Source: Natranaeroarchaeum aerophilus (GTDB lineage Archaea; Halobacteriota; Halobacteria; Halobacteriales; Natronoarchaeaceae). Taken from it: a DNA stretch of 64,000 nucleotides. Position numbers and translations under genes: made by a program. The notes under the pieces were generated by a model, which saw nothing but the letters and a program-made list of their open reading frames with translations, was not told the DNA's origin and did not search any database. Location: the NCBI RefSeq assembly GCF_023638055.1, contig NZ_JAKRVY010000001.1:441815-505814 (forward strand). Direction: 5' to 3'. Below, piece by piece: positions 1 through 64,000 of this stretch (position 1 is the first letter of the stretch; each line of letters begins with the position of its first letter).

Positions 1-1
1 A

Positions 2-1054
2 CCCACTCAGCACAGCGTCAAGGAACTGCGCTCGATCGGTCTCCAGCCCGACATCCTCGTCGGGCGCTGTGAGGACCGGCTGGATCTCGATACCAAAGAG
101 AAGATCGCGCTGTTCTGTGACGTGCCGATGGAGGCCGTCTTCTCGAACCCCGACGTCGAGGACATCTATCACGTCCCGCTGATGGTCGAAGAAGAGGGTC
201 TCGACGAGTACGTCATGGAGCGGCTCGGACTCGCCGACGCCGCGCTTCCGCCGGAGGAACGTGATAACGAGTGGCGCGAGGTCGTCACCCAGCCCACCAC
301 GGGCGATGTCGAGATCGGTCTCGTCGGCAAGTACGGCCTCGAAGACGCCTACATGTCGATCCACGAGGCGCTGAAACACGCCGGGCTCGAAGCGAGCGTC
401 GACGTGGAGGTTACGTGGGTCCACTCCGAGGAGCTTGCGGACGGCCACGACGGCCAGCTCGATGATCTGGACGGCATCGTCGTTCCCGGTGGCTTCGGCT
501 CCCGGGGCACGGAGGGGAAGATCGAGGCGGTCCGATACGCCCGCGAGAACGACGTCCCCTACCTCGGGCTCTGTCTCGGCTTCCAGATGGCGGTCGTCGA
601 GTACGCCCGAAACGTCCTCGGACTGGAGGGCGCACACTCCGCCGAGATCGAGGAGGACACACCCCACCCGATCATCGACATCCTGCCCGAGCAGTACGAG
701 GTCGAGGACATGGGCGGGACGATGCGACTGGGCGCACACGAGACCGATATCGAGGCCGGAACGCTGGCCCACGAGGTCTACGGCGAGATGTCCTGTACCG
801 AACGCCATCGCCACCGCTACGAGGTCAACCCCGAATACATCGACGAGCTGGAAGAGGCGGGTCTCGTCTTCTCGGGTACATCCAACAATCGCATGGAGAT
901 CGTCGAACTCGCCGATCATCCCTACTTCTTCGGGACGCAGTTCCATCCCGAGTTCCGCTCGCGGCCGACGCGGGCGAGCCCGCCATTTGTCGGGCTGCTT
1001 GACGCGATGGTCGAACAGGTCGAGGACACCGAACAGACGGAGGTCGAACTATAA
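2..1054 (+). CDS. pyrG: CTP synthase, C-terminal part (5' truncated by window)
   Basis: CTP synthase makes CTP from UTP, ATP and glutamine in the cytoplasm. The frame is already open at base 2, so the gene begins before the window. The visible 350 residues are the end of the synthetase domain plus the whole class I glutamine amidotransferase domain: the nucleophile elbow GLCLGFQ carries the catalytic Cys, and FHPEF carries the His-Glu pair. The stop overlaps the ATG of guaAB by one base (TAATG), so the two are translationally coupled. Pairing with GMP synthase is common in haloarchaea and joins CTP and GMP synthesis. Identification is secure; only the N-terminus is missing. Confidence 0.97.
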
Positions 1055-1971
1055 TGGTAGACGTAGATTCATTCATCACGGAGAAAGTCACAGAGATCGA
1101 AGACGCAGTCGGCGACGAAAACGCGGTCATCGCGCTGTCGGGCGGGGTCGACTCCTCGACTGCCGCGGCGCTGGCCTACGAGGCCATCGGCGACCAGCTC
1201 ACGGCTGTGTACGTCGACACCGGCCTGATGCGCAAGGGCGAAACCGAGCAGATCCGCGAGACGTTCTCGTATATGGACTCGCTGCGGATCGTCGACGCAC
1301 AGGAGCGATTTCTCGACGCGCTCGGCGAGACGACCGATCCCGAGGAGAAACGCCACATCATCGGCGAGCAGTTCATCCGGGAGTTCGAGACGGTCGCGAA
1401 AGACGTCGACGCCGACTATCTCGTGCAGGGAACGATCTACCCCGACCGGATCGAGAGCGAAGGCACGATCAAATCCCACCACAACGTCGGTGGCCTGCCC
1501 GAGGTCGTCGACTTCGAGGGGATCGTCGAGCCGATGCGTGATCTCTACAAGGACGAAGTACGGGAGGTCGCCCGCGAACTCGATCTGGACGCCCTCGTCG
1601 CCGAGCGGATGCCGTTCCCCGGCCCCGGTCTCGCCGTGCGGATCATCGGCGAGATCACCGCCGAAAAGCTCGAAGTCGCCCGTGAAGCGAACCACGTCGT
1701 CGAGGAAGAACTAGAGGAGTACGAGCCGTGGCAGGCGCTGGCCGCAGTGATCGGCAAGGCCACGGGCGTCAAAGGCGACAACCGCGTCCACGGCTGGGTC
1801 GTCTCAGTCCGGTCCGTCGAATCGCGTGACGGCATGACCGCACGCGCACAGGAGATCGACTGGGAGACGCTCCAGCGCATCCAGAGCCGGATCACTGGCT
1901 CCCACGAGAACGTCGCCCGCGTCGTCTACGACGTCACCCACAAACCGCCCGCGACCATCGAGTACGAGTAA
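1054..1971 (+). CDS. guaAB: GMP synthase (glutamine-hydrolysing), ATP-pyrophosphatase subunit B
   Basis: Converts XMP to GMP using ammonia delivered by a separate glutaminase subunit. The 305-residue protein has the ATP-pyrophosphatase P-loop SGGVDSS at residues 29-35 and the C-terminal dimerisation domain ([12 protein letters not shown]). It lacks a glutaminase domain, as in the two-subunit archaeal enzyme; subunit A is not in this window. It overlaps pyrG and the next gene by one base at each end, so the three form one operon. Length and motifs are typical. Confidence 0.96.
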
Positions 1972-2294
1972 TGTACGCGATTCTCGCAGGTCCCGACCCG
2001 GACGATCTGGGCGAACAGCTCCGTGAGCAGGGCGTCGAAGTCACAGCGATCGATGGCCTGGCCACCCGTCCCAAACTCGAAGAAGCGGGCGTCCACCGGG
2101 CCGCATTGCTGGTCCTCACTGATGTCGAGCAGGCGACGGCGATTGCGATCGCGAAGGACATCAACGACGACGTCCGAGCAGTCGTCTACGACCGCCAGTC
2201 CCTGCCGGAGTTCGCCAGCGCACAGACGGATCTCGCGGTCGATCCCGAGCTGCTGGGGGCCGAAACGGTTGCTGAAGAACTGGCAGCGGAATAG
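1971..2294 (+). CDS. Small Rossmann-like protein of the pyrG-guaAB operon (DUF7126-like)
   Basis: A 107-residue protein with alternating strand and helix stretches (YAILAGPDP, RAALLVLTDVEQATAIAIA, RAVVYD) resembling half of a TrkA-N/KTN nucleotide-binding fold. There are no membrane segments or catalytic motif. Its ATG overlaps the guaAB stop by one base, so it is cotranscribed with nucleotide synthesis genes. I recall the family as DUF7126, found in haloarchaea next to guaAB; this is from memory. A regulatory or NAD-sensing role is only a guess from the fold. Confidence 0.8.
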   Translation: MYAILAGPDPDDLGEQLREQGVEVTAIDGLATRPKLEEAGVHRAALLVLTDVEQATAIAIAKDINDDVRAVVYDRQSLPEFASAQTDLAVDPELLGAETVAEELAAE

Positions 2295-2611
2295 CGACGA
2301 TCCGTTTCCGTACGCCCCGCAAACCCGGGCAGCCCTCGACGGACTGTCCCGGGGCGCTCTGACATGGCGCACTCGTGACGTGTCCCGGATGGTATGTAAG
2401 GCCCGGAGACAGTTGCCGTGTATTTACCTTCGTTTGCGCGTTTTATCCGAATTAAGTACCGGCGTTGACCCTGGCAGCGATGGTGAATTCCCCACGCTCG
2501 GAATCGTTCCGTACACGCCGATTTTGAACGATATTTAGACAGTTTGAACGGTGTCGGTTGCAGCCCCGGTCAGGGAACTGTTATGACACCGGCAGCCGCT
2601 AGCATCGATCG
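2295..2611. other. Intergenic region between the guaAB operon and cupin gene
   Basis: No convincing gene in the 317 bases: the open frames here read through from shadows of the upstream gene. AT-rich stretches near 2448-2460 and 2525-2540 could be promoter elements, and TTATGA near 2581 lies about 30 bases before the cupin start, fitting a box A for a leaderless transcript. No repeats or hairpins stood out. Confidence 0.5.
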
Positions 2612-2929
2612 ATGACACTCGATCAGCTACCCGACCTCGACCCGTCCGACGGAGAACTCCTCGACGCAGAAGTCGTCGTGACCGACGACGTACTAGTCAA
2701 GGCGTTCGCGCTCGGTCCCGGCGCGGAGCTATCGCCACACGAACACGCCGACGCGACGAACGTATTTCATATCATTGAGGGCGAAGTGACGGTGATCCAG
2801 GACGGCGAGGAGGAGACGATTTCCGCGCCCGGCGTCGTGCTTCACGGGCGCGGGGTCGCCCACGGCGCGCGCAATGACACGGACGAGACTGCGGTGCTGA
2901 CCGCGAGCCTCTGTCCGCTACCCTCGTAG
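2612..2929 (+). CDS. Cupin-domain protein
   Basis: A 105-residue single-domain cupin. Motif 1 is visible as SPHEH at residues 41-45 with a Glu in the following IIEGEV, and motif 2 as GVAHGARND with His near residue 84, so a bound metal is likely. The protein is cytoplasmic with no signal. It stands alone after a 317-base gap and is convergent with moaB (stop 22 bases away), so context does not reveal the substrate. Small cupins serve as dioxygenases, isomerases or sugar sensors; I cannot choose between them. Confidence 0.85.
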   Translation: MTLDQLPDLDPSDGELLDAEVVVTDDVLVKAFALGPGAELSPHEHADATNVFHIIEGEVTVIQDGEEETISAPGVVLHGRGVAHGARNDTDETAVLTASLCPLPS

Positions 2930-2951
2930 CCTACTGCCCTGCCCGCGTAAC

Positions 2952-3605
2952 CTAGCGCCCCGCCAGCCCGGCGAGATGGCCTGCCTCCTCGACGATGATC
3001 GCCTCGGCACCTAGCCGTGCGGCGTTCTCGCTGCCCGGCAGACAGAACACGGGCGTCTCCTCGACGATGCCCGCGGTCGCTCGCGTCCCGACGATCCGGG
3101 TGCCGATCTCGTCGTAGGAGAGCATCCGGAACAGTTCGCCGAAGCCGGGCAGTTCCTTTGTGAACAGTGCGGAGACGGCCTCGATCGTCACATCGTCGGG
3201 CGTGACGCCGGTACCGCCTGTGGTGACGACGACATCGACGTCTTCGCGCGCCGCCAGGACGTCGACGGTGTCCCGGACCGCGCCGTGGGCGTCCCCGACC
3301 AGTTCGCGCGCGACGACCTCGTGGCCCTCGCTCTCGAACGCTGCAGCGATGGCGTCCCCGGCCGGATCGTCGTCGAGCGTCCGTGAGGTCGAGACGGTGA
3401 CGACCGCCGCGCCGAGCGATTCGACGTCGTGGTGATGGTGGTCGTGGCCCTCGTCGTGTTCGTGGTGGTGCTCCTCAGTGTTGTCGTCGTGCTGGGCGTC
3501 CCCGTCGTCGGGAGCGTGCTCGTTCGAATCCTGCTCGTCGCCGTTCTCGTCCTCGGCGTCGTCGCTCAGGCCACGGGATGTGTCGCGTTGCTGGAAATCG
3601 ACCAT
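2952..3605 (-). CDS. moaB: MoaB/MogA-family molybdenum cofactor protein with His/Asp-rich N-terminal extension
   Basis: Adenylylates molybdopterin before molybdate insertion. The core after residue 62 is a complete MoaB/MogA domain with TTGGTGVTPDD and FRMLSYDEIG. Before it is a long low-complexity stretch (about residues 14-60) of Asp, Glu and His, ending in two His clusters (EEHHHEH, DHHHH). That is unusual for the family and could bind metal ions. The ATG at 3605 is chosen because nine further upstream codons show no family similarity. No other molybdenum genes lie nearby. Confidence 0.9.
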   Translation of the reverse strand: MVDFQQRDTSRGLSDDAEDENGDEQDSNEHAPDDGDAQHDDNTEEHHHEHDEGHDHHHHDVESLGAAVVTVSTSRTLDDDPAGDAIAAAFESEGHEVVARELVGDAHGAVRDTVDVLAAREDVDVVVTTGGTGVTPDDVTIEAVSALFTKELPGFGELFRMLSYDEIGTRIVGTRATAGIVEETPVFCLPGSENAARLGAEAIIVEEAGHLAGLAGR

Positions 3606-3770
3606 GCGAGGGCGTTCGAATCCCGCCACCAAAATTCCTTGTCAGGAAATCCGGCTCTGGAATCATCCCTATCAGGCTATATTGGTCGATACAGCGTTGC
3701 AGAGAGCGACAGCTCGGCGGTGTAGTCTGCCAAAAAACTGTGAGTGTTGTCCGTCGCTGTGAACGACAGC

Positions 3771-3977
3771 TTATTGTCGGACGACGTTCGCTGCGCGAGG
3801 CCCCTTGGGCGAGGACTCGATGTCGAACTCGACCTCAGTACCTTCGGTGAGGTCTTCGCCGCCGACGTCTTCCATGTGGAAGAACACGTCTTCGTCGTCG
3901 TCGAGGTCGCCGTCGTCTGTCGAAATGAAACCGTAGCCGCCTGTGTCGTTGAAGAAATCAACCTTACCGTTTGCCAT
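3771..3977 (-). CDS. cspA: Cold-shock domain protein (CspA family)
   Basis: A 68-residue single cold-shock OB-fold protein binding single-stranded RNA or DNA. RNP1-like GGYGFIS (residues 13-19) and RNP2-like DVFFH (30-34) are both present. It begins MANGKVDFF; the open frame extends far upstream of this ATG but without family similarity. The product is more acidic than bacterial CspA, as expected in a high-salt cytoplasm. It is divergent from the PQQ lipoprotein gene. Confidence 0.95.
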   Translation of the reverse strand: MANGKVDFFNDTGGYGFISTDDGDLDDDEDVFFHMEDVGGEDLTEGTEVEFDIESSPKGPRAANVVRQ

Positions 3978-4116
3978 TACAAACAGACAGAGGGGTGGAT
4001 GAGGGATAACCCTTGCGAGGGTCGGGGTACCATGACCCGCCACCGGGATCGGTGCGTACGTTCGACCGTTCCGCTCCTCGGAACGCTTATTTTGCGGGGG
4101 AATATTCGATTTGAAT

Positions 4117-6342
4117 ATGGATCGTCGCACGTTCCTCGGTGCGGCAACCGGCTCGTTCGCTGTCGGCACGGCCGGCTGTTTCGGTCTCTTTTCTTCCCAT
4201 GATGGCGTCGCGCTGCTTGACACCGACCTCGCCAATAGCGGGTGGCAGCCGTCCGCGTCACCTCCCGACGACGTCACCGTCGTCGACTGGCTCTCGAACA
4301 CGTGGGGGCAGGTGACACAGCCAGTCGTCAATGACGGTATTGCGTACCTCGTCAGTGGGCTCCGCAAGTCACAACTGCATGCGTTCGACGTCGAGACCGG
4401 CGATCGGCGGTGGACGACGGAACTGGATTCCTACTCGATCGAGGGGCCAATCGGCGTGACGGGTGAACACGTTTTCGCCGCCAACGAGCGCGGCGTTCAC
4501 GCGTTCGACCGGGAGACGGGCGAGGAGATGTGGGTTCAGGGTGGCGGGTACGTGCAGGGCGACAGCCAGACCGGGGTCGCCGTCACGGGCGATGTGGTGT
4601 ACGCGGTGCTGTCTCCGGGCCCGGAGGACCCTCACCTGTTCGCAATCGATCCGGATACCGGCGAGGAACGCTGTGCCCGCGAAATCGACGGGCGATCGCC
4701 GCCGATAGTGCGTGACGGCCGACTCTATCTCGCCAGTCGTGAGACGCTTTATGCGCTCGACACCGAGACCGGCGAGACGATCTGGGCGCTCGATAGCGAC
4801 TCCGACATCGAGGCTGTCACGCCAGCGGTCGGACCGAAGCGAGTGTACGCAGTCCACGAGGAGGGCCTCATCGCGGTCGATGCGACGACTGGCGAACGCG
4901 AGTGGGAACAGTCCGGTGCCTACCAGTCTTCCAGCCCGGCGCTCGACGGGGATCGCCTGTACGTCGGCGTCGGCGAGGGGGACACTGGCGATCGATCGCC
5001 CGGTCTCGTCGCACTCGATCGATCGAGCGGCACGATCGAGTGGCAGTTCGCGAGCGACACCGGTGCCGGGTTGCTGACGCCAGTCGTTGATGATGGGACG
5101 GTCTACGTCGCCGGTACCGACTTCCGGCTGTACGCGCTCGATAGCACTACTGGCGACCGTCGCTGGGTTCGACCAACACAGTGGACCGTGGGCACACCTG
5201 CCATCGCCGACGGCACAGTACTGGCGAGCGTCGGCGGGCGACTGCTGTCGTTCAGCGAGGATGGGCCGGACGCGCTTGCCGGACATCCGGAGCTTGACCC
5301 CGACGCCGACCCGCCAGCGCCCGAGTATATGAACCACGAGTTCTACTTCGGCACCGAGGGGTACGAGGTTGCGGCGACGGCGACCGCCGAAGTAGTTCAG
5401 GACGAGGAGCCGCCGTTCGACGCCACCTTCGACGTCGTCGACGAGGAAGGGCAGGTAGCGATCGAGTTCACGCTGGCCACGACCGGTGAGACAACTGTCT
5501 CACTGACACCGACGGGATTTCGCGGGTTTGCGTGGCCGTTCGGGGCGATCGAGGTACAGGATGAGTCCACTGACTCTACGATCCGTCTCTGGAGCGACGC
5601 GTACGAGTCGGGGGATAACAGATGGGACATGGAGCCCCCCGAGCGGCCAGAGGTCACTGTCGAGCCGGGCGAGTCGGCCACCGGAGCGTACAGGCTTACG
5701 CCGGCTAGCCACGGTATCCAGCCCGGCCGGTACGCTCGCGAACTCGAAAGCATACCGATCAACACCGGGGCAGACAGCCACCGATGGCTCCTGAACGTCG
5801 ATTTCGAACTCGATATCGAGCAAGTGGCCCCCGACACGGGATCGCCTGTGTTCGACCTCGTCGTGGCCGACGAGACCGATGCTCCCGCGGAGTTCGACGG
5901 CTATCTCTCTGTCGAACCACTTGAACCCATCACCGACAGCCATCCCGGGCTGGTCGAGGTCACTCTCACGGGCGGGCCGGAGGAGTACGGCGCTGCTGCC
6001 CATCGGTCGGTGCCGTGGGGGGCCTACGTCGGCCGTGGATCGGACGGGTCACGCCTCGTACTGTTCCCTGCCGACATCTACGCCCCTGCACACGTTCACG
6101 CGGAAACCGAGGGCGAGGACGGCTGGTGGCGACCCGGATTTCTCACGTATATGGACAAGAGGTACGGGCCGGGCGGACGCTCGGTCGATCCCGCCGAGAG
6201 ATTTTCACGGCGATACGTCGTGGTGTCTCACCCCGAAAACGACGGCCCGCCCTCACCCGGTTCGTACGTCTTCGAGTGCGGCTACGCTGATCTGGATACG
6301 GAGTTCACCTGGGGCTTTGTGCTGTCGCTTGTCGAGGCCTGA
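4117..6342 (+). CDS. Tat-exported lipoprotein with PQQ-type beta-propeller repeats
   Basis: A 741-residue secreted protein. It begins with a twin-arginine signal (DRRTFLGAA) ending in a lipobox (GTAGC), so the Cys near residue 20 is probably the lipid anchor. Residues about 60-400 hold repeated blades with AFDVETGDRRW, AFDRETGEEMW, ALDTETGETIW and AVDATTGEREW, the PQQ-enzyme/BamB propeller signature. The rest is a beta-rich extracellular region of unknown family. No dehydrogenase catalytic motif is seen, so a binding or scaffold role is likelier than an enzyme. The ATG at 4117 puts the twin arginine at residues 3-4; a TTG two codons earlier is the alternative. Confidence 0.88.
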   Translation: MDRRTFLGAATGSFAVGTAGCFGLFSSHDGVALLDTDLANSGWQPSASPPDDVTVVDWLSNTWGQVTQPVVNDGIAYLVSGLRKSQLHAFDVETGDRRWTTELDSYSIEGPIGVTGEHVFAANERGVHAFDRETGEEMWVQGGGYVQGDSQTGVAVTGDVVYAVLSPGPEDPHLFAIDPDTGEERCAREIDGRSPPIVRDGRLYLASRETLYALDTETGETIWALDSDSDIEAVTPAVGPKRVYAVHEEGLIAVDATTGEREWEQSGAYQSSSPALDGDRLYVGVGEGDTGDRSPGLVALDRSSGTIEWQFASDTGAGLLTPVVDDGTVYVAGTDFRLYALDSTTGDRRWVRPTQWTVGTPAIADGTVLASVGGRLLSFSEDGPDALAGHPELDPDADPPAPEYMNHEFYFGTEGYEVAATATAEVVQDEEPPFDATFDVVDEEGQVAIEFTLATTGETTVSLTPTGFRGFAWPFGAIEVQDESTDSTIRLWSDAYESGDNRWDMEPPERPEVTVEPGESATGAYRLTPASHGIQPGRYARELESIPINTGADSHRWLLNVDFELDIEQVAPDTGSPVFDLVVADETDAPAEFDGYLSVEPLEPITDSHPGLVEVTLTGGPEEYGAAAHRSVPWGAYVGRGSDGSRLVLFPADIYAPAHVHAETEGEDGWWRPGFLTYMDKRYGPGGRSVDPAERFSRRYVVVSHPENDGPPSPGSYVFECGYADLDTEFTWGFVLSLVEA

Positions 6343-6531
6343 TCACTTCTCTGACTCGTCGAAAAAGAGCAAGACGCCGATGGCAAAGCCGATAGCAACT
6401 GCGATCCCGTAGGTGAACGCATCGACGAGGCCGTCGCCGAGAAGGTGGCCGAAGACCACGCCGAACACCATTGCGACGAGAAATGACGCCGCCGTCGTCC
6501 CCCGTTTCGTCTCCGGATACCGGAGCTCCAT
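6343..6531 (-). CDS. Small two-helix membrane protein
   Basis: A 62-residue protein starting MELRYP, with two hydrophobic segments (about residues 14-30 and 37-55) and an acidic tail (FDESEK). Its stop codon abuts the stop of the convergent PQQ lipoprotein gene with no spacer. The start is placed at the second ATG of the frame because the upstream codons do not look coding. I do not recognise the family. Confidence 0.65.
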   Translation of the reverse strand: MELRYPETKRGTTAASFLVAMVFGVVFGHLLGDGLVDAFTYGIAVAIGFAIGVLLFFDESEK

Positions 6532-6639
6532 ACCCGAACGGTTGGGCGGCCCGAGCAAAACCCCTGGGACGGCTGTCCAGTGCGTGCTTATGGTCGAATC
6601 GTGTCAGTATTTATGTATTATCGGTGTCTGTATCGAGCC

Positions 6640-7029
6640 ATGCCCTCCGACGACGCTTCGATGGAGTATCTCCATGGACCGATCGCGACGACCGCACTGG
6701 CAGCCGCGTTCGTACTGGTCGGTGTCGGGTTGCTGGTCGGGCTGACGAGCGGGTCGATGGACGTGCTGGGAGCCACCATGATCGGTATCATCGTTCTCAC
6801 CGTCGCGGGAATCTACATCACGATCCGACGCGAAGGAATCGTCACGCGGGAAAACGGGATCATTGGTTGTTGCGTACTGCTCGCGATGGTCCTGCTGTTC
6901 GCCCTCTACGAGCTTACCGCGCTGTCCTCGGAGGTCGTCTTCGCGGTCGTCGGCTTCGTCGGCGTGATCGTGCCCCATCTGCTACTTGAATACACCAGCT
7001 ACGCCCGCGAGAAGGATGATCCGCGGTAG
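6640..7029 (+). CDS. Four-helix membrane protein
   Basis: A 129-residue integral membrane protein with about four hydrophobic segments, ending in a charged cytoplasmic tail (YAREKDDPR). The ATG at 6640 begins MPSDDASMEYL and avoids an unlikely 20-residue Cys/Tyr-rich extension. It is followed after 32 bases by the dehydrogenase gene on the same strand and may share its transcript. Family not recognised. Confidence 0.7.
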   Translation: MPSDDASMEYLHGPIATTALAAAFVLVGVGLLVGLTSGSMDVLGATMIGIIVLTVAGIYITIRREGIVTRENGIIGCCVLLAMVLLFALYELTALSSEVVFAVVGFVGVIVPHLLLEYTSYAREKDDPR

Positions 7030-7061
7030 AGCTTTTCACAGTTCGCGCGGACGTCCTAGCC

Positions 7062-8108
7062 ATGCAGGCAGTCCAGTTCACCGACCACGGCGGTACCGAG
7101 GTCATCGAGTACGGCGAGTACCCCGGGCCCAAACCGGGGGACGAGGAGGTACTGATCGACGTCAAGGCGGGGGCGCTGAACCATCTCGACGTCTGGACGC
7201 GCCGCGGGCTCCCGGGGGTCGACCTCGACATGCCACACGTTCCCGGTAGCGACGGTGCAGGCGTCGTCGAGCGGGTCGGCGAGGACGTCACCCGCTTTGC
7301 GCCCGGTGACCGGGTTGCGCTCGCGGCGGGCGTCTACTGTGGCGAGTGTGGGTACTGCCGCCGCGGCGAGCACTCGATGTGTGTGAACTACCGGATCATC
7401 GGCGAGCACCTGCCGGGGATCCACAGCGAGCGCGCCGCCGTCCCCGCAGCGAATCTCGTGCCAGTACCGGAGGGCGTCGACTGGACGACGGCGGCGGCCG
7501 CGCCGCTTGTCTTCCAGACGGCCTGGCGGATGCTCACCACGCGGGCGGACGTCTCGCCGGGCGAGAACGTGCTCGTGCTCGGGGCGAGCGGCGGCGTGGG
7601 TCACGCTGCGGTGCAGATCGCCGACTACGCGGGGGCGACCGTGTACGCGACTGGAGGCAGCAACGAGAAATGCGAGTACGCCGAGGAGATCGGCGCGGAG
7701 CACGCCATCAACTACGAGCGCGACGACTTCGCCGAGGAGATCAGAGACCTGACCGGCAAGCGGGGCGTGGATGTCGTGGTCGATCACGTCGGCGCGGCGA
7801 CGTGGACCGATTCGCTGGCGAGCCTGGCGAAGGGCGGTCGGCTGGTCACCTGCGGTGCGACGACCGGCCACGCGCCCGAGACGAACATCAACCGGATCTT
7901 CTGGAACCAGCTCTCCGTACTCGGGTCGACGATGGCGACAGCGGGCGAAATCGACGACGTGCTCGACCTCGTCTGGGACGGCGAGTTCGAGGTGCGGATC
8001 CGGGATCGACTGCCGATGAGCGAGACGGCCCGGGCCCACGAGCTGCTCGAAAACCGTGAGGGCTTTGGGAAAGTAGTGGTAACTCCTGACAGTGAGCTCG
8101 ACGCCTGA
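7062..8108 (+). CDS. Zinc-binding MDR-family dehydrogenase (alcohol dehydrogenase-like)
   Basis: A 348-residue medium-chain dehydrogenase/reductase. The Rossmann motif GASGGVGHAAVQ marks the NAD(P)-binding domain. The structural zinc lobe is intact (CGECGYC then C eight residues on). The usual catalytic zinc ligands are not evident: the GHE motif reads PGSDGAG and the first ligand Cys region reads NHLDVWTR. It may therefore be a reductase of the quinone-oxidoreductase type rather than a classical alcohol dehydrogenase. The next gene starts inside its last codons. Confidence 0.9.
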   Translation: MQAVQFTDHGGTEVIEYGEYPGPKPGDEEVLIDVKAGALNHLDVWTRRGLPGVDLDMPHVPGSDGAGVVERVGEDVTRFAPGDRVALAAGVYCGECGYCRRGEHSMCVNYRIIGEHLPGIHSERAAVPAANLVPVPEGVDWTTAAAAPLVFQTAWRMLTTRADVSPGENVLVLGASGGVGHAAVQIADYAGATVYATGGSNEKCEYAEEIGAEHAINYERDDFAEEIRDLTGKRGVDVVVDHVGAATWTDSLASLAKGGRLVTCGATTGHAPETNINRIFWNQLSVLGSTMATAGEIDDVLDLVWDGEFEVRIRDRLPMSETARAHELLENREGFGKVVVTPDSELDA

Positions 8109-8448
8109 CGCGGAACGTGACGATGGAAGGAACGGCAGTGGGGACCACGGTAGCGACGATGCCAGCTATACCCACGATCCGGCCGCGTTCGATGAGGATG
8201 GCGAGCGCGTCGACGCCGAGGGCGGCGAGCGCATGGACGAGCCGACCCATCCGGACACAGTTGATCGCGAGTTCGACTGGCGGGGCTGGGTGCTGATCGG
8301 CGTGATGCTGTTCGCCCTCGTCGTTGCACCGCTGATCGTCTACTTGCGGCCGCCCGTGCTGGGCTTTCGGGTCTCACTGATCGTGATGCCGCTGATACCC
8401 GCACTCTTGCTCGGCGCGGTCGCCGTCTGGGCGACCACTCGCCCCTAG
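8092..8448 (+). CDS. Two-helix membrane protein with acidic N-terminus
   Basis: A 118-residue protein: about 60 very acidic residues followed by two membrane segments (WVLIGVMLFALVVAPLIVYL and VSLIVMPLIPALLLGAVAVW). The GTG at 8092 lies 17 bases inside the end of the dehydrogenase gene, which suggests coupled translation. The stop overlaps the stop of the convergent next gene by four bases. Function unknown. Confidence 0.7.
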   Translation: MSSTPDAERDDGRNGSGDHGSDDASYTHDPAAFDEDGERVDAEGGERMDEPTHPDTVDREFDWRGWVLIGVMLFALVVAPLIVYLRPPVLGFRVSLIVMPLIPALLLGAVAVWATTRP

Positions 8449-8795
8449 GTGATCGCCGCGGGTGGCTCGACGAAGGCCGCATCGAGGCGTCGCGCGACGC
8501 CGACTGCCGCAGTGACATCGGCCGTTGGGGTCTCCGGCGACTCCGCGTACTCACAGAGCGCGCGCCGGACGCGCCAGGCTTCATAACAGCTGAATGTCGG
8601 CCCGCCATCGGCATCGCGCTCGCGCACCGGCCGGTCTTCGAGCTTTTCCAGAACCGAGAGTACCCACCAGGGTGGGGACTCCCGGGCCTCGTAGCTGGCT
8701 TCGATCTCGGCGATGACGACGTGGTGGACGACCCACTGTTCGGCTCGGCTCATGTCGATTCGGGTCCGGTCACGCCGCGGAACGCTGTTCCTCAT
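8445..8795 (-). CDS. Conserved haloarchaeal hypothetical protein
   Basis: A 116-residue soluble, helix-rich protein with no recognised motif, carrying RAEQWVVHHVVIAEIEASYE and CYEAWRVRRALCEYAE. The start at 8795 is chosen because GAGGTG, a good match to the haloarchaeal ribosome binding site, ends six bases before it; an ATG at 8753 is the alternative. Such small helical proteins are common in haloarchaea and mostly uncharacterised. Confidence 0.65.
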   Translation of the reverse strand: MRNSVPRRDRTRIDMSRAEQWVVHHVVIAEIEASYEARESPPWWVLSVLEKLEDRPVRERDADGGPTFSCYEAWRVRRALCEYAESPETPTADVTAAVGVARRLDAAFVEPPAAIT

Positions 8796-8951
8796 TATTG
8801 TCACCTCTGGGCGGCCATCTGCTTGCCCTACCTGCAGGTACGCTCCGTCTGTTTATAAATCCTTGTTAGGTGGTAACAATGTTCATAATTTGCACACCGG
8901 CAGTTGTGACTGGAACCAGATGAAACGCTGATCGAAAACAGAGCATTTGCG

Positions 8952-9518
8952 CTACTGGCTCACGTCCCGGCGCATCGCAATCTCGAACCACGGGCAGAGA
9001 CGCAGCTGCCGGTACCACTCCGGATGCTCGTGCAGGCGCTCGTAGGGGACCCACATGAGTCCGGCAACCTCCTCCTCGTCGGGGGCGAGCGAGGTGTCGT
9101 CCAGCGTGAGCTGGAGTACGGCACAGACCTCGTGTTCGAGGCCCGCGTTCTCGTAGTAGCGTTTGTACTCGAACCGGTCGGTGAGTCTCAGGTCCGAATA
9201 CTGGTCGGGGGTGATGCCCAGTTCCTCTTCGAGGCGTTCGCGGGTCGCCTCCTTCTGGGTCTGGCCCTCGACAGGGTGGGAGGCGACTGTGCCGTCCCAG
9301 TGGGTGTCCCAGAGGCGCTTGTTCGGAGCGCGCTGGGCGAGCAGGATGTTGCCGTCGCCGTCGAAGATCAGTGCGGTAAACGCGCGGTGGCGGATCCCGT
9401 CGCCGGTGTGGGCGTCCAGCCGGTTCACCAGCCCCTGCGGTTCGTCGTTTTCGTCGACTGCGATGACGTCCTGCGAGGCGTTCTCGTGTTCGAGCGCGTC
9501 GGCGTCCTCGGTGCTCAT
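8952..9518 (-). CDS. NUDIX-fold protein of the type 1 isopentenyl-diphosphate isomerase family
   Basis: A 188-residue protein that aligns along its whole length with type 1 IDI, which interconverts IPP and DMAPP for lipid and carotenoid synthesis. The NUDIX-like helix (KEATRERLEEELGI), the Glu pair of EHEVC and the end motif LCPWF are all present. The catalytic Cys of the bacterial enzyme, in an N(S/T)VCGHP context, is replaced here: the segment reads GTVASHP. Either haloarchaeal members use another residue or this is a NUDIX hydrolase of other function. Start and length are typical. Confidence 0.82.
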   Translation of the reverse strand: MSTEDADALEHENASQDVIAVDENDEPQGLVNRLDAHTGDGIRHRAFTALIFDGDGNILLAQRAPNKRLWDTHWDGTVASHPVEGQTQKEATRERLEEELGITPDQYSDLRLTDRFEYKRYYENAGLEHEVCAVLQLTLDDTSLAPDEEEVAGLMWVPYERLHEHPEWYRQLRLCPWFEIAMRRDVSQ

Positions 9519-9668
9519 TAGGCGTACTGTCGAATACCACCGTAAAACCGGCTTCGGTTTTGGGTTCGATTGACGACAGCACAGGACCTACACGTCTTTT
9601 CGCTGTCCGTGGCGCTCCCTCTCAGTCGATTTCCGACAACCGATGACATCCTCACGCTGTAATTCTAT

Positions 9669-9686
9669 AGAATGTGTACACATTCT
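9669..9686. promoter_or_regulatory. Perfect 18-base palindrome between the lrp and NUDIX genes
   Basis: AGAATGTGTACACATTCT is a perfect palindrome in a 273-base AT-rich gap downstream of the Lrp gene and about 150 bases upstream of the NUDIX start. It looks like a dimeric regulator site. The distance to the NUDIX start is long for a repressor, so its target is uncertain. Confidence 0.5.
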
Positions 9687-9791
9687 GCTCACGTCATCCG
9701 ATATTTCCCAATATCACAATCACAATTTCTACAATGTGTGGCTCTCGGGTCGCACGGCGAGATCCTGTCGGATATGGACCGACCCGACCAA

Positions 9792-10205
9792 CTATCCCAG
9801 CTGCTCGTCCAGAATCAGGCGCGTCTCGGTGCTCACGACGTCGTCAAGCTCGCGGGCTTTCGTGATCAGTTCGTTGAGGTCCTGTGTGTCCGCAGCGTCG
9901 ACGACCAGCACGATATCTTCCTCGCCGCTGACCTGCCAGACGAAGTCGACCTCGTTCCAGTCGGTCATGCGCTCGGAGACGGCGGTGGTGTCGACGTCGA
10001 CCGCAACGCTGACCTCGATCATCGCTTTGACGTTCCCCGTGCGCGTTGTGACGGTAAAGCGCTCGATGACGCCGTCGTCGGTCATCCGTTCGACGCGGTT
10101 CCTGACGGTCCCCTCCGAGGTGTCGACCTGCTGGGCGATCTCGGTGTACGGCGTCCGGGCGTCGCGCCGCAGGACATCCAGTATCGACCGATCGAGGTCG
10201 TCCAT
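9792..10205 (-). CDS. lrp: Lrp/AsnC-family transcriptional regulator
   Basis: A 137-residue regulator: a winged helix-turn-helix (DRSILDVLRRDARTPYTEIA to EGTVRNRVERM, residues about 4-40) followed by a RAM/AsnC ligand-binding domain with VSGEEDIVLVVDA. Such proteins sense amino acids and form dimers to octamers. It starts MDDLDRS; upstream codons are not family-like. It is divergent from carA with 104 bases between the start codons, so regulation of carA and of itself is the natural inference; arginine or pyrimidine control is possible but not shown. Confidence 0.94.
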   Translation of the reverse strand: MDDLDRSILDVLRRDARTPYTEIAQQVDTSEGTVRNRVERMTDDGVIERFTVTTRTGNVKAMIEVSVAVDVDTTAVSERMTDWNEVDFVWQVSGEEDIVLVVDAADTQDLNELITKARELDDVVSTETRLILDEQLG

Positions 10206-10241
10206 GATACACCGACCTTTCTGCCGCCCCCACTTACCGAT

Positions 10242-10280
10242 TACGAAATTCGTAGCCTGACTTCGAAAGGAAGCTTTATT
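10242..10280 (+). promoter_or_regulatory. carA promoter with inverted repeat TACGAA-A-TTCGTA
   Basis: TACGAA and TTCGTA (10242-10254) are a perfect six-base inverted repeat with a one-base centre. Twenty bases downstream is a box A-like CTTTATT (10274-10280), about 30 bases before the carA ATG, so the mRNA is probably leaderless. The repeat sits where an activator would bind and may be an Lrp site. A related TTCGTAA element lies at the carB promoter. Confidence 0.5.
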
Positions 10281-10309
10281 GACGCCGGAAGTATACGCAT
10301 ATCGTAACG

Positions 10310-11386
10310 ATGGATGCCTACGTAGCACTGGAAGGCGGCCATGTGGTCGAAGCCCGTGGTCGTGTTCCTGGAAGCACACCCGGCGAACTCGTTTTCACGA
10401 CAGCATACACGGGCTACGAGGAGAGCCTGACCGACCCCTCCTACGAGGAGCAGGTACTCACCTTCTCGTACCCGCTGATCGGCAACTACGGCGTCCGGGA
10501 AGAGCGCTTCGAGTCCGGGCGCGTCCACCCGAACGCAGTCGTCGCCCGCGAGTTGACCGAGGATGTCGTCGAGTGGCTCGACGAGGAGGGCGTGCCCGCG
10601 GTCGACCATCTGGACACCCGCGACCTCGTGACCGACATCCGCGAGGAGGGCGCGATGAAGTGTGGCATCGCCGTTGGCGAGGACGTCACCGAGCAGGACG
10701 CGCTCGACGAACTCGCGGCCTGCAAGGGGATGAGCGAACACACGGATATCGGCGCACAGGTCAGTGTCGACGAGCCCGACTTCAGCGCCGGAGCGGAGGA
10801 CGGCGTGGACGCCCACGTGACACTGATCGACTGTGGGCACAAGGGCTCGATCGTCGACTCCCTGAACGCCCGCGGTGCCGACGTCGAGATTCTCCCCTAC
10901 GACGCAACGATCGAGGACGTCGCCGAGACAGAGCCCGACGTTCTGTTTATCTCGAACGGGCCCGGCGACCCTGCGAACTTCGAGGAGACCGTCGAACTGG
11001 TCGACCACTACGCCGGCGAAGTCCCACTCGCCGGGATCTGTCTCGGCCAGCAGATCGTCGCGCTCGCGCTGGGCGGTTCGACCGCAAAGATGGACTTCGG
11101 TCACCGCGGCGTCAACCAGCCCGTCATGGACGTCCGCACGAATCGCGTCGTCATGACGACGCAGAACCACGGCTACACCGTCGCCGACCCCGGCGAGAAC
11201 CTCGAAGTGACCCAGTTCAACGTCAACGACGACACCCCCGAGGGGCTGGACAACGACGAACTGGAGATCATCACGCGCCAGTACCACCCCGAGGCCAACC
11301 CCGGTCCGAACGACTCGCTCGACTTCTTCGACGACGTGCTCGCGATGGCTGACCCGGCCGCCGATCCGGTCATCGCCGACGACTAG
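10310..11386 (+). CDS. carA: Carbamoyl-phosphate synthase small (glutaminase) subunit
   Basis: Releases ammonia from glutamine for the large subunit, which makes carbamoyl phosphate for arginine and pyrimidine synthesis. The 358 residues comprise the N-terminal CPSase domain (ALEGGHVVEARG, FTTAYTGYEESLTDPSY) and the class I glutaminase with GICLGQQ (nucleophile Cys) and YHPEANPGP (His and Glu). Its usual partner carB is not adjacent; it lies about 7 kb away on the other strand. Confidence 0.97.
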   Translation: MDAYVALEGGHVVEARGRVPGSTPGELVFTTAYTGYEESLTDPSYEEQVLTFSYPLIGNYGVREERFESGRVHPNAVVARELTEDVVEWLDEEGVPAVDHLDTRDLVTDIREEGAMKCGIAVGEDVTEQDALDELAACKGMSEHTDIGAQVSVDEPDFSAGAEDGVDAHVTLIDCGHKGSIVDSLNARGADVEILPYDATIEDVAETEPDVLFISNGPGDPANFEETVELVDHYAGEVPLAGICLGQQIVALALGGSTAKMDFGHRGVNQPVMDVRTNRVVMTTQNHGYTVADPGENLEVTQFNVNDDTPEGLDNDELEIITRQYHPEANPGPNDSLDFFDDVLAMADPAADPVIADD

Positions 11387-11459
11387 GCACTGACCAGTTT
11401 TTCTGTCCGTCCGATTCCGGAGCGATAGCCAGGGCGACGAAAAATACGATGGGCGGTGC

Positions 11460-12608
11460 CTACGGCTCGGGCACCGATTTCGGCTGGAGCCCGTGGACGA
11501 TGGCGTCGCCGGTGTTCGTATCGAACAGGTGGATTTTCTCGCGGTCGAAGACGACCGAGATATCCTGGTCCTCGTCGATATCCTCGTCCGGACCGAGATT
11601 CATCAGGAGCTGGCCCTCACCGCGGCCTTCGGCGCTGGCCTCGACGTCGCGTGCCATCAGCAGGTAGACGAACAGCTCGTCGCCCATCGGTTCGAGCACG
11701 TCGGTGACGACGTTGAACGTACGGGTTGCCGCGGCGGCGCTCGACTGGTCGCGTTCGAGGTGGACGTCCTCCGGACGGACGCCGAGTGTGACCTGCTGGC
11801 CGACATCGACGCCGTGTGCGGCCGGATCGAAATCGACTGTTATGTGCTTGGAGGTAAAGCCGTCCTCGGTGATCTCTCCGTTCTCGAAGTTCATCGCCGG
11901 TGAGCCGATAAAGCCGGCGACAAAGAGGTTGTTCGGGTTGTTGTAACACTCCAGGGGGGCCGCGACCTGCTGGAGCTCGCCCGCGTCGATCACGGCGATC
12001 CGATTGGACATCGTCATCGCCTGTGCCTGGTCGTGGGTGACGTAGATGATCGTCGTGTCGAGTTTTTTGTGCAGGCGCTGGAGCTGCGTCCGCATGTGGA
12101 CTTTGAGCTCCGCGTCCAGGTTCGCCAGCGGCTCGTCCATCAGGAACACGTCCGGGTCGCGGACGATCGCGCGGGCGATGGCGACGCGCTGGCGCTGTCC
12201 GCCGGACATCTCCGAGGGCATCCGGTCCATCATCCCCTCGAGCTGGACAATGTCGGCGGCCTCCTCGACGCGCCGGTCGACCTCCTCCTGGTCGTACTTG
12301 CGGAGCCGAAGCCCGAAGGAGATGTTGTCGTACACGTCCATGTGCGGGAACAGCGCGATGTTCTGGAACACCATCGAGATGCCCCGATCCTTCGGCGGCA
12401 GGTTCGTGACGTCGCGCCCGCCGATCTCGATGGTCCCTTCGGTGGGGAGGGTCAGTCCCGCGATCGTTTCCATCGTGGTCGACTTGCCACAGCCCGAGGG
12501 CCCGACGAGTGTGATAAACTCGCCGTGCTCGACATCGAGGTTCATGTTGTCGACCGCCGTTACGTCTTCGTACCGTTTCGTAATGTTTTCGAGTTTGACG
12601 TTTGCCAT
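11460..12608 (-). CDS. Sugar ABC transporter ATP-binding protein (CUT1, MsmX/UgpC type)
   Basis: ATPase of a carbohydrate importer, 382 residues from MANVKLENIT. It shows Walker A GPSGCGKST, signature MSGGQRQR, Walker B FLMDEPLANLD and a C-terminal TOBE-type regulatory region (GVRPEDVHLE), the normal layout for CUT1 ATPases. It is the last gene of a four-gene transport operon reading leftward; only 4 bases separate its ATG from the permease stop. The start at 12608 is preferred over a frame extension because it removes 12 non-family residues. Confidence 0.95.
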   Translation of the reverse strand: MANVKLENITKRYEDVTAVDNMNLDVEHGEFITLVGPSGCGKSTTMETIAGLTLPTEGTIEIGGRDVTNLPPKDRGISMVFQNIALFPHMDVYDNISFGLRLRKYDQEEVDRRVEEAADIVQLEGMMDRMPSEMSGGQRQRVAIARAIVRDPDVFLMDEPLANLDAELKVHMRTQLQRLHKKLDTTIIYVTHDQAQAMTMSNRIAVIDAGELQQVAAPLECYNNPNNLFVAGFIGSPAMNFENGEITEDGFTSKHITVDFDPAAHGVDVGQQVTLGVRPEDVHLERDQSSAAAATRTFNVVTDVLEPMGDELFVYLLMARDVEASAEGRGEGQLLMNLGPDEDIDEDQDISVVFDREKIHLFDTNTGDAIVHGLQPKSVPEP

Positions 12609-12612
12609 GGGT

Positions 12613-13629
12613 TTACTCCTTGACTGCTCCCTGTGTGAGTCCACTCACGATCTTTTCCTGTGCGACGATCACCAGAATGGCGATCGGCAACACTGCGACG
12701 ATGCTCGACGCCGCCATCAGGTTGAACAGGGTTTCGTACTGGCCCTGGAACCGCAACACACCTTCAAGCATCGGTGCCCAGTTTTCGGGGCGGCCGTCGG
12801 TCATCAACGAGGAGAAGAAGTACTCGTTGTAGATGGTGATGAAAGATAGCACGCCAGCGGTTGCGACGCCGGGTGCTGACAGGGGAACGATGACGCGGAA
12901 CAGCGCGCCGAGTCGTGTTGTTCCCTCGACGCGGGCGGCATCCTCCAGACCGTCCGGAATCTGTGCGTAGAACACCATCAGGATGAAGATGGCAAGCGGG
13001 AGGTACAGCGCCGACACCGGAATGATGATCGACGAGGGGTGGTTGTACAGCGATCCGTCGGCGATGATCGGTGCGAGAACGTCGAAGTTCCGGTTGAATA
13101 GCCGGTTCAGCGGCACGAAAAAGGCCGCTGGCGGGAAGAAGGAGACGATCAGCACGGTCAGCAGTAACGGTGTCTTCCCGCGGAACTGGAGCCGTCCGAA
13201 GACGTACCCCGCAAGCGACGCGACGAAGAGGACGAGTACCGTCCCGATCGTCGCGATCAGGAAGCTGTTGAACACGAACCGGTGGAACGGGACAGTGGTG
13301 AATATATCGATGAACGCACCTGGGTTCGTCCCCATCGTGAGATCGCCCTCGGCGAGCAACGAGGGATCGAACCCGCCGGGAGTAAGGATGATGCTGTCGC
13401 GACCGAACTGGCCGCTCGGCGTCAGCGCGAGCATGAACAGCCAGTAGAAGGGGAACAGTGTGGTCACGAGGAACGCTATCGTGAAGGTGTAAAACGCTAT
13501 CTTGTAGGCTCGGTCCGGATTACTGATCATCCGGGCGGCCCACCCCTCGATGAGCCCACGATCTATCTCGGGTTCATCGGTGGCCGTTTGCTGTGCGGCG
13601 AGGTCTGGATGTTCGTCTTCAGTGCTCAT
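12613..13629 (-). CDS. Sugar ABC transporter permease (MalG-like)
   Basis: A 338-residue inner permease with about six membrane helices and the EAA loop DAARVEGTTRLGALFRVIVP that contacts the ATPase. An acidic N-terminal tail of about 40 residues precedes the first helix. It pairs with the MalF-like permease immediately upstream, sharing one base (stop to start overlap at 13629), so both subunits are made in equal amounts. Substrate not determinable from sequence; sugars or polyols are the family norm. Confidence 0.93.
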   Translation of the reverse strand: MSTEDEHPDLAAQQTATDEPEIDRGLIEGWAARMISNPDRAYKIAFYTFTIAFLVTTLFPFYWLFMLALTPSGQFGRDSIILTPGGFDPSLLAEGDLTMGTNPGAFIDIFTTVPFHRFVFNSFLIATIGTVLVLFVASLAGYVFGRLQFRGKTPLLLTVLIVSFFPPAAFFVPLNRLFNRNFDVLAPIIADGSLYNHPSSIIIPVSALYLPLAIFILMVFYAQIPDGLEDAARVEGTTRLGALFRVIVPLSAPGVATAGVLSFITIYNEYFFSSLMTDGRPENWAPMLEGVLRFQGQYETLFNLMAASSIVAVLPIAILVIVAQEKIVSGLTQGAVKE

Positions 13630-14633
13630 TATAGCTCACCTCCGGAGTCCCGCAGGAAGATCAGGTAGACGAGGACGAACAGCGCGATCACGACGGCAGT
13701 CAGGAACGCCACCGTGGAGGCTGTCGCCCAGCGTCTGGTCTGGTCCAGCGAGATGATCACGAGGCAGGTCATCGACGGGACGGTCGAGCAGCCGACACTG
13801 GAGTCGATCAGTCCGTAGATTCGCATCGCGTCCATCGTCCGGAACAGCATTGCGACGATCAGCGCGGGCGCGACCAGTGGCAGGGTAATGTATTTGAATC
13901 GCTGCCACGGCGTCGCACCGGATACCTTTGCGACGTCGTACAGCGAGCGATCGATGCTCTGGAGTCCGGCGAGGATCAGCAACGCCATGAACGCCGCTGT
14001 CTTCCAGATGTCGGCGACGGTGACGATGATGAACGAGTCACGCGTGTTCGCAAGGGGGTTCGATCCGAAGAGGCCGAGTCCCTGCATGAGATCCGAGCCA
14101 AAGCCGACGTTCGGGTTGAAGATCAGGAAGAAGATCATCCCCTGAATGACGATCGGAACGGCCCACGGGATGATGACCGCGACGCGGACCCACCGGTTGC
14201 CTTTGAAGTCCTTGTCGAGTACGAGTGCCTGTCCGAAGCCGATAAGCGTCTCGAAGAAGACGCTGATGATCACGAACGCGAGCGTGACAAACAGTGCCTG
14301 CCGCAGGAACGGCGAGCCCATTTCCAGGAACGGGAACCCGCTCGTCGTCGTGATATCGATGAACTGTCTGGGTACTCGTGCGTTCCCCGTCAGTACGGCT
14401 ATGTAGTTGTCGAGCCCGACGAACCCGCCGAACGCCTCGGCCGCAGCCGTCTGGTCCTCGAGCAACGAGAACCGAAACGTCTGAATCAGCGGGTAGAACG
14501 CAACCACCCCGAGCAGCGCGAACGCCGGTGCAAGCAGGAAGTATGCGTACACCGCCTCGGTCTGCGTTTCGAGCCAGTTGAGTGGCCGCATCAGGAGCCG
14601 TGACCCCTCGTCAGATTGTTGTTCTGTTGACAT
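13629..14633 (-). CDS. Sugar ABC transporter permease (MalF-like)
   Basis: A 334-residue permease with about six helices and the EAA loop DVAKVSGATPWQRFKYITLP. It is the first permease of the operon and lies 118 bases downstream of the solute-binding protein gene. That gap is AT-rich (14690-14715) and may hold a processing site or weak terminator, letting the binding protein be made in excess, as is common in such operons. Confidence 0.93.
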   Translation of the reverse strand: MSTEQQSDEGSRLLMRPLNWLETQTEAVYAYFLLAPAFALLGVVAFYPLIQTFRFSLLEDQTAAAEAFGGFVGLDNYIAVLTGNARVPRQFIDITTTSGFPFLEMGSPFLRQALFVTLAFVIISVFFETLIGFGQALVLDKDFKGNRWVRVAVIIPWAVPIVIQGMIFFLIFNPNVGFGSDLMQGLGLFGSNPLANTRDSFIIVTVADIWKTAAFMALLILAGLQSIDRSLYDVAKVSGATPWQRFKYITLPLVAPALIVAMLFRTMDAMRIYGLIDSSVGCSTVPSMTCLVIISLDQTRRWATASTVAFLTAVVIALFVLVYLIFLRDSGGEL

Positions 14634-14751
14634 GGTTCTGGTTAGTCTCCGATAGTTGGTGTATGTGTGGTGTTCTCATCCATCACAATTAAAAAGTAAT
14701 ATTGTAATTTGGTATTAAACCTACCGGCGAGTCGCCGGCGGGCGTTGTCGT

Positions 14752-16194
14752 CTACTGTTCGGAGTCTTCAAGCTGACCCTGCAGGTCGGCCATCGCATCC
14801 TCGGGGGTCTTCTCTCCGGTGTATGCGTCGTGGACCTCCTGGTAGATGAGCGAGGATTGCTCCGGCCAGAGGTCGGTGACGGGACGTGGAACCGAGTTCT
14901 CGCCGACAAACGCGAGCGTGTCGAGATGCGGGCCCATCGCGCCGACTGCGTCCGGGTCCGCGTTGGCGAGCACTTCCGGGTCCGGTGGCAGGTTGCCCTG
15001 CTCCTCGAAGACTGTGAGCATCACGCTCTCGTTGGCGAAGGCTTCGAGCACCTGCACCGCATCGTCGGTGGCATCGGAGTTCGGATTGACCGTCAGCATC
15101 CAGCCACCCAGCGCGTGCGAGGGGCCGCCCGCGCCTTCGTACTCGGACTCGCCCTCTTCGACGCCGTACGGAAGCGGCATCGTGCCGATCTCGCCCTCGC
15201 CCTCGTCGGCGTGGATCGGGATGATGTACGGCCAGTTCCGCATGAAGATCGCGTTCCCACCTGTAAATGGCCCACGGGCCTCCTCCTCGCCGAACTCGAC
15301 GAGATCGCTGTTGGAGATCTGGGGATAGTCCGGGTGCGCATCGTCGGCGTCCGGACCGTACATGAACGAGCGCATCATCCGGATGGTCTCGTACATCGGC
15401 TCGTCGTCGACGGTGACCGGTCGGTCACCGGTCGGACCGAAGAGGTTCTCGTGATCGCCGAAGTACGCGCCGCCGAAGGAGGTCATCGTCTCGTTGAACG
15501 TACAACAGGAGAGGCCTTCGTACGCCTGTGCCTGCGTCGTGAAGCCGTAGTCGTAGTCGCCATCCGGACCGCCGTGGTACTCCCAGACGTCCTCGACGAC
15601 CTCGGCGAACTCCTGCCAGGACATGGGTGTCGTCGACCAGTCTTCCCCCTCGGGATCGTAGCCAGCCTCCTCGACCAGATCCTTCCGGTAGTTCATCATC
15701 GGGTAGTCCGGGAAGAACGGGAGCCCGTGCAGGTCACCGGTCTCCGGATCGCTCGCAGTGTCGACCGTCGCCGGCAGGTAATCGTTTTTGACGTAATCGA
15801 GGGTGTCGTCCGAGAGCTCGTTCTCCAGGTTGAGAACCTGTTCTCGGATAATAAAGGGCATTGCCCATCCCGAGTCCATCATGAAGATATCCGGGCTGCC
15901 ACGTCCTGCATCGAGCGCGCTCTGGTAGTCGGCCAGTCGTGAATCCGTCTCGAAGTCGCCCGGCAGGATCCGGATCTCGATATCCTCGTCCAGTCCAGCA
16001 TCCCAGAGTGACTCCTGAATCACGTCCTCGACATCCGCGATTTGGTCGTCTGCGGAGATCTCGATTCCGTCGAAGTCGTCCCCGAGGCAGCCAGCGACGC
16101 CCATTGCCGCGCCCGCAGCTCCTGTGGCTTGCAGGAACCGCCGTCTGGAAACGCCACTCAGCTTTCGGTCAGTGGTCGGATCGTTTTCAACCAT
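14752..16194 (-). CDS. Extracellular solute-binding protein, Tat lipoprotein (family 1)
   Basis: A 480-residue sugar-binding lipoprotein that delivers substrate to the two permeases. It has a twin-arginine motif SRRRFLQATG and a lipobox GVAGC near residue 35, so it is folded before export and then lipid-anchored. The mature part has family 1 features (DIFMMDSGWAMPFI, FPDYPMMNYRKDLVEEAGYD). First gene of the transport operon, with its own promoter region at 16195-16384. Confidence 0.94.
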   Translation of the reverse strand: MVENDPTTDRKLSGVSRRRFLQATGAAGAAMGVAGCLGDDFDGIEISADDQIADVEDVIQESLWDAGLDEDIEIRILPGDFETDSRLADYQSALDAGRGSPDIFMMDSGWAMPFIIREQVLNLENELSDDTLDYVKNDYLPATVDTASDPETGDLHGLPFFPDYPMMNYRKDLVEEAGYDPEGEDWSTTPMSWQEFAEVVEDVWEYHGGPDGDYDYGFTTQAQAYEGLSCCTFNETMTSFGGAYFGDHENLFGPTGDRPVTVDDEPMYETIRMMRSFMYGPDADDAHPDYPQISNSDLVEFGEEEARGPFTGGNAIFMRNWPYIIPIHADEGEGEIGTMPLPYGVEEGESEYEGAGGPSHALGGWMLTVNPNSDATDDAVQVLEAFANESVMLTVFEEQGNLPPDPEVLANADPDAVGAMGPHLDTLAFVGENSVPRPVTDLWPEQSSLIYQEVHDAYTGEKTPEDAMADLQGQLEDSEQ

Positions 16195-16272
16195 TACATC
16201 TGTTGTTAATGATGGTATCCTATTTATATATACCGCAATTTCTCAACGAACAACCATGCAATATAATAAGGC

Positions 16273-16290
16273 GAGTATTATTTCATACTC
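16273..16290. promoter_or_regulatory. Inverted repeat GAGTAT-N6-ATACTC upstream of the sugar transport operon
   Basis: Six-base perfect arms (16273-16278 and 16285-16290) in the AT-rich 190-base region between the divergent solute-binding-protein gene and the membrane-protein gene at 16385. Several TATA-like tracts surround it (16225-16235, 16300-16308). A substrate-responsive regulator site is plausible; no regulator gene is adjacent. Confidence 0.4.
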
Positions 16291-16384
16291 TGCAGTGTAA
16301 TATATATGTTTCCCCTGTGATGCAACCGGTCCCGGAACGGACCGAACCTGCTTAGTACCGTGGCGACAAACTCCCGTCCTGATC

Positions 16385-16852
16385 GTGACGACCTCAGAGA
16401 ACGCTGATGACGCCCCGATCGAGGAGTCACTCGGCCTGTTTGGCTGGCTCGAAGAGATCTTCTATGCGGGCGTCGAGCTCTCAGTTCTGGCAACGCCCGG
16501 CTTTCTGGCCGTTTTCCTGACCCAGCATCGATATCCGGACGCGGTTCCGCTTGCCGGTCTCATGGCGCTTGCCGTCGGCTATCTCTCGCTTGCCGTGTTC
16601 CGGCAGCAAACGATCGACGTCGGAACCTGGCCGCGTCGCGGCGAGTTGACCAGCAGTCCGCTCCGGTTTACCTACTTCAGCCTCCTGTTTTTCGTCTCGT
16701 CCTACGGCGTCGGTGCGGCCGCAATGACGCTTGGATCGTACTGGTACACCCTCTTTGGCGGCGTCGTCATCGCGCTTGGACTCGCTGCGTTCCCGACGAC
16801 CTATCGCCTGCTTTACGGCGATCCGACCACGAAACCCGCCGACATGGTGTAG
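16385..16852 (+). CDS. Membrane protein, about four helices
   Basis: A 155-residue protein with an acidic 20-residue head and about four hydrophobic segments (residues about 27-47, 55-75, 95-120, 120-140). It uses a GTG start at 16385; no in-frame ATG gives a better model. It is followed by another membrane gene on the same strand 46 bases on. Family not recognised and context gives no clear job. Confidence 0.68.
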   Translation: MTTSENADDAPIEESLGLFGWLEEIFYAGVELSVLATPGFLAVFLTQHRYPDAVPLAGLMALAVGYLSLAVFRQQTIDVGTWPRRGELTSSPLRFTYFSLLFFVSSYGVGAAAMTLGSYWYTLFGGVVIALGLAAFPTTYRLLYGDPTTKPADMV

Positions 16853-16898
16853 CAGGCCCAGTCGATATTTTTACAACACCTGAAGCAAACGATCAGGT

Positions 16899-17735
16899 AT
16901 GTCATTGATCGACAGCCTTGCACGGGGGATCGACGCTCTCCGCCGTCCCGAGTTTACCGGGGAGAACCGGTGTGACGCATGTACGGTGGTCAACGCCGCG
17001 ATCGTCGCCGTGGTTGGACTGGTGCTTTACAAGGTGCGCAAACCGCTTGGCTATCTCGCGGTTGCCGTCGGCAGCGCACTGGTCTATCTCCGGGGCTACG
17101 TCGTGCCGGGAACGCCCTCGTTTGCCCCGGAGCTCGTCCGCCCGCTCCCGATCGACTTCGACCACGACGAGCCCGAGGGAGTCGGCTCCGGCTCACTCAC
17201 CGGGAGCGACGAGGACGCCGAGCCATCCGAGTTCGACGGCGAAGAGATCATCGAGGCCCTTGCCCGGGCTGAAGTCGTCGAGGCTGGCGAGGAACAACTG
17301 TACCTGAACGAGTCGTTCCGCGAGAACTGGGAAGCACGGATCGAGGAGCTGGGTGAGCTGGAGCCTGACGCGCTCGCAGATCGAACCGCTGTGGCCTCGC
17401 CACACGACGTCGAGGGGGAGGTCCACGGCAACCGAATCCTGCTCAAGGGTGCGGGACGGGACGTCTGGTTGAGTCACCCGATCGCGATCGCCGAAGCCGC
17501 GGCCACGGAGACACTCGCAAACTGGGACGTCGACGCGGAGATGCGTGCAGCAGCCGCGGAACCGCTCAGAACCTTTATCGAACTATGTCCCGCGTGCGGG
17601 GGCGATGTCCGCGAGACGACGCTTCGGCAGTGCTGTGGTGGCCCCGGATCCTACCAGAGCCGACCGGGACAGCTGGTGCTCGCCTGTGAGGACTGTGATA
17701 CCGTTCTCTTCGAGTTCGACGACGTCGCCGTCTAA
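16899..17735 (+). CDS. Membrane-anchored protein with C-terminal zinc-ribbon-like Cys motifs
   Basis: A 278-residue protein. Residues about 28-70 contain two membrane helices, then an acidic region, then a C-terminal Cys-rich part: LCPACGGDV, QCCGG and CEDCDTV, which together look like a zinc ribbon. TTTTTACAAC about 24 to 33 bases before the ATG is a good box A for a leaderless transcript. Its stop overlaps the stop of the convergent next gene by four bases. Appears haloarchaea-specific; function unknown. Confidence 0.75.
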   Translation: MSLIDSLARGIDALRRPEFTGENRCDACTVVNAAIVAVVGLVLYKVRKPLGYLAVAVGSALVYLRGYVVPGTPSFAPELVRPLPIDFDHDEPEGVGSGSLTGSDEDAEPSEFDGEEIIEALARAEVVEAGEEQLYLNESFRENWEARIEELGELEPDALADRTAVASPHDVEGEVHGNRILLKGAGRDVWLSHPIAIAEAAATETLANWDVDAEMRAAAAEPLRTFIELCPACGGDVRETTLRQCCGGPGSYQSRPGQLVLACEDCDTVLFEFDDVAV

Positions 17736-18259
17736 TAGTACCGGCCGAACCGGCGTGCCGTCTCCTCGCCGATTCTGGGAAACAGCAGCGTCGAACCGAC
17801 AGCGATGCCGGCCGCCCAGAGAATAGCGGCCGGAGCCCAGCCGACGACGGCTCCAGCAAGCACGCCACCGAACGCCGCAACCACGAACGTTCCGTTGAAA
17901 TACAGTACGCGAAGCACGAGTAGCCACGGCGATAGCGTCACCCAGCCCGGCGTGTCAGTGGCGAGCGGGTGGACCCACCCGCCGCGGATCAACGTCCCGA
18001 CGAGCGTCATCAGAATCCATGCGACGAGTGCCGCCCCCGTCGCATCGTACCAGACCCCTGGCGGGAGTATGTGGACGAGCAACAGGATCGGAAGCGAGAG
18101 CACCGTCACCTCACCGTAGATCCGGATTATGTCCTGTAGAAACATCCCGAGGGGGTCCTTTTCTGCACGCCCGAGCGTCCCGTAGCCGTACCAGATGCGG
18201 CGCTCGGTGGAATCGGCCGCGTCGGTTTCCCTGCCCGGTGGCCCGCGTTGACGCTCCAT
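17732..18259 (-). CDS. Membrane protein, about four helices
   Basis: A 175-residue protein starting MERQRGPPG, with a charged head of about 40 residues and hydrophobic segments near residues 48-65, 75-92, 105-128 and 135-155. The promoter has the same TTTACAACACC element as its convergent neighbour, 16 bases before the ATG. It lies 57 bases downstream of the start-distal end of carB's 3' side but on the same strand, so readthrough into it is not expected. Family not recognised. Confidence 0.7.
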   Translation of the reverse strand: MERQRGPPGRETDAADSTERRIWYGYGTLGRAEKDPLGMFLQDIIRIYGEVTVLSLPILLLVHILPPGVWYDATGAALVAWILMTLVGTLIRGGWVHPLATDTPGWVTLSPWLLVLRVLYFNGTFVVAAFGGVLAGAVVGWAPAAILWAAGIAVGSTLLFPRIGEETARRFGRYY

Positions 18260-18316
18260 ACACCTCATATTACTGGGTGTTGTAAATAATTTACCTGGGC
18301 GTCGGCAGGAACGTGC

Positions 18317-21300
18317 CTACTGCTTTGGCTGGCCCCAGTACTCCTGGCGCTGTGGGCGGTCGGTCACCGGCCTGACGTCGATCGGATCGTCCGCCTGTTT
18401 GCGTGCTTCTAGTGCCGCCTTCGCCGAGGCCGTCGTCGAGAAGTAGGTGACGTCTTCCTCGACGGCGGTTTCCAGTAGCTCACGATTCCGCGAGATTATC
18501 AGATCGACCTCGCCGCGTTTGACAGCCTCGATCAGATCGACTGCCTCACAGAGATCGTAGTACTCGGTGAACCGCTCGACCAGTTCCTCGCCCTCCTCGG
18601 TGTCGGGATCGGGGAACTCGTCGGCCGACAGATCGACCACGGCAGTCCCGGATTCCGGGATCGGCTTGCCGACCGAGTCCTGTGCTTTGTCGTACGCCTT
18701 GCCGAACGTGTCGGCAGTCCCCATGACTTCGCCGGTCGATTTCATCTCCGGCCCGAGACGCGGATCGGAGCCCGGCAGGCGGTCGAAGGGCAGAACGACC
18801 TCCTTGATCGAGGTCTGTGCGGGAACCTGTTCGTCGACGTCGAGCTCCGATAGCGACGTGCCGTTCATCACTTTTGCGGCGAGTTTGGCGATCGGAACGC
18901 CGGTCGCCTTCGAGATGAACGGGACGGTTCGCGAGGAGCGCGGGTTCGCTTCGAGGACGAAGACCTCCCCGTCGCGGACCGCAAGCTGGACGTTCAGCAG
19001 GCCGACCGTGTCCAGCGCGCGGGCGATCTCCTCGGTCACCTCGCGCACACGGCGGTTGACGTCACGGCCGAGCGAGCGGGGCGGGATCATACATGCCGAG
19101 TCGCCGGAGTGGACGCCAGCGCTCTCGACGTGTTCCATGATCCCACCGATGAGGACGTCCTCGCCGTCGGCGACCGCGTCGACGTCCAGCTCGATCGCGT
19201 CCTCGAGGAAGTCGTCGATGAGGATCGGCTTGTCCTTGGCGACGCGGACCGCCTCCTCGATGTACTCCTCGAGGTCGGCGTCGTCGTAGACGACCTCCAT
19301 CGCGCGCCCGCCGAGCACGTAGGAGGGGCGCACGAGCACGGGATAGCCGATCTCGTGGGCGAGTTCGAGGGCTTCTTCCTTGCTCGTCGCGGTGCCGCCC
19401 TCGGGCTGGGCGATCCCGAGATCGTCCATCAGGGCGTTAAAGCGGTCGCGGTCCTCCGCGAGGTCCATCGCCTCGACGCTCGTACCCATAATCTCACAGT
19501 CCAGCCCGCGGCGCTCCAGTTCGTCCTCCAGCGGTTCGCCGATGTTCACGGAGGTCTGCCCGCCGAACTGGACCATGACGCCGTCCGCGCCGGTCGCTTC
19601 GGCCACGTCGGCGACCTCCTCGGCCGTGATCGGCTCGAAAAAGAGGCCATCGGAGGTGTCGTAGTCCGTCGAGACAGTCTCGGGGTTGTTGTTGACCACG
19701 TAGGCGTCGATGCCGAGGTCGCGCAACGCACGAACCGCGTGGACCGAACAGTAGTCGAACTCGACGCCCTGTCCGATCCGGATCGGGCCGCCGCCGACGA
19801 CGATTACGCTTTCTGCGTCGCGGTCGACTTCGAGTTCACCCGCCGCGGCGTCGCCTTTGAGCGGTCCGGACTCGAACTCGGACTTGCGCGAGGAGTAGTA
19901 GTACGGCGTCTCGGCCTTGAACTCGCCAGCGCAGGTGTCGACCTGTTTGTAACTGCGGCCGGGGACCTCCTGTTCGACGGTGTCGACGTCCGCGCCAGCC
20001 GTCGCGGCGATCGTCGCGTTGGTGTGGCCCGCGATGGCGGCCTCGGTGAAGTCGCCGTTCTGGGCAGCGAGTGTCGAGTCGGCGATGCGTTTGAACCGCT
20101 CGGTGTACCACTCGAAGATCCCGGTCAGTTCGACAACCTCGTCGACGCTGTAGCCCCGCTCGAACGCCTCGAACATCGCGTAGGGACGATCGGGGGAGGG
20201 TCGTTCGAGGTAGTGGGATTCGAGTTCGTCGTCGTCGACGCCGGCCCAGTCGGCCTCGGGGTCATACTCCGAGGAGCGAAGCGCCTTCAACAGCGATTCC
20301 TCGAAGGTGCGCCCGATCGACATCGCCTCGCCGGTCGATTTCATCGCGGTCGTCAGCTCGAAGTCGACGTCGTCGAACTTGTCTTTGGGCCAGCGCGGCA
20401 CCTTGGTGACGACGTAGTCGATCGCGGGCTCGAACGCCGCCGTGGTCTCGCCGGTAATCTCGTTGTCGATCTCGTGGAGCCGCTTGCCGAGCGCGACCTT
20501 GGCGGTCACGCGGGCGATCGGGTAGCCGGTCGCCTTCGAGGCGAGCGCGGAGGATCGGGAGACGCGTGGGTTGACCTCCACGACGCGGTACTCGCCGCCG
20601 GGCGTGCCGTCGTCGTGCCAGGCGAACTGGATGTTACAGCCGCCCTGAATGCCGAGTTCGCGGATCACGTCGAGCGCCGCGGTGCGCATCTCCTGGTGAC
20701 CCTTGTCGGGGACGATCTGGGAGGGCGTGACGACCGTCGACTCGCCCGTGTGGATCCCCATCGGGTCGATGTTCTCCATGTTACAGATGATGATACAGGA
20801 GTCGTCGGCATCACGCATTACCTCGTACTCGTACTCGACCCATCCGGAGATCGACTCCGTGATCAGCACTTCGCTGTTTCGGGAGAGACGCAGCCCCTTG
20901 CGGACGCGCTCGATCAGCTCCTCCATCTCGTGGACGACGCCCGACCCCGATCCGCCGAGCGTGTAGGTGGTGCGTGCGATGACCGGCAGGCCGCCGACCT
21001 CGTCGACGGCGTCGTGGACCCGATCGACGAGGTCCTCTTCGGTGAGTTCAGCGACCGATTCGCCCTCGTCCAGCGAGATCGTCGTCGACGCTGGAACCGG
21101 CTGCCCGATATTTTCCATGCGCTTGCGGAACAGATCACGATCCTCGGTCGCGTAGATCGTGTCAAGCGGCGTCCCCATGATATCCACGTCGTACTCGTCG
21201 AGGACACCCTCCTCGGCGAGTTCGGCGGTGACGTTCAGGCCGGTCTGTCCGCCCAGTCCGGCGATGACGCCGTCCGGTCGCTCACGGGCGATGATCTCGG

Positions 21301-21535
21301 CGATCGCCTCCGTCGTGATCGGCTCGATGTACACCTCGTCGGCCATCTCCGGATCCGTCATGATCGTCGCGGGGTTGGAGTTGACCAGCACGACCTTCGC
21401 GCCCTCCTCCTGGAGCGCGCGACAGGCCTGTGCGCCCGAATAGTCGAATTCGGCGGCCTGTCCGATCTGGATCGGGCCGCTGCCGATCAGCAGGATCGTA
21501 CGATCCTCCTCGCCGCTTGTCCCGTCGGTAGTCAT
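18317..21535 (-). CDS. carB: Carbamoyl-phosphate synthase large subunit
   Basis: Uses ammonia, bicarbonate and two ATP to make carbamoyl phosphate. The 1072 residues show the usual duplicated ATP-grasp architecture (each half beginning ILLIGSGPIQIGQ and VIVVGGGPIRIGQ) and a C-terminal MGS-like allosteric domain. Length is normal for the family. The ATG at 21535 removes eight non-family residues. It is transcribed toward the sugar transporter and separated from carA, with which it must form the enzyme. A box A-like TTATTA lies about 27 bases upstream. Confidence 0.97.
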   Translation of the reverse strand: MTTDGTSGEEDRTILLIGSGPIQIGQAAEFDYSGAQACRALQEEGAKVVLVNSNPATIMTDPEMADEVYIEPITTEAIAEIIARERPDGVIAGLGGQTGLNVTAELAEEGVLDEYDVDIMGTPLDTIYATEDRDLFRKRMENIGQPVPASTTISLDEGESVAELTEEDLVDRVHDAVDEVGGLPVIARTTYTLGGSGSGVVHEMEELIERVRKGLRLSRNSEVLITESISGWVEYEYEVMRDADDSCIIICNMENIDPMGIHTGESTVVTPSQIVPDKGHQEMRTAALDVIRELGIQGGCNIQFAWHDDGTPGGEYRVVEVNPRVSRSSALASKATGYPIARVTAKVALGKRLHEIDNEITGETTAAFEPAIDYVVTKVPRWPKDKFDDVDFELTTAMKSTGEAMSIGRTFEESLLKALRSSEYDPEADWAGVDDDELESHYLERPSPDRPYAMFEAFERGYSVDEVVELTGIFEWYTERFKRIADSTLAAQNGDFTEAAIAGHTNATIAATAGADVDTVEQEVPGRSYKQVDTCAGEFKAETPYYYSSRKSEFESGPLKGDAAAGELEVDRDAESVIVVGGGPIRIGQGVEFDYCSVHAVRALRDLGIDAYVVNNNPETVSTDYDTSDGLFFEPITAEEVADVAEATGADGVMVQFGGQTSVNIGEPLEDELERRGLDCEIMGTSVEAMDLAEDRDRFNALMDDLGIAQPEGGTATSKEEALELAHEIGYPVLVRPSYVLGGRAMEVVYDDADLEEYIEEAVRVAKDKPILIDDFLEDAIELDVDAVADGEDVLIGGIMEHVESAGVHSGDSACMIPPRSLGRDVNRRVREVTEEIARALDTVGLLNVQLAVRDGEVFVLEANPRSSRTVPFISKATGVPIAKLAAKVMNGTSLSELDVDEQVPAQTSIKEVVLPFDRLPGSDPRLGPEMKSTGEVMGTADTFGKAYDKAQDSVGKPIPESGTAVVDLSADEFPDPDTEEGEELVERFTEYYDLCEAVDLIEAVKRGEVDLIISRNRELLETAVEEDVTYFSTTASAKAALEARKQADDPIDVRPVTDRPQRQEYWGQPKQ

Positions 21536-21559
21536 TCTATCTACGCGAAGTCCGTACAT

Positions 21560-21587
21560 CGTAATAAGCCCGACGAAATATTACGAA
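21560..21587 (-). promoter_or_regulatory. carB promoter with seven-base inverted repeat
   Basis: CGTAATA (21560-21566) and TATTACG (21579-21585) are perfect seven-base arms around a 12-base spacer. The proximal arm overlaps the box A of carB (CTTATTA on the minus strand, about 27-33 bases before the ATG). The distal arm belongs to TTCGTAATATTTCGT, which resembles the carA repeat TACGAAATTCGTA. A bound protein would cover box A. Confidence 0.45.
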
Positions 21588-21662
21588 CAGCGAAACCGAG
21601 TTTCGAATTTCGAATTCCGGTCGGTCCGGACGGTACGGCGGCTGCACTCGACGACCCGATGG

Positions 21663-22019
21663 TCAGGCGTCGAGTTTCGGTTCCAGCTCTCCGCGTTCGT
21701 CCAGCTCCTCGACGATGTCGCTCCCGCCGACGAACTCGCCGTCGACGAACACCTGCGGGATCGTCTCCCAGCCGCTGTGTTCCTCCAGTGCCTCCCGGTA
21801 CTGGTCGAGCGCTTCCAGCACGTCGACAGTCTCGACATCGTCACGATACTGCGTGAGCAGGCCGAGGGCCTTCCGCGAGTAGCCACACTGTGGCATCAGC
21901 TCGGTGCCTTTCATAAAGAGGACGACCTCGTTTTCCGCCAGGGTCTCGTCGACGCGCTCCTGTACCTCCTCCGTGGACAGTTCGGAACCGGGCTCGAACG
22001 TCATATAGCGGGTATTCAT
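21663..22019 (-). CDS. Monothiol glutaredoxin (Grx4/GrxD type)
   Basis: An Fe-S cluster carrier of 118 residues. It has MKGT, an active site PQCGYS (Cys 45; most relatives have CGFS), the TIPQVFVDGEFVGGSDI glutathione-binding region and the usual length. A second ATG at 22004 (MTFEPGS) may be the true start. It lies directly upstream of a bolA gene on the same strand with 40 bases between, matching the known physical partnership of CGFS glutaredoxins and BolA in Fe-S trafficking. Confidence 0.93.
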   Translation of the reverse strand: MNTRYMTFEPGSELSTEEVQERVDETLAENEVVLFMKGTELMPQCGYSRKALGLLTQYRDDVETVDVLEALDQYREALEEHSGWETIPQVFVDGEFVGGSDIVEELDERGELEPKLDA

Positions 22020-22059
22020 AGACGCTCACTCAAAGGCTTGCCGCCCTGCGCACCATCCG

Positions 22060-22305
22060 TTACCCGTCGTACTGTTCGGGCGTGTGTGTGCTCAACTCAA
22101 GTGCGTGAATGTCGGTCGTCATGTGCTCGCCCAGCGCGTCGTAGACGAGTTCGTGCTGTTCGACCAGCGACTTCCCCTCGAAGGCCGGGGAGACGACCTC
22201 GGCGGCAAGATGATCGTCGTCCTCTACGCCACGCGGGCGGGAGACTGTTACTTGCGCCGCGGGAAGCTCCGCCTCGATCAGGTCGGCGACGTCCTGTTGG
22301 TCCAT
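22060..22305 (-). CDS. BolA-family protein
   Basis: An 81-residue protein starting MDQQDVADLIE with the BolA core: HLAAEVVSPAFEGKSLVEQHELVYDALGEHM, including the conserved His and the loop that ligates a shared cluster with monothiol glutaredoxin. In bacteria and eukaryotes BolA-Grx complexes deliver or sense [2Fe-2S] clusters. Its 3' end lies 40 bases before the start of the glutaredoxin gene on the same strand, so it is transcribed first. The start at 22305 is preferred because 83 upstream codons carry no similarity. Confidence 0.92.
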   Translation of the reverse strand: MDQQDVADLIEAELPAAQVTVSRPRGVEDDDHLAAEVVSPAFEGKSLVEQHELVYDALGEHMTTDIHALELSTHTPEQYDG

Positions 22306-22364
22306 ACACGTAGGTGTAGATCCAGCGAGAAAAACGTGTCTCAGTAGCGTCCACAGGCCAGTGC

Positions 22365-22781
22365 TCACTCGGTGCCCATGGCCCGCCCCGATTTCGTTTC
22401 GATATCGAGCGACCAGACCCGCGGATCCGACTGGACGTCGATACTGGTCAGCAGGTCCGGGCGATAGGCGTTGTCGATCATCGCCTCTCTGGCCGTGTCC
22501 CACTCCTCTGGTGTGATCCGGGCAAGCGCGCCCGAGACGATCACGCTCTTCCATTCGTCGTCCGCAGCCACGTCGTACACCAGAAAGCTCGCCTCCTCAC
22601 TTTCCTCGGCGAACTCCATCTTTTTGCCGTCCTCCGAGTGGCCCGCAAGCAGAAAATAGAGCGTCTCGTCGCCCGCGTAGCCGAACGACATCGGGATGCT
22701 GTACGGCGTTCCGCCGAGTGCCATCGAGAGGACGCCGACACCGTTTGCTTCCAGTACTCGGTCGATCGCTGCATCGTCCAT
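22365..22781 (-). CDS. Pyridoxamine 5'-phosphate oxidase-fold (FMN-binding split barrel) protein
   Basis: A 138-residue protein from MDDAAID with the split-barrel pattern GVLSMALGGTPYSIPMSFGY and FLLAGHSEDGKKMEF, as in flavin-binding general stress and nitroimidazole-resistance-like proteins. It lacks features of true PNPOx. Cytoplasmic. The reading direction is shared with bolA and grx (60-base gap), so cotranscription is possible and a redox or stress role would fit. Confidence 0.85.
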   Translation of the reverse strand: MDDAAIDRVLEANGVGVLSMALGGTPYSIPMSFGYAGDETLYFLLAGHSEDGKKMEFAEESEEASFLVYDVAADDEWKSVIVSGALARITPEEWDTAREAMIDNAYRPDLLTSIDVQSDPRVWSLDIETKSGRAMGTE

Positions 22782-22884
22782 CGTATGCCCCTGTAAAATA
22801 CCGGGATTCGGTGACATACCTCACCCACAGGCACGTAGAAAACAAAAACCCCTCCCCCGATTCGCGCGTCGTAAGAACTGGCGA

Positions 22885-23091
22885 CTACAGCTCGTAGCGG
22901 TACGGCCGATCCCGGATCACCGTCACGTCGCCGTACTCGGCGCGACGGCCCAGCACGGTGGCGATCCGGTGTGGGCTCTCGAACTCCCCATCGTCGAGCA
23001 GTTCGAGGATCTCGCTGGCCGTCAGGGGCTCCTCGACATCCGCCGCCTTGACGGTCTGTCGGATCTGCTCGTACTCGCCCAGCGCGTACAT
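22885..23091 (-). CDS. Small winged-helix-like hypothetical protein
   Basis: A 68-residue protein from MYALGEYEQIRQTV. The segment LTASEILELLDDGEFESPHRIATVLGRRAEYGDVTVIRD looks like a helix-turn-helix followed by a beta wing. It could bind DNA or act as a small adaptor. The much longer upstream open frame is Arg-rich and not coding. No family name is certain. Confidence 0.6.
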   Translation of the reverse strand: MYALGEYEQIRQTVKAADVEEPLTASEILELLDDGEFESPHRIATVLGRRAEYGDVTVIRDRPYRYEL

Positions 23092-23195
23092 GGCTGTGTG
23101 AACGATCAGCACGATGGATAATAAACCCCTGTCGCACAGGCGTCGGACGTGTGTCGTCTCAGGGCGTCCGCGAATGCGGTTGCCACACCGCGCGG

Positions 23196-23729
23196 CTATA
23201 TCGCCCGATCGTGCTCCGTTTCGAGGTCCCGCTCGTCGCGGTACTGCTCGACGAACTCCGCGACATCGAATTCGAGCATCTGCTCTTCGAAGGCGGTCAT
23301 CGCCTCGTTGCTGTCGGCGTGACTGATCGCGTGTTCCATCAGCTCGACGAGCAACTCGACGACGATCTCGTGGAGCTTGCGGTCGTCGAAGTCGGTCACC
23401 CACAGCAGGCCATAGCCCACGTTCCCGTCGTCGCTTTTGTCGAGCGTGACGACGTCTTCGGGAAACTCCTCCATCATGACGCCCATCACGTGGGCGGTGC
23501 CGAATTCGTCGAACTCGTCGTCGGTTTCGATGGTCTCCCGGAGCACCTCGACGAGGAACTCGGGGACAAAGCGGGAGGGCGGATGGACGTCCATCACGAC
23601 GGCGTGGGTCTCGCCACACGAACACTCGAACGATCGCATCCCGAGGTCCAGACGCTGCGGATCGACCGACTCCCCACACGGCAGGGCGAGTTCCTCGCCG
23701 CCACTCCCGGGGACTCGCGGTTCAGGCAT
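23196..23729 (-). CDS. Conserved haloarchaeal protein with Cys/His zinc motif (DUF5815-like)
   Basis: A 177-residue protein starting MPEPRVPGSGGEE; an ATG two codons upstream is equally possible. It has LPCGESV and FECSCGETH, which may bind zinc, then a helical, very acidic body (FGTAHVMGVMMEEFPEDVV, EIVVELLVELMEHAISHAD). I recall it as DUF5815, found across haloarchaea; function not known. The upstream open frame (to 23825) lacks similarity. Confidence 0.72.
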   Translation of the reverse strand: MPEPRVPGSGGEELALPCGESVDPQRLDLGMRSFECSCGETHAVVMDVHPPSRFVPEFLVEVLRETIETDDEFDEFGTAHVMGVMMEEFPEDVVTLDKSDDGNVGYGLLWVTDFDDRKLHEIVVELLVELMEHAISHADSNEAMTAFEEQMLEFDVAEFVEQYRDERDLETEHDRAI

Positions 23730-23958
23730 ACACATGTCTCGGTCGGTCCGACGAATAAACTCCTCGGCTTCTCTGGCGGTACCGACGACCCACGCCGAGG
23801 CATGCAGGCTCCGTGCAGTTCTCATCGGCCGCGGGGCGAGATCCGGTTCGGTGACGACAGTACTGTGATGGAGGACGAGATATACGGATTCTGGTATGAA
23901 CGGCGTGCAAGATACAGAGGATAGATTGTCACAAAGGGCCTATCACATACTTTCGGTG

Positions 23959-24432
23959 CTACGGCAAGCCATTCTGCGCGTTCAACAAGCCCTCATCATG
24001 ATTCTTGACCGCTGTCCACCATGTCTTCAGTACAGCAATCGTAACGCGGTTTGGTGGTTGTTCAGCCCCGATACAGGATTGCCTGTGTGCGTCAAGATTA
24101 TTAGGTGGGTGAAAATGCCGTACTGGTTTCTTGGTGTTCTTATTCGCTGCTTCGCGTCCGAATCTAAATTCTAGTCCTTCTTCCCGATAGTGGTATTTGT
24201 AGTCTCCATTTTCCCACCACTGGATATCGAAATACCCAGCCTGCTTGTGGATTCCAGGCGTAATAGTGACTCGTGCTGTTCTAATGTCTTTTCCGTCACG
24301 CGGTTTGAACGGTTGCCCTTTCTGGTATCGGAACCGCACTTTGACAACTCCTCTCCCGAGTTGTTGGTACATCTGATTCACGCTCTCATCAATCGCTGGT
24401 GAATCGATTGGAGAGCCGTTCCCCATTCCCAT
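23959..24432 (-). CDS. TumE-like (DUF6516-like) candidate toxin of a two-gene cassette
   Basis: A 157-residue soluble protein. The tail HFHPPNNLDAHRQSCI followed by NRVTIAVLKTWWTAV, and the core YFDIQWWENGDYKYHYREEG, remind me of TumE/DUF6516-type toxins. Base composition is visibly more AT-rich than the neighbours, which suggests transfer. The ATG overlaps the stop of the upstream winged-helix gene by one base, so the pair is tightly coupled. The toxin label is inference from resemblance and arrangement; no catalytic residues are established. Confidence 0.6.
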   Translation of the reverse strand: MGMGNGSPIDSPAIDESVNQMYQQLGRGVVKVRFRYQKGQPFKPRDGKDIRTARVTITPGIHKQAGYFDIQWWENGDYKYHYREEGLEFRFGREAANKNTKKPVRHFHPPNNLDAHRQSCIGAEQPPNRVTIAVLKTWWTAVKNHDEGLLNAQNGLP

Positions 24433-25109
24433 TATTGGAGTGGGGCCTGATTGTTGCTGGGTGTTGTTGTTTGATTACCCGTGCGCCTATCTTCCGGTTC
24501 AACTGCGATTGAAGCCTGCTCTTTTGCTTCTTTGAGGCGGTATGCCGCTCTAAGGTGGCTTAATTCTCGTTCTGCTGTCCGCCAGTGAGAGATGTCGTCG
24601 AGTTCATTCTGGTCGAGTTCCTTGTCTGAAATCAGAAGTTCCTCTGGGCCATTCACGTCATATTTGGATTTGTACTCTGTGAGTTCCTGTTTTATTCGCT
24701 GGATTTGATTGACAAGCGTCTCACTGCTGGCGAGTTGCCTGATCTGTTTGAGAAGCTGCCACTCTGGATCTCGGCTGTATAGCTTTCCAGAGTCGGTCTG
24801 ATGACTTCTAACAATGCCTTCTTCAGCAAGTTTGTTGAGTGTCGTTCTGGCTTTTGTTTCTGAGACGAGAGCTGTGTCTGAGATGTCGGACGCCGATTTC
24901 GGAGTCGTCGTTCTGTTGATCACCGTGCGAACTCGTTCGTCCGCAGTGCTCTGGGTTTTCCACTCTGCGGCGGCGAAGTCATCGATGTCCTCAAAGTCGT
25001 CGTCATCAACACTGAATGGATCAATATCATCCACGGTCATCGGTTCGTCCGGGATCTCCTCTTCAGAGGGGAACTCGTCGGGGCCGTCGGGTGATGGGTC
25101 GCCAGTCAT
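24432..25109 (-). CDS. Winged helix-turn-helix regulator, candidate antitoxin/repressor of the cassette
   Basis: A 225-residue protein from MTGDPSPDG. An acidic head is followed by a winged helix (residues about 60-120, with TPKSASDISDTALVSETKARTTLNKLAEEGIVR) and a helical, probably coiled-coil C-terminus (TLVNQIQRIKQELTEYKS). It is first in the two-gene unit and a ten-base inverted repeat lies 22 bases upstream of its start, as expected for an autorepressor. Haloarchaeal genomes hold many such regulators; I recall DUF7342 but am unsure. Confidence 0.7.
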   Translation of the reverse strand: MTGDPSPDGPDEFPSEEEIPDEPMTVDDIDPFSVDDDDFEDIDDFAAAEWKTQSTADERVRTVINRTTTPKSASDISDTALVSETKARTTLNKLAEEGIVRSHQTDSGKLYSRDPEWQLLKQIRQLASSETLVNQIQRIKQELTEYKSKYDVNGPEELLISDKELDQNELDDISHWRTAERELSHLRAAYRLKEAKEQASIAVEPEDRRTGNQTTTPSNNQAPLQ

Positions 25110-25130
25110 ACGATACACTACGCCGCAGAC

Positions 25131-25163
25131 ACACATATATTTTTCTGGCTCGCATATATGTGT
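25131..25163 (-). promoter_or_regulatory. Ten-base inverted repeat at the cassette promoter
   Basis: ACACATATAT (25131-25140) and ATATATGTGT (25154-25163) are perfect ten-base arms with a 13-base spacer, 22-54 bases before the ATG of the winged-helix gene. The arms include TATA-like runs, so a bound repressor would cover box A and the transcription start. Confidence 0.6.
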
Positions 25164-25385
25164 TAGAGGATTCTGATATCGATCGTCTTGAGAATGAGAG
25201 TGGCAAGACTCGCGCACTGTATCTTGCACAGTATCAAAAATACCATTTGCAATTGGTAGAAGCCCAAGTGGCCAGTTCGAACCAGTCCCCTCATTCGTGG
25301 TACCCGGTGCAACCACCGTTTTCGAGTTGTCGTCGTGGACGGGCCGTCGAAGTGGCGCAGAGAGCGAATCCCTACCCAGGTGCAG

Positions 25386-25413
25386 TGTGACGTTGTAAAT
25401 AATGTTACAATGT
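25386..25413 (+). repeat. 28-base repeat, copy 1 (inverted copy at 37170-37197)
   Basis: Exact 28-base match to the reverse complement of 37170-37197. Locally it is part of an imperfect palindrome: GTGTGACGTTGTAA (25385-25398) against TTACAATGTCACAC (25405-25418), one mismatch, six-base spacer. The copies face each other across 11.8 kb of ordinary host genes. Confidence 0.75.
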
Positions 25414-25472
25414 CACACCGGAGACGCTCGGCTACAGAGCGCGAACGCACAAAAAAGCGATCTCAGGTCCTG

Positions 25473-25889
25473 TCAGGGCCAGTCGTCCCGTCCCGATTCG
25501 GCCTCGATTCCCTCGTCCGCATCGTCCTCGGCGAGCGTCCACTCGGCGGCCTCGGCGGCATCTTCGACGGGCAGGTACTCCCAGCCGACTTCCTCGGCGA
25601 GCGCGGCGTCTTCCTCGTTGGTGCCGACGAAGACGTGACGGTCGGTGTCGAACTGCTCTTTGACACTGTCGAGGCTCTCCTCGCGCCCACGCGGGCCCGA
25701 GAAGAAATCCTGTCGGATCCTGTTTTTCCGCGTAAAGTTCGTCACGACGTAGGTCGGCTTCTCCGAGACGACGCCGACGTACTCGCTCCAGCGCCTCGCG
25801 TCCTCGAACACCCGACCGGGGTCTGCGAGCTCCTGGAGTGCGGTCAACTCGAACGCCAAAGTCATATCCGCGTCCCCGCCGCCATTCAT
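25473..25889 (-). CDS. Conserved haloarchaeal protein (DUF7124-like)
   Basis: A 138-residue soluble protein. The block ADPGRVFEDARRWSEYVGVV, TYVVTNFTRKNRIRQDFFSG and FDTDRHVFVGT is well known to me from haloarchaeal genomes as a conserved family, DUF7124 by memory. The tail is acidic and poorly conserved. Starts at 25889 (MNGGG) or 25865 (MTLAFEL) are both possible. Single gene; function unknown. Confidence 0.75.
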   Translation of the reverse strand: MNGGGDADMTLAFELTALQELADPGRVFEDARRWSEYVGVVSEKPTYVVTNFTRKNRIRQDFFSGPRGREESLDSVKEQFDTDRHVFVGTNEEDAALAEEVGWEYLPVEDAAEAAEWTLAEDDADEGIEAESGRDDWP

Positions 25890-25961
25890 ACTCGACGTTC
25901 GTCGGGGAGCGTGCAAAACGGCTTCGGTCTTTTTGCCACCCTGAGAACGGCACCGAACGTG

Positions 25962-26873
25962 TCAGGGCCACCAGCGTGTGATCAGTTCGCCCAGACGCGA
26001 GCGATCCGGACGCCGTTTCGTCATCACGAAGGGTCGATCGGTTTCGGCACCGACCGTCCGCGGAATGCTCCCGGCGACCCGGCGGGTCAACACGCCCTGT
26101 CTGGTCGCGCCGAGCACGATTACATCGTGATCCTCCCCGACGTCGAGGATGGTTCCGGCGATGTCGTCGGACTCGATCACCAGCCGGTCGGTTTCGACCT
26201 CCGGAGGTAGCAGTTCGAGACTGCGCTCGATGTGTCCCGTAGCGGTGTCCCGTTCCCTGTCGTCTGCGCCCGGTTTGATCACCGAGAGCACGTCGACGGT
26301 GGCGTCGTTCCGCGCCGCGATCGCCCCGGTGACTTCGGTCGCGAGCTCGGCGTGTGGGCCGCCGACGGTCGGCAGCAAGATCGTGCCGACCGTGCTCGTC
26401 GTCAGCCCGACGCGCTCGACCAGCACGTCACAGCGTGCACGCCGAACCACCGGATCGATCGTCGTTCCCAGTACCCGATCCGAGGCGGTCGACCCGCCGC
26501 GCCAGCCCAGCAGGATGGCGTTGGCGTCGACCTCGTCGATCGCATCGAGGAGCACGCCCGAGACGCTGCTGCCGACAAGCAGGCTGTCGGCGACCGGTAC
26601 CCCGGCCTCCTCGGCGACGCTCGTCGCCCGATCGACCAGCCGCTGTCTGTCGCCCGAGAACTCGGATTTGATGTACTCGTCCTCGAACAGCAAAAACGGC
26701 GAGGTATGGTGTTTGTGAATCACGCTGACGACGTGGACACGGCCATCGTTTGCGACCGCAAGGTCGACCGCCGTGCGCACCAGTTGCTCGGCGTTCCCGG
26801 GGTTGTTGACCGCGACGAGGACTGTGTACTCCTCGCTTGGCGTCAGTCCGTTACCCGCGACTGTCGAGGACAT
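25962..26873 (-). CDS. Universal stress protein with two tandem Usp domains
   Basis: A 303-residue protein made of two UspA-fold domains (residues about 15-150 and 160-290). Each has the strand VLVAV or ILLPT start and a nucleotide-binding-loop-like segment (LLGWRGGSTASDRVLGTTID, VLGATRQGVLTRRVAGSIPR). The second resembles the G-x2-G-x9-GS motif of ATP-binding Usp proteins. It ends in a short basic tail (RRPDRSRLGELITRWWP). Single gene; roles of individual Usp proteins cannot be inferred from sequence. Confidence 0.92.
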   Translation of the reverse strand: MSSTVAGNGLTPSEEYTVLVAVNNPGNAEQLVRTAVDLAVANDGRVHVVSVIHKHHTSPFLLFEDEYIKSEFSGDRQRLVDRATSVAEEAGVPVADSLLVGSSVSGVLLDAIDEVDANAILLGWRGGSTASDRVLGTTIDPVVRRARCDVLVERVGLTTSTVGTILLPTVGGPHAELATEVTGAIAARNDATVDVLSVIKPGADDRERDTATGHIERSLELLPPEVETDRLVIESDDIAGTILDVGEDHDVIVLGATRQGVLTRRVAGSIPRTVGAETDRPFVMTKRRPDRSRLGELITRWWP

Positions 26874-26935
26874 CCGTCTTTATATCGGTCCGCCGAGGTC
26901 AAAAAGATTCGCGTGCATTAACGGATTCGCTCGCG

Positions 26936-28180
26936 CTACTGTTCCTGCGCTGGCGCGTCGAGTTTGTCGATATCGACTGTCTCTTCCAGCAGCAGTTCTT
27001 TCTGTCCGGAGACGTCACGTTCCTCGCGCATCAACTTCTTGAACGTCGTCTGTGGCGCGAGATCGCCGATCAGCACGCCGCCGATCACCTTGCCGTCTTT
27101 GAACGTGATCCGTCGCCACTCGGTGTCGCTGTACTTCTTCTCGACGGCGTCGTCGCCCAGCGTCGGGTGACCAAAGGAGAGGAACGGGAAGTCAAAGTGA
27201 GTGATCGAGTACGAGGAGACCCAGCGGAACGCCTCGGCCTCGTCGTCCGCGGCCATGTTCGTCGCGGCGACCTGGCCCTGCTCTTTGGCCGACCCCCACG
27301 AGCCGTTCTGTGCGTGCTCGCCGAGGATGGTGTCGTAAAACCGGGTGAGGTCGCCCGCAGCGTAGATATCGTCGAGATTGGTCTGCATGTACTCGTCGAC
27401 GAGGACGCCGTCGTCGAGTTCGAGGTCGGTGTCTTGCATATACTCGACGTTGAAATCGAGGCCGATCGCGATCCCGACGAAGTCGCTCTCGTAGCGCTCG
27501 CCGTTCGTGTCGATGGTCGCCTCGACGTGGCCGTCCTCGTCGAGGACGAACTCGTCCGCACCGCTGCCGAAGACGGGCGTGACGCCGACGTCGCGCATCC
27601 CGTCGTGGATAATCTCGGCTCCCTCCGGGCTGAGCGCGTAGCGCCACCAGCACTCGCCGCGCATCAGGTAGTGGGCGTCGACGTCCTGTGCGCCACAGAT
27701 CGCCGCGAGGTCGATCCCGAGTAGCCCCGCGCCGATGACGACGCCGGTGTCGGCCTCGCTGGCGTGCTCGTTGATCGCGCGGGCGTCCTGAAACGTCCAG
27801 AAGTGATGGATGCCCTCCCCGTCAGCGTTTTTGACGGGGAGCTTGGTGGGCGTCCCGCCGGAGGCGATCAGTAGTTTGTCGTACTCGATCGTCCCGCTAT
27901 CGTGGGTGTGGACCTCGTGGGCGTCGGGGTCGACATCCGTGACGTGGGTGTTCAGTGCGAGGTCGATGTCGCGCTCGGCGTACCAGTCCTCTTCGTGAAT
28001 CGAAACCGGCGCTTCGGGGAGTTTCCCCTTGGCGAACTCCTTGATGAGGATCCGATTGTACAACGCCTCACCTTCATCGGTGACGACGGTGATGTCGGAC
28101 TCCGGGGCTTCCTCGCGGAGGGTCTCGGCCGCGGAACTGCCCGCGATTCCGTCACCGATGATGACGTACGACTCAGTCAT
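26936..28180 (-). CDS. FAD-dependent NAD(P)H oxidoreductase (rubredoxin/nitrite reductase-like)
   Basis: A 414-residue pyridine-nucleotide-disulphide-type flavoprotein. It has the N-terminal FAD motif IIGDGIAGSSAAE, a second dinucleotide motif VVIGAGLLGIDLA and the distal FAD motif DDIYAAGDL. There is no active disulphide. Closest layouts are NirB N-terminal domains and ferredoxin or rubredoxin reductases. Normal length; the electron acceptor is not apparent from the neighbours. Confidence 0.9.
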   Translation of the reverse strand: MTESYVIIGDGIAGSSAAETLREEAPESDITVVTDEGEALYNRILIKEFAKGKLPEAPVSIHEEDWYAERDIDLALNTHVTDVDPDAHEVHTHDSGTIEYDKLLIASGGTPTKLPVKNADGEGIHHFWTFQDARAINEHASEADTGVVIGAGLLGIDLAAICGAQDVDAHYLMRGECWWRYALSPEGAEIIHDGMRDVGVTPVFGSGADEFVLDEDGHVEATIDTNGERYESDFVGIAIGLDFNVEYMQDTDLELDDGVLVDEYMQTNLDDIYAAGDLTRFYDTILGEHAQNGSWGSAKEQGQVAATNMAADDEAEAFRWVSSYSITHFDFPFLSFGHPTLGDDAVEKKYSDTEWRRITFKDGKVIGGVLIGDLAPQTTFKKLMREERDVSGQKELLLEETVDIDKLDAPAQEQ

Positions 28181-28297
28181 GTTCAGGAGTTTTGCTGCCC
28201 GGGTTAAAGTGGATTGCTATCTCGGCTATACTATCGCAGCGCCACCGAACTGACCGCTTCGGGAAGGTTCAAGGATCTCACGACCATATGACGGGGT

Positions 28298-28909
28298 ATG
28301 AAACTCCGGCAGAACATCCGCCACTTCGCCGCCAAACAGGCACTGACCGCTCCAGTCATCGGTGACATCGCCAACGACAAGCTCGTCGACTTGCACACCG
28401 GAATCTTTGCCGACAAGGCAGACGAGCAGTATCAGGACGAGCGCCGCGACCATCTCGACGCCTTCTTCGATTGCACGATGGACACCTACGTCGCTGCGCT
28501 CGAGGAGGGGTACCCCGAGGCCGAGGCCCGGGAGATAACCCACATTCAGGCGAACTTCGACTTCTACAACCACGGCTGGACCGAGATGATGGAGTTTCCC
28601 GCGGACGAACTCGAAGCGCACTACGAGCGGTACGGAAAGTTCTTCGAGGCGCACGGGATAACCATCGACGATCCGCTCGGCGAGTTCCGAACACGGGACG
28701 TTCCCGATGCGCCCTCGACGCCCGAAAAGCTCGACGACCCCGAACACCCCCACGCCGAGGGCGGGTTCGCCGACGACGTCTACGTCGAAGGTCCTGACGG
28801 CGAGTTGCGGGTCGGCGGGCAGGAAGAACCCGACGAGGTCGACCCCGCGGAAGCACCGGGGCTCTCCGAGGAAGACGTCGAAGACGCCGATCACGAAGCC
28901 GGAGCCTGA
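28298..28909 (+). CDS. Conserved haloarchaeal protein (DUF6149-like)
   Basis: A 203-residue soluble protein: a helical N-terminal domain (residues 1-125: NIRHFAAKQALTAPVIGDIA, HIQANFDFYNHGWTEMMEFP) and a very acidic, disordered tail. I recall the family as DUF6149, restricted to halophilic archaea. Single gene with promoter in the 117-base gap before it. No catalytic motif is seen. Confidence 0.75.
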   Translation: MKLRQNIRHFAAKQALTAPVIGDIANDKLVDLHTGIFADKADEQYQDERRDHLDAFFDCTMDTYVAALEEGYPEAEAREITHIQANFDFYNHGWTEMMEFPADELEAHYERYGKFFEAHGITIDDPLGEFRTRDVPDAPSTPEKLDDPEHPHAEGGFADDVYVEGPDGELRVGGQEEPDEVDPAEAPGLSEEDVEDADHEAGA

Positions 28910-28930
28910 ACTTCCGAAAAAAGGTGGCGT

Positions 28931-29458
28931 TCACTCCTCGACGGTGATGGTTATCTCGTCGGTTTCACCGAACGCCATGTGTGCTCCGTCACCGAGCTGT
29001 ACGGCAATCGTGTACTCGCCGGGGTCGAGCTCCAGAGTATCTTCCGTCTGGGCGTCACTCCAGTGGTAGATTCCGTCTTCCTCAGCGGAGTCGCTCGGTC
29101 CGGGAATTGTTTCTCCTCGTTCGAACACGTCGTGATCGACGAGAATGTGTAGATGCCCGGCCCCGACCTCGTTTTCACCGGCGGGGATGAGGTCGGCTCC
29201 CTCGACTGATACGACGAATTCGACCGGCGACTGGACGGTAGCGCCATCCTCCGGTGACTCGAAGGTGGGTGATGCATCTTCGGGCTGGTCCTCGAAGTCG
29301 TACTCCTCTTCTTCATCCGGTTCGTCGTCGTCGTCCGCTGGTTCGTCGTCGTCCGCTGGTTCGTCCTCCGGCGGGTCATCGTCGTCTCCGAGACAGCCGC
29401 TCAGTCCTACTGCCCCGACTGCAACGGCGCTCACGAACGTCCTCCGTGTATGGGTCAT
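28931..29458 (-). CDS. Tat lipoprotein with DUF4399-type domain
   Basis: A 175-residue exported protein from MTHTRRTFVSA. The signal ends at lipobox GLSGC, then a low-complexity Asp/Glu/Pro linker (about residues 24-60), then a beta domain with GAGHLHILVDHD, TIPGPSDSAEEDGIYHW and YTIAVQLGDGAHMAFG, which matches the DUF4399 pattern. The His of the HLH element and the terminal GAH may form a metal site. ATGs five codons upstream and further exist but would break the Tat signal. Confidence 0.83.
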   Translation of the reverse strand: MTHTRRTFVSAVAVGAVGLSGCLGDDDDPPEDEPADDDEPADDDDEPDEEEEYDFEDQPEDASPTFESPEDGATVQSPVEFVVSVEGADLIPAGENEVGAGHLHILVDHDVFERGETIPGPSDSAEEDGIYHWSDAQTEDTLELDPGEYTIAVQLGDGAHMAFGETDEITITVEE

Positions 29459-29534
29459 GGTCTCGTACCTCATGCTAGAACTACGAGCACTGACCACTTT
29501 ATCTCGGGGGGTCAACCCTGTCGTTGCCCGCTGG

Positions 29535-30776
29535 TTACCAGCTTCGTCCGGCAACGGATTTCCCGACTGCCTGACCGGTCCGGATTGTGGCGTCAAGCGA
29601 GTGATCAGCGTACCGCTCTCGACTCGCAGCACCGGCGTAGAACCCCCCAGATAGGGCCGGTCCGTCGTCCGGAATGATGTGGTCCGAGTAGCCGACGCTC
29701 GGAACGGAAACAGTCTCCGTGTGGACTGCCGACCACCGGATCGTTCCGGGATCGAAGGCGGGAAACAGCGATTCGATTCCGTGACGGACCTGTGACTCGG
29801 TTTCCCGATCGGCCGATTCGTCGGCTACAATCGCGTAGATGATCTGTGTCACCTCTTCGGTCGGCCCGGGCAGTGCAACGAGCCGTCCGATCGGTGTCTC
29901 GTCGACGACAGTCACCCGGTCGATCGACAGGAGCGGCTCGTCGAGCCCGACACAGACGGTCGTTGTCGCCGCCGTCTGACCGCCCCAGTCGTCGCCCGTC
30001 AGCCGTGCCAATCGCTGTGGCGGCGTATCGAAAATAACTGCGTCAACGTCATGCTCGGTGCGCGCTCCGTCTTCGATCGTGACGAGGTGATCGACTGCCC
30101 CGCGGCGTGTCCCGACTGCGGTAACGCGGCAGTCGGTGTGGAGTCGGTCGCGGCCGATCGACCGAGCGAGGGCGTCGACGAGCGATCTCGGCTCGACGAC
30201 CTCGGTACTGCCAGTGCGCTGGCGTATCACCCTGTTTACCAGCCACGACGCGCTTACCCGATCCGGGGCGTCACCGAACCGAGCGCTCAGCAGTGGCTCG
30301 ATCGCCTGCTCGTACAGCGACTCGGTCGCGTGCTCGGTAACAAAGGACCGGGCCGTGACGTCCGCCAGCGCCTCCGGCTCATCCAGCGTGTGGTCAGGGA
30401 CGGTAAACGGGGGCACACCGCCATCATCGACGAGCGATCGGAAGTACGACGTATCACGCAGGCCCAGGGGTGGAAAGGCGAGTAGCTCACGGCGGCGGTC
30501 GACGGGATAGACGACGCCGTCGTGATAGTAGCCGGTGCGGGCTGCGTGAGCGTCGAGTTCGACCCCGAGTGTTCGCGCGAGCGCCTGACTGGCCGCCCCT
30601 GCTGTCGAGAGCCCCGGCGGCTGGCGCGGCAAGACGGCGTCCGACGCGGTCCGAACGGGAGCGAACCGTCCGCCGACCTGCGTGTCGGATTCGAACACTC
30701 CCACCTCGTGGCCCCGGGACTGTGCTGTGTGGGCTGCCGTCAGTCCCGCGATCCCGCCGCCGATGACGCCGATCAT
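29535..30776 (-). CDS. FAD-dependent amine oxidase / protoporphyrinogen oxidase-like protein
   Basis: A 413-residue flavoprotein from MIGVIGGGIAGLTAA, with the FAD-binding GxGxxG motif and the GG doublet region FESDTQVGGRFAPV typical of the amine oxidase superfamily. The C-terminal FAD motif is YAGAASRER. It could be a protoporphyrinogen or phytoene-type oxidase; sequence alone does not decide. It is divergent from thrB. The ATG at 30776 removes 14 non-family residues. Confidence 0.85.
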   Translation of the reverse strand: MIGVIGGGIAGLTAAHTAQSRGHEVGVFESDTQVGGRFAPVRTASDAVLPRQPPGLSTAGAASQALARTLGVELDAHAARTGYYHDGVVYPVDRRRELLAFPPLGLRDTSYFRSLVDDGGVPPFTVPDHTLDEPEALADVTARSFVTEHATESLYEQAIEPLLSARFGDAPDRVSASWLVNRVIRQRTGSTEVVEPRSLVDALARSIGRDRLHTDCRVTAVGTRRGAVDHLVTIEDGARTEHDVDAVIFDTPPQRLARLTGDDWGGQTAATTTVCVGLDEPLLSIDRVTVVDETPIGRLVALPGPTEEVTQIIYAIVADESADRETESQVRHGIESLFPAFDPGTIRWSAVHTETVSVPSVGYSDHIIPDDGPALSGGFYAGAASRERYADHSLDATIRTGQAVGKSVAGRSW

Positions 30777-30872
30777 GGGCAATCGTTGGCGTGCAACCGA
30801 ATTGTGTGTTGTGATCACCCGGGAGCCTGCTTTCCGCTGGCTTTTTAGCCGCGGTCCGGTTACCCCTCGGGT

Positions 30873-31751
30873 ATGCTTACAGTGCGGGCTCCCGCGACGA
30901 GCGCGAACCTCGGGAGCGGCTTCGACGTCTTCGGTGCCGCACTCGAACGCCCAGCCGACATCGTCCGCGTCGAGCGCGCCGAGGAGACGACGATCGAGAT
31001 GAGCGGCGCTGGCAGCGAGTTCATTCCCGAAGACCCGGCGAAAAACACCGCCGGAGCCGTCGCCGAGGCGCTCGACGCGCCCGCACGGATCAAGATCGAC
31101 AAGGGTGTCCGTCCGGCCTCGGGACTCGGCTCTTCGGCTGCCAGCGCCGCCGGGGCCGCGCTTGCGCTCAATGAACTGTACGACCGAGGACTCTCACGCT
31201 CGGAACTCGTCCCGATCGCCGCCGAGGGCGAGGCGCTCGTCTCCGGTGAGGCACACCAGGACAACGTCGCACCCGCACTGCTTGGCGGGTTCACGATCGT
31301 TGCCGACGACGGCGTCACGCAGGTCGATAGCTCGATTCCGCTGGTCGTCTGTCTTCCGGATATCGTCGTCTCGACACGGGACGCCCGCCGGGTCGTTCCT
31401 GACTCGACGTCCGTCGAGAACATGGTCGACACGGTCGGTCGCGCCGCGACGCTCACCGTTGGGATGCACCGCGAAGACCCGGCGATGGTCGGCCGTGGGA
31501 TGGAAGACAACGTCGTGACGCCCGCCCGGGCGAAACTGATCGACGGGTACGACGCTGTTCGGGACGCCGCGCTCGACGCCGGTGCGATGGGCGTCACCGT
31601 CAGTGGGGCGGGGCCGGGCGTCATCGCGGCCTGTTACGAGTCGGATCGCAGCGCTATCGCGGGTGCGATGCTCGACGCATTCGACGACGTGGGCGTCGAT
31701 AGCCGTGCCTACCAGACCCGGATCGGGGACGGCCCCACCGTCTACCGGTGA
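30873..31751 (+). CDS. thrB: Homoserine kinase
   Basis: Phosphorylates homoserine in threonine synthesis. The 292-residue GHMP kinase has the start region RAPATSANLGSGFDVFGAAL, the ATP loop PASGLGSSAASAAGAA (about residues 81-96) and the C-terminal GVTVSGAGPG motif. Length is standard. Its stop overlaps the GTG of the next gene by four bases. No other threonine genes are nearby, as often in haloarchaea. Confidence 0.96.
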   Translation: MLTVRAPATSANLGSGFDVFGAALERPADIVRVERAEETTIEMSGAGSEFIPEDPAKNTAGAVAEALDAPARIKIDKGVRPASGLGSSAASAAGAALALNELYDRGLSRSELVPIAAEGEALVSGEAHQDNVAPALLGGFTIVADDGVTQVDSSIPLVVCLPDIVVSTRDARRVVPDSTSVENMVDTVGRAATLTVGMHREDPAMVGRGMEDNVVTPARAKLIDGYDAVRDAALDAGAMGVTVSGAGPGVIAACYESDRSAIAGAMLDAFDDVGVDSRAYQTRIGDGPTVYR

Positions 31752-32095
31752 CGACTGCACGGCGTGACGGTGGGCTGGCGACTGTCGCGCTGTTTGGCGC
31801 ACTCGGCGCGGCGGTGCTCACCGACGTTGCGCTCTCGCCGGTGTGGCTGCTCTGTGGGGCGCTCGGTACGATCGGTCTCGAAGCGATTGCGATGCGATAC
31901 CGGGAAGCCGTGCGGGCGCTCTGGGAACGACCTGTGGTGCAGGTGGGATCGCTCGTCGGTGTACTGGCCGGTACCGCGCTCGCAGCAGTCTACCGCTCGC
32001 GGATCGTCGTGAGCCTTCTCGTCGGCGGGCTGGGCGCGTATCTCTGTGTGCTCGTGCTAGTCAGTGGCTACCGCCGCCACTCCGCTCGGGCGTAG
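31748..32095 (+). CDS. Small membrane protein overlapping thrB
   Basis: A 115-residue protein with about four hydrophobic segments. It starts at a GTG four bases inside thrB, so it is cotranscribed and translationally coupled. It lacks a signal peptide and any recognised motif. Cotranscription with threonine synthesis may be incidental. Confidence 0.68.
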   Translation: MTTARRDGGLATVALFGALGAAVLTDVALSPVWLLCGALGTIGLEAIAMRYREAVRALWERPVVQVGSLVGVLAGTALAAVYRSRIVVSLLVGGLGAYLCVLVLVSGYRRHSARA

Positions 32096-32125
32096 TTTGA
32101 TAGGCCATCGCTCCCTAGCACGGCC

Positions 32126-32431
32126 ATGCGACCCGACATCAGCGTCTTCGGCCGGTACACGTATCTCGCAACAGAGATCGTCTGGGGCGCAATCGCGTTC
32201 CTCTTGCTCAGACGTGCAGGGGCGCTTGGACGTGCTGCAAAAACAGTTATCGCGCTGTATCCGATCGCGTACGTCTGGGACTGGTACACCCTCGAAATCG
32301 GAATTTTCGATATCGAGTTACGGACCGGCAGGGACTTTCTCGGCGTCCCAATCGAGGAGCATATCTTCATGGTTGTCGTCCCCTCGCTGGTCATCGCCTT
32401 TCACGAGACGCTACACGATGTTGTCGACTGA
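32126..32431 (+). CDS. Lycopene-cyclase-domain membrane protein
   Basis: A 101-residue protein with three hydrophobic segments and PIEEHIFMVVVPSLV, the PxEE(x)xF signature of CrtYc/CrtYd-type lycopene cyclase domains. True cyclases need two such domains, joined or as two subunits; this is a single domain without a partner next to it. It may act as half of a heterodimer or be a divergent relative. No carotenoid genes are adjacent. Confidence 0.8.
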   Translation: MRPDISVFGRYTYLATEIVWGAIAFLLLRRAGALGRAAKTVIALYPIAYVWDWYTLEIGIFDIELRTGRDFLGVPIEEHIFMVVVPSLVIAFHETLHDVVD

Positions 32432-32701
32432 TCAGCACCGTTCGACGACGACGGTGTCACCGCTGATTTCGACAGCGTAGCCGTCGGCGGTAAAGCTCAC
32501 GCCAACATCACTGGACGGTCCCTCACAGAGCGCGTCCAGTGCGTCCAGATCCACCGAATCGTACAGTGTGACATCGAGCGTCATCGGCTGGGTTGATTCT
32601 AACTCCGCTATCGCTTCGATCACGGCTGTACTGGCTGGGACGGTTTCGGTGCGTTGTTCGACGACACGATCCTGTTTGGCATCCCCCACTGTCACTGCCA
32701 T
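32432..32701 (-). CDS. HalOD1 output-domain protein
   Basis: An 89-residue stand-alone HalOD1 domain, a haloarchaeal module otherwise found behind receiver or PAS domains. Typical elements are PASTAVIEAIAELE, LYDSVDLDALDALCEG and VSFTADGYAVEISGD. Its stop abuts the stop of the convergent cyclase-domain gene with no spacer. A signalling role is inferred from the family. Confidence 0.85.
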   Translation of the reverse strand: MAVTVGDAKQDRVVEQRTETVPASTAVIEAIAELESTQPMTLDVTLYDSVDLDALDALCEGPSSDVGVSFTADGYAVEISGDTVVVERC

Positions 32702-32873
32702 ATTGAGATCGTCAGGGTGGTTGTATAAAAGTATTTGTCAGACGATCGTATGACGCGCACTATCGCCTTCTGTATGAACGGATACAGTCGATAGCCGAAA
32801 CTCGAAATCACTCATCGACCACCGCTGTTCTTGCGGTGTTGCCACCATCCGACCCGCGAACGTGTCGGTCTAG

Positions 32874-33029
32874 CTACTCGATCGGGATGGCGGTCCCATC
32901 GTCGTCTACCAGTGCAGGCTCTGATCGCCGCTGTGCGCGCCGGTGAAGCAGGTATAGACCGACCGAGCAGGTGGCGACGCCCGAGGCGAAGCCGGAGATC
33001 CACGCGGTCGTTTCGCTGTCGAGACTCAT
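32874..33029 (-). CDS. Very small single-helix membrane protein
   Basis: A 51-residue frame, MSLDSETTAW..., with one hydrophobic helix (about residues 10-28, ISGFASGVATCSVGLYLL), a basic cluster (HRRAQRR) after it, and an acidic C-terminus. The arrangement is that of a small N-out or tail-anchored protein. It lies in the gap before the penicillin acylase gene. Composition and the clean hydrophobic-to-basic transition support it; no family is known to me. Confidence 0.5.
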   Translation of the reverse strand: MSLDSETTAWISGFASGVATCSVGLYLLHRRAQRRSEPALVDDDGTAIPIE

Positions 33030-33183
33030 CCTACCCAGTGGTGGATACGCATACTATATTAATCTGTTCGCCACCTGTACGGCTTGATGACGGGTTAGTT
33101 GCCCGACAGTATTGGGGTGTGAGAGTCAGTGACTGTGGAACTCTCCGGAATTATCATTACGGTTCGGTCGCTTCACTCCGATA

Positions 33184-35586
33184 GTGACAGACGATACGAC
33201 ACGTCGCGGCGTCCTCGCAGGGCTCGTCGCCGCCGGAACAGGCGGGCTCGCGTTCACGTCTGCAAGCGATCTGCTCGACTCGTTTGCCCCCCTGTCGGGG
33301 GACGCGTGGGATGCGGCCGACCGCTCGCTCCCCGGGAGCGTCGAGAGTCCCTATGGCGATGCGAGCCTCCATGTCGACGAGTTCGGCGTCCCACACGTCG
33401 AGGCAGAAGAGGAGACCGCGGCGTACTTCGCGGTGGGCTACGTGCAGGCGTTCGATCGGCTGTTCCAGCTGGACCTCCAGCGTCGGGTGATGCGAGGCCA
33501 GCTTTCGGAAGTGATCGGCGAGGCGACGATCGAGGACGACGAGTTCCACGTCCGGATGGACTTTGCGGGCGCAGCCGAGGCGACGTGGGAGCTGGTCAGC
33601 GAGACCCGGGCGGGGCCGCTCGTCGAGGCCTACGCCGACGGCGTCAACACGGTGATCGAGGAGGGTCGGCTCCCGCTGGAGTTCGAGTTGCTCGGCTACG
33701 AGCCACGGCCGTGGACGCCCGTCGACTCGATGCTGATGGAAAAGCAAATCTCGTGGGATCTCACTGGCGATTTCAGCGAGCTCCGCCGTGCGCTGCTTGC
33801 CGACCGACTCGACGACGAACTGGTCGAGACGCTGTTCCCCCGACGGCTCGACCACGAGTATCCGATTCTCGGGGGTGGTGCGGTAGACGGGGATGCCATG
33901 GCCCAACTGGGAACCCACGAATCGCCCGACACCCCGTCGAGATCCGAACCGCTCGACGCCGAGCTCACTCGCTACCTCTCAGCGTTCGAGTCGCCACGAG
34001 GCGTCGGCTCGAACAGCTGGGTAGTCTCGGGGGAGTACACCGAGAGCGGCGATCCGATCCTCGCGTACGACCCACACCTCTCGTTGATGACGCCGCCGCT
34101 GTGGTACGAACAGCACGTCGAGACGCCCGAACGGTCGGTGCGGGGCGCGACGTTCCCGGGCGTCCCCTTCGTTATCGCCGGGGCCAACGACCGCGGCGCG
34201 TGGTCCTTTACCAACGTCGGCGCGGACGTGCTCGATTGCTACCGATACGATATCGACGAGGACGGCGACCGGTATCGCTATCGCGACGAGTGGCGCGAGT
34301 TCGAGCGCGAGGAACACACGATTGGAGTCGCCGGTGGCGAGGACCGAACACTGACGCGCCGCAAGACTGTCCACGGCCCGCTCATCGAGCGGGAGGACCG
34401 GCGCGTCGGCGTCGCCTGGACCGGCCACACGGCGACCCGGACCACGGTCGCGATCGAGGCGTTCGGCCGGAGCGACGGTCTCGACGACGTGCGCGCGGCA
34501 ACCCGGGAGTTCGATCTCCCCACGCAGAACCTCGTCTACGCCGATGCTGACGGCCGGACGATGTACTACGTCACCGGGAAGCTGCCGATCCGGCAGGTAG
34601 ACGGCGAGGTGGTGACCGGCGATCGGATCTTCGACGGCTCGGCGGGCGAGGGCGAGTGGGACGGATTCGAGCCGTTCGGCCAGTCTTCGTGGGACGGCTT
34701 TGTCCCGTTTGAGGAGAAACCTCACGCGATCGATCCGGACGTCCTCGCGACGGCGAACCAGCGCGTCGTCGACGACCCCGACCACTACATCGGCGTGAGC
34801 TACGCGACGCCCTATCGTGGAATGCGGATCGAAGAACGACTCGCCGATGCTGTCGGCGACACGGATCCCGAGTTCCACCGCGAACTACAGAACGACGTCC
34901 TGGACGGGCGCGCCGCACAGCTTGCTCCGGATCTGGTTGCGGCGGTTCAGGAAGACGACGAAGGGGCCGCCACCGACCGCATCGTCGACGCGGCCAGCAG
35001 CCTCGACGAGTGGGAGTACCGGATGGAGCCCGAATCCGAGGCCGCGCTCGTCTTCGCCCGCTGGTTTACGGCCTTTCGCCGCCGACTCGTCGAGCCGACA
35101 TTCGAGGACGCCGATCTGGACGAGTCGTACTACCCGAACGACTGGGTAATCGCCACGCTCCCGGCCGATCATTCGCTGTTCGAGGACCGATCACGCGAGT
35201 CGATGATGGTCGACGCACTCGGGGACGCGCTCGACGAGATCGACGAGGAGGGCTGGTCGGTCTACGGCGACTGGAACTCGACGCGCTCGATTACCCACCC
35301 GCTCGGCGTCGAGGCTGGCTTTCTGGACTACAGGACCCGCCCGGCTGACGGCTCGCGGGCAACGGTCAAGAACTTCCGCGTGGAGTCGGCGGTCGGCTCC
35401 AGCTGGCGGATGGTCGTCCGACCCGGTGAGGCTGCCACGGCGATCCTGCCGGGCGGGAACTCGGGCGATTACTTTTCGCCCCACTACGACGACCAGTTCG
35501 AGCGCTGGCTCGCCAACGATCAAAAGTCCATGGAGCTGGCAGTCGCCGGGGAGCAACGAACCCAGTTCCGGGGTGAGTCCTCGTGA
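33184..35586 (+). CDS. Penicillin acylase-family N-terminal nucleophile hydrolase, Tat-exported
   Basis: An 800-residue amidohydrolase. A twin-arginine start (TTRRGVLAGLVA) directs export. The family's self-processing site is visible as GSNSWVVS, where the Ser at residue 276 becomes the N-terminal nucleophile of the beta chain after the spacer (about 200-275) is cut out. The alpha-chain block DEFGVPHVEAEEETAAYFAVGY is also typical. Likely substrates are acyl-homoserine lactones or N-acyl amino acids; unproven. It uses a GTG start. A membrane gene overlaps its end by four bases. Confidence 0.93.
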   Translation: MTDDTTRRGVLAGLVAAGTGGLAFTSASDLLDSFAPLSGDAWDAADRSLPGSVESPYGDASLHVDEFGVPHVEAEEETAAYFAVGYVQAFDRLFQLDLQRRVMRGQLSEVIGEATIEDDEFHVRMDFAGAAEATWELVSETRAGPLVEAYADGVNTVIEEGRLPLEFELLGYEPRPWTPVDSMLMEKQISWDLTGDFSELRRALLADRLDDELVETLFPRRLDHEYPILGGGAVDGDAMAQLGTHESPDTPSRSEPLDAELTRYLSAFESPRGVGSNSWVVSGEYTESGDPILAYDPHLSLMTPPLWYEQHVETPERSVRGATFPGVPFVIAGANDRGAWSFTNVGADVLDCYRYDIDEDGDRYRYRDEWREFEREEHTIGVAGGEDRTLTRRKTVHGPLIEREDRRVGVAWTGHTATRTTVAIEAFGRSDGLDDVRAATREFDLPTQNLVYADADGRTMYYVTGKLPIRQVDGEVVTGDRIFDGSAGEGEWDGFEPFGQSSWDGFVPFEEKPHAIDPDVLATANQRVVDDPDHYIGVSYATPYRGMRIEERLADAVGDTDPEFHRELQNDVLDGRAAQLAPDLVAAVQEDDEGAATDRIVDAASSLDEWEYRMEPESEAALVFARWFTAFRRRLVEPTFEDADLDESYYPNDWVIATLPADHSLFEDRSRESMMVDALGDALDEIDEEGWSVYGDWNSTRSITHPLGVEAGFLDYRTRPADGSRATVKNFRVESAVGSSWRMVVRPGEAATAILPGGNSGDYFSPHYDDQFERWLANDQKSMELAVAGEQRTQFRGESS

Positions 35587-35921
35587 GTAACTCCTCTGTG
35601 GAGGGACTCCGCCAGGTCCGGACGGAGCCCCGATCCCACGCCCTCGCGCTCGTCATTGCAGCGCTCGTCGGTCTTGCGCTCGCGTGGGTCCACTGGCTCG
35701 GGCTGGTCGCCGCCGGTGCCCTGGTTGCGCTGGTCGCGCCGTCGCTCCGTCGCGGGCTCGCCTACGGTATCGGGTTCGGCCTGCTGGTACTGGTCGTCTT
35801 CGCCTTCTTGCTCGGCGACGCCGCTGCTCGGGTGCCTGCGATGACGCCGATCGTTTATCTGACACTCGCCAGCGCGCTCGGACTGCCGCTGCTCGGCTCG
35901 CTGGTACGGGGAGTCATCTGA
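35583..35921 (+). CDS. Small membrane protein overlapping the acylase gene
   Basis: A 112-residue protein with about three or four hydrophobic segments; GTG start four bases inside the acylase stop. Coupled translation suggests it might support or anchor the acylase, but membrane proteins of this type are common behind unrelated genes. Not recognised. Confidence 0.68.
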   Translation: MSNSSVEGLRQVRTEPRSHALALVIAALVGLALAWVHWLGLVAAGALVALVAPSLRRGLAYGIGFGLLVLVVFAFLLGDAAARVPAMTPIVYLTLASALGLPLLGSLVRGVI

Positions 35922-35983
35922 GATCGGACGCGGTTCCGGCTCCGGCGTGGGACTGAAGTGTACCCCCGGTGAACGTCGAACGA

Positions 35984-37084
35984 ATGGAGTACGATCACGC
36001 GCTCGGCCGCCGACTCCTCGTTGGCGCGTTCCTCGCCGTCCTGTTCGCTCTGGTCGGCTATATCGCCTATTCGTTTCTTGCGGTGCTCGTCTTCGCCGTC
36101 TTTCTGTACTACGCCGTCCGGCCGATCCACCGCTCGCTCGTACGCTTTGGCCTCCCGAGGCGGATCCGGGCGGGTCTCTCGATCGTTCTCTTTGGGATCC
36201 CGTTCGTGCTCTTGCTGGGCTATACGCTCGCCGTGGTGGCAATCGAGACGCGGGAGCTACTCGATGTATACGATGTCGAGGCAACCTACGTCGACCAGCT
36301 GCTCGAAGGAACCGACCTTGCAGAGCTGGATCTCGCCGAACTCCAGGCGCTGGTGACCGACACCGTTAGCCCTGACTCGGCGGGGGTCCTTCTGGCGAAC
36401 CTGCTGGAGGTCATCGGACTTGCCAGCGGCGCGCTCGTGCAGTTCCTCGTCCTCGTCGTACTGACGTACTACATGCTTGTTGACGGCCCGCGGCTTGTCG
36501 AGTGGCTGCTCGCCAACTACGACGAGTCCGGTGTTGCTCGCCGGTACGTCCGCGCCGTCGACCCCGAGCTCTCGATGACGCTCTTTGGCAACATCGTGAA
36601 CGTGTTCGTCACCGCGATCGCGGGCGTCCTCACGTTCTACACGTACAACCTGCTCGCGCCCGCAACCGTGGCTGTCCCCTATCCGGGCCTCATCGCTGCA
36701 CTGGCCGGGATCGGGAGCCTGATCCCCGTTGTCGGGATCAAACTTGTCTACATCCCCGTGGTCGGTCTGCTCGCTGCGACCGCGTGGTCGATCGGGGACC
36801 TCTCGCTGCTCGTTCCGGTCGCGGGGCTGCTGGTCGTCAGCGCCGTCGTCGTCGACTTCATCCCCGACTTCTTTATTCGCGCCCATATCAGCGGCGACGC
36901 CACCCACACCGGGATGTTGCTCGTCGCCTACGTCGTCGGCCCGGTCGTCTTCGGTTTCTACGGGCTCTTTCTTGCGCCGATCCTGCTGATTCTCGTGATC
37001 AACGCGGTGTCGGTGCTCGTTCCGTTCGTGCTGAGCGGGGAGACCGAGGGGATGCGGCAGGCGACGCTACGGGAGTATCAGTAG
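35984..37084 (+). CDS. AI-2E family transporter
   Basis: A 366-residue permease-like protein with about eight hydrophobic segments in the usual layout: two N-terminal pairs, a soluble loop (residues about 85-135) and a C-terminal bundle with PGLIAALAGIGSLIPVVG. Members export autoinducer-2 or act as Na+/H+ antiporters; haloarchaeal substrates are not known. The ATG at 35984 is chosen; a GTG five codons upstream is possible. It is the last host gene before the provirus. Confidence 0.9.
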   Translation: MEYDHALGRRLLVGAFLAVLFALVGYIAYSFLAVLVFAVFLYYAVRPIHRSLVRFGLPRRIRAGLSIVLFGIPFVLLLGYTLAVVAIETRELLDVYDVEATYVDQLLEGTDLAELDLAELQALVTDTVSPDSAGVLLANLLEVIGLASGALVQFLVLVVLTYYMLVDGPRLVEWLLANYDESGVARRYVRAVDPELSMTLFGNIVNVFVTAIAGVLTFYTYNLLAPATVAVPYPGLIAALAGIGSLIPVVGIKLVYIPVVGLLAATAWSIGDLSLLVPVAGLLVVSAVVVDFIPDFFIRAHISGDATHTGMLLVAYVVGPVVFGFYGLFLAPILLILVINAVSVLVPFVLSGETEGMRQATLREYQ

Positions 37085-37169
37085 CGCAGTCGTATCGGGT
37101 AGTGTCGCAGGAGGTTGGTTCAACTGTTCTCGTTGTCGCAGGTGATGATGAGTGCGTGTATACAATGTA

Positions 37170-37197
37170 ACATTGTAACATTATTTACAACGTCACA
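37170..37197 (-). repeat. 28-base repeat, copy 2 (inverted relative to 25386-25413)
   Basis: Exact reverse complement of 25386-25413. Here the flank forms another palindrome, TACAATGT-A-ACATTGTA (37161-37177). The TAA at 37185-37187 ends the minus-strand remnant frame, so in both places the repeat contains the stop codon of an open frame without intact gene. Confidence 0.75.
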
Positions 37198-37442
37198 TGC
37201 TGGTCGGGGGGATGCCGGTCGCTGGGGCTGTTGAGATGCTGTGCCGACTCCCACGGGAGCCCCACCTGCTTGACGGCGCTGTGGCCGTGCATGCTCTGGT
37301 TCGTCGTGTAGCGTTCGGAAAAGTGGGTCTGGGCAGATTTTGAACCACGTCGAGACGTGCTCGCTACGCTGCGCGCGACTCGTCTCGTTCAAATCTGCCA
37401 ACATAACGATGCTGTCGCTCGCGGATTTGCTCGCGACAGAAT

Positions 37443-37457
37443 AGTGGGTTTGGGCAG
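37443..37457 (+). repeat. attL: 15-base copy of the tRNA-Val 3' end
   Basis: AGTGGGTTTGGGCAG matches 54564-54578 exactly in direct orientation, and 62 bases further in is the integrase stop. This is the left attachment site of the provirus and includes the last 12 bases of the tRNA. Confidence 0.8.
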
Positions 37458-37518
37458 GTTGCACTTTCGAAGGGCGTTCCGGGAGTCGTGGGAAGTCGCT
37501 TCCGTGGTGTGATTTCGG

Positions 37519-38547
37519 TCATTCGTCGTCGAGTGAGAGCTTGTCGAGGTGTGGTCGTCGGCGGTGCTCCATCCTGTCACGATGCGTAGATTTGTCGTAG
37601 TGGCGATCGATCACGCGCTGGGACGCGTTGACGCGCTCGCTGGTGACCGATCGAGGAAACTCACAGTCTCGATGCCAGGTGATCGAACCGGTACGCACCT
37701 GGTGGGGCGATCGACTGGACGGGCACTTGCTCGCGCTGTTGAACTCGGTGAACTCGCAGGTCTCGCGCTCGTGACCGTGCGGGCAGTCGGAGTGAAGGCA
37801 GGGGAGGGTAGCCTGATAACACCAGACTCGAATGGTGTTTCTCGATGGACGGCCTTTCGCAGTCGAAAAGAGCGGTTGCCGTCCGTGGTCGTCGTGCGTT
37901 TCCCATCGGTGGTGAGTGAGGTAGTTCGAGATCGCGTCTACCACCTCGTCGTGGAGTGCCACCGCGCGCTCGCCGTGACGTTTGTTCTTGAGCGGCGTAT
38001 CTGACTCCGGACGATGGGTAAAGGTGACGAGTTTCGCGTGTTCGTCGAAGTCCCGAACGTCGAGGCCGCGGACAGCTCCGAGGCGTGCGCCGGAGTGCCA
38101 CAGGAGTTCGAGGAGTGCGTGATGCTTCCGACCGTACACGTCCTCGTTGTTGCGGTAGTAGGTGAGAAGTGCCCGCGCGTCCTCGGTCGAGAGTTTCACG
38201 TCGGACGCTTCCTCACCCTCTGGAACGATCGGGACGTGGACCTTCTCGGAGAGATCTTCGTCGACGGCCTCGATCCGTTCGAGGTATTCGACGAAGTTCT
38301 TGATCGTCTGCATCTCGCCGTTGAGTGTCGAGGCCGCGAGCTCGCCAGCGCGCTTTGATTCGTACTGCTCGAAGAGCCAGCCGGAGAACTCCGAAACAGT
38401 CTGAATGTTGTTCTCCTCGCACCACTCGACGAACAGCTTCAGACGGTAGTGGTAGGTCTTCTGCGAGCCAGCGGTGGTTTCGGTACTCCGTCGGGAGACG
38501 TACCGATCCCACGCGTCACGCGGAGAGAGTTCTGCGGGTGCGTCCAT
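37519..38547 (-). CDS. int: Tyrosine recombinase (integrase) of the provirus
   Basis: Catalyses integration at the tRNA-Val site. The 342-residue protein has a SAM-like N-terminal domain (residues 8-95) and a catalytic domain with Arg 155 (HSGARLG), His 282 and Arg 285 (PHQVRTG), His 292 and the nucleophile Tyr 317 (DRHYDK). Between the Arg and HxxR motifs lies a Cys/His cluster (CLHSDCPHGHERETC) that may bind zinc, not usual in phage integrases. It lies next to attL and directly follows the zinc-protein gene with no spacer. Confidence 0.93.
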   Translation of the reverse strand: MDAPAELSPRDAWDRYVSRRSTETTAGSQKTYHYRLKLFVEWCEENNIQTVSEFSGWLFEQYESKRAGELAASTLNGEMQTIKNFVEYLERIEAVDEDLSEKVHVPIVPEGEEASDVKLSTEDARALLTYYRNNEDVYGRKHHALLELLWHSGARLGAVRGLDVRDFDEHAKLVTFTHRPESDTPLKNKRHGERAVALHDEVVDAISNYLTHHRWETHDDHGRQPLFSTAKGRPSRNTIRVWCYQATLPCLHSDCPHGHERETCEFTEFNSASKCPSSRSPHQVRTGSITWHRDCEFPRSVTSERVNASQRVIDRHYDKSTHRDRMEHRRRPHLDKLSLDDE

Positions 38548-39330
38548 CTACTCCGCAGCACCCCGTTCCGGTTTGATGGTTACCCGTCGCGCGAGATAGT
38601 CGACGGTGATCTGCACGTACTCGCGCTCGACGGTGAACTCGGGGAACGAGTTCGGATCAGGCCCGAGTCCGGCATTCAGTGCGACGGAGTAACGCCCGTC
38701 TTCGAGTAGGCGTACGTCGATCGCGTCGAACGTGTCGGAGTTCGTGATCAGGTCGACCGCGCCGTGCAGGTCGCAGTCGGGGTTCTTGTGCCAGCCTTTG
38801 GGCGGCTCGACGAATCGATCAGGCTGGTCGTCCGACTCCGATGCAGTGGGAGAGTCGGCCTGCTGGTCGCGCCGTCGAAGACACGTCTTGCATGGCGAAC
38901 GCCCGCGAGTTCCAGCAGGCGACTCGACGTATTCGGGTGCGCGGAGAACTGTCGAGTCGGGGTCGGCGTCGTCGAGATGCTGGCAGTTCTGGAAGAAGTG
39001 GAACGAGCTACCGGAGTCAGTGTACCACGCTCGTTCTACCTCGGTAGTGGACGGGCCGCCGTCAGTCTCGACGGGCAGCTCGGAGACGGGAGTGACGCCG
39101 GTCGGCGCACAGTTGAGTCCGTGGCTATTGGCCTTCCGGTGTGCCCGAGCACGGGAGTTGTGAGTATCAAGATAGCCACAGTCGGTACACCGGAGGATGA
39201 ACTCCTCGGGTGCGTGGTGATCCGGCTCGTAGCCGTCAGGTATCGCCTGCGCGTACACGTCGCCGGGCTTTTGAGCGTGTGATGCGTCCAGATCGTTGTG
39301 GGGCTTACCCCCCACGGTGGTTTCGCTCAT
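38548..39330 (-). CDS. Zinc-finger-like protein upstream of the integrase
   Basis: A 260-residue protein from MSETTVG. GGAG seven bases before this ATG supports the start; an ATG at 39384 is alternative. Cys/His motifs: CTDCGYLDTHNSRARAH (C2H2-like), CQHLDD and CKTCLRRRD, and a beta-rich C-terminal end. The stop directly abuts the integrase ATG, so the two are cotranscribed. In SNJ2, accessory genes next to the integrase assist integration; this could be such a helper, by position only. Confidence 0.72.
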   Translation of the reverse strand: MSETTVGGKPHNDLDASHAQKPGDVYAQAIPDGYEPDHHAPEEFILRCTDCGYLDTHNSRARAHRKANSHGLNCAPTGVTPVSELPVETDGGPSTTEVERAWYTDSGSSFHFFQNCQHLDDADPDSTVLRAPEYVESPAGTRGRSPCKTCLRRRDQQADSPTASESDDQPDRFVEPPKGWHKNPDCDLHGAVDLITNSDTFDAIDVRLLEDGRYSVALNAGLGPDPNSFPEFTVEREYVQITVDYLARRVTIKPERGAAE

Positions 39331-39540
39331 GGATTCTCCTGCGGAGCCACCTTGGGCCGGTGTGCCAGCACCGGCCTGCTTCATTTGCCGACTAGTTTCG
39401 TCTACATCCAGCTTGGTTGCCCCGCATACAGGTAGTTGAATTCTCTATGCATAAATGTATCGCAGATAGTTTCTAACATCATAGATAGGTAGTAGCATCT
39501 TCCATGAGTATTAGATGCCTGCATCACGAAACGAATAGCA

Positions 39541-39852
39541 ATGAGACAGTCGGGCACTTGGATGACCATCTGGGACGACCGAATCTTAGAGGTCGTTCGA
39601 GACGAGGGTGCAACCCCCGTAGGAAAGATAACCGAGAACGATGGGATCAGAATTTCCCAGCCGTCAGTTTCGCGCCGATGCCAGAAACTGGCGGACAATG
39701 GACTGTTACGCCCGATTGGAAACGGTGTCTATGCGATCACAGATGAAGGTGAAGCCTATCTAAAAGGAGAGTACGATGCCGAAAATGGTGCGTTCATGAA
39801 CGGTGGTGAAGTAAACAACGGCCCCGCTGCTGGAGAACCCTCTGATATATGA
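39541..39852 (+). CDS. PhiH1 repressor-like winged-helix protein
   Basis: A 103-residue winged helix: WDDRILEVVRDEGATPVGKI, then a recognition helix with ISQPSVSRRCQKLADNGLL and the wing IGNGVYAITDEGEAYLKGE. This matches the phiH1 repressor-like family that controls lysogeny in haloviruses. It is divergent from the integrase operon with a 210-base intergenic region, where a switch between integration and virion genes could sit. Overlaps the next, similar gene by four bases. Confidence 0.87.
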   Translation: MRQSGTWMTIWDDRILEVVRDEGATPVGKITENDGIRISQPSVSRRCQKLADNGLLRPIGNGVYAITDEGEAYLKGEYDAENGAFMNGGEVNNGPAAGEPSDI

Positions 39853-40142
39853 CTGACCGCAAAGCCGCCCGTTGGATGTGTACACTCGATGAGCGAATCC
39901 TTGAGCACTTACAGAGGAGATCGTGGGAGACTCCCAGAACGATCTCTTCAGTAATGCGATTCAATGCGAGTGAGGATCGGATACGAGAGCGTTGTCAAGC
40001 ACTTGCTCAAGCCGGATTGATCGGACCTCTTCACGAGGATTCAGATATGTATTCAATTACAACTGAAGGGGAGCTGTATCTGTCTGGTGATCTCGATGCA
40101 AATAGTGTTTCACGTCCCTCTATTGAAAGATTGAGGGGGTAA
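39849..40142 (+). CDS. Second PhiH1 repressor-like winged-helix protein
   Basis: A 97-residue paralogue-like protein with LDERILEHLQRRSWETPRTISSVM, a recognition helix with SEDRIRERCQALAQAGLI and wing MYSITTEGELYLSGDL. Translation is coupled to the first repressor. Two adjacent winged-helix proteins may bind as a heterodimer or set opposite states. Convergent with the AT-rich cassette; 30 bases separate the stops. Confidence 0.83.
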   Translation: MTDRKAARWMCTLDERILEHLQRRSWETPRTISSVMRFNASEDRIRERCQALAQAGLIGPLHEDSDMYSITTEGELYLSGDLDANSVSRPSIERLRG

Positions 40143-40172
40143 GTGAAGGAATAAAACAAATACCATCCAAAG

Positions 40173-40592
40173 CTAAAACTCACGGCTATAATTATCAGCA
40201 AATTTATCTATAAATATGTGTGTTGATAATATGAATATAAAAGACAAAGATGCAAACAACAAAATTACAGAAATCATCTCTTCTACTGTTGCAATGATTG
40301 ATAACTCAACTGACGTATGGGCATACGATACAACAATTGAAACTAAGGAAATCAAATAAACCCATTCTAAAGGTTTTGGTGATTCATCTGGGTGTCCTAT
40401 TGTATAATTATACATATACGCACCCATCAATAATGTAATTGCCCCGAATAATAAAAACACACCATTGTGTTTTATATTTGGCAAACTTGGTTCGACACCC
40501 ATAGAATAAAGTACTATATAATTCAATGCCGGTAAGAATACGAACAACCCCGACTTCTCATCAAGCAACGCGTCTACGTCTTGAACAGACAT
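40173..40592 (-). CDS. Four-helix membrane protein, third gene of the AT-rich cassette
   Basis: A 139-residue integral membrane protein with about four helices (residues about 15-35, 43-60, 75-93 and 100-128), short loops and the tail IDKFADNYSREF. AT-rich codon use unlike virion genes. It is last in the three-gene unit, two bases after the preceding stop. Small multi-helix proteins in this position are often the membrane-damaging effector of abortive-infection units; that is inference only. Confidence 0.75.
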   Translation of the reverse strand: MSVQDVDALLDEKSGLFVFLPALNYIVLYSMGVEPSLPNIKHNGVFLLFGAITLLMGAYMYNYTIGHPDESPKPLEWVYLISLVSIVVSYAHTSVELSIIATVEEMISVILLFASLSFIFILSTHIFIDKFADNYSREF

Positions 40593-40594
40593 TA

Positions 40595-41467
40595 TTAATC
40601 AGATTCAGCATTGTCAGCTTCCTGAAACTCATCACAGTCAATTCTGTAGACCGTTTCTCGGCTATCTAACATCATAGTATATTTTAGATTTTCCGAAGAA
40701 GTATGCAAAGTATCTATACTTTTTCTGAGCTTCAACCGGTTTTCCCAACCTTGAGCTCGTGCATCAACATATTCAATTTTTATCGGATGACTATCGTAGT
40801 CATTAAGCTTATTTATTATTCTTTTAGTTATCATGTACTGTTTGGTATGTTTTGATACATAGACAGTAAAAGGCTCATTAGAAAGAATATAGTTATGAGC
40901 ATGTTGACGAGAGTTCGTGGGATAATTAGTGTATTCATTGGGACTATCGAATATTTTTCTAATATATCCGCCTTCGTCGTAGTACCCGGAACTTATTAAG
41001 TTAGCAACAAGCCTTATTTCGTCATCCTGAAACCGATTAGATAATTCGGACAGACGCTCTGCCATTTTTTTCTTCGGTGTATAGTGTGACTTCTTTTCCC
41101 AATCCTGACGGAGATACAGTGCATTCCGGATCATTGCAACATCATTCTTCGTCAGGTAATCTCTATAATAATCTACAATATCTGTCAGACGATCTTCAGT
41201 TAATGCTTTCTGAACTAATAGAATATCCTCTTGAATTTCAGGATCAAAGAATCCACCCTGCATCCATGCACCGCTGTATACTTTTTCAAAATCATCGTCA
41301 GAGAGTGCATCTATATTTATAACAACAATTTCCTCACCTTCCTTCTGTTCAATACGAGCTTGAGGAACATCAGAACCGAGAGCGTCAACTTCAATTTCGA
41401 TATTTTCTAGGTTTCTATCAGAAGGTACAATATCAGAAGTGATTTCTCTAACGGTGTCCCACATCAC
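40595..41467 (-). CDS. Unknown 290-residue protein of the AT-rich cassette
   Basis: A soluble mixed-fold protein; family not recognised. Residues 1-60 look like a beta-rich start (IEIEVDALGSDVPQARIEQK, EEIVVINIDAL), the middle is helical (DILLVQKALTEDRLTDIVDYYRDYL with KKKMAERLSELSNRFQDDEIR), and the C-terminal part has strands (FTVYVSKHTKQYMITKRIIN). It overlaps the upstream gene by four bases. Markedly AT-rich codons suggest recent transfer. Position suggests a sensor or regulator for the membrane protein behind it. Confidence 0.75.
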   Translation of the reverse strand: MMWDTVREITSDIVPSDRNLENIEIEVDALGSDVPQARIEQKEGEEIVVINIDALSDDDFEKVYSGAWMQGGFFDPEIQEDILLVQKALTEDRLTDIVDYYRDYLTKNDVAMIRNALYLRQDWEKKSHYTPKKKMAERLSELSNRFQDDEIRLVANLISSGYYDEGGYIRKIFDSPNEYTNYPTNSRQHAHNYILSNEPFTVYVSKHTKQYMITKRIINKLNDYDSHPIKIEYVDARAQGWENRLKLRKSIDTLHTSSENLKYTMMLDSRETVYRIDCDEFQEADNAESD

Positions 41468-41721
41468 TCGTCTATTCCATGTTTATGTTCAGCAAACTTG
41501 GCTGCAGAAGCAAAATTATCTTCAATAAAAACCTCGGAGGCATTTCCAACTCCACCTAGGTCTTCAATCTTTATTTCATTTCCAAGGTTGGACTCAACTC
41601 TATCACCGTCCTCGTCTAAAATATATCCTTCATCATCAGTAGATTTACCAGACCTTTCAAGCATCTTCTCCAGCGCGGCGGGCCTGAATGTGATGTTTGA
41701 TTCCATGATTGAACAGTTCAC
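41464..41721 (-). CDS. Small acidic protein, first gene of the AT-rich cassette
   Basis: An 85-residue protein; an ATG at 41706 (MESNITFRP) is another possible start. Features: RPAALEKMLERSGKST, an acidic stretch with DEDGDRVESNLGNEIKIEDLG, and FASAAKFAEHKHGIDE. It could be an antitoxin-like or immunity partner by size and position. Its stop overlaps the next start by four bases (ATGA). No family recognised. Confidence 0.7.
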   Translation of the reverse strand: MNCSIMESNITFRPAALEKMLERSGKSTDDEGYILDEDGDRVESNLGNEIKIEDLGGVGNASEVFIEDNFASAAKFAEHKHGIDE

Positions 41722-41857
41722 AGGCCTAGGGCCAGTGTCTATGTCGTATTACGAGAAGCTATGATCATATATTTTGTGACTCAACGCTCGCTAACTCGTA
41801 ACCGCATTCCCGTGGCCCCCTGCGCTCCGCTTGGGGGCGTGCGGTCGATCTTCCGTG

Positions 41858-41883
41858 TTTACCCCCCATGGGAGGGGGGTAAA
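41858..41883. repeat. Ten-base perfect hairpin TTTACCCCCC / GGGGGGTAAA
   Basis: Arms 41858-41867 and 41874-41883 with loop ATGGGA. Another stem, GCCCCC/GGGGGC (41815-41838), lies just before it. Both sit between the AT-rich cassette's start (41721) and the end of the virion operon, exactly at the composition change. May insulate the two units or mark a cassette boundary. Confidence 0.6.
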
Positions 41884-41938
41884 GACGGCTATCTCCCTTG
41901 TGGTGTTTGGTGAGCTGGGAGAAACAGGATGGCTGAAA

Positions 41939-41969
41939 GACCGCCCGACCCGTTGAGGGACGGGCGGTC
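41939..41969 (-). terminator. Hairpin terminator of the virion operon
   Basis: GACCGCCCG (41939-41947) and CGGGCGGTC (41961-41969) are perfect nine-base arms with a 13-base loop, starting 16 bases after the NTPase stop in the direction of transcription. No long T tract follows on the minus strand, so folding rather than a classical intrinsic signal may act. Confidence 0.55.
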
Positions 41970-41985
41970 GGACCGTCAGAAGATG

Positions 41986-42918
41986 TTAGTCGGTGATCTC
42001 GAAGGTAGCGGTCTCGTCAGGATCGTAGTCAGCATCGGACTCAATCGAGGGAACCGGATCGATCGTGAACTGCTCCCCGACAAAATTGCCGTCGTCGATC
42101 GCGTCGTAGAACTCCGCGTGGTACTCGTCGGCTTCGAGATCGTGCTCTTCCCGAACCTGCTTGACGAAGTACGTCGAGTGTTCGCGCAGTGCTGGCGCGA
42201 TATCGTACCCATCCTCACGGTGACCGATGACGATCATCCGAAGCCCGAGTTTGCTCTTGAACGTGACCAGTTCGTAGAAGTGTTCGTTCACGTCGTAGTT
42301 GCTGGTCTGGGCGTTCGCTTCGGTCGAGAACTCGTCGAGGACGGCGAAGATATCGTCGTACTCGTCGCAGAGATCCCGGAGTTCGGACTTTGATTCGACG
42401 TAGTGAACGCGCTCGTCGAGCGCGTCGTCGTGGAACTCCAGCGTGGTGACGTTCGTAGCGAGCACCATGTCGGGATCGTCCAGGAGCGCGAGGAACGCGA
42501 GCCACAGCGCGGTGTTCGTTTTCCCGCCGTCAGTGTGACCGACGAAGACGGGCATCCAGCCGGGCCGTCGCATCTCGTCGACGATCTTCATCAGGGTGCG
42601 CGCTTCGGAGAGGTCGACCTCTCGATGCGTTAGGCCGGTGAGGTAGGAGAGCAACGAGACGTTTCCTTCACGGACTGCGCGAGCTGCTGCTTCGCCAGCG
42701 TGTTTCATCAGCATTCGCTCGCAGAGGTCGGTCTGCTCGAATGTCGCCGGGAGATCGGGATGGTGAGAGGAGTCGTAGACGTGAGAGAGGTACTGATATC
42801 GTTCGAGTGCAGCACCCTCGAAGTACGCGCTCAGTGGATAGGCGGCTCGGTTGTCGGTGAGCCGACCGTCCTGTACTTCGCGGTACTCCGCAGCAGGGAG
42901 TGATGGGTCGCCGGACAT
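41986..42918 (-). CDS. Virion-block NTPase (pleolipovirus VP8/packaging ATPase-like)
   Basis: A 310-residue P-loop ATPase. Walker A VGHTDGGKTNT lies at about residues 126-136 and Walker B FAVLDEF at about 191-197, followed by a helical C-terminus and an acidic tail. The spacing resembles the small FtsK/HerA-type ATPases of archaeal viruses. It is the last gene of the virion operon, as VP8 is in pleolipoviruses, where it is a putative NTPase. Shares one base with the preceding gene. Ends before the 41939 hairpin. Confidence 0.85.
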   Translation of the reverse strand: MSGDPSLPAAEYREVQDGRLTDNRAAYPLSAYFEGAALERYQYLSHVYDSSHHPDLPATFEQTDLCERMLMKHAGEAAARAVREGNVSLLSYLTGLTHREVDLSEARTLMKIVDEMRRPGWMPVFVGHTDGGKTNTALWLAFLALLDDPDMVLATNVTTLEFHDDALDERVHYVESKSELRDLCDEYDDIFAVLDEFSTEANAQTSNYDVNEHFYELVTFKSKLGLRMIVIGHREDGYDIAPALREHSTYFVKQVREEHDLEADEYHAEFYDAIDDGNFVGEQFTIDPVPSIESDADYDPDETATFEITD

Positions 42919-43757
42919 CAGTCATCGGCCCCCGCTCGATCGGGCTGGTCGGAGAAGAGACCGGCACTGTCGGCGTTGGGATCGAGGCGATCAGGGCCAG
43001 CCGGTTGGTAGTCGTCCGGTGTTTCGGTCCACGGTGCGGGATCGTCGAGTTCGTCGATATCGGAGAGTTCGACATCACTCTGTACTCCGGCGATCAGACG
43101 GTTTGCCTGGTCGCGGAGTCCCTGCACGCGCTTCTGGAACATCTCCTGTTTCTGCTGGACGGACTCCTGCACGATATCAGTGAGATCGACGCGGACCTTC
43201 CGCCATTCCTGATATCGGTCGGTTTCAGCGAGTTCCAGCCACGAGGGTTGTGATTCGGTGATTGGCGTATCGAAGACCGCTCGAACGTCGTCGTCGAGGT
43301 CGTCCTGGTCGTCGTCAGTCTGAAGGACGACATAGCCGGCTCCGTTATCGGTCTCGCGCTGGCGCGGGAGTCCCTGAGTGAAGGCGAATTCGTTCAGGGA
43401 GTTCCCGGTAGCGAGGACGCAGTGAACCTCTTTGTGATCAGGATCTCCGATCACCAGAGGCGTAGCGTTCTGCAGAGTGATGTAGAGGTTGGCACTGAAC
43501 ACCATGGGACCGACGATCAGGAGGAAGAGAAACGCGGTGAGGAACGATAGGGAGAGCCATCGGAGTGTTCTCGACGGAATACCCGAAAGCTCGATGAACG
43601 AGAGGGAGAGACCAGCGACCAGTAGCAGGATACAGAGGGTGATCGGCCACTTGAACGCGATCAGGAGATCGGCGAGATGGCCGCCGGTTCCCTTGGCTTC
43701 CGTGTTGACGTTCATTGTCTGCGGGAGGTTCTTCGGGTTCCGGTCGTCAGAAGACAC
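42918..43757 (-). CDS. Virion-block membrane protein (pleolipovirus ORF7-like position)
   Basis: A 279-residue protein starting at GTG 43757, chosen because GGGGGTG, close to the haloarchaeal ribosome binding site, ends five bases before it; a GTG at 43796 gives 13 more residues but overlaps the previous gene by 50 bases. Two helices at about residues 33-52 and 67-90 are followed by a large soluble domain with VQKRVQGLRDQANRLIAGV, a likely coiled coil. It corresponds by order to ORF7 of pleolipoviruses. Confidence 0.75.
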   Translation of the reverse strand: MSSDDRNPKNLPQTMNVNTEAKGTGGHLADLLIAFKWPITLCILLLVAGLSLSFIELSGIPSRTLRWLSLSFLTAFLFLLIVGPMVFSANLYITLQNATPLVIGDPDHKEVHCVLATGNSLNEFAFTQGLPRQRETDNGAGYVVLQTDDDQDDLDDDVRAVFDTPITESQPSWLELAETDRYQEWRKVRVDLTDIVQESVQQKQEMFQKRVQGLRDQANRLIAGVQSDVELSDIDELDDPAPWTETPDDYQPAGPDRLDPNADSAGLFSDQPDRAGADD

Positions 43758-44304
43758 GGTAGACACCCCCGTTGCTGTTGCGGAACCAGTAGGCACAGGT
43801 CACGACGACTGTGGTAACGATGAACAGCGCGGTGCTACCGACGACCAGCGGATCGTAGCTGTTCGGCTGGCCGGGGAGTCCTGGTGCGCTGATCGCTTCG
43901 CGTTCCCCGAGTGGGATGCGAACTGTTTGCCCGTACTCGGAGGAGACAGTGACCATCGCCTCACCGTGATAGGTAGTCGCCGGGATCGTGATCACCGTCT
44001 CGCCGCGATCGACCTCGACGCTCGACGAGTCGACGCGGGACGGACCAGCATCGGGTTCTTCACCACCGCCGTAGAGGTCGCTGTATGCGATCGTTTGCGG
44101 TCGGTCGCTTTCGATCGTGACCTCGACTTGGTCGTTCTCTGGCTGATGGTTCACGTCGGTCACACAGGTGATATCGTTGAGACAGATCACCCGCTCATCG
44201 GGTTCCGGTTCGGTACTGTTCTCGGCTTCCTGCGCAGCGACGGAGCCGGTCAGCAGCGCGAGCAATGCAACTACGCACACGAGCGTTCTGAAAAATCGGA
44301 TCAT
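43747..44304 (-). CDS. Secreted membrane-anchored virion-block protein (ORF6-like position)
   Basis: A 185-residue protein from MIRFFRTLVC. It has a Sec-type signal peptide (about residues 1-24, cut near SVAAQ), a beta-rich exterior domain with a Cys pair (VICLNDITCVTD), and a C-terminal helix (about 155-178) with a short basic end (WFRNSNGGVYRVF). In pleolipovirus gene order the gene after the spike has this design and is thought to aid envelope or spike function. Eight bases separate it from the spike gene. Confidence 0.8.
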   Translation of the reverse strand: MIRFFRTLVCVVALLALLTGSVAAQEAENSTEPEPDERVICLNDITCVTDVNHQPENDQVEVTIESDRPQTIAYSDLYGGGEEPDAGPSRVDSSSVEVDRGETVITIPATTYHGEAMVTVSSEYGQTVRIPLGEREAISAPGLPGQPNSYDPLVVGSTALFIVTTVVVTCAYWFRNSNGGVYRVF

Positions 44305-44312
44305 GGGTGTTG

Positions 44313-46073
44313 TTACGGAGTGATCAGTCGGATGTACGCCGAGGCAAGTGCCGTGAGGAAGAGAACGACTGCGACGATGCCAGCGGCGGCAGAGCCGACG
44401 AGCCCAGGTGCCTCGAACCCGCTGACATTGAGATCGGGCCAGATGCCAGCAGCTTGGTTCTGCTGGGATTCTTTGTACTTCTCGATGAGTTCGTCGTTGC
44501 GCTGTTTCATCTCTTCCCACTCCTCTTGCTCAATATAGTTGCTGTCGTCGTGGGCTTCCGAACTCTCGAACTGTGCACTGTCGTGTTCGTTTCCGTCGCT
44601 GTCGACGAAGGTCACCACATCGAAGGTCTGTTCGAGACGGATTGTCTCGTACTGTGTTTCGTCGAGATTCGACCGATACTCGATCTGGTCGACCTCGGTA
44701 ATCGAGTCATCGAGCTGGGGAGAGAGGTCGATCGTCCACTCCCCGTTCTCCTCGTCGTGTGCGAGCTCGGAGTGATCGAATTCAGCGGTCTCCCCCGCGA
44801 CAGTATGGACCGTGAATTGAACGTCCTCGAACGGTTCCTGAGTGATGGTCAGGACCCCGCCATCAAGGCCGTCCTGATAGCCGGTCCACTCTCCACGACC
44901 CTGCGAAATGTCGTAGTTGATATAATAGGTGTGATCAGTGGCCGTTGGGTCGATCGTATCGCCAGCGGAGACAGATGTGTTTCCGGTCACACCGAGCGAC
45001 CCGTAGATCGTCGCGTCAGCTTCATGCAGATAGAGTTCTGCCTCTCGATCGAGATCGACGGCGACGTTCAGTGCCATCAGGTCGGCGATCGCCTGATCAA
45101 CCTCTTCGTCACTGATTTCCGCCCACTCTCTGGGAGTGAGCAGTTCCTCAGTATCGAGGTCTCCGCTCTGTACGTCGTCGTAGACACCGCTGACCCAGTT
45201 ATTGAGTCCAGCTCGAACACCTGCGAACTCGTCATGGATCAGGTCGCGGATCTCTTCCCAGTCGTCGATGTCCAGAATGTCAAATTCTTCGCTGTCTTCG
45301 TATGAGATCGTGAGGGGAGGTTCGTTACCCGATCCCCATCCATCGGTTGTGTGATGATCAAAACCGAACTCAAATTCACCATATGACATATCGCCGCTTT
45401 GAGACTGGTACTCGACCCACAACCGATCTACTTCCATTTCGCTCCCGTCTGGAAGCTCAATGAGTTCAGGTTCAACTTTTTCGATCTGCTGAACCTCGCC
45501 CGAAGTACCACCGATCACCTCGTGGATACCGGCGTCCGGATGATCACTGTACCTCTGGCTGATTGTCTCCAGTTCATCACAGGTCTCGTTCCACGACTTG
45601 TAGAAGTTCGAGAGAACCGTGGTCTCGTAGTCGTCGACGGGAGGGAGTGACGCGTCATAAACATCGTTCTGTGACTCTTGATCGTTCAGTGCCTCGATCG
45701 CCGCGACCTTCCCCTCGGCATAGGCGGGATGGCTGATCCCTTCGAGGATGTTTTTGTTGTCGATGAAATCACTCTGGTTGTTGCTATGACGCTTCCGGAG
45801 GGTTTCATACGAATTATTGTTCAAAACTTCGGGAGTCAGCCCTTCGGGTGGTGGATTTGATCCCACTACCTCGTTATCGCGGAGGTAGACGCCAGCACCG
45901 ACGCCGACCTTTCCGGCAGAGTAGACACCGACAGCAGCAACAGCTGGAGGGATCGCTTTAGCTTCCTGTGTCGGGCCGTGCTGCGAACCTACGCCTACAA
46001 CTGTCGCAGCTCCGGCGGCGGTCCCCTGGAGAACTCGTCTACGAGTGAGGCAGGGACCACTCTCGTCGGTCAC
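44313..46073 (-). CDS. Envelope spike protein (pleolipovirus VP4-like)
   Basis: A 586-residue protein with a twin-arginine signal (LTRRRVLQGTA), a large extracellular region (about 40-510), a predicted coiled coil (EQEEWEEMKQRNDELIEKYKE, about 515-540) and one C-terminal membrane helix (about 560-582). That is the design of pleolipovirus spikes: Tat export, coiled coil, tail anchor, exposed N-terminal domain. It uses a GTG start overlapping the small gene before it by four bases. Spike N-domains vary greatly between viruses, so lack of obvious motifs is expected. Confidence 0.87.
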   Translation of the reverse strand: MTDESGPCLTRRRVLQGTAAGAATVVGVGSQHGPTQEAKAIPPAVAAVGVYSAGKVGVGAGVYLRDNEVVGSNPPPEGLTPEVLNNNSYETLRKRHSNNQSDFIDNKNILEGISHPAYAEGKVAAIEALNDQESQNDVYDASLPPVDDYETTVLSNFYKSWNETCDELETISQRYSDHPDAGIHEVIGGTSGEVQQIEKVEPELIELPDGSEMEVDRLWVEYQSQSGDMSYGEFEFGFDHHTTDGWGSGNEPPLTISYEDSEEFDILDIDDWEEIRDLIHDEFAGVRAGLNNWVSGVYDDVQSGDLDTEELLTPREWAEISDEEVDQAIADLMALNVAVDLDREAELYLHEADATIYGSLGVTGNTSVSAGDTIDPTATDHTYYINYDISQGRGEWTGYQDGLDGGVLTITQEPFEDVQFTVHTVAGETAEFDHSELAHDEENGEWTIDLSPQLDDSITEVDQIEYRSNLDETQYETIRLEQTFDVVTFVDSDGNEHDSAQFESSEAHDDSNYIEQEEWEEMKQRNDELIEKYKESQQNQAAGIWPDLNVSGFEAPGLVGSAAAGIVAVVLFLTALASAYIRLITP

Positions 46074-46222
46074 AGTAGACCACCGGCTGCGAGAGCCGTC
46101 CCGGTGAGCGCGCTGAGCGCACCCACCGAGATCCAGATAGAGCGATCAGCGAACGATCCGGGTTCGATCTCCCCGACGATCGAGGTCGAGCCGAGCAGGA
46201 GTGTGTTGTCTGTTTCAGTCAT
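46070..46222 (-). CDS. Tiny single-helix protein between VP3-like and spike genes
   Basis: A 50-residue frame MTETDNTLLL... with one C-terminal hydrophobic helix (about 29-50, IWISVGALSALTGTALAAGGLL). The start lies one base after the VP3-like stop, and its stop overlaps the spike GTG by four bases, so it fills the gap exactly and must be coupled. Possibly an envelope component or spike-assembly factor; too short for similarity judgement. Confidence 0.7.
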   Translation of the reverse strand: MTETDNTLLLGSTSIVGEIEPGSFADRSIWISVGALSALTGTALAAGGLL

Positions 46223-46223
46223 G

Positions 46224-46625
46224 TTACTTGCTCACGATGAAGCCAGCTCCGAGCATCACGAGCAGCAGGACGAATCCAACGATGGGAACGCCGTGCGGCT
46301 GCAATGCCGGATCGGTTACGAAGTCACGAAACGGTGCGACGAAGCCGTGTGCGAGACAGAGTAGTATCGCCAGGAGGACGACACCGACCTCTGAGGGATG
46401 GAAGTCGCTGGGATCGCGCGTGTTCGAGGACATGAACACCACGATCAGCGCGAGCAGCGAGAGCGTGACCGGGATCAGCGGGTTGTGATACATCAGGTCG
46501 ATCAGCCAGCCAGCGACTCCGGTCTGTACCGCACTGAGGAAGGTGAACAGCGCGAGGGCGACCCCTGCCATCCAGTTCACGGAGGCGAATGCGTGCGCGG
46601 GATTCCACGAGTTGCTGTGTGCCAT
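46224..46625 (-). CDS. Four-helix integral membrane protein (pleolipovirus VP3-like)
   Basis: A 133-residue protein with four hydrophobic segments (about residues 17-40, 50-66, 79-97 and 112-131). Pleolipovirus VP3-like internal membrane proteins have this size and topology and precede the spike gene, as here. Expected to line the inner side of the virion envelope. Confidence 0.82.
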   Translation of the reverse strand: MAHSNSWNPAHAFASVNWMAGVALALFTFLSAVQTGVAGWLIDLMYHNPLIPVTLSLLALIVVFMSSNTRDPSDFHPSEVGVVLLAILLCLAHGFVAPFRDFVTDPALQPHGVPIVGFVLLLVMLGAGFIVSK

Positions 46626-46631
46626 CGTGGG

Positions 46632-46991
46632 TTACTCCAGAACTCGCACTTCCCAGTTGTCGTACTCGACTTCGTTACCGTCGTCGTCGACGAACGAGCG
46701 GGTTTCCTCAGTGTGGAGGATGCCAACGACATCGCCTTCGCCGAGTTCTTGCTCCTCGAAGACGCGATCGATCTGGCCGTTTGACCACATCGAGACCACG
46801 TCACCGAGGCCGCGGGCAAGCTCGAGGACGGTCGTGTTGTAGTCGCCGCAGTTGGGGTTCACCGAGCGAACTTCACCCACGACCTTCTCGCCGCGATCGA
46901 GTTCGATCCATTCGGTTTCGTAGTCGTCTTCGTTGCTTTCCGGTTCGACAGGTTCGAGATCTTCGAACGCTGGGGTTTCTTGAGTTGCCAT
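46632..46991 (-). CDS. Small acidic soluble protein at the head of the virion operon
   Basis: A 119-residue protein. After an acidic head, beta strands dominate (KVVGEVRSVNP, GDVVGILHTEETR, WEVRVLE), compatible with an OB-fold that might bind single-stranded DNA; residues NCGDYNTTVLELARGLGDVVS form the centre. It leads the operon, six bases before VP3-like. Function by analogy only. Confidence 0.72.
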   Translation of the reverse strand: MATQETPAFEDLEPVEPESNEDDYETEWIELDRGEKVVGEVRSVNPNCGDYNTTVLELARGLGDVVSMWSNGQIDRVFEEQELGEGDVVGILHTEETRSFVDDDGNEVEYDNWEVRVLE

Positions 46992-47202
46992 AGCTCCATT
47001 CGAATCAGATGCTAGAAATAGGGGTTAGAGTATCCCCTCGCTTGGTGAAAGTAAAAACGAAGGTATTGGAGTTTAGTAGCGAGAGATCTGACGGGAAAGT
47101 GCGAGCTACGACTTTGTTGAAGGCTCCAACGGTTAGACTGATCGTATGTTTATAGATTCACAAAACGAGCGTGAAACTGAGAAGAGAGTAGCACGACAGA
47201 AA

Positions 47203-48498
47203 TTATTGATTTTGCTCCAGACCAGTATACGACTCAGTTTCCCAATCAATATCTGGGTCTGATTGCATATCTGGGTCTCCTTTTGTCAAAATCAAACATC
47301 GATCAATAGCATCTTTTTCTTTTCGGTCCTCTTCATGATCGTATTTTAACCGATTGAAAACTACATACGCTCGGCTATCTAGATCATAAGCATCGCTAAT
47401 GATGCCATGAACATCGAAATCTGTTCTATTACGGGCCTCTTCTGCAATAATCGCGGCAGTATTGAGTGTCCGCTTGCCGGAAGCCAGGTTCTTTTGAACG
47501 TCACCAACAATTAGTACTGCAACGCTATCAGGTGCCAAAACGTCATACATCGAGTGCAGACACTCTCGCATAAATCTCCGGTATTTATCGGTGTCTTCGG
47601 TAATATCGAGCTTATTACGCTCTGATTTACGGTCCTCATTGAGCCACCAGAGTCGAATCCAATTATTCCAAGTGTAGTCCAGCGTCTGCATATAGGGCGG
47701 CGAAGTGACTATTAAATCAACAGATTCTTTCTCAAATGAGTTGAGAAGGTTTCTCGAATCACCACGAGTAATCTTAGTTCGCTCACCTAGTGATGCTGGT
47801 ACGGTATCTTCGTGTGCCAACTCTTGTTTTCGGAGTGCCTTTGGCCGGATATCCCGTTCGGGCCGTTGCAGATCATTCTTTTTAGCATACTTGCGTACAT
47901 AATTTGCAGTTCCGGAGTATGTATCCTTTGTCTGAAGTGATAGATACATTTTGCTGGGGCCGTGCAGAATCCCACACATAATCCCATTTAGATAGGTTGC
48001 CTTTCTGCTGTCATCCTCGTGTAGAACTTCTCGGAGACGGAGAATTTGATCTAGTGTATGATCCGAATAAAACACTTTCAAGTCATCATTGTCAAGAAGT
48101 CGCATTTCCTCATTGTCCACTTTGCGGGCTTCATCCAGTTTGGTATCAAGATATGGTTCAAACTCGGACGTGCTCAAAGGATTACACTTTGCCTTTGAAA
48201 GGACATATGCGTAAGAGAAGGCATCGTTTGCGTATCCATTCCGATTTTGAAGCGCAGCTTCAAGTGGAGTGGTACCGCCACCAGAAAAGGGATCTAAAAC
48301 AGTGTCTCCACTCTTACTAAAACGTCGGATGAAATAGTGTGCAAGAGATGGGGGAAACCCTCCAATATAGGGAGCTAGCCTGTGAAGGCTGTGACCCCAA
48401 TTTCTATGTGCATCTTTCCAAGTAGATTGGAGATCTTCAGTAGTTTCTGCTACGACGTTTTCTTCGGATAACTCTTTATCTTCTGATGATTTAGACAT
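47203..48498 (-). CDS. DNA methyltransferase (N4-cytosine/N6-adenine type)
   Basis: A 431-residue SAM-dependent amino-methyltransferase. The SAM motif DPFSGGGTTPLEA is at residues 69-81 and the catalytic TSPPY at 265-269, so the order is motif I before motif IV (alpha-like), with about 180 residues between that probably include target recognition. AT-rich codon use differs from the virion genes. It is third in line with NurA and HerA on the same strand, 85 bases after the NurA stop. It likely marks virus DNA as self, or blocks host enzymes. Confidence 0.9.
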   Translation of the reverse strand: MSKSSEDKELSEENVVAETTEDLQSTWKDAHRNWGHSLHRLAPYIGGFPPSLAHYFIRRFSKSGDTVLDPFSGGGTTPLEAALQNRNGYANDAFSYAYVLSKAKCNPLSTSEFEPYLDTKLDEARKVDNEEMRLLDNDDLKVFYSDHTLDQILRLREVLHEDDSRKATYLNGIMCGILHGPSKMYLSLQTKDTYSGTANYVRKYAKKNDLQRPERDIRPKALRKQELAHEDTVPASLGERTKITRGDSRNLLNSFEKESVDLIVTSPPYMQTLDYTWNNWIRLWWLNEDRKSERNKLDITEDTDKYRRFMRECLHSMYDVLAPDSVAVLIVGDVQKNLASGKRTLNTAAIIAEEARNRTDFDVHGIISDAYDLDSRAYVVFNRLKYDHEEDRKEKDAIDRCLILTKGDPDMQSDPDIDWETESYTGLEQNQ

Positions 48499-48583
48499 GG
48501 CTTCAGACTCTCTTGTTCAACACGCTTCTCGCGATGCCCATAGTATTATTCATTCGGACCCATTTGAAATACTATTTTTATAT

Positions 48584-49948
48584 TTACGATGAATTGTCCT
48601 CAGTAAATTCCCTAGAGAACAACTCTAGAACCCGTGAGCCGGTTTTTAATGGGATAGATGCCTGCTGATGTGCCAATGTGATCGGAATAGTAGCATCATC
48701 ATAAAGGGAAGTTTCAACACGGTCTATCGCCTCAAGCGTTTTCCGCATTAAAGGATAATTGGTCGGGTCATACTTATCAGACCCGTCTGGAAGTTTTGGA
48801 AGATCAAGCACGAACATCCTTTCAGATTCTGATTTGTAGATGAATGGCCATCCATAGTGGTCTCGTGTTCCATATTCTAACCGAGTGGTCCCGGACTTAA
48901 CATACTCATAGATGTACTCGTTATCCATTCCCAATACCGACCCAGCAGGCATGTTGTCCTTGATATTCACTGCATGATCTTTGAATTGACCACTCTTTTC
49001 GATACCCACGATAATTGGCGGTGAATAACCGTTTGCACGCTGTTTATCAGTAACTCGTTTAATCGTATCAAGTACAGGTTCATGGAACCAAGCAGGTGTA
49101 TCGTAGACTGCTAATGGACCATCAATAACGAACCCGACCCGAGATAATCTGCTTGGATTACTTTCGGACAAATAACGCAGGTATGCGCAGAGTGTCAAAT
49201 GCTCAAGCACCTGCATCACCGCCGATATCGCAGCACCATTTGCCTGTGTTTCACTCACATTCTCATGCGTTCGAAGAGAATCAGTTGGGTAAACTTCAAT
49301 ACCGCATTCCTCGCAGATTCCGAAATCATAAATATCTGTGTGGATGTGCGCTTCGGCCCCTTCTGTTGGGCAGTCCGGGTTCGGGCACCGGTAAACATCT
49401 ACAGTCCTACTGTCGATATGACGTGGGTCGGACTGAATGACATCCATAAATATTTCGAGGTACGTTTTCCCCTCGATCTCACGACTCAGAAACGTATTAT
49501 AAAGGTGTTGTCGCCAACTATCCAAAGTTGTCTCAGCGTCTCCAGCTGTATAATTGCTACTTGGAAGAATGATTGGCTGGGAGACACTCTCCTCGAGGTC
49601 TTCCACTCGAGATGGATCTACAAACCGTTGTTGTTGTTGTTCTACGAGGATATCCAGTTTCGTGAGAACCGCAGCAATCTGTATAAATCCGATTCGACTA
49701 CTCGGATACTCTTCGTTAACGGGGACTTCTTGGAGCGAACCATCAATGGATAAGAGATATTCTGGTTCTTCGCCTTCGTTTGGCAAGTCTTCAACATCGA
49801 CGGAGTTCTCTTCAATTGGTGCTTCGTCCGGGTCAACTTCTTTTGTCTCGAAGTTTTCTAGTTCTTCCTGGACGAGTTCATTTTCAATGATGGGAACGTG
49901 TCCTAGACGACGAGCGGTTTCGTAGATATCTCCTCGTTTCTGTGGCAT
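48584..49948 (-). CDS. NurA-domain nuclease with internal zinc motif
   Basis: A 454-residue protein of the NurA 5'-3' nuclease type: the first catalytic Asp is in LLSIDGSLQ (about residue 69), a second Asp in FVIDGPLAVYD, and later EKSG. A zinc-finger-like insertion (CPNPDCP ... CEECG) sits between. NurA proteins work with HerA translocases in end resection; here a HerA-type gene is two bases upstream. Longer than chromosomal archaeal NurA. AT-rich codons. Confidence 0.82.
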   Translation of the reverse strand: MPQKRGDIYETARRLGHVPIIENELVQEELENFETKEVDPDEAPIEENSVDVEDLPNEGEEPEYLLSIDGSLQEVPVNEEYPSSRIGFIQIAAVLTKLDILVEQQQQRFVDPSRVEDLEESVSQPIILPSSNYTAGDAETTLDSWRQHLYNTFLSREIEGKTYLEIFMDVIQSDPRHIDSRTVDVYRCPNPDCPTEGAEAHIHTDIYDFGICEECGIEVYPTDSLRTHENVSETQANGAAISAVMQVLEHLTLCAYLRYLSESNPSRLSRVGFVIDGPLAVYDTPAWFHEPVLDTIKRVTDKQRANGYSPPIIVGIEKSGQFKDHAVNIKDNMPAGSVLGMDNEYIYEYVKSGTTRLEYGTRDHYGWPFIYKSESERMFVLDLPKLPDGSDKYDPTNYPLMRKTLEAIDRVETSLYDDATIPITLAHQQASIPLKTGSRVLELFSREFTEDNSS

Positions 49949-49950
49949 TT

Positions 49951-52032
49951 TTAGAGGGTTTCTTGCCGACTGCTGTCACCGTCTCCGTAACGCTGTTCGT
50001 ACCGGTTACCGGCTCGAGTAATGAGGTCTTGATCAAATTTGTCTATTTGCGTTGGAACAATGAACTGCCCAGAGAGGGTTTTTACGCGGGCAAACCCTAC
50101 GTCCTCAGCTTCGAGAGTTAACCGCTCAAAATCCTCAAAATTGTAGTATCTAGAGAGTTCTTTGGTTTCGTTACGATTGTTGAGGTGAGTTACAATCCAG
50201 TTAGCTGTGTTCGCAAGCACACGCCCATCGACACCGCTGACTTCTTGGGTTGCATAGATCAGGCCAATATTGTACTTAGCAGCTTCTTTCGCTAGCCGGA
50301 CGTACGGGTCGGTAGCATCTGCATCGTCAAGATAGTCGCTGCCGAATAGGCGGTGTGCTTCTTCGACATAGACCTCAATATTGTGCGGTTCCTGACCGTT
50401 GGTGAACATGTCCACCTGTCGCTCTACGACTCGTTCGACGATTGTTTTGGAGATTCGCTGATTGATCTCATCTGTCCCACTGGTTAGATCAACAATCACG
50501 ATATCTCCATCAGCGAGACTGTCGTAGATGATATCCGGATAGTAGCCCTGTGTACCCGGATCGTGATATCGCCGTAGCTCTTCCAATATTTGATAACCAT
50601 TACCGGCCTCTTGGTTAAACATCGTTAACATTGCCTCAACATCGTTGGTGATCCAGTCTTCATCGGCGTTGTTGATGTCCTCGCGGTTGTTCGCGACGAT
50701 ATCCCAGAATTCCTCAAGCCGGTTCTCATCAACAAACGACCAGCCTGATGGGCCGAAGTCAGAGTTTTCGAAGTCTGGATCGTTGTCATCCAAATGCGCA
50801 TTTACCGCATTACGGACGTTGACATTCGTCGGTATCGGGGTACTGAAACCATTTGGAGTCTCGAATCCTGCTCGGATCAGACAAGCATACAGGGCAGACT
50901 GACATCTGACCGCCTCATTGACTTCTCCCCGGTTATCATCCTGTTGTTCCGGAGCAACAGGGTTAGCTGCTTTGAACGAATTAACGTAGTCTCTGTCTCG
51001 GGTGAGATGAAGTTTGATTGTTTGCCATACTTCATCGATTTGTTGATAATCGAAGAAGTCGATCTGTAGTGATTCGACATCGTCTCCTCCTCCACCCCAG
51101 CTGTAAACGGTTACAACATCATCATGAATATCTGCTAAAGCGGTTTCGTCGTCCTGAGTATTCACATTTGCATACTCCCCAGCTGGGTCGAATAGGAGCT
51201 GCCCGATCTCTTGATCGGTCTCAACAGCGTGCTCGAAAATATTTGTTGCGAGCACTTTCATCGTGTTCGACTTTCCTGTACGGGTCATCCCAAACAGGGC
51301 TGTCTTATTGCCGACAACGTCGTTGATATCAAGAGGTACGGTGGCATCATAGAGCTCCGAGTTTCGCTCAGTGGAGGTATAACGCACCCTCCCAAGCCGA
51401 ATTACGGAGTCGTCTGATTCACTCTGATCGAGTTGAATCAGTTGGAAGATTTTTGAGAGTGCTTCTGGCCTTGGTTTATATACCTTGTACCGTGCCGAAG
51501 AATAGAACGTTTCAACGTCACTGCCAAACTGGACACCGTCGTCGGTTTCATATATCGTTCCCAGTATTTTTGCGTTGATCCCGGAGAACTGGATTTCGTT
51601 CTTTGTGAGAACATCCATGATTTCCTCGCTCGAACCCGGTACATTCCTTGTGTCAACTCCCGTGTCGTTCGTTATTTTTCTGCGCATCGCCTCCTCACGA
51701 ACTTTCATAAGATCGTCCTCTGCCGGAAGTTTTTCCGGGCCTGTGGCACGAAGGAGTACAGCGTATGCGTCTTCCTCCTCGAATTCATCTGGGTTTTCCC
51801 AGTCTGTCGCCGTGGCGAGGAGGTAACAATGGCGAGGTATTCCACCAGCATCGTCTTTCCATTTGTCGTTACTGACGATGACGCCTTCGTCATAATTCAT
51901 ATAATAAATGCCGCCTACAAGGTCCGAACCTTCAATTATTGGCCGGATGGCTTGATCATCGAGGGCCATCTCGTCCATCAAATCAGGAGTCATGTCAATA
52001 CGGTATGAGGCCTTGGTAATAAACTTGGTCAC
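49951..52032 (-). CDS. HerA-like hexameric DNA translocase
   Basis: A 693-residue ATPase of the HerA/FtsK superfamily. A beta-rich HAS-barrel-like N-terminus precedes Walker A GMTRTGKSNT (about residue 247), Walker B-type IEVYVEEAHRLF (about 550) and the arginine-finger region with NRNETKELSRYY. Such proteins pump DNA to a partner nuclease. It begins the three-gene set with NurA and the methyltransferase. Chromosomal HerA of haloarchaea normally stands elsewhere, so this is an accessory copy. AT-rich upstream region 52033-52212 holds its promoter. Confidence 0.88.
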   Translation of the reverse strand: MTKFITKASYRIDMTPDLMDEMALDDQAIRPIIEGSDLVGGIYYMNYDEGVIVSNDKWKDDAGGIPRHCYLLATATDWENPDEFEEEDAYAVLLRATGPEKLPAEDDLMKVREEAMRRKITNDTGVDTRNVPGSSEEIMDVLTKNEIQFSGINAKILGTIYETDDGVQFGSDVETFYSSARYKVYKPRPEALSKIFQLIQLDQSESDDSVIRLGRVRYTSTERNSELYDATVPLDINDVVGNKTALFGMTRTGKSNTMKVLATNIFEHAVETDQEIGQLLFDPAGEYANVNTQDDETALADIHDDVVTVYSWGGGGDDVESLQIDFFDYQQIDEVWQTIKLHLTRDRDYVNSFKAANPVAPEQQDDNRGEVNEAVRCQSALYACLIRAGFETPNGFSTPIPTNVNVRNAVNAHLDDNDPDFENSDFGPSGWSFVDENRLEEFWDIVANNREDINNADEDWITNDVEAMLTMFNQEAGNGYQILEELRRYHDPGTQGYYPDIIYDSLADGDIVIVDLTSGTDEINQRISKTIVERVVERQVDMFTNGQEPHNIEVYVEEAHRLFGSDYLDDADATDPYVRLAKEAAKYNIGLIYATQEVSGVDGRVLANTANWIVTHLNNRNETKELSRYYNFEDFERLTLEAEDVGFARVKTLSGQFIVPTQIDKFDQDLITRAGNRYEQRYGDGDSSRQETL

Positions 52033-52212
52033 ACCTTAGTAAAAATAGAATACAATAACTAAAGAATATTCTCGACAAGTGAATCAGATACCCGTTGTTG
52101 GATATTTATCGATGTGAAGGTCAAAATGTCAAATTGAACTCACACCCAACTACTGTAGTACCCCAGTACTGTGGGCTGTAGATGGGACTCGATACATCAA
52201 GCTCCATGAAAC

Positions 52213-54111
52213 TCACCATACCGCTTCTACGGGTGGGGGTCGGTCACCGGTTGAACGGTACGAGATTGATGAACAATCATCATGTGCTAGCTCTTCGAGA
52301 ACCTGAATGTTCACCGTGTTATTGGGTGCGGGCATATCCCAATACGCGTAGGTTCCAAGAAACTCAACATCGACAAGCGTCCCACGAATCAGGTCATGAA
52401 GCGTTGACTGAGCCCGATTACTGTCGATATCGATCTCGGGATAGCAAGCATGAGACTCGTGAGCGAGATCAGCATGGTACAGGACTGAGCTTTTCGTAGC
52501 TTCGTGAACAGCTCGACGAACTTCGTCTGACTGCTGATCGTCGAGAGCAATGTCTTCCTCGATAGTCTTCGAGATCGACCAAAATCGCCGCTGGGTACAC
52601 CAGTACATCGCCAGCTTCCAGAACGCTGCCTTCCCGTCGTCGTCGAGTTCATGGTCGCCGTTTTCGAGTGAGTCTGTACTATCGAGCAGGGCGGCGTAGG
52701 TTTCGGAAATGTACTTGCCGATGTAGCTGCCAGCCGTTTTTTGATAGGCAACTTCGTCGGAGCCGTCCATGTTGATCAACCCGTCCTTCTTGTGCCAGCG
52801 CGCTTTGTCCTCGATCCACTCTTCGGAATGCTCGTGATCGCCGTACCTGTACCAGCTGACGAAGCCTTCGTCGGAGTTGAACTGCGCGTCGGGCAGTTCG
52901 TCGAGGTCGTCGCGGTAGGTGAGGGGATAGAGATCAACGATCTTCCCCTGGCCGTAGCGGTCCCAGTATTCGGAGAGTTCGTTCTTGTCGATCAGCCACG
53001 GCATTCCGTCGGTGTCGCGCGTCGGGACGTTGAAAAACAGGACGTGTAGGTGGGGATAGCCCGCGCTGGTGAACTCCAAGACCTTCACATATTCCAGTCG
53101 TTGCCGAGGTCGTCCCGACACGGCTCCCTCCTGACCGAAGTGGAAGTTCGAGGAGTCGAGTGCCGAGCTCCAGGAGGGCACGCCCTCGCGCCGAGTGTCT
53201 TTCACCGTCGACGGATCAGACTTGAGGAACTGCGTGAGTCTGTGGAAATTCTCGTTGATATCCTGAATCGCACTCCAGAGCGAGTCGTGCTGTTTCGGAT
53301 CGGTGGTGAGAGTACAGAAAACACCGTTGTCACCGTGTTCGTAGCCCCATTCGAGGGAGGACTGCAAGCGCGCGAAGGCTTTGTTGACGCGACCTTCGGA
53401 GGTGAATCGGGTATTGAAACGTTTCGTCATCCGGCGTTTGTCCTGGCCGGTTCGTCTTCCTGAAAAGTGAACGTCGAAGACGAGTCTGTAATCGTTAGTT
53501 CGTTGGATGTAACGACGCAAGCTGTTCGCAAAGAGTTCCTTCTGGGAGTCGGATAGCTGTTTGAGTCCCGAAGTAGTGGATTTGAGGAGGTTCTGGCAGT
53601 ATTCTCGATCGTAGACGAGTTCGTTCGATTCTGTGTCTGTTTCAGTAATGCCTTCTGAAATCAAGTCAAGTAACTCAAGTGTGGGATGCGCGACCCGTCC
53701 GGCGTTGGAGTCCTCTAAGCGGACGAGATCGTGGTCTTGAGCGAGTTCTTCGAAAAAGCGGAGGGTGAACTGGTAGTCGTCGTCGGAGCCATCGAGCGCG
53801 GTCCAGCCGCTTTCGTCGTAAATGCGATTCATCGCGGCGTCGTACCGCTGCTCGGCGGATGGGCTGAGGAACTCGGGTTCTGTGTGAGTGTTCGCTCTGT
53901 TGCCTTTCAGCACCAGATGCGTCATGCTGGTGAGCAGGTAGCCCTCTGGGTGTTGAGCGAGAAACTTGAGGAGTCGAACGCGATCGCGGTTGCGGTCAGT
54001 CAGTTCGTCGGAGTCGGAGGTCTGGCCGTAGGCTGTGAGTCCTCGATCGGACAGGTAGTCCACCAAGGTGGATGTGTTACATCTTGAGGTGTCGATCGAG
54101 GCCGTCGACAT
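52213..54111 (-). CDS. rep: HUH rolling-circle replication initiator (Rep)
   Basis: A 632-residue initiator. Motif 1 FCTLTTDP (265-272), the HUH motif GYPHLHVLFF (351-360) and the tyrosine motif GSYIGKYISE with Tyr 463 and Tyr 467 and Lys 466 are all visible. It nicks one strand at a double-strand origin. About 260 residues precede motif 1, a long helical extension. The start overlaps the zinc-protein stop by one base. It supplies replication of the excised circle. Confidence 0.9.
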   Translation of the reverse strand: MSTASIDTSRCNTSTLVDYLSDRGLTAYGQTSDSDELTDRNRDRVRLLKFLAQHPEGYLLTSMTHLVLKGNRANTHTEPEFLSPSAEQRYDAAMNRIYDESGWTALDGSDDDYQFTLRFFEELAQDHDLVRLEDSNAGRVAHPTLELLDLISEGITETDTESNELVYDREYCQNLLKSTTSGLKQLSDSQKELFANSLRRYIQRTNDYRLVFDVHFSGRRTGQDKRRMTKRFNTRFTSEGRVNKAFARLQSSLEWGYEHGDNGVFCTLTTDPKQHDSLWSAIQDINENFHRLTQFLKSDPSTVKDTRREGVPSWSSALDSSNFHFGQEGAVSGRPRQRLEYVKVLEFTSAGYPHLHVLFFNVPTRDTDGMPWLIDKNELSEYWDRYGQGKIVDLYPLTYRDDLDELPDAQFNSDEGFVSWYRYGDHEHSEEWIEDKARWHKKDGLINMDGSDEVAYQKTAGSYIGKYISETYAALLDSTDSLENGDHELDDDGKAAFWKLAMYWCTQRRFWSISKTIEEDIALDDQQSDEVRRAVHEATKSSVLYHADLAHESHACYPEIDIDSNRAQSTLHDLIRGTLVDVEFLGTYAYWDMPAPNNTVNIQVLEELAHDDCSSISYRSTGDRPPPVEAVW

Positions 54112-54452
54112 CAGCTTTCGAGGTCCTCGTAGCACCGCGAGGTTCGAGCTGTGAACTCGTCGGGATCGGTGGGTGCGCGGAGATCGATGAGCGCGGCTTG
54201 CTTGGCCGCTCGAACACAACCGGAGCAGAGATCGATCTGCTCTTCGAGCGAGCCAATGACCGCGATCTCGTATCGACGGCATCCGCACTGATACGCGCGG
54301 AGGTCATCGTACGCGATCGGTGTTGCGTCACTCTCGTCGTAGCAGGAGCGACAGAGCGCGCGCTCGCCCGCGTGAGTACGAACGAGTTCCTCGCTGTACT
54401 CTTCGCACTCCGCGCAGTAGCCGGGAACGCCGTACGTGGGCGTCCCGGTCAC
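54111..54452 (-). CDS. Small zinc-ribbon protein upstream of rep
   Basis: A 113-residue protein with Cys pairs CAECEEYSEEL, CRSCYDE, CGCRRYE and CSGCVRAA, probably two zinc sites. It is first in a two-gene operon with rep (one-base overlap), so it may regulate replication or bind the origin. Small zinc proteins next to Rep are common in haloarchaeal plasmids and viruses. Confidence 0.75.
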   Translation of the reverse strand: MTGTPTYGVPGYCAECEEYSEELVRTHAGERALCRSCYDESDATPIAYDDLRAYQCGCRRYEIAVIGSLEEQIDLCSGCVRAAKQAALIDLRAPTDPDEFTARTSRCYEDLES

Positions 54453-54528
54453 AGGACCACCTCACGAGGAAGAAGTATCGAACCACGAACAGTGACCCGT
54501 CTCTGAGGAGTTTGGAACAGCGGGAAGA

Positions 54529-54551
54529 AAAGCGGCGAAAAACGCCGCTTT
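54529..54551 (-). terminator. Intrinsic-type terminator behind tRNA-Val
   Basis: AAAGCGGCG and CGCCGCTTT (nine perfect base pairs, loop of five) followed on the minus strand by TTTTCTT. It lies 15 bases after the tRNA end, inside the provirus, and would end tRNA transcription before the zinc-protein gene promoter region. Confidence 0.6.
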
Positions 54552-54563
54552 ACTTTTATATTC

Positions 54564-54578
54564 AGTGGGTTTGGGCAG
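54564..54578 (+). repeat. attR: 15-base repeat at the 3' end of tRNA-Val
   Basis: AGTGGGTTTGGGCAG, direct copy of 37443-37457. It covers the acceptor strand and first T-stem bases of the tRNA, so integration keeps the tRNA functional. Confidence 0.85.
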
Positions 54579-54640
54579 ATTTGAACTGCCGGCCTCCTCC
54601 ATGTCAAGGAGGTGTCATAACCAGACTAGACCACAAACCC
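54566..54640 (-). tRNA. tRNA-Val (anticodon GAC)
   Basis: A full cloverleaf on the minus strand: acceptor GGGTTTG/CAAACCC, D-arm with the GG of CTGGTT, anticodon stem CCTCC/GGAGG around loop TTGACAT (anticodon GAC, decoding GUC), T-arm GGCAG-TTCAAAT-CTGCC, discriminator A. No encoded CCA and no intron. It is the insertion site of the provirus. The variable loop is short, as for Val. Confidence 0.93.
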
Positions 54641-54757
54641 GGTCTGGTGCGCTTCTTTCTGCACTCACAGATATCCCGGGGATACAATTGAAGGTTTCGG
54701 ATTCGGCCGCCGGTTGCGGGTTCCCCACACGCAAGTCGTGCGACACGCTTAAGTCAG

Positions 54758-54773
54758 TGTACGAATTTGTACA
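54758..54773. promoter_or_regulatory. trp operon operator candidate TGTAC-N6-GTACA
   Basis: Perfect five-base arms 34-49 bases before trpD, just after an AT-rich box A-like CTTAAG (54748-54753), so it would overlap the transcription start. The half site TGTAC resembles the TGTACA TRP box bound by TrpY in methanogens; I infer a tryptophan-responsive repressor site. Confidence 0.5.
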
Positions 54774-54806
54774 TTGTAAGACTAAACAGTTCATTGGTGG
54801 TCTCTA

Positions 54807-55805
54807 ATGCAAGAGTATATCGAACGCGTGACCGAGGGCGAGGACCTGACACAGAACGAGGCACGGCAGGCCGCAAGCGCCGTGTTCGAGGACGCCACGG
54901 AGGCACAGATCGGGGCGCTGCTGACCGCGCTTCGGGCGAAAGGCGAGACCGAGACCGAGATCGCGGGCTTTGCCGAGGGAATGCGCGATGCTGCACGGAC
55001 GATCACGCCCGATCGGACGCCGCTGGTCGACACCTGCGGCACGGGCGGGGACGACTACGATACGATCAACGTCTCGACGACGAGCGCGATCGTCGCCAGC
55101 GGGGCGGGCGTCCCCGTTGCCAAGCACGGCAACTACTCGGTGTCGTCGAACTCGGGCAGTGCGGACGTCCTGGAGGAGGTCGGCGTCGACGTCGAGGCCG
55201 AGCCCTCGGCGGTCGAGGGGGCCATCGAGACCGACGGGATCGGCTTCATGCTCGCGCCGGTGTTCCACCCGGCGATGAAGGCCGTGATCGGCCCGCGCAA
55301 GGAACTCGGGATGCGAACGGTGTTCAACGTGCTCGGGCCGCTGACGAATCCGGCGGGGGCGGACGCACAGATTGTCGGCGTCTACGATCCCGAGCTCGTG
55401 CCAGTGCTGGCCCGGGCGCTTGCGCAGATGGACGTCGAGCGCGCGCTCGTCGTCCACGGCGCGGGCATGGACGAGATCACGGTTCACGACGAGACGACCG
55501 TTGCGGAGGTTTCCGGCGACGAGAGTACGGAGTACACCCTGACGCCCGCCGATCTCGGGCTGGACGTTCACCCGATTGACGCCGTCTCGGGCGGGACGCC
55601 GAGCGAGAACGCCGCCGACATGCGCGGGATCGTCGAGGGCGACGTCGAGGGCGCGAAACGCGACATCATCCTCGCGAATGCGGGCGCGGCGGTCTACATC
55701 GCAGGCGAGGCCGACTCGCTCGAAGCCGGTGTCAACGCCGCCCGCGAAGCGATCGAGTCTGGCGCGGCGGCCGACAAACTCGAACAGCTACGGACGGGCG
55801 TATGA
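54807..55805 (+). CDS. trpD: Anthranilate phosphoribosyltransferase
   Basis: Joins anthranilate and PRPP, second step of tryptophan synthesis. The 332 residues contain DTCGTGGDDYDTINVSTTSA (PRPP loop), KHGNYSVSS and NPAGAD, all typical, with a helical N-terminal domain. First gene of the trpDFEG operon: the four genes overlap by four bases each. The start is supported by the operator and box A directly upstream. Confidence 0.96.
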   Translation: MQEYIERVTEGEDLTQNEARQAASAVFEDATEAQIGALLTALRAKGETETEIAGFAEGMRDAARTITPDRTPLVDTCGTGGDDYDTINVSTTSAIVASGAGVPVAKHGNYSVSSNSGSADVLEEVGVDVEAEPSAVEGAIETDGIGFMLAPVFHPAMKAVIGPRKELGMRTVFNVLGPLTNPAGADAQIVGVYDPELVPVLARALAQMDVERALVVHGAGMDEITVHDETTVAEVSGDESTEYTLTPADLGLDVHPIDAVSGGTPSENAADMRGIVEGDVEGAKRDIILANAGAAVYIAGEADSLEAGVNAAREAIESGAAADKLEQLRTGV

Positions 55806-56467
55806 CGCGGGTCAAGATCTGCGGGCTGACGAGCGAGCGAGACGTCGAGACGGTGGTCGACGCTGGTGCTGACGCGCTCGGCTTCATCGTCGACGTGCCG
55901 GTCGATACCCCCCGGGAGCTGACCGTCGACCGTGCCGCCGAACTCGTCGCTTCCGTCCCGCCGTTTGCCTCGACGGTGCTCGTGACGATGCCCGAAACGC
56001 CCGAGGGCGCAATCGAACTCGTCGGGCGGATTCAGCCGGACACCGTCCAGCTCCACGGCGACCTGTCGCCCGCGGAGGCTGCGGCAGTGACTGATCAGGT
56101 CCTGGCGACCACGATCAAGGCGGTCGACGCCGACGAGCCCGAGCGCTGCGCCGAATACGTCGATTCGGTCGACGCGTTACTCGTTGACTCCGTCGACGGC
56201 GAGGGCGGGGGCGGCACCGGTGAAACCCACGACTGGGAGCGCACCGCGACAGTCGTCGCCGATCTCGACGTGCCGGTGATCCTGGCCGGTGGGCTCACTC
56301 CCGAAAACGTCGGCGAAGCGGTCGAGACCGTCGCCCCGTACGGCGTCGACGTTGCGAGCGGCGTCGAGCGCGAGCACCCCGATGCGGAGGGCTTGCGGAA
56401 GGACGCCGATGCAGTAGCGCGTTTTGTCGCCAATGCGAACGCGACCAGCGAGGCAACGATAGCATGA
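55802..56467 (+). CDS. trpF: Phosphoribosylanthranilate isomerase
   Basis: Isomerises PRA to CdRP. A 221-residue TIM barrel beginning VKICGLTS, with the catalytic Cys in KICG and the phosphate-loop ILAGGLTPENV and GVDVASGVE near the C-terminus. ATGA overlaps at both ends couple it with trpD and trpE. Length is normal. Confidence 0.95.
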   Translation: MTRVKICGLTSERDVETVVDAGADALGFIVDVPVDTPRELTVDRAAELVASVPPFASTVLVTMPETPEGAIELVGRIQPDTVQLHGDLSPAEAAAVTDQVLATTIKAVDADEPERCAEYVDSVDALLVDSVDGEGGGGTGETHDWERTATVVADLDVPVILAGGLTPENVGEAVETVAPYGVDVASGVEREHPDAEGLRKDADAVARFVANANATSEATIA

Positions 56468-58074
56468 CCAAACTCACGCCCACCCGAGAAGAGTTCAGCC
56501 AGCACGTCGCCGACGCCGCTGACGACGAAACGGACGCGGTCGTCGTGCGCACGGCGGTCGATCTCGACGTCGATGTCTCGCCCCTGTCGGCGTATGCGGC
56601 GCTGACGGGTCGGACGACCGACGTCCCGTCTGCCGATTACGCGTTCTTGCTGGAGAGTGCCCAGAAGACGGCGTCAAGCGATCCTGATGGCGCGTTCCGC
56701 CCGGCATCTGCGACCGCGGACCGACACGCACGCTACTCCTTCGTGGGCTACGACCCGGCGGCAGTCGTGACCGTGGACCCCGACGAGACCACGGTCGAGG
56801 TCCTCGGCGATGACCGCTACGCAGACCTGATCGACCCTGCAGGCGAGGATGCTACTGACACGCTCCGCTCGGCCCTGCCCGACGCCGCCCTCACGGGGTT
56901 CGAGAACGGCGACCGCCGCCAGCTCGATGGTGGGCTGGTCGGATTTCTCGCGTACGACGCGGTCTACGATCTCTGGCTCGACGACGTTGGGATCGAGCGT
57001 CCCGATTCGCGGTTTCCGGATGCCCAGTTCGTCCTGAACACGAAGACGCTGATCTTCGATGAGGTCGCAGAGTCGCTCTCGCTCGTTTTCACGCCGGTCG
57101 TACGCGAGGGCGACGACCCCGACGCGATCTACGACGACCTCGTGGCGGAGGCCGAACGTGTCGAGGAACTGCTCGCCGACGCGAGCGAGCCCGACTGTGG
57201 ACCGTTCGTTCGTGATCGCGAGGTCGCCGGACCGCAAGACGAGTACGAGGACGCGGTACGCGCGGCCAAAGAACACGTCCTCGATGGTGACGTCTATCAG
57301 GCCGTCGTCTCTCGAAAACGCGAGCTCTACGGCGACGTTGACCCGCTCGGGTTCTATCGCGCTCTGCGCGAGATCAACCCCTCGCCGTACATGTACCTGC
57401 TCGGCTACGACGATCTGACCATCGTCGGTGCGAGCCCCGAAACGCTCGTTTCGGTCGAGGGTGAGACGGTGACGTCGAACCCGATCGCAGGGACCTGCGA
57501 CCGTGGCGAGAGCCCGGTCGAGGACCGCCGACTGGCGGGCGAGATGCTCGCCGACGACAAGGAACGGGCCGAACACACGATGCTCGTCGACCTCGCGCGC
57601 AACGACGTGCGGCGGGTGAGTGAACCCGGATCGGTTCGGGTCGACGAGTTTATGAACGTCCTCAAGTACTCCCACGTCCAGCACATCGAGAGTACGGTCA
57701 CGGGAACGCTTGCGGCCGATGCAGATGCCTTCGACGCCACTCGTGCCTCGTTTCCTGCCGGAACGCTCTCGGGCGCGCCGAAGATCCGCGCGATGGAGAT
57801 CATCGACGATCTCGAACGCGAACCGCGGGGGATCTACGGCGGCGGCGTCGGCTACTTCTCGTGGACCGGCGACGCCGACATGGCGATCGTCATCCGGACC
57901 GCGACGATCGAACACGGCGAGGAGGATCGGATCACTGTACAGGCGGGGGCGGGACTGGTCGCCGACAGCCAGCCGGAAGCGGAGTACGAGGAGACCGAGA
58001 AGAAAATGGGTGGCGTTCTGGCAGCGATCGAGGAGATCGAGACACCCACCCCGGCGTCGGAGGTGAGCCGATGA
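56464..58074 (+). CDS. trpE: Anthranilate synthase component I
   Basis: Makes anthranilate from chorismate with ammonia from TrpG. The 536-residue enzyme has the chorismate-binding region with PSPYMYLLGYDDLTIVGASPE, the SNPIAGTCDRGE segment and the metal-binding AGAGLVADSQPEAEYEE. A region before residue 120 matches feedback-inhibition (tryptophan site) domains. Coupled to trpG by a four-base overlap. Confidence 0.95.
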   Translation: MTKLTPTREEFSQHVADAADDETDAVVVRTAVDLDVDVSPLSAYAALTGRTTDVPSADYAFLLESAQKTASSDPDGAFRPASATADRHARYSFVGYDPAAVVTVDPDETTVEVLGDDRYADLIDPAGEDATDTLRSALPDAALTGFENGDRRQLDGGLVGFLAYDAVYDLWLDDVGIERPDSRFPDAQFVLNTKTLIFDEVAESLSLVFTPVVREGDDPDAIYDDLVAEAERVEELLADASEPDCGPFVRDREVAGPQDEYEDAVRAAKEHVLDGDVYQAVVSRKRELYGDVDPLGFYRALREINPSPYMYLLGYDDLTIVGASPETLVSVEGETVTSNPIAGTCDRGESPVEDRRLAGEMLADDKERAEHTMLVDLARNDVRRVSEPGSVRVDEFMNVLKYSHVQHIESTVTGTLAADADAFDATRASFPAGTLSGAPKIRAMEIIDDLEREPRGIYGGGVGYFSWTGDADMAIVIRTATIEHGEEDRITVQAGAGLVADSQPEAEYEETEKKMGGVLAAIEEIETPTPASEVSR

Positions 58075-58694
58075 GCGGTACCGCGGAATCGCCCACGACG
58101 ACCGACACCGGGGACCGACCGACGGTTCTCTTCATCGATAACTTCGACTCCTTTACGTACAATCTCGTCGAGTACGTCAGCGAGTACGCGGATACCGCGG
58201 TCCTGCGGAATACCGCGTCGCTAAATGACGTGCGTGCCGAGCAACCGGATGCCATCATCATCAGTCCGGGGCCGGGCCATCCGAAACACGATCGGGATGT
58301 CGGGGTCACGATGGACGTGCTCCGGGAAATCAGCCCGGAGATGCCGACGCTCGGCGTCTGTCTCGGTCTCGAAGCGGCGGTCTACGAGTACGGCGGGACG
58401 GTCGGCCGTGCGCCCTCACCGATTCACGGAAAGGCCTCGTCGATCGAGCACGACGGCTCGGGCGTCTTTGACGGGCTCGACCAGGGCTTTCGGGGCGGTC
58501 GGTACCACTCGCTGGTCGCAACGGAGGTGCCGGACTGTTTCGAGGTGACGGCAAGTGCAGAGCACGCTGGCGAAGAGCTAGTGATGGGAATCAGACACCG
58601 CGAGTACCCGATCGAATGCGTCCAGTTCCATCCCGAAAGCGTCCTGACCGGGGTCGGTCACGATCTGATCGAGAACTTCCTCGACGGCCTCTAG
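58071..58694 (+). CDS. trpG: Anthranilate synthase component II (glutaminase)
   Basis: A 207-residue class I amidotransferase: FIDNFDSFTYN at the N-terminus, Cys nucleophile in GVCLGLEA (most relatives have GVCLGHQ), and catalytic His-Glu in FHPES. Supplies ammonia to TrpE. Last gene of the operon. Its stop codon TAG shares the palindrome CTAG with the stop of the convergent small gene, so both genes end on the same four bases. Confidence 0.95.
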   Translation: MSGTAESPTTTDTGDRPTVLFIDNFDSFTYNLVEYVSEYADTAVLRNTASLNDVRAEQPDAIIISPGPGHPKHDRDVGVTMDVLREISPEMPTLGVCLGLEAAVYEYGGTVGRAPSPIHGKASSIEHDGSGVFDGLDQGFRGGRYHSLVATEVPDCFEVTASAEHAGEELVMGIRHREYPIECVQFHPESVLTGVGHDLIENFLDGL

Positions 58695-58897
58695 ATACCG
58701 ACGAGCGTCAGTCCGTAGAGGATGGCGACGCCGACCGCAGCAATGGTGAGGAGTTTCCAGGCGAGGCTGAGCAGAAATCGGCCGACGATCGTCACGAGTG
58801 CGAGAAGCACGATGCCCACCAGCGCCTGTGCGAGCGGGTCCGAGGGCATTGCGTCGACGACCAGTGGTACTGCGGCAGGGGAGATCGCACTGAGCAT
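58691..58897 (-). CDS. Small membrane protein convergent with trpG
   Basis: A 68-residue protein with two hydrophobic segments (residues about 23-42 and 47-66) and no charged domain. Stop overlaps trpG as described there. Similar tiny membrane proteins with an LVGIVLLALVTIVGRFL-type first helix are common in haloarchaea; function unknown. Confidence 0.65.
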   Translation of the reverse strand: MLSAISPAAVPLVVDAMPSDPLAQALVGIVLLALVTIVGRFLLSLAWKLLTIAAVGVAILYGLTLVGI

Positions 58898-59292
58898 GCA
58901 GGGTACCTATCAGGCCTGCATGATAACCTTTGTGGGCGGCAACTGGCACGTACCATGTCAGCCAATCGTCGAAAGTGAAACCCAAAGAGGGCTCCGTGAT
59001 CGGCGACGATAGGATCACTTTCACTCCGCGAATGACCTAGTATTAATACGCCCGACCGTTAGTGTACGTACGAACTCGGGCCAGCGACTATGAGGGGGAA
59101 CAGTTCGCACGTTGACATAAAACAGACGTATCTATGAAATCAGAGTTGTTTTAGTGCAAACACAACCCAATTCAGTCGTTTTATGAGGATGGAATCAGTA
59201 CCAATGGTCCGTCACCGATTACCCCGAACTATGACGCACACAAACTACAAAATTGCCGGACAGTATCGTTATTCGACCGTGGTGAGCGCCGC
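58898..59292. other. Intergenic region upstream of nrdJ
   Basis: A 395-base gap with no convincing gene. It contains short self-complementary spots (GTACGTAC at 59064-59071) and AT-rich stretches (59115-59190) that may be the nrdJ promoter. No cobalamin-riboswitch-like fold is apparent, although the enzyme uses cobalamin; archaeal B12 riboswitches are in any case rare. Confidence 0.45.
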
Positions 59293-62200
59293 ATGAGCGA
59301 CGCGGAGCTCTCAGCGGACGACCTCTCCTTGCCGATCAAGCGGACGGTCGGAGATTCGCTTGAGGATCGACTCACCGGGAACGCCTATAACAATATTCTC
59401 CCGGCTCGCTACCTGCGCAAGGACGCCGATGGCGAACTCGTCGAGACGCCCGAAGAGCTCTTCGAGCGCGTCGGCGAGAACGTCGCGCTGGCCGAGGCGG
59501 TGTTCGAGGCCGAGAAACAGGGCACGGAGATCACCGTTACGCCCGACCAGCTCAAACCCGGTCATCCGCGCCGCGACGAGCTAGCAGCGGAAGTATTCGG
59601 CAAAGGGACGACCGCCGAAGACGACGCCGAGACGACGCTTTCGGTGTACAACGTCAACAAGTTCGCCTACGAGACGATCGTTCCCGAACTCCCCGCCGAG
59701 GTGCGCGAGCACGTCGAGGGCGTCGCCGACGAGTTCGTCGAGATGATGGAGTATCTGGACTTCATGCCGAACTCGCCGACGCTGATGAACGCGGGCGACG
59801 AGCTCCAGCAGCTCTCGGCGTGTTTCGTCGACTCGCCCGGCGACGACATCGACGACATTCACCAGACCGCAAAGGAGGCCGCACAGGTGTTCCAGAGCGG
59901 CGGCGGCATGGGCTATGCCTTCTGGAAGCTTCGCCCGTACGGCGATCCGGTCGGCTCGACCGGTGGTATCGCATCGGGACCGATCACATTCATGCGCACG
60001 TACGACCAGATGTGCGAAACGATCGCACAGGGGGGTGCGCGTCGTGGCGCACAGATGGGCGTCATGCGCGTCTCCCACCCCGATGTTATCCAGTTCATCC
60101 ACTCGAAGAACAAGGACGTCTCGCTGGCCGAGACGCTGCGACTGAACGACCCCGACGACTTCACGCACAACTCCTTTGCCGACGCGCTCGAAGAGGCCCG
60201 TGAACTGATCGACGACGAAGGGAAAGTTCCCAAACACCTTCGCAACGCCGTCGAGGGACACCTCTCTAACTTCAACATCTCCGTCGGCATCACCGACGAC
60301 TTCATGGACGCGCTCCAGAGCGGTGAGGAGTTCACCTTCACCAACCCACGCACCGAGGAGCCCCATATCGCGACGCCCGAAACCAAGGAGCTCTACGACA
60401 TGTTCGATCTCGGCGAGCACGTCGAGGTCGGCGAGGTACTCTCGATCCCCGCCGAGGCGCTCTGGGAGCGGATCATCCAGGGTGCCCACGAGAACGGCGA
60501 ACCGGGCGTCATCTACCTCGAACGGGTGAACAAACGCCACTCGTTCGACGTCGAAGAACATCCCGACCATCAGATCCTCGCGACGAACCCGTGCGTTACG
60601 GGAGAGACGCTGATCAGCACCGAAAACGGGCTCGTTCCGGCCGAAGAACTGTATGAGCAAGGTGTTGCGCGGGATGTCGTCGTCGATGGGCGACTCAGCG
60701 AGGACCGCATAAAAGAAGCGTCCAGTGTCTACAAAACCGGCGAAAAAGACATTTACAAGCTGACAACTGAGGAAGGATACGAGCTACGTCTAACCGCAGA
60801 CCACCGGGTAATGACGGCTGATGGCTGGGTCGAAGCTCAGGACCTCGATGCAGGTGATACCATCAACGTCCAGAACCGCAAGGGTGAATTCGGACAGCAC
60901 GGTAGCGCGGAGGAAGGTCGCGTACTTGGATGGCTCGTCGGAGATGGCCACCTCAAACACGGCGAAGAGCGCGCCGTTCTCAACTTCTACGACGAAGACT
61001 CCGAGATCTCCGGACAGTTCGCAGACGACGCTAATACTGTCGTACGTGAGCCGACCGGTAACGCGGATTACGAGATCGGCGTCAACGAGATTTCGCGAGA
61101 CGATGACTATCGCGGGCCGCAGGCGATCGAGCAGCGGATCCGATCGACCCGGCTCTACGAGTTCGCCGAACAGGCCGGGCTCACGGAGAACAAGTTACAG
61201 GTTCCCGACGCGGTCATGCGCGGTAGCGAAGAGATGGCGCGGGAATTCCTTCGTGCGCTGTTTACCGCCGACGGCGGTGTACAGGGCAACGTCGAAAAAG
61301 GCGTCTCGGTGCGACTGACGAGCACCGATACGGACCTGCTCAAAGACGTACAGCGCCTACTACTTAACTTCGGCATCTTCAGTAAAATCTACGAGGAGCG
61401 TCACGAAGCGGGGCTTCAGGAGATGCCGGATGGAAACGGTGGCACGGCAGAATACGAGCGTCAGGCCGATCACGATCTCCTGATCTCGAAGGACGATCTC
61501 CTTCGGTTCCGCGAGGAGATCGGCTTCATGCTTGACTCGAAGAACGAAGCACTCGACGAACGGATCGATGCATACGACCGTGGTCCGTACAGCGAGTCGT
61601 TCGACGCGACCGTCGAATCGGTCGAGCATGATGGCCACGAAGCGGTCTACGACCTGACCGAACCTGACACGAGCTCGTTCATTGCTAACGGTCTCGTCGT
61701 TCACAACTGCGGTGAGCAGCCGCTCGAAGAGTACGAGGCCTGTAACCTCGGCCACATCAACCTCTCGACGCTCGCCGACGAGGACGCCCCGGACTGGCGT
61801 ATCTGGTCCGAGGAACACGGCGACGAGTACGAGAGTCAGGAGGCGGCGATCAACGCCTTCCTTGAGGAGGCGATCGATTTCGAGGAACTTGACCACCGCG
61901 TCGAGTACGGGACACGCTTCCTCGAAAACGTCGTCACGATGTCGGATTTCCCGGTCGAGAAGATCGAACAGAAGGTCCGAGAGATGCGCAAGATCGGGCT
62001 GGGGATCATGGGACTGGCCCAGCTGTATATTCAGCTCGGTATCGCCTACGGTAGCGAGGAGTCCAACGAGGTCGCCAGCCAGCTGATGACCCACATCAAC
62101 CACGGCTCGAAAGCGGCCTCTCGGGAGCTCGCCGAGGACCGCGGTCCCTTCGCCGACTGGGAGGACTCGAAGTACGCCAACCCGACCGAGTACCGCGAGT

Positions 62201-63564
62201 GGTTCGAGCGCCAGACCGGCGAGGACGCAGACGACTGGGAAGACGGCTACCCGATGCGTAACCACAACACGACGACCATCGCGCCGACCGGTACGACCTC
62301 GATGATCGGCAACACGACTGGTGGCTGTGAGCCGATCTACAACGTCGCCTTCTACAAGAACGTCTCCGGCGACGTTCAGGGCGACGAGATGCTCGTCGAG
62401 TTCGACGACTACTTCCTCCGCACGCTGGAGGACAACGATATCGATGTCGACGCGGTGAAAGAGGAGGCACAGGAACAGATGGCCGCCAACGAGTTCGACG
62501 GCGTGGACGGCCTGACGACCGTCCCGGACGCCATCGGCGAGCTGTTCGTCACGACGGGCGATCTCAGCGCCAAACAGCACGCTGCGATCCAGTGTGCCTG
62601 CCAGAAAGGCGTCGACTCTGCCATCTCGAAGACGGTCAACGCGCCCAACGACTCGACGGTCGACGACGCCAAGGACGTGTTCGAGTGGGTCTACGACCAC
62701 GGCGGGAAAGGCGTCACCTACTACCGTGACGGCACCCGCTCGAAGCAGGTGCTGACCACGCGTGCCCAGAACACCGAGTTCGCCGACGAGCAGGAGGCCG
62801 CAGCGGCGCTGGTCGAACAGATCGAGGAGGTCTTCGGCGGCCTCGAAGGGTTCCTCGAGAACGAGGACGTACAGGCCGCGCTCGACCAGCAGGTCGAAGA
62901 GCTACTCTCCGTTGCGGACGGCGAAGATCTCGATGCCGAGTACGCCAGCAAGCGCGCCCGGCCGGACGTGCTCCACGGCGTCACCCAGCGCATCGACACC
63001 GGCTACGGGAAGCTCTACGTCAACATCAACGAGGATCCCGAGGCCGAGCGACCGTTCGAGCTCTTTGCCAACATCGGCAACTCCGGTGGCTTCACCGCCT
63101 CCTTCACCGAGGCGCTGGCAAAGACCATCTCGACGGCACTCCGTTCGGGCGTCGATCCCGAAGAGATCGCCGACGAACTGCAGGGGATCCGCTCGCCGAA
63201 AGTCGCCTGGGACAAGGGCGAACAGATCCAGTCGATCCCGGACGCCATCGGCACCGCGATGCGCCGGTATCTCGACGGCGAGATCGAGAAGGCCTACCCA
63301 CAGCAGCAGAGTCTCACCGAACTCGAAGACGAGGCTCCCGAAACCGACGGCGGCGTCAGCGCGGAGAGCCGCTCCGAGGTCGATGTCGGGACGCCCGACG
63401 CCCCGGCAGAAGCACCTGACGGCCCCGAAGCCGAGCAGTCCGACGCCTCACAGGACCTGATCGACGCGGGCGAGAGCCCCGAGTGTCCCGAGTGTGGCTC
63501 GCTGTCGCTGTACTACTCCGAAGGCTGCAAGACCTGCGAGTCGTGTGGCTGGTCGGAGTGCTGA
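59293..63564 (+). CDS. nrdJ: Class II (adenosylcobalamin-dependent) ribonucleoside-diphosphate reductase with intein
   Basis: Reduces ribonucleotides to deoxyribonucleotides. The precursor has 1423 residues; 1051 remain after intein removal. Redox Cys in LSACFVDSP (residue 177) and CNLG, and the radical-site triad N-P-C-G-E are present. In Thermotoga NrdJ that Cys forms the thiyl radical. The intein (residues 434-805) splits NP from CGEQPL, so residue 806 is both splice nucleophile and catalytic Cys. The C-terminus has a Cys-rich zinc or thiol-relay tail (CPECG, CKTCESCG). Single gene after a long promoter region. Confidence 0.96.
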   Translation: MSDAELSADDLSLPIKRTVGDSLEDRLTGNAYNNILPARYLRKDADGELVETPEELFERVGENVALAEAVFEAEKQGTEITVTPDQLKPGHPRRDELAAEVFGKGTTAEDDAETTLSVYNVNKFAYETIVPELPAEVREHVEGVADEFVEMMEYLDFMPNSPTLMNAGDELQQLSACFVDSPGDDIDDIHQTAKEAAQVFQSGGGMGYAFWKLRPYGDPVGSTGGIASGPITFMRTYDQMCETIAQGGARRGAQMGVMRVSHPDVIQFIHSKNKDVSLAETLRLNDPDDFTHNSFADALEEARELIDDEGKVPKHLRNAVEGHLSNFNISVGITDDFMDALQSGEEFTFTNPRTEEPHIATPETKELYDMFDLGEHVEVGEVLSIPAEALWERIIQGAHENGEPGVIYLERVNKRHSFDVEEHPDHQILATNPCVTGETLISTENGLVPAEELYEQGVARDVVVDGRLSEDRIKEASSVYKTGEKDIYKLTTEEGYELRLTADHRVMTADGWVEAQDLDAGDTINVQNRKGEFGQHGSAEEGRVLGWLVGDGHLKHGEERAVLNFYDEDSEISGQFADDANTVVREPTGNADYEIGVNEISRDDDYRGPQAIEQRIRSTRLYEFAEQAGLTENKLQVPDAVMRGSEEMAREFLRALFTADGGVQGNVEKGVSVRLTSTDTDLLKDVQRLLLNFGIFSKIYEERHEAGLQEMPDGNGGTAEYERQADHDLLISKDDLLRFREEIGFMLDSKNEALDERIDAYDRGPYSESFDATVESVEHDGHEAVYDLTEPDTSSFIANGLVVHNCGEQPLEEYEACNLGHINLSTLADEDAPDWRIWSEEHGDEYESQEAAINAFLEEAIDFEELDHRVEYGTRFLENVVTMSDFPVEKIEQKVREMRKIGLGIMGLAQLYIQLGIAYGSEESNEVASQLMTHINHGSKAASRELAEDRGPFADWEDSKYANPTEYREWFERQTGEDADDWEDGYPMRNHNTTTIAPTGTTSMIGNTTGGCEPIYNVAFYKNVSGDVQGDEMLVEFDDYFLRTLEDNDIDVDAVKEEAQEQMAANEFDGVDGLTTVPDAIGELFVTTGDLSAKQHAAIQCACQKGVDSAISKTVNAPNDSTVDDAKDVFEWVYDHGGKGVTYYRDGTRSKQVLTTRAQNTEFADEQEAAAALVEQIEEVFGGLEGFLENEDVQAALDQQVEELLSVADGEDLDAEYASKRARPDVLHGVTQRIDTGYGKLYVNINEDPEAERPFELFANIGNSGGFTASFTEALAKTISTALRSGVDPEEIADELQGIRSPKVAWDKGEQIQSIPDAIGTAMRRYLDGEIEKAYPQQQSLTELEDEAPETDGGVSAESRSEVDVGTPDAPAEAPDGPEAEQSDASQDLIDAGESPECPECGSLSLYYSEGCKTCESCGWSEC
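60592..61707 (+). other. Intein with LAGLIDADG homing endonuclease inside nrdJ
   Basis: 372 residues from Cys 434 (CVTGETLIST) to Asn 805 (block G GLVVHN, then Cys). Block B is LTADHRVMTADGW and block F is HEAVYDLT. Two dodecapeptide-type motifs, LGWLVGDGHL and FLRALFTADGG, indicate a DOD homing endonuclease with both acidic residues present, so it may still be active. Haloarchaeal RNR inteins at this site are known. Confidence 0.93.
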
Positions 63565-63630
63565 CGTAGCCTCGTCTGACGCCCTTTTTTCGCACGATCG
63601 CAACGCCCCGGCAAAAGAGCTATTTTGGTC

Positions 63631-63648
63631 TGCATACAACTGTATGCA
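63631..63648. promoter_or_regulatory. Palindrome TGCATACA-AC-TGTATGCA at the vapB start
   Basis: Perfect eight-base arms overlapping the presumed start site and the ATG at 63644. TATTTT about 23-28 bases before serves as a box A. Autoregulation by the VapBC complex is the typical use of such an operator. Confidence 0.6.
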
Positions 63649-63649
63649 T

Positions 63650-63886
63650 ATGTCCAAGAGTATCCGGCTCTCGGAGGACGCCTACGAGCGTCTAGCCGCA
63701 CACAAACGTGAGGACGAGACGTTTTCGGATGTCGTCATGCGCCTCGCTGGCGAGCGATCACTGCTCGAAATCGCTGGCGTTCTCAGCGACGAGGAAGCCG
63801 ACGAACTCCGCGAGGCGGTCGCGGAGCGGCGAAAGCGGCGAGCCGACGGACTGGAAGACATCGCGGATGAACTGGAGCATGCGTAG
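63650..63886 (+). CDS. vapB: VapB-family antitoxin
   Basis: A 78-residue protein from MSKSIRLSEDAYERLAAHK with a ribbon-helix-helix or AbrB-like DNA-binding N-terminus and a charged helical tail (AVAERRKRRADGLEDIADELEHA) that would wrap the toxin. It is followed by a PIN-domain gene with two bases between. ATG 63644 (MHMSKS) is an alternative start within the palindrome. Confidence 0.85.
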   Translation: MSKSIRLSEDAYERLAAHKREDETFSDVVMRLAGERSLLEIAGVLSDEEADELREAVAERRKRRADGLEDIADELEHA

Positions 63887-63888
63887 TC

Positions 63889-64000
63889 GTGCTGCTCGAT
63901 ACTTCCTTTCTGATAGATCTGATGAACGGCGAAGAGGGTGCCGTCGAGAAGGCCAAAGAGCTAGAGGCAAACCTCGTCCAGCAGCGCCTCTCCGCGATGA
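63889..64000 (+). CDS. vapC: VapC-family PIN-domain toxin, 5' part (truncated by window)
   Basis: Thirty-seven codons from GTG 63889: MLLDTSFLIDLMNGEEGAVE, with the first catalytic acidic Asp in LLDTSFLIDL, typical of VapC PIN nucleases that cut tRNA or rRNA. It runs off the end of the window. The two-base gap after vapB supports a coupled toxin-antitoxin pair. Confidence 0.82.
   Translation, partial: MLLDTSFLIDLMNGEEGAVEKAKELEANLVQQRLSAM

What the first reader, a model, noticed from the sequence alone, without database searches (positions are those of the whole stretch)
47203..52032. Virus-borne HerA-NurA-methyltransferase cassette: candidate self/non-self DNA system
Three adjacent, AT-richer, same-strand genes encode a HerA translocase, a NurA nuclease (two bases apart) and a DNA amino-methyltransferase (85 bases on), inserted between rep and the virion operon. 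HerA plus NurA is a DNA-processing engine; with a methyltransferase it has the parts of a restriction-modification-like system in which methylation protects the owner. HerA-type defence systems with other effectors are known (for example HerA-SIR2), as is DISARM, but I know of no described set of exactly these three genes in a pleolipovirus. It may exclude other viruses or help the virus resect host DNA.
Basis: partly seen in the sequence, partly recalled or inferred. Interest (0 to 1): 0.85.

Follow-up and report, generated by a model that had tools for sequence, protein, structure and literature searches.

The report
Virus-carried methylation-linked HerA–NurA restriction cassette
A haloarchaeal virus sitting in its host's chromosome carries a three-gene cargo (a DNA pump, a DNA-cutting enzyme and a DNA-marking enzyme) that recurs in many unrelated bacteria, archaea, plasmids and phages with different marking enzymes swapped in, which points to a little-described kind of self/non-self DNA restriction system.

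Summary
Window 47203–52032 (− strand) encodes HerA, NurA (2 bp apart) and an amino-methyltransferase (85 bp on), inside a 17.1-kb pleolipovirus-like provirus integrated in tRNA-Val. In close relatives rep and the next virion gene lie 85–95 bp apart; here 5.2 kb intervenes, so the cassette is cargo, not a replication module. The same HerA–NurA family recurs as an adjacent pair in about 65 loci from Archaea and more than ten bacterial phyla, plus plasmids, prophages and viral contigs. In 48 of 59 evaluable loci a DNA methyltransferase lies within 400 bp. It belongs to one of three groups (two N6/N4, one Dam), which were exchanged on the HerA–NurA tree. The model of NurA is closest to TdpB, and by sequence HerA is closest to TdpA. 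TdpAB is the HerA–NurA pair of the phosphorothioate-linked Tdp system. No sulfur-modification gene lies at the window locus. Best reading: a methylation-gated, Tdp-like restriction system used by the virus for superinfection exclusion and/or self-maintenance. Function is inferred. The Thermus ICEth1 operon has the same three gene families but was studied for DNA donation, which remains the main rival. Novelty: new variant of a known kind.

The parts
49951..52032 (-). HerA-family hexameric DNA translocase ATPase (TdpA-like), 693 aa, GTG start; Walker A GMTRTGKSN (248-256) and EEAH (557-560) motifs intact
   Evidence: Pfam DUF87 2e-12; best PDB sequence match TdpA 8wet_A 1.9e-16; model aligned to TdpA over 519 residues, Z 30.5; motif residues invariant in 51 relatives
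48584..49948 (-). NurA-family nuclease (TdpB-like), 454 aa, with a 4-Cys insert (C188, C193, C212, C215); acidic residues D69, E249, D276 invariant
   Evidence: Pfam NurA 2.6e-5; model Z 20.7 to TdpB 8wfd_G and 14.7 to Sulfolobus NurA 2ygk; invariant residues in 51 relatives
47203..48498 (-). DNA amino-methyltransferase, 431 aa, motif DPFSGGGT at 69 before SPPY at 266 (permuted against the Pfam model)
   Evidence: PF01555 3.4e-20; PADLOC MTase_II PDLC03325 1.2e-31; motifs; group M1 found in 28 loci
37443..54578 (.). pleolipovirus-like provirus (about 17.1 kb) that carries the cassette
   Evidence: integrase, Rep, virion genes, 15-bp att-like repeat
54565..54640 (-). tRNA-Val(gac), integration target; right att copy 54564-54578
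   Evidence: ARAGORN; 15-bp repeat
37443..37457 (.). left att-like copy AGTGGGTTTGGGCAG
37519..38547 (-). tyrosine integrase of the provirus (below Pfam's curated cut-off)
   Evidence: PF00589 1.2e-5 and PF02899 0.0024
52213..54288 (-). rolling-circle-type Rep of the provirus, upstream neighbour of the cassette
   Evidence: phrog_12863 5e-209; 48% to HRPV-2 and HRPV-6 ORF1
46632..46991 (-). first virion-operon gene (119 aa), downstream neighbour of the cassette; 85-95 bp after rep in four relatives without the cassette
   Evidence: phrog_6009 2e-40; empty-site comparison
44313..46073 (-). spike protein of the provirus
   Evidence: phrog_2231 2.6e-75

Best explanation
The cassette is a restriction-modification-like system carried as cargo by a temperate pleolipovirus. 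HerA forms a ring that pumps double-stranded DNA into a NurA dimer, and NurA degrades it. The MTase marks its recognition sites on the DNA of the owner (provirus plus host), and the mark keeps HerA-NurA from loading on, translocating along or cutting that DNA. Unmarked incoming DNA is destroyed. The virus gains superinfection exclusion and probably maintenance by addiction, since loss of the cassette would leave DNA progressively unprotected. It works like TdpAB, with base methylation in place of phosphorothioate. Shown by computation: gene identities, intact motifs, cargo status, conserved linkage, MTase exchange, relationship to TdpA/TdpB. Inferred: the complex, nuclease activity, gating by methylation, antiviral benefit.
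For: Linkage: wherever both genes are readable NurA directly follows HerA, and 48 of 59 evaluable loci have an MTase ORF within 400 bp, upstream, downstream, convergent or divergent. Background: at most 147 PF01555 matches in 30 genomes of about 123 Mb, so roughly 1% or less by chance per locus (my arithmetic). MTase exchange: three groups (M1 PF01555, M2 Dam/D12 PF02086, M3 PF01555) that did not join in all-against-all comparison, with a minimum of 4 changes of state (including 'none') on the HerA+NurA tree; Salirhabdus L051 carries a Dam inside an M3 group. Spread: archaeal chromosomes and a plasmid (L007, L012, L074-L079), a Deferribacter plasmid, Vibrio prophages, many bacterial phyla, 9 viral contigs. 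Precedent: NurA model closest to TdpB (Z 20.7 against 14.7 for the next protein), HerA sequence closest to TdpA (1.9e-16 against 1e-6). No sulfur-modification gene: the own genome's PAPS-reductase matches lie on another contig and 12 of 29 relatives' genomes have none. The T. kodakarensis HerA-NurA complex degrades both strands from an end and its authors suggest antiviral defence (PMC12977600). Cargo, not core: empty sites.
Against: No experiment: no methylome, infection or nuclease data. Six cyanobacterial loci have the HerA-NurA pair with an Xre-type HTH gene and no adjacent MTase, so the MTase is not obligatory, or acts in trans there. Thermus ICEth1, with the same three families, is reported to need the NurA-like protein, the HerA-like TdtA and Tth111II for DNA donation (PMC5365140). 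How methylation would gate a translocase without a known specificity subunit is unknown. Excess of defence genes around the loci is suggestive only (110 against 19 PADLOC models in 80 flanking and 80 control proteins).
Confidence: 0.7

Rival explanations
1. DNA-transfer machinery: HerA and NurA process and export DNA of the element or host, as TdtA and the NurA-like protein are reported to do on Thermus ICEth1, and the MTase protects or labels the transferred DNA.
For: ICEth1 is a tRNA-integrated element whose operon holds a NurA-like nuclease, the HerA-like TdtA and a PF01555 methylase plus Tth111II; mutants lose DNA donation (PMC5365140). The fold of HerA is shared with conjugative pumps VirB4 and TrwB (Z 19-21).
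Against: The carrier here already spreads as a virus with its own virion genes. Relatives sit on chromosomes, prophages and viral contigs without a common transfer gene cluster: the only gene groups shared by ten or more loci besides HerA and NurA are MTases. HerA is closest by sequence to TdpA and defence HerAs. ICEth1 itself contains an RM enzyme, so its phenotype need not mean a transfer-only role. Homology of TdtA and TTC1878 to this subfamily could not be tested.
Confidence: 0.12
2. Virus-offence or replication aid: HerA-NurA resects or degrades unmethylated host or competitor DNA, or processes the virus's own replication intermediates, while the MTase shields viral DNA.
For: Other viral contigs carry HerA-NurA with a Dam MTase. 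HerA-NurA is known as an end-resection pair in archaea (PMC4351679, PMC9960219, listed).
Against: It is absent from relatives with the same Rep, so it is not needed for replication. Most members found are on cellular contigs and plasmids rather than recognised viruses. As a provirus, constant degradation of host DNA would be lethal unless host DNA is also methylated, which collapses into the RM reading.
Confidence: 0.1
3. Repair genes plus an orphan methyltransferase joined by chance hitch-hiking.
For: HerA-NurA is a known repair pair; orphan MTases are common in haloarchaea (my knowledge).
Against: Linkage in 48 of 59 loci with three MTase groups, against roughly 1% expected per locus.
Confidence: 0.03

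Closest known systems
TdpABC (thermophile phosphorothioate-linked anti-phage system; PDB 8wet, 8wfd)
   Same: HerA-like hexameric ATPase (TdpA) plus NurA-like nuclease (TdpB); the closest solved relatives of the two window proteins by HerA sequence and NurA fold.
   Different: By my own knowledge (no Tdp paper is held) the modification enzyme is TdpC, which makes phosphorothioate. Here it is a base MTase. The window NurA is longer (454 against 358 aa) with a 4-Cys insert, and HerA is 693 against 586 aa.
Thermus thermophilus ICEth1 tdtA operon (Tth111II, NurA-like, TdtA, PF01555 methylase)
   Same: Same three gene families in one operon on a tRNA-integrated mobile element (PMC5365140).
   Different: Gene order NurA-HerA-MTase with a type IIG enzyme in front; NurA-like 377 aa; studied for DNA donation; sequence kinship not testable here.
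SIR2-HerA (Nezha) and HerA-DUF4297
   Same: HerA ring drives an effector in anti-phage defence; folds align at Z 23-31.
   Different: Effector is SIR2 or DUF4297, no modification enzyme; HerA sequence less close (1e-6 and weaker).
Archaeal and Deinococcus repair HerA-NurA
   Same: Same engine; NurA fold and acidic active site.
   Different: NurA more distant in structure (Z 9-15); repair type not linked to MTase (my knowledge).
DISARM, BREX and DndFGH
   Same: Modification-linked defence; DndH holds a HerA-like motor (PMC10853773).
   Different: Different core genes; no NurA named in the Dnd paper's text.

Membership tests
Tdp-type HerA-NurA restriction pair (TdpAB) | TdpA-like HerA ATPase | tested here: met
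   Best PDB sequence hit TdpA 1.9e-16; model aligned over 519-537 residues, Z about 30, tied with another HerA at Z 31.4 over 365
Tdp-type HerA-NurA restriction pair (TdpAB) | TdpB-like NurA nuclease directly linked | tested here: met
   NurA model Z 20.7 to 8wfd_G, next protein 14.7; 2 bp after HerA
TdpABC phosphorothioation system | sulfur-modification gene (PAPS-reductase-like TdpC) in the operon | tested here: not met
   PF01507 matches of the own genome lie on contig C7, none at the locus; in 12 of 29 genomes of relatives no match at all. That TdpC is PAPS-reductase-like rests on my own knowledge
Restriction-modification (Type II-like, functional class) | DNA MTase with catalytic motifs | tested here: met
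   PF01555 3e-20; DPFSGGGT and SPPY motifs
Restriction-modification (Type II-like, functional class) | linked nuclease whose action is blocked by the methylation | not testable with these tools
   Nuclease linked and acidic residues invariant; gating needs experiment
Restriction-modification (Type II-like, functional class) | site-specific cleavage domain or specificity subunit | tested here: inconclusive
   NurA is an RNase H-like end/ssDNA nuclease; specificity could lie in the 4-Cys insert or in HerA, not shown
SIR2-HerA or HerA-DUF4297 | SIR2 or DUF4297 effector beside HerA | tested here: not met
   Neighbour is NurA; no PADLOC model matched it
Repair HerA-NurA | clusters with rad50 and mre11 | tested here: not met
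   Neighbours are rep, MTase and virion genes
ICEth1-type tdtA operon | HerA, NurA and PF01555 methylase on a tRNA-integrated element | tested here: met
ICEth1-type tdtA operon | type IIG enzyme Tth111II in the operon, sequence kinship to TdtA | not testable with these tools
   No type IIG gene in the window cassette; the HB27 genome could not be reached
Pleolipovirus core module | HerA and NurA conserved between rep and virion genes | tested here: not met
   Absent in all 38 compared rep regions, with empty sites of 85-95 bp in four

The most novel reading that the evidence does not exclude
HerA-NurA is a modular restriction engine whose self-signal is interchangeable: phosphorothioate in Tdp, and amino-methylation by any of at least three MTase groups in this family. 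It spread between Archaea and Bacteria on viruses and plasmids, and this pleolipovirus uses it both to exclude competitors and to make itself hard to lose.
Probability: 0.4. Interest if true: 0.85.

Novelty: new variant of a known kind. Interest (0 to 1): 0.72.

Why it matters
It would extend modification-linked HerA–NurA restriction from a phosphorothioate system to a cross-domain family gated by ordinary base methylation, with swappable MTases. PADLOC-DB 2023 has no model that matched the nuclease, and no paper found in the library searched describes the trio as a defence system, so current annotation would probably miss it. It gives a concrete genetic test (is the MTase essential only when HerA–NurA is present?), a defence cargo on a pleolipovirus, and a reason to re-read the Thermus ICEth1 operon.

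Tried and rejected
Replication-gene hypothesis: rejected by empty sites and absence in relatives. Chance MTase: rejected by linkage. Known PADLOC system: HerA and MTase match generic models only (HerA, mad8, MTase_II), NurA none. Sequence-profile search of PDB with NurA found no true hit even with 37 sequences; structure was needed. First viral-contig scans with NurA A1 and Rep found nothing; a HerA profile then found nine. Literature searches for the trio and for Tdp found no description as a defence system; subscription papers are not held. Kinship to Thermus TdtA/TTC1878 could not be tested. The scan is pattern-based, so counts are lower bounds and not a random sample. PADLOC flank comparison is crude (families, not proteins, are counted).

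Full report
WHAT IS THERE. The three ORFs are exactly as described: HerA 49951–52032, NurA 48584–49948, MTase 47203–48498, all on the − strand, with 2 and 85 bp between them. Pfam gives DUF87/HerA at 2e-12 and N6_N4_Mtase at 3e-20; NurA is only marginal at 2.6e-5. The NurA identity was therefore checked by structure: a 37-sequence AlphaFold model with mean pLDDT 87.5 matches solved NurA proteins with Z 9–21. The acidic residues D69, E249 and D276 and the HerA Walker A motif GMTRTGKSN are invariant in 51 relatives. The MTase has DPFSGGGT before SPPY. SPPY is frequent in N4-cytosine enzymes (my knowledge), but the base methylated is not established.

THE CARRIER. Upstream is a pleolipovirus Rep (phrog_12863, 5e-209) and downstream are phrog_6009, phrog_5900, a spike and a phrog_1979 NTPase-like gene. 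The Rep is 48% identical to HRPV-2 and HRPV-6 ORF1. A tyrosine integrase lies at 37519–38547, and a 15-bp repeat AGTGGGTTTGGGCAG occurs at 37443 and at the 3' end of tRNA-Val, 54564. The element is thus a provirus of about 17.1 kb. In Halfgib1 (L080) and three genomic relatives (L114, L115, L125) rep and the phrog_6009 gene are 85–95 bp apart; here 5222 bp intervene. Among the 36 rep regions fetched from other haloarchaeal genomes plus Halfgib1 and HRPV-2, none has HerA or NurA in the region searched. The cassette has 46% GC, against 56% for rep and 63% for the host. It is a horizontally acquired cargo.

RELATIVES. tblastn found the pair in Vibrio prophages and on plasmids of Halorarius, cyanobacteria and Deferribacter, with MTases beside it in Halorarius, Deferribacter and Vibrio. 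A profile scan of genome contigs found 55 loci, a search of 391 Halobacteria found 7 genomes including the window's own, and IMG/VR gave 9 HerA contigs. NurA directly follows HerA where both are readable. Of 59 evaluable loci, 48 have an MTase ORF within 400 bp; exceptions are six cyanobacterial loci with an Xre-type HTH instead, and L015, L018, L022, L055 and L074, most of which have an MTase-motif ORF farther off. The MTases fall into three groups: M1 (28 loci), M2 Dam/D12 (13 loci, one of them L074 apart from the cassette), M3 (10 loci). On the HerA+NurA tree the state changes at least four times, counting 'none'. Seven of nine viral contigs have a Dam MTase directly upstream of HerA and one has it nearby. 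PF01555 background is at most 147 matches in about 123 Mb, so this linkage is far from chance.

MECHANISM. By sequence HerA is closest in the PDB to TdpA (8wet, 1.9e-16; next SIR2-HerA 1e-6), and NurA is closest in fold to TdpB (Z 20.7; next protein 14.7). TdpAB is the HerA–NurA pair of the phosphorothioate-linked Tdp anti-phage system; that PT-modified DNA is spared is my own knowledge, since no Tdp paper is held. No PAPS-reductase gene lies at the window locus, and 12 of 29 genomes of relatives have none, so the partner enzyme here is a base MTase. HerA–NurA of T. kodakarensis degrades both strands of DNA from an end, with HerA pumping, and its authors doubt an end-resection role and suggest defence (PMC12977600). 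The simplest reading is a methylation-gated restriction engine. Exchange of MTase groups is what one expects if the engine needs some mark on self DNA, whatever the enzyme. Steps not shown: complex formation, cutting, gating, benefit to the virus.

RIVALS. Thermus ICEth1, also in a tRNA gene, has NurA-like, TdtA (HerA-like) and a PF01555 methylase in one operon with Tth111II, and mutants lose DNA donation (PMC5365140). This is the nearest described arrangement and the strongest rival; kinship could not be tested. Viral offence or replication aid is less likely because relatives lack the genes and most members found are not in recognised viruses. Chance is excluded for practical purposes.

LIMITS. 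The scans are pattern-seeded and biased to conserved members; counts are lower bounds. Functional claims rest on linkage and homology. The flank comparison with PADLOC (110 against 19 models) is only suggestive. Literature coverage is open-access only, so 'undescribed' is provisional.

Noticed in passing
window 40173-41721: Very AT-rich (37% GC) block of three - strand ORFs (139, 290 and 85 aa) in the provirus without a clear family match; possibly a second cargo.
   Followed up: partly
window 59293-63564: A 1423-aa ORF that reads like an adenosylcobalamin-type ribonucleotide reductase interrupted by an intein (CVTGETLIS... to ...VVHNCGEQ), judged by eye.
   Followed up: no
L008, L011, L036, L039, L059, L066: Cyanobacterial version (several on plasmids): Xre-type HTH, HerA, NurA and no adjacent methyltransferase. 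How self is protected there is unexplained.
   Followed up: partly
L074-L079: Haloarchaeal chromosomal version with two extra conserved genes of about 340-400 and 251-269 aa downstream (the L076 copies have no Pfam match); integrases related to the window's lie near L075 and L078.
   Followed up: partly
L014, L015, L017, L058: Some cassettes are followed by a UvrD-type helicase, in three of them with a further gene that in L015 matches PD-(D/E)XK nucleases (AddAB-like).
   Followed up: partly
L006 1309-3502; L009 6132-9930: HerA is read as two overlapping ORFs in the Vibrio prophage, and is interrupted by an IS200/IS605 element with TnpB in Deferribacter.
   Followed up: no
L080 10264-11478; L112 about 5484-6269: Other pleolipovirus-like elements carry other methyltransferase genes (a cytosine methyltransferase in Halfgib1, a weak relative of the window enzyme in L112), so methylation cargo may be recurrent.
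   Followed up: partly
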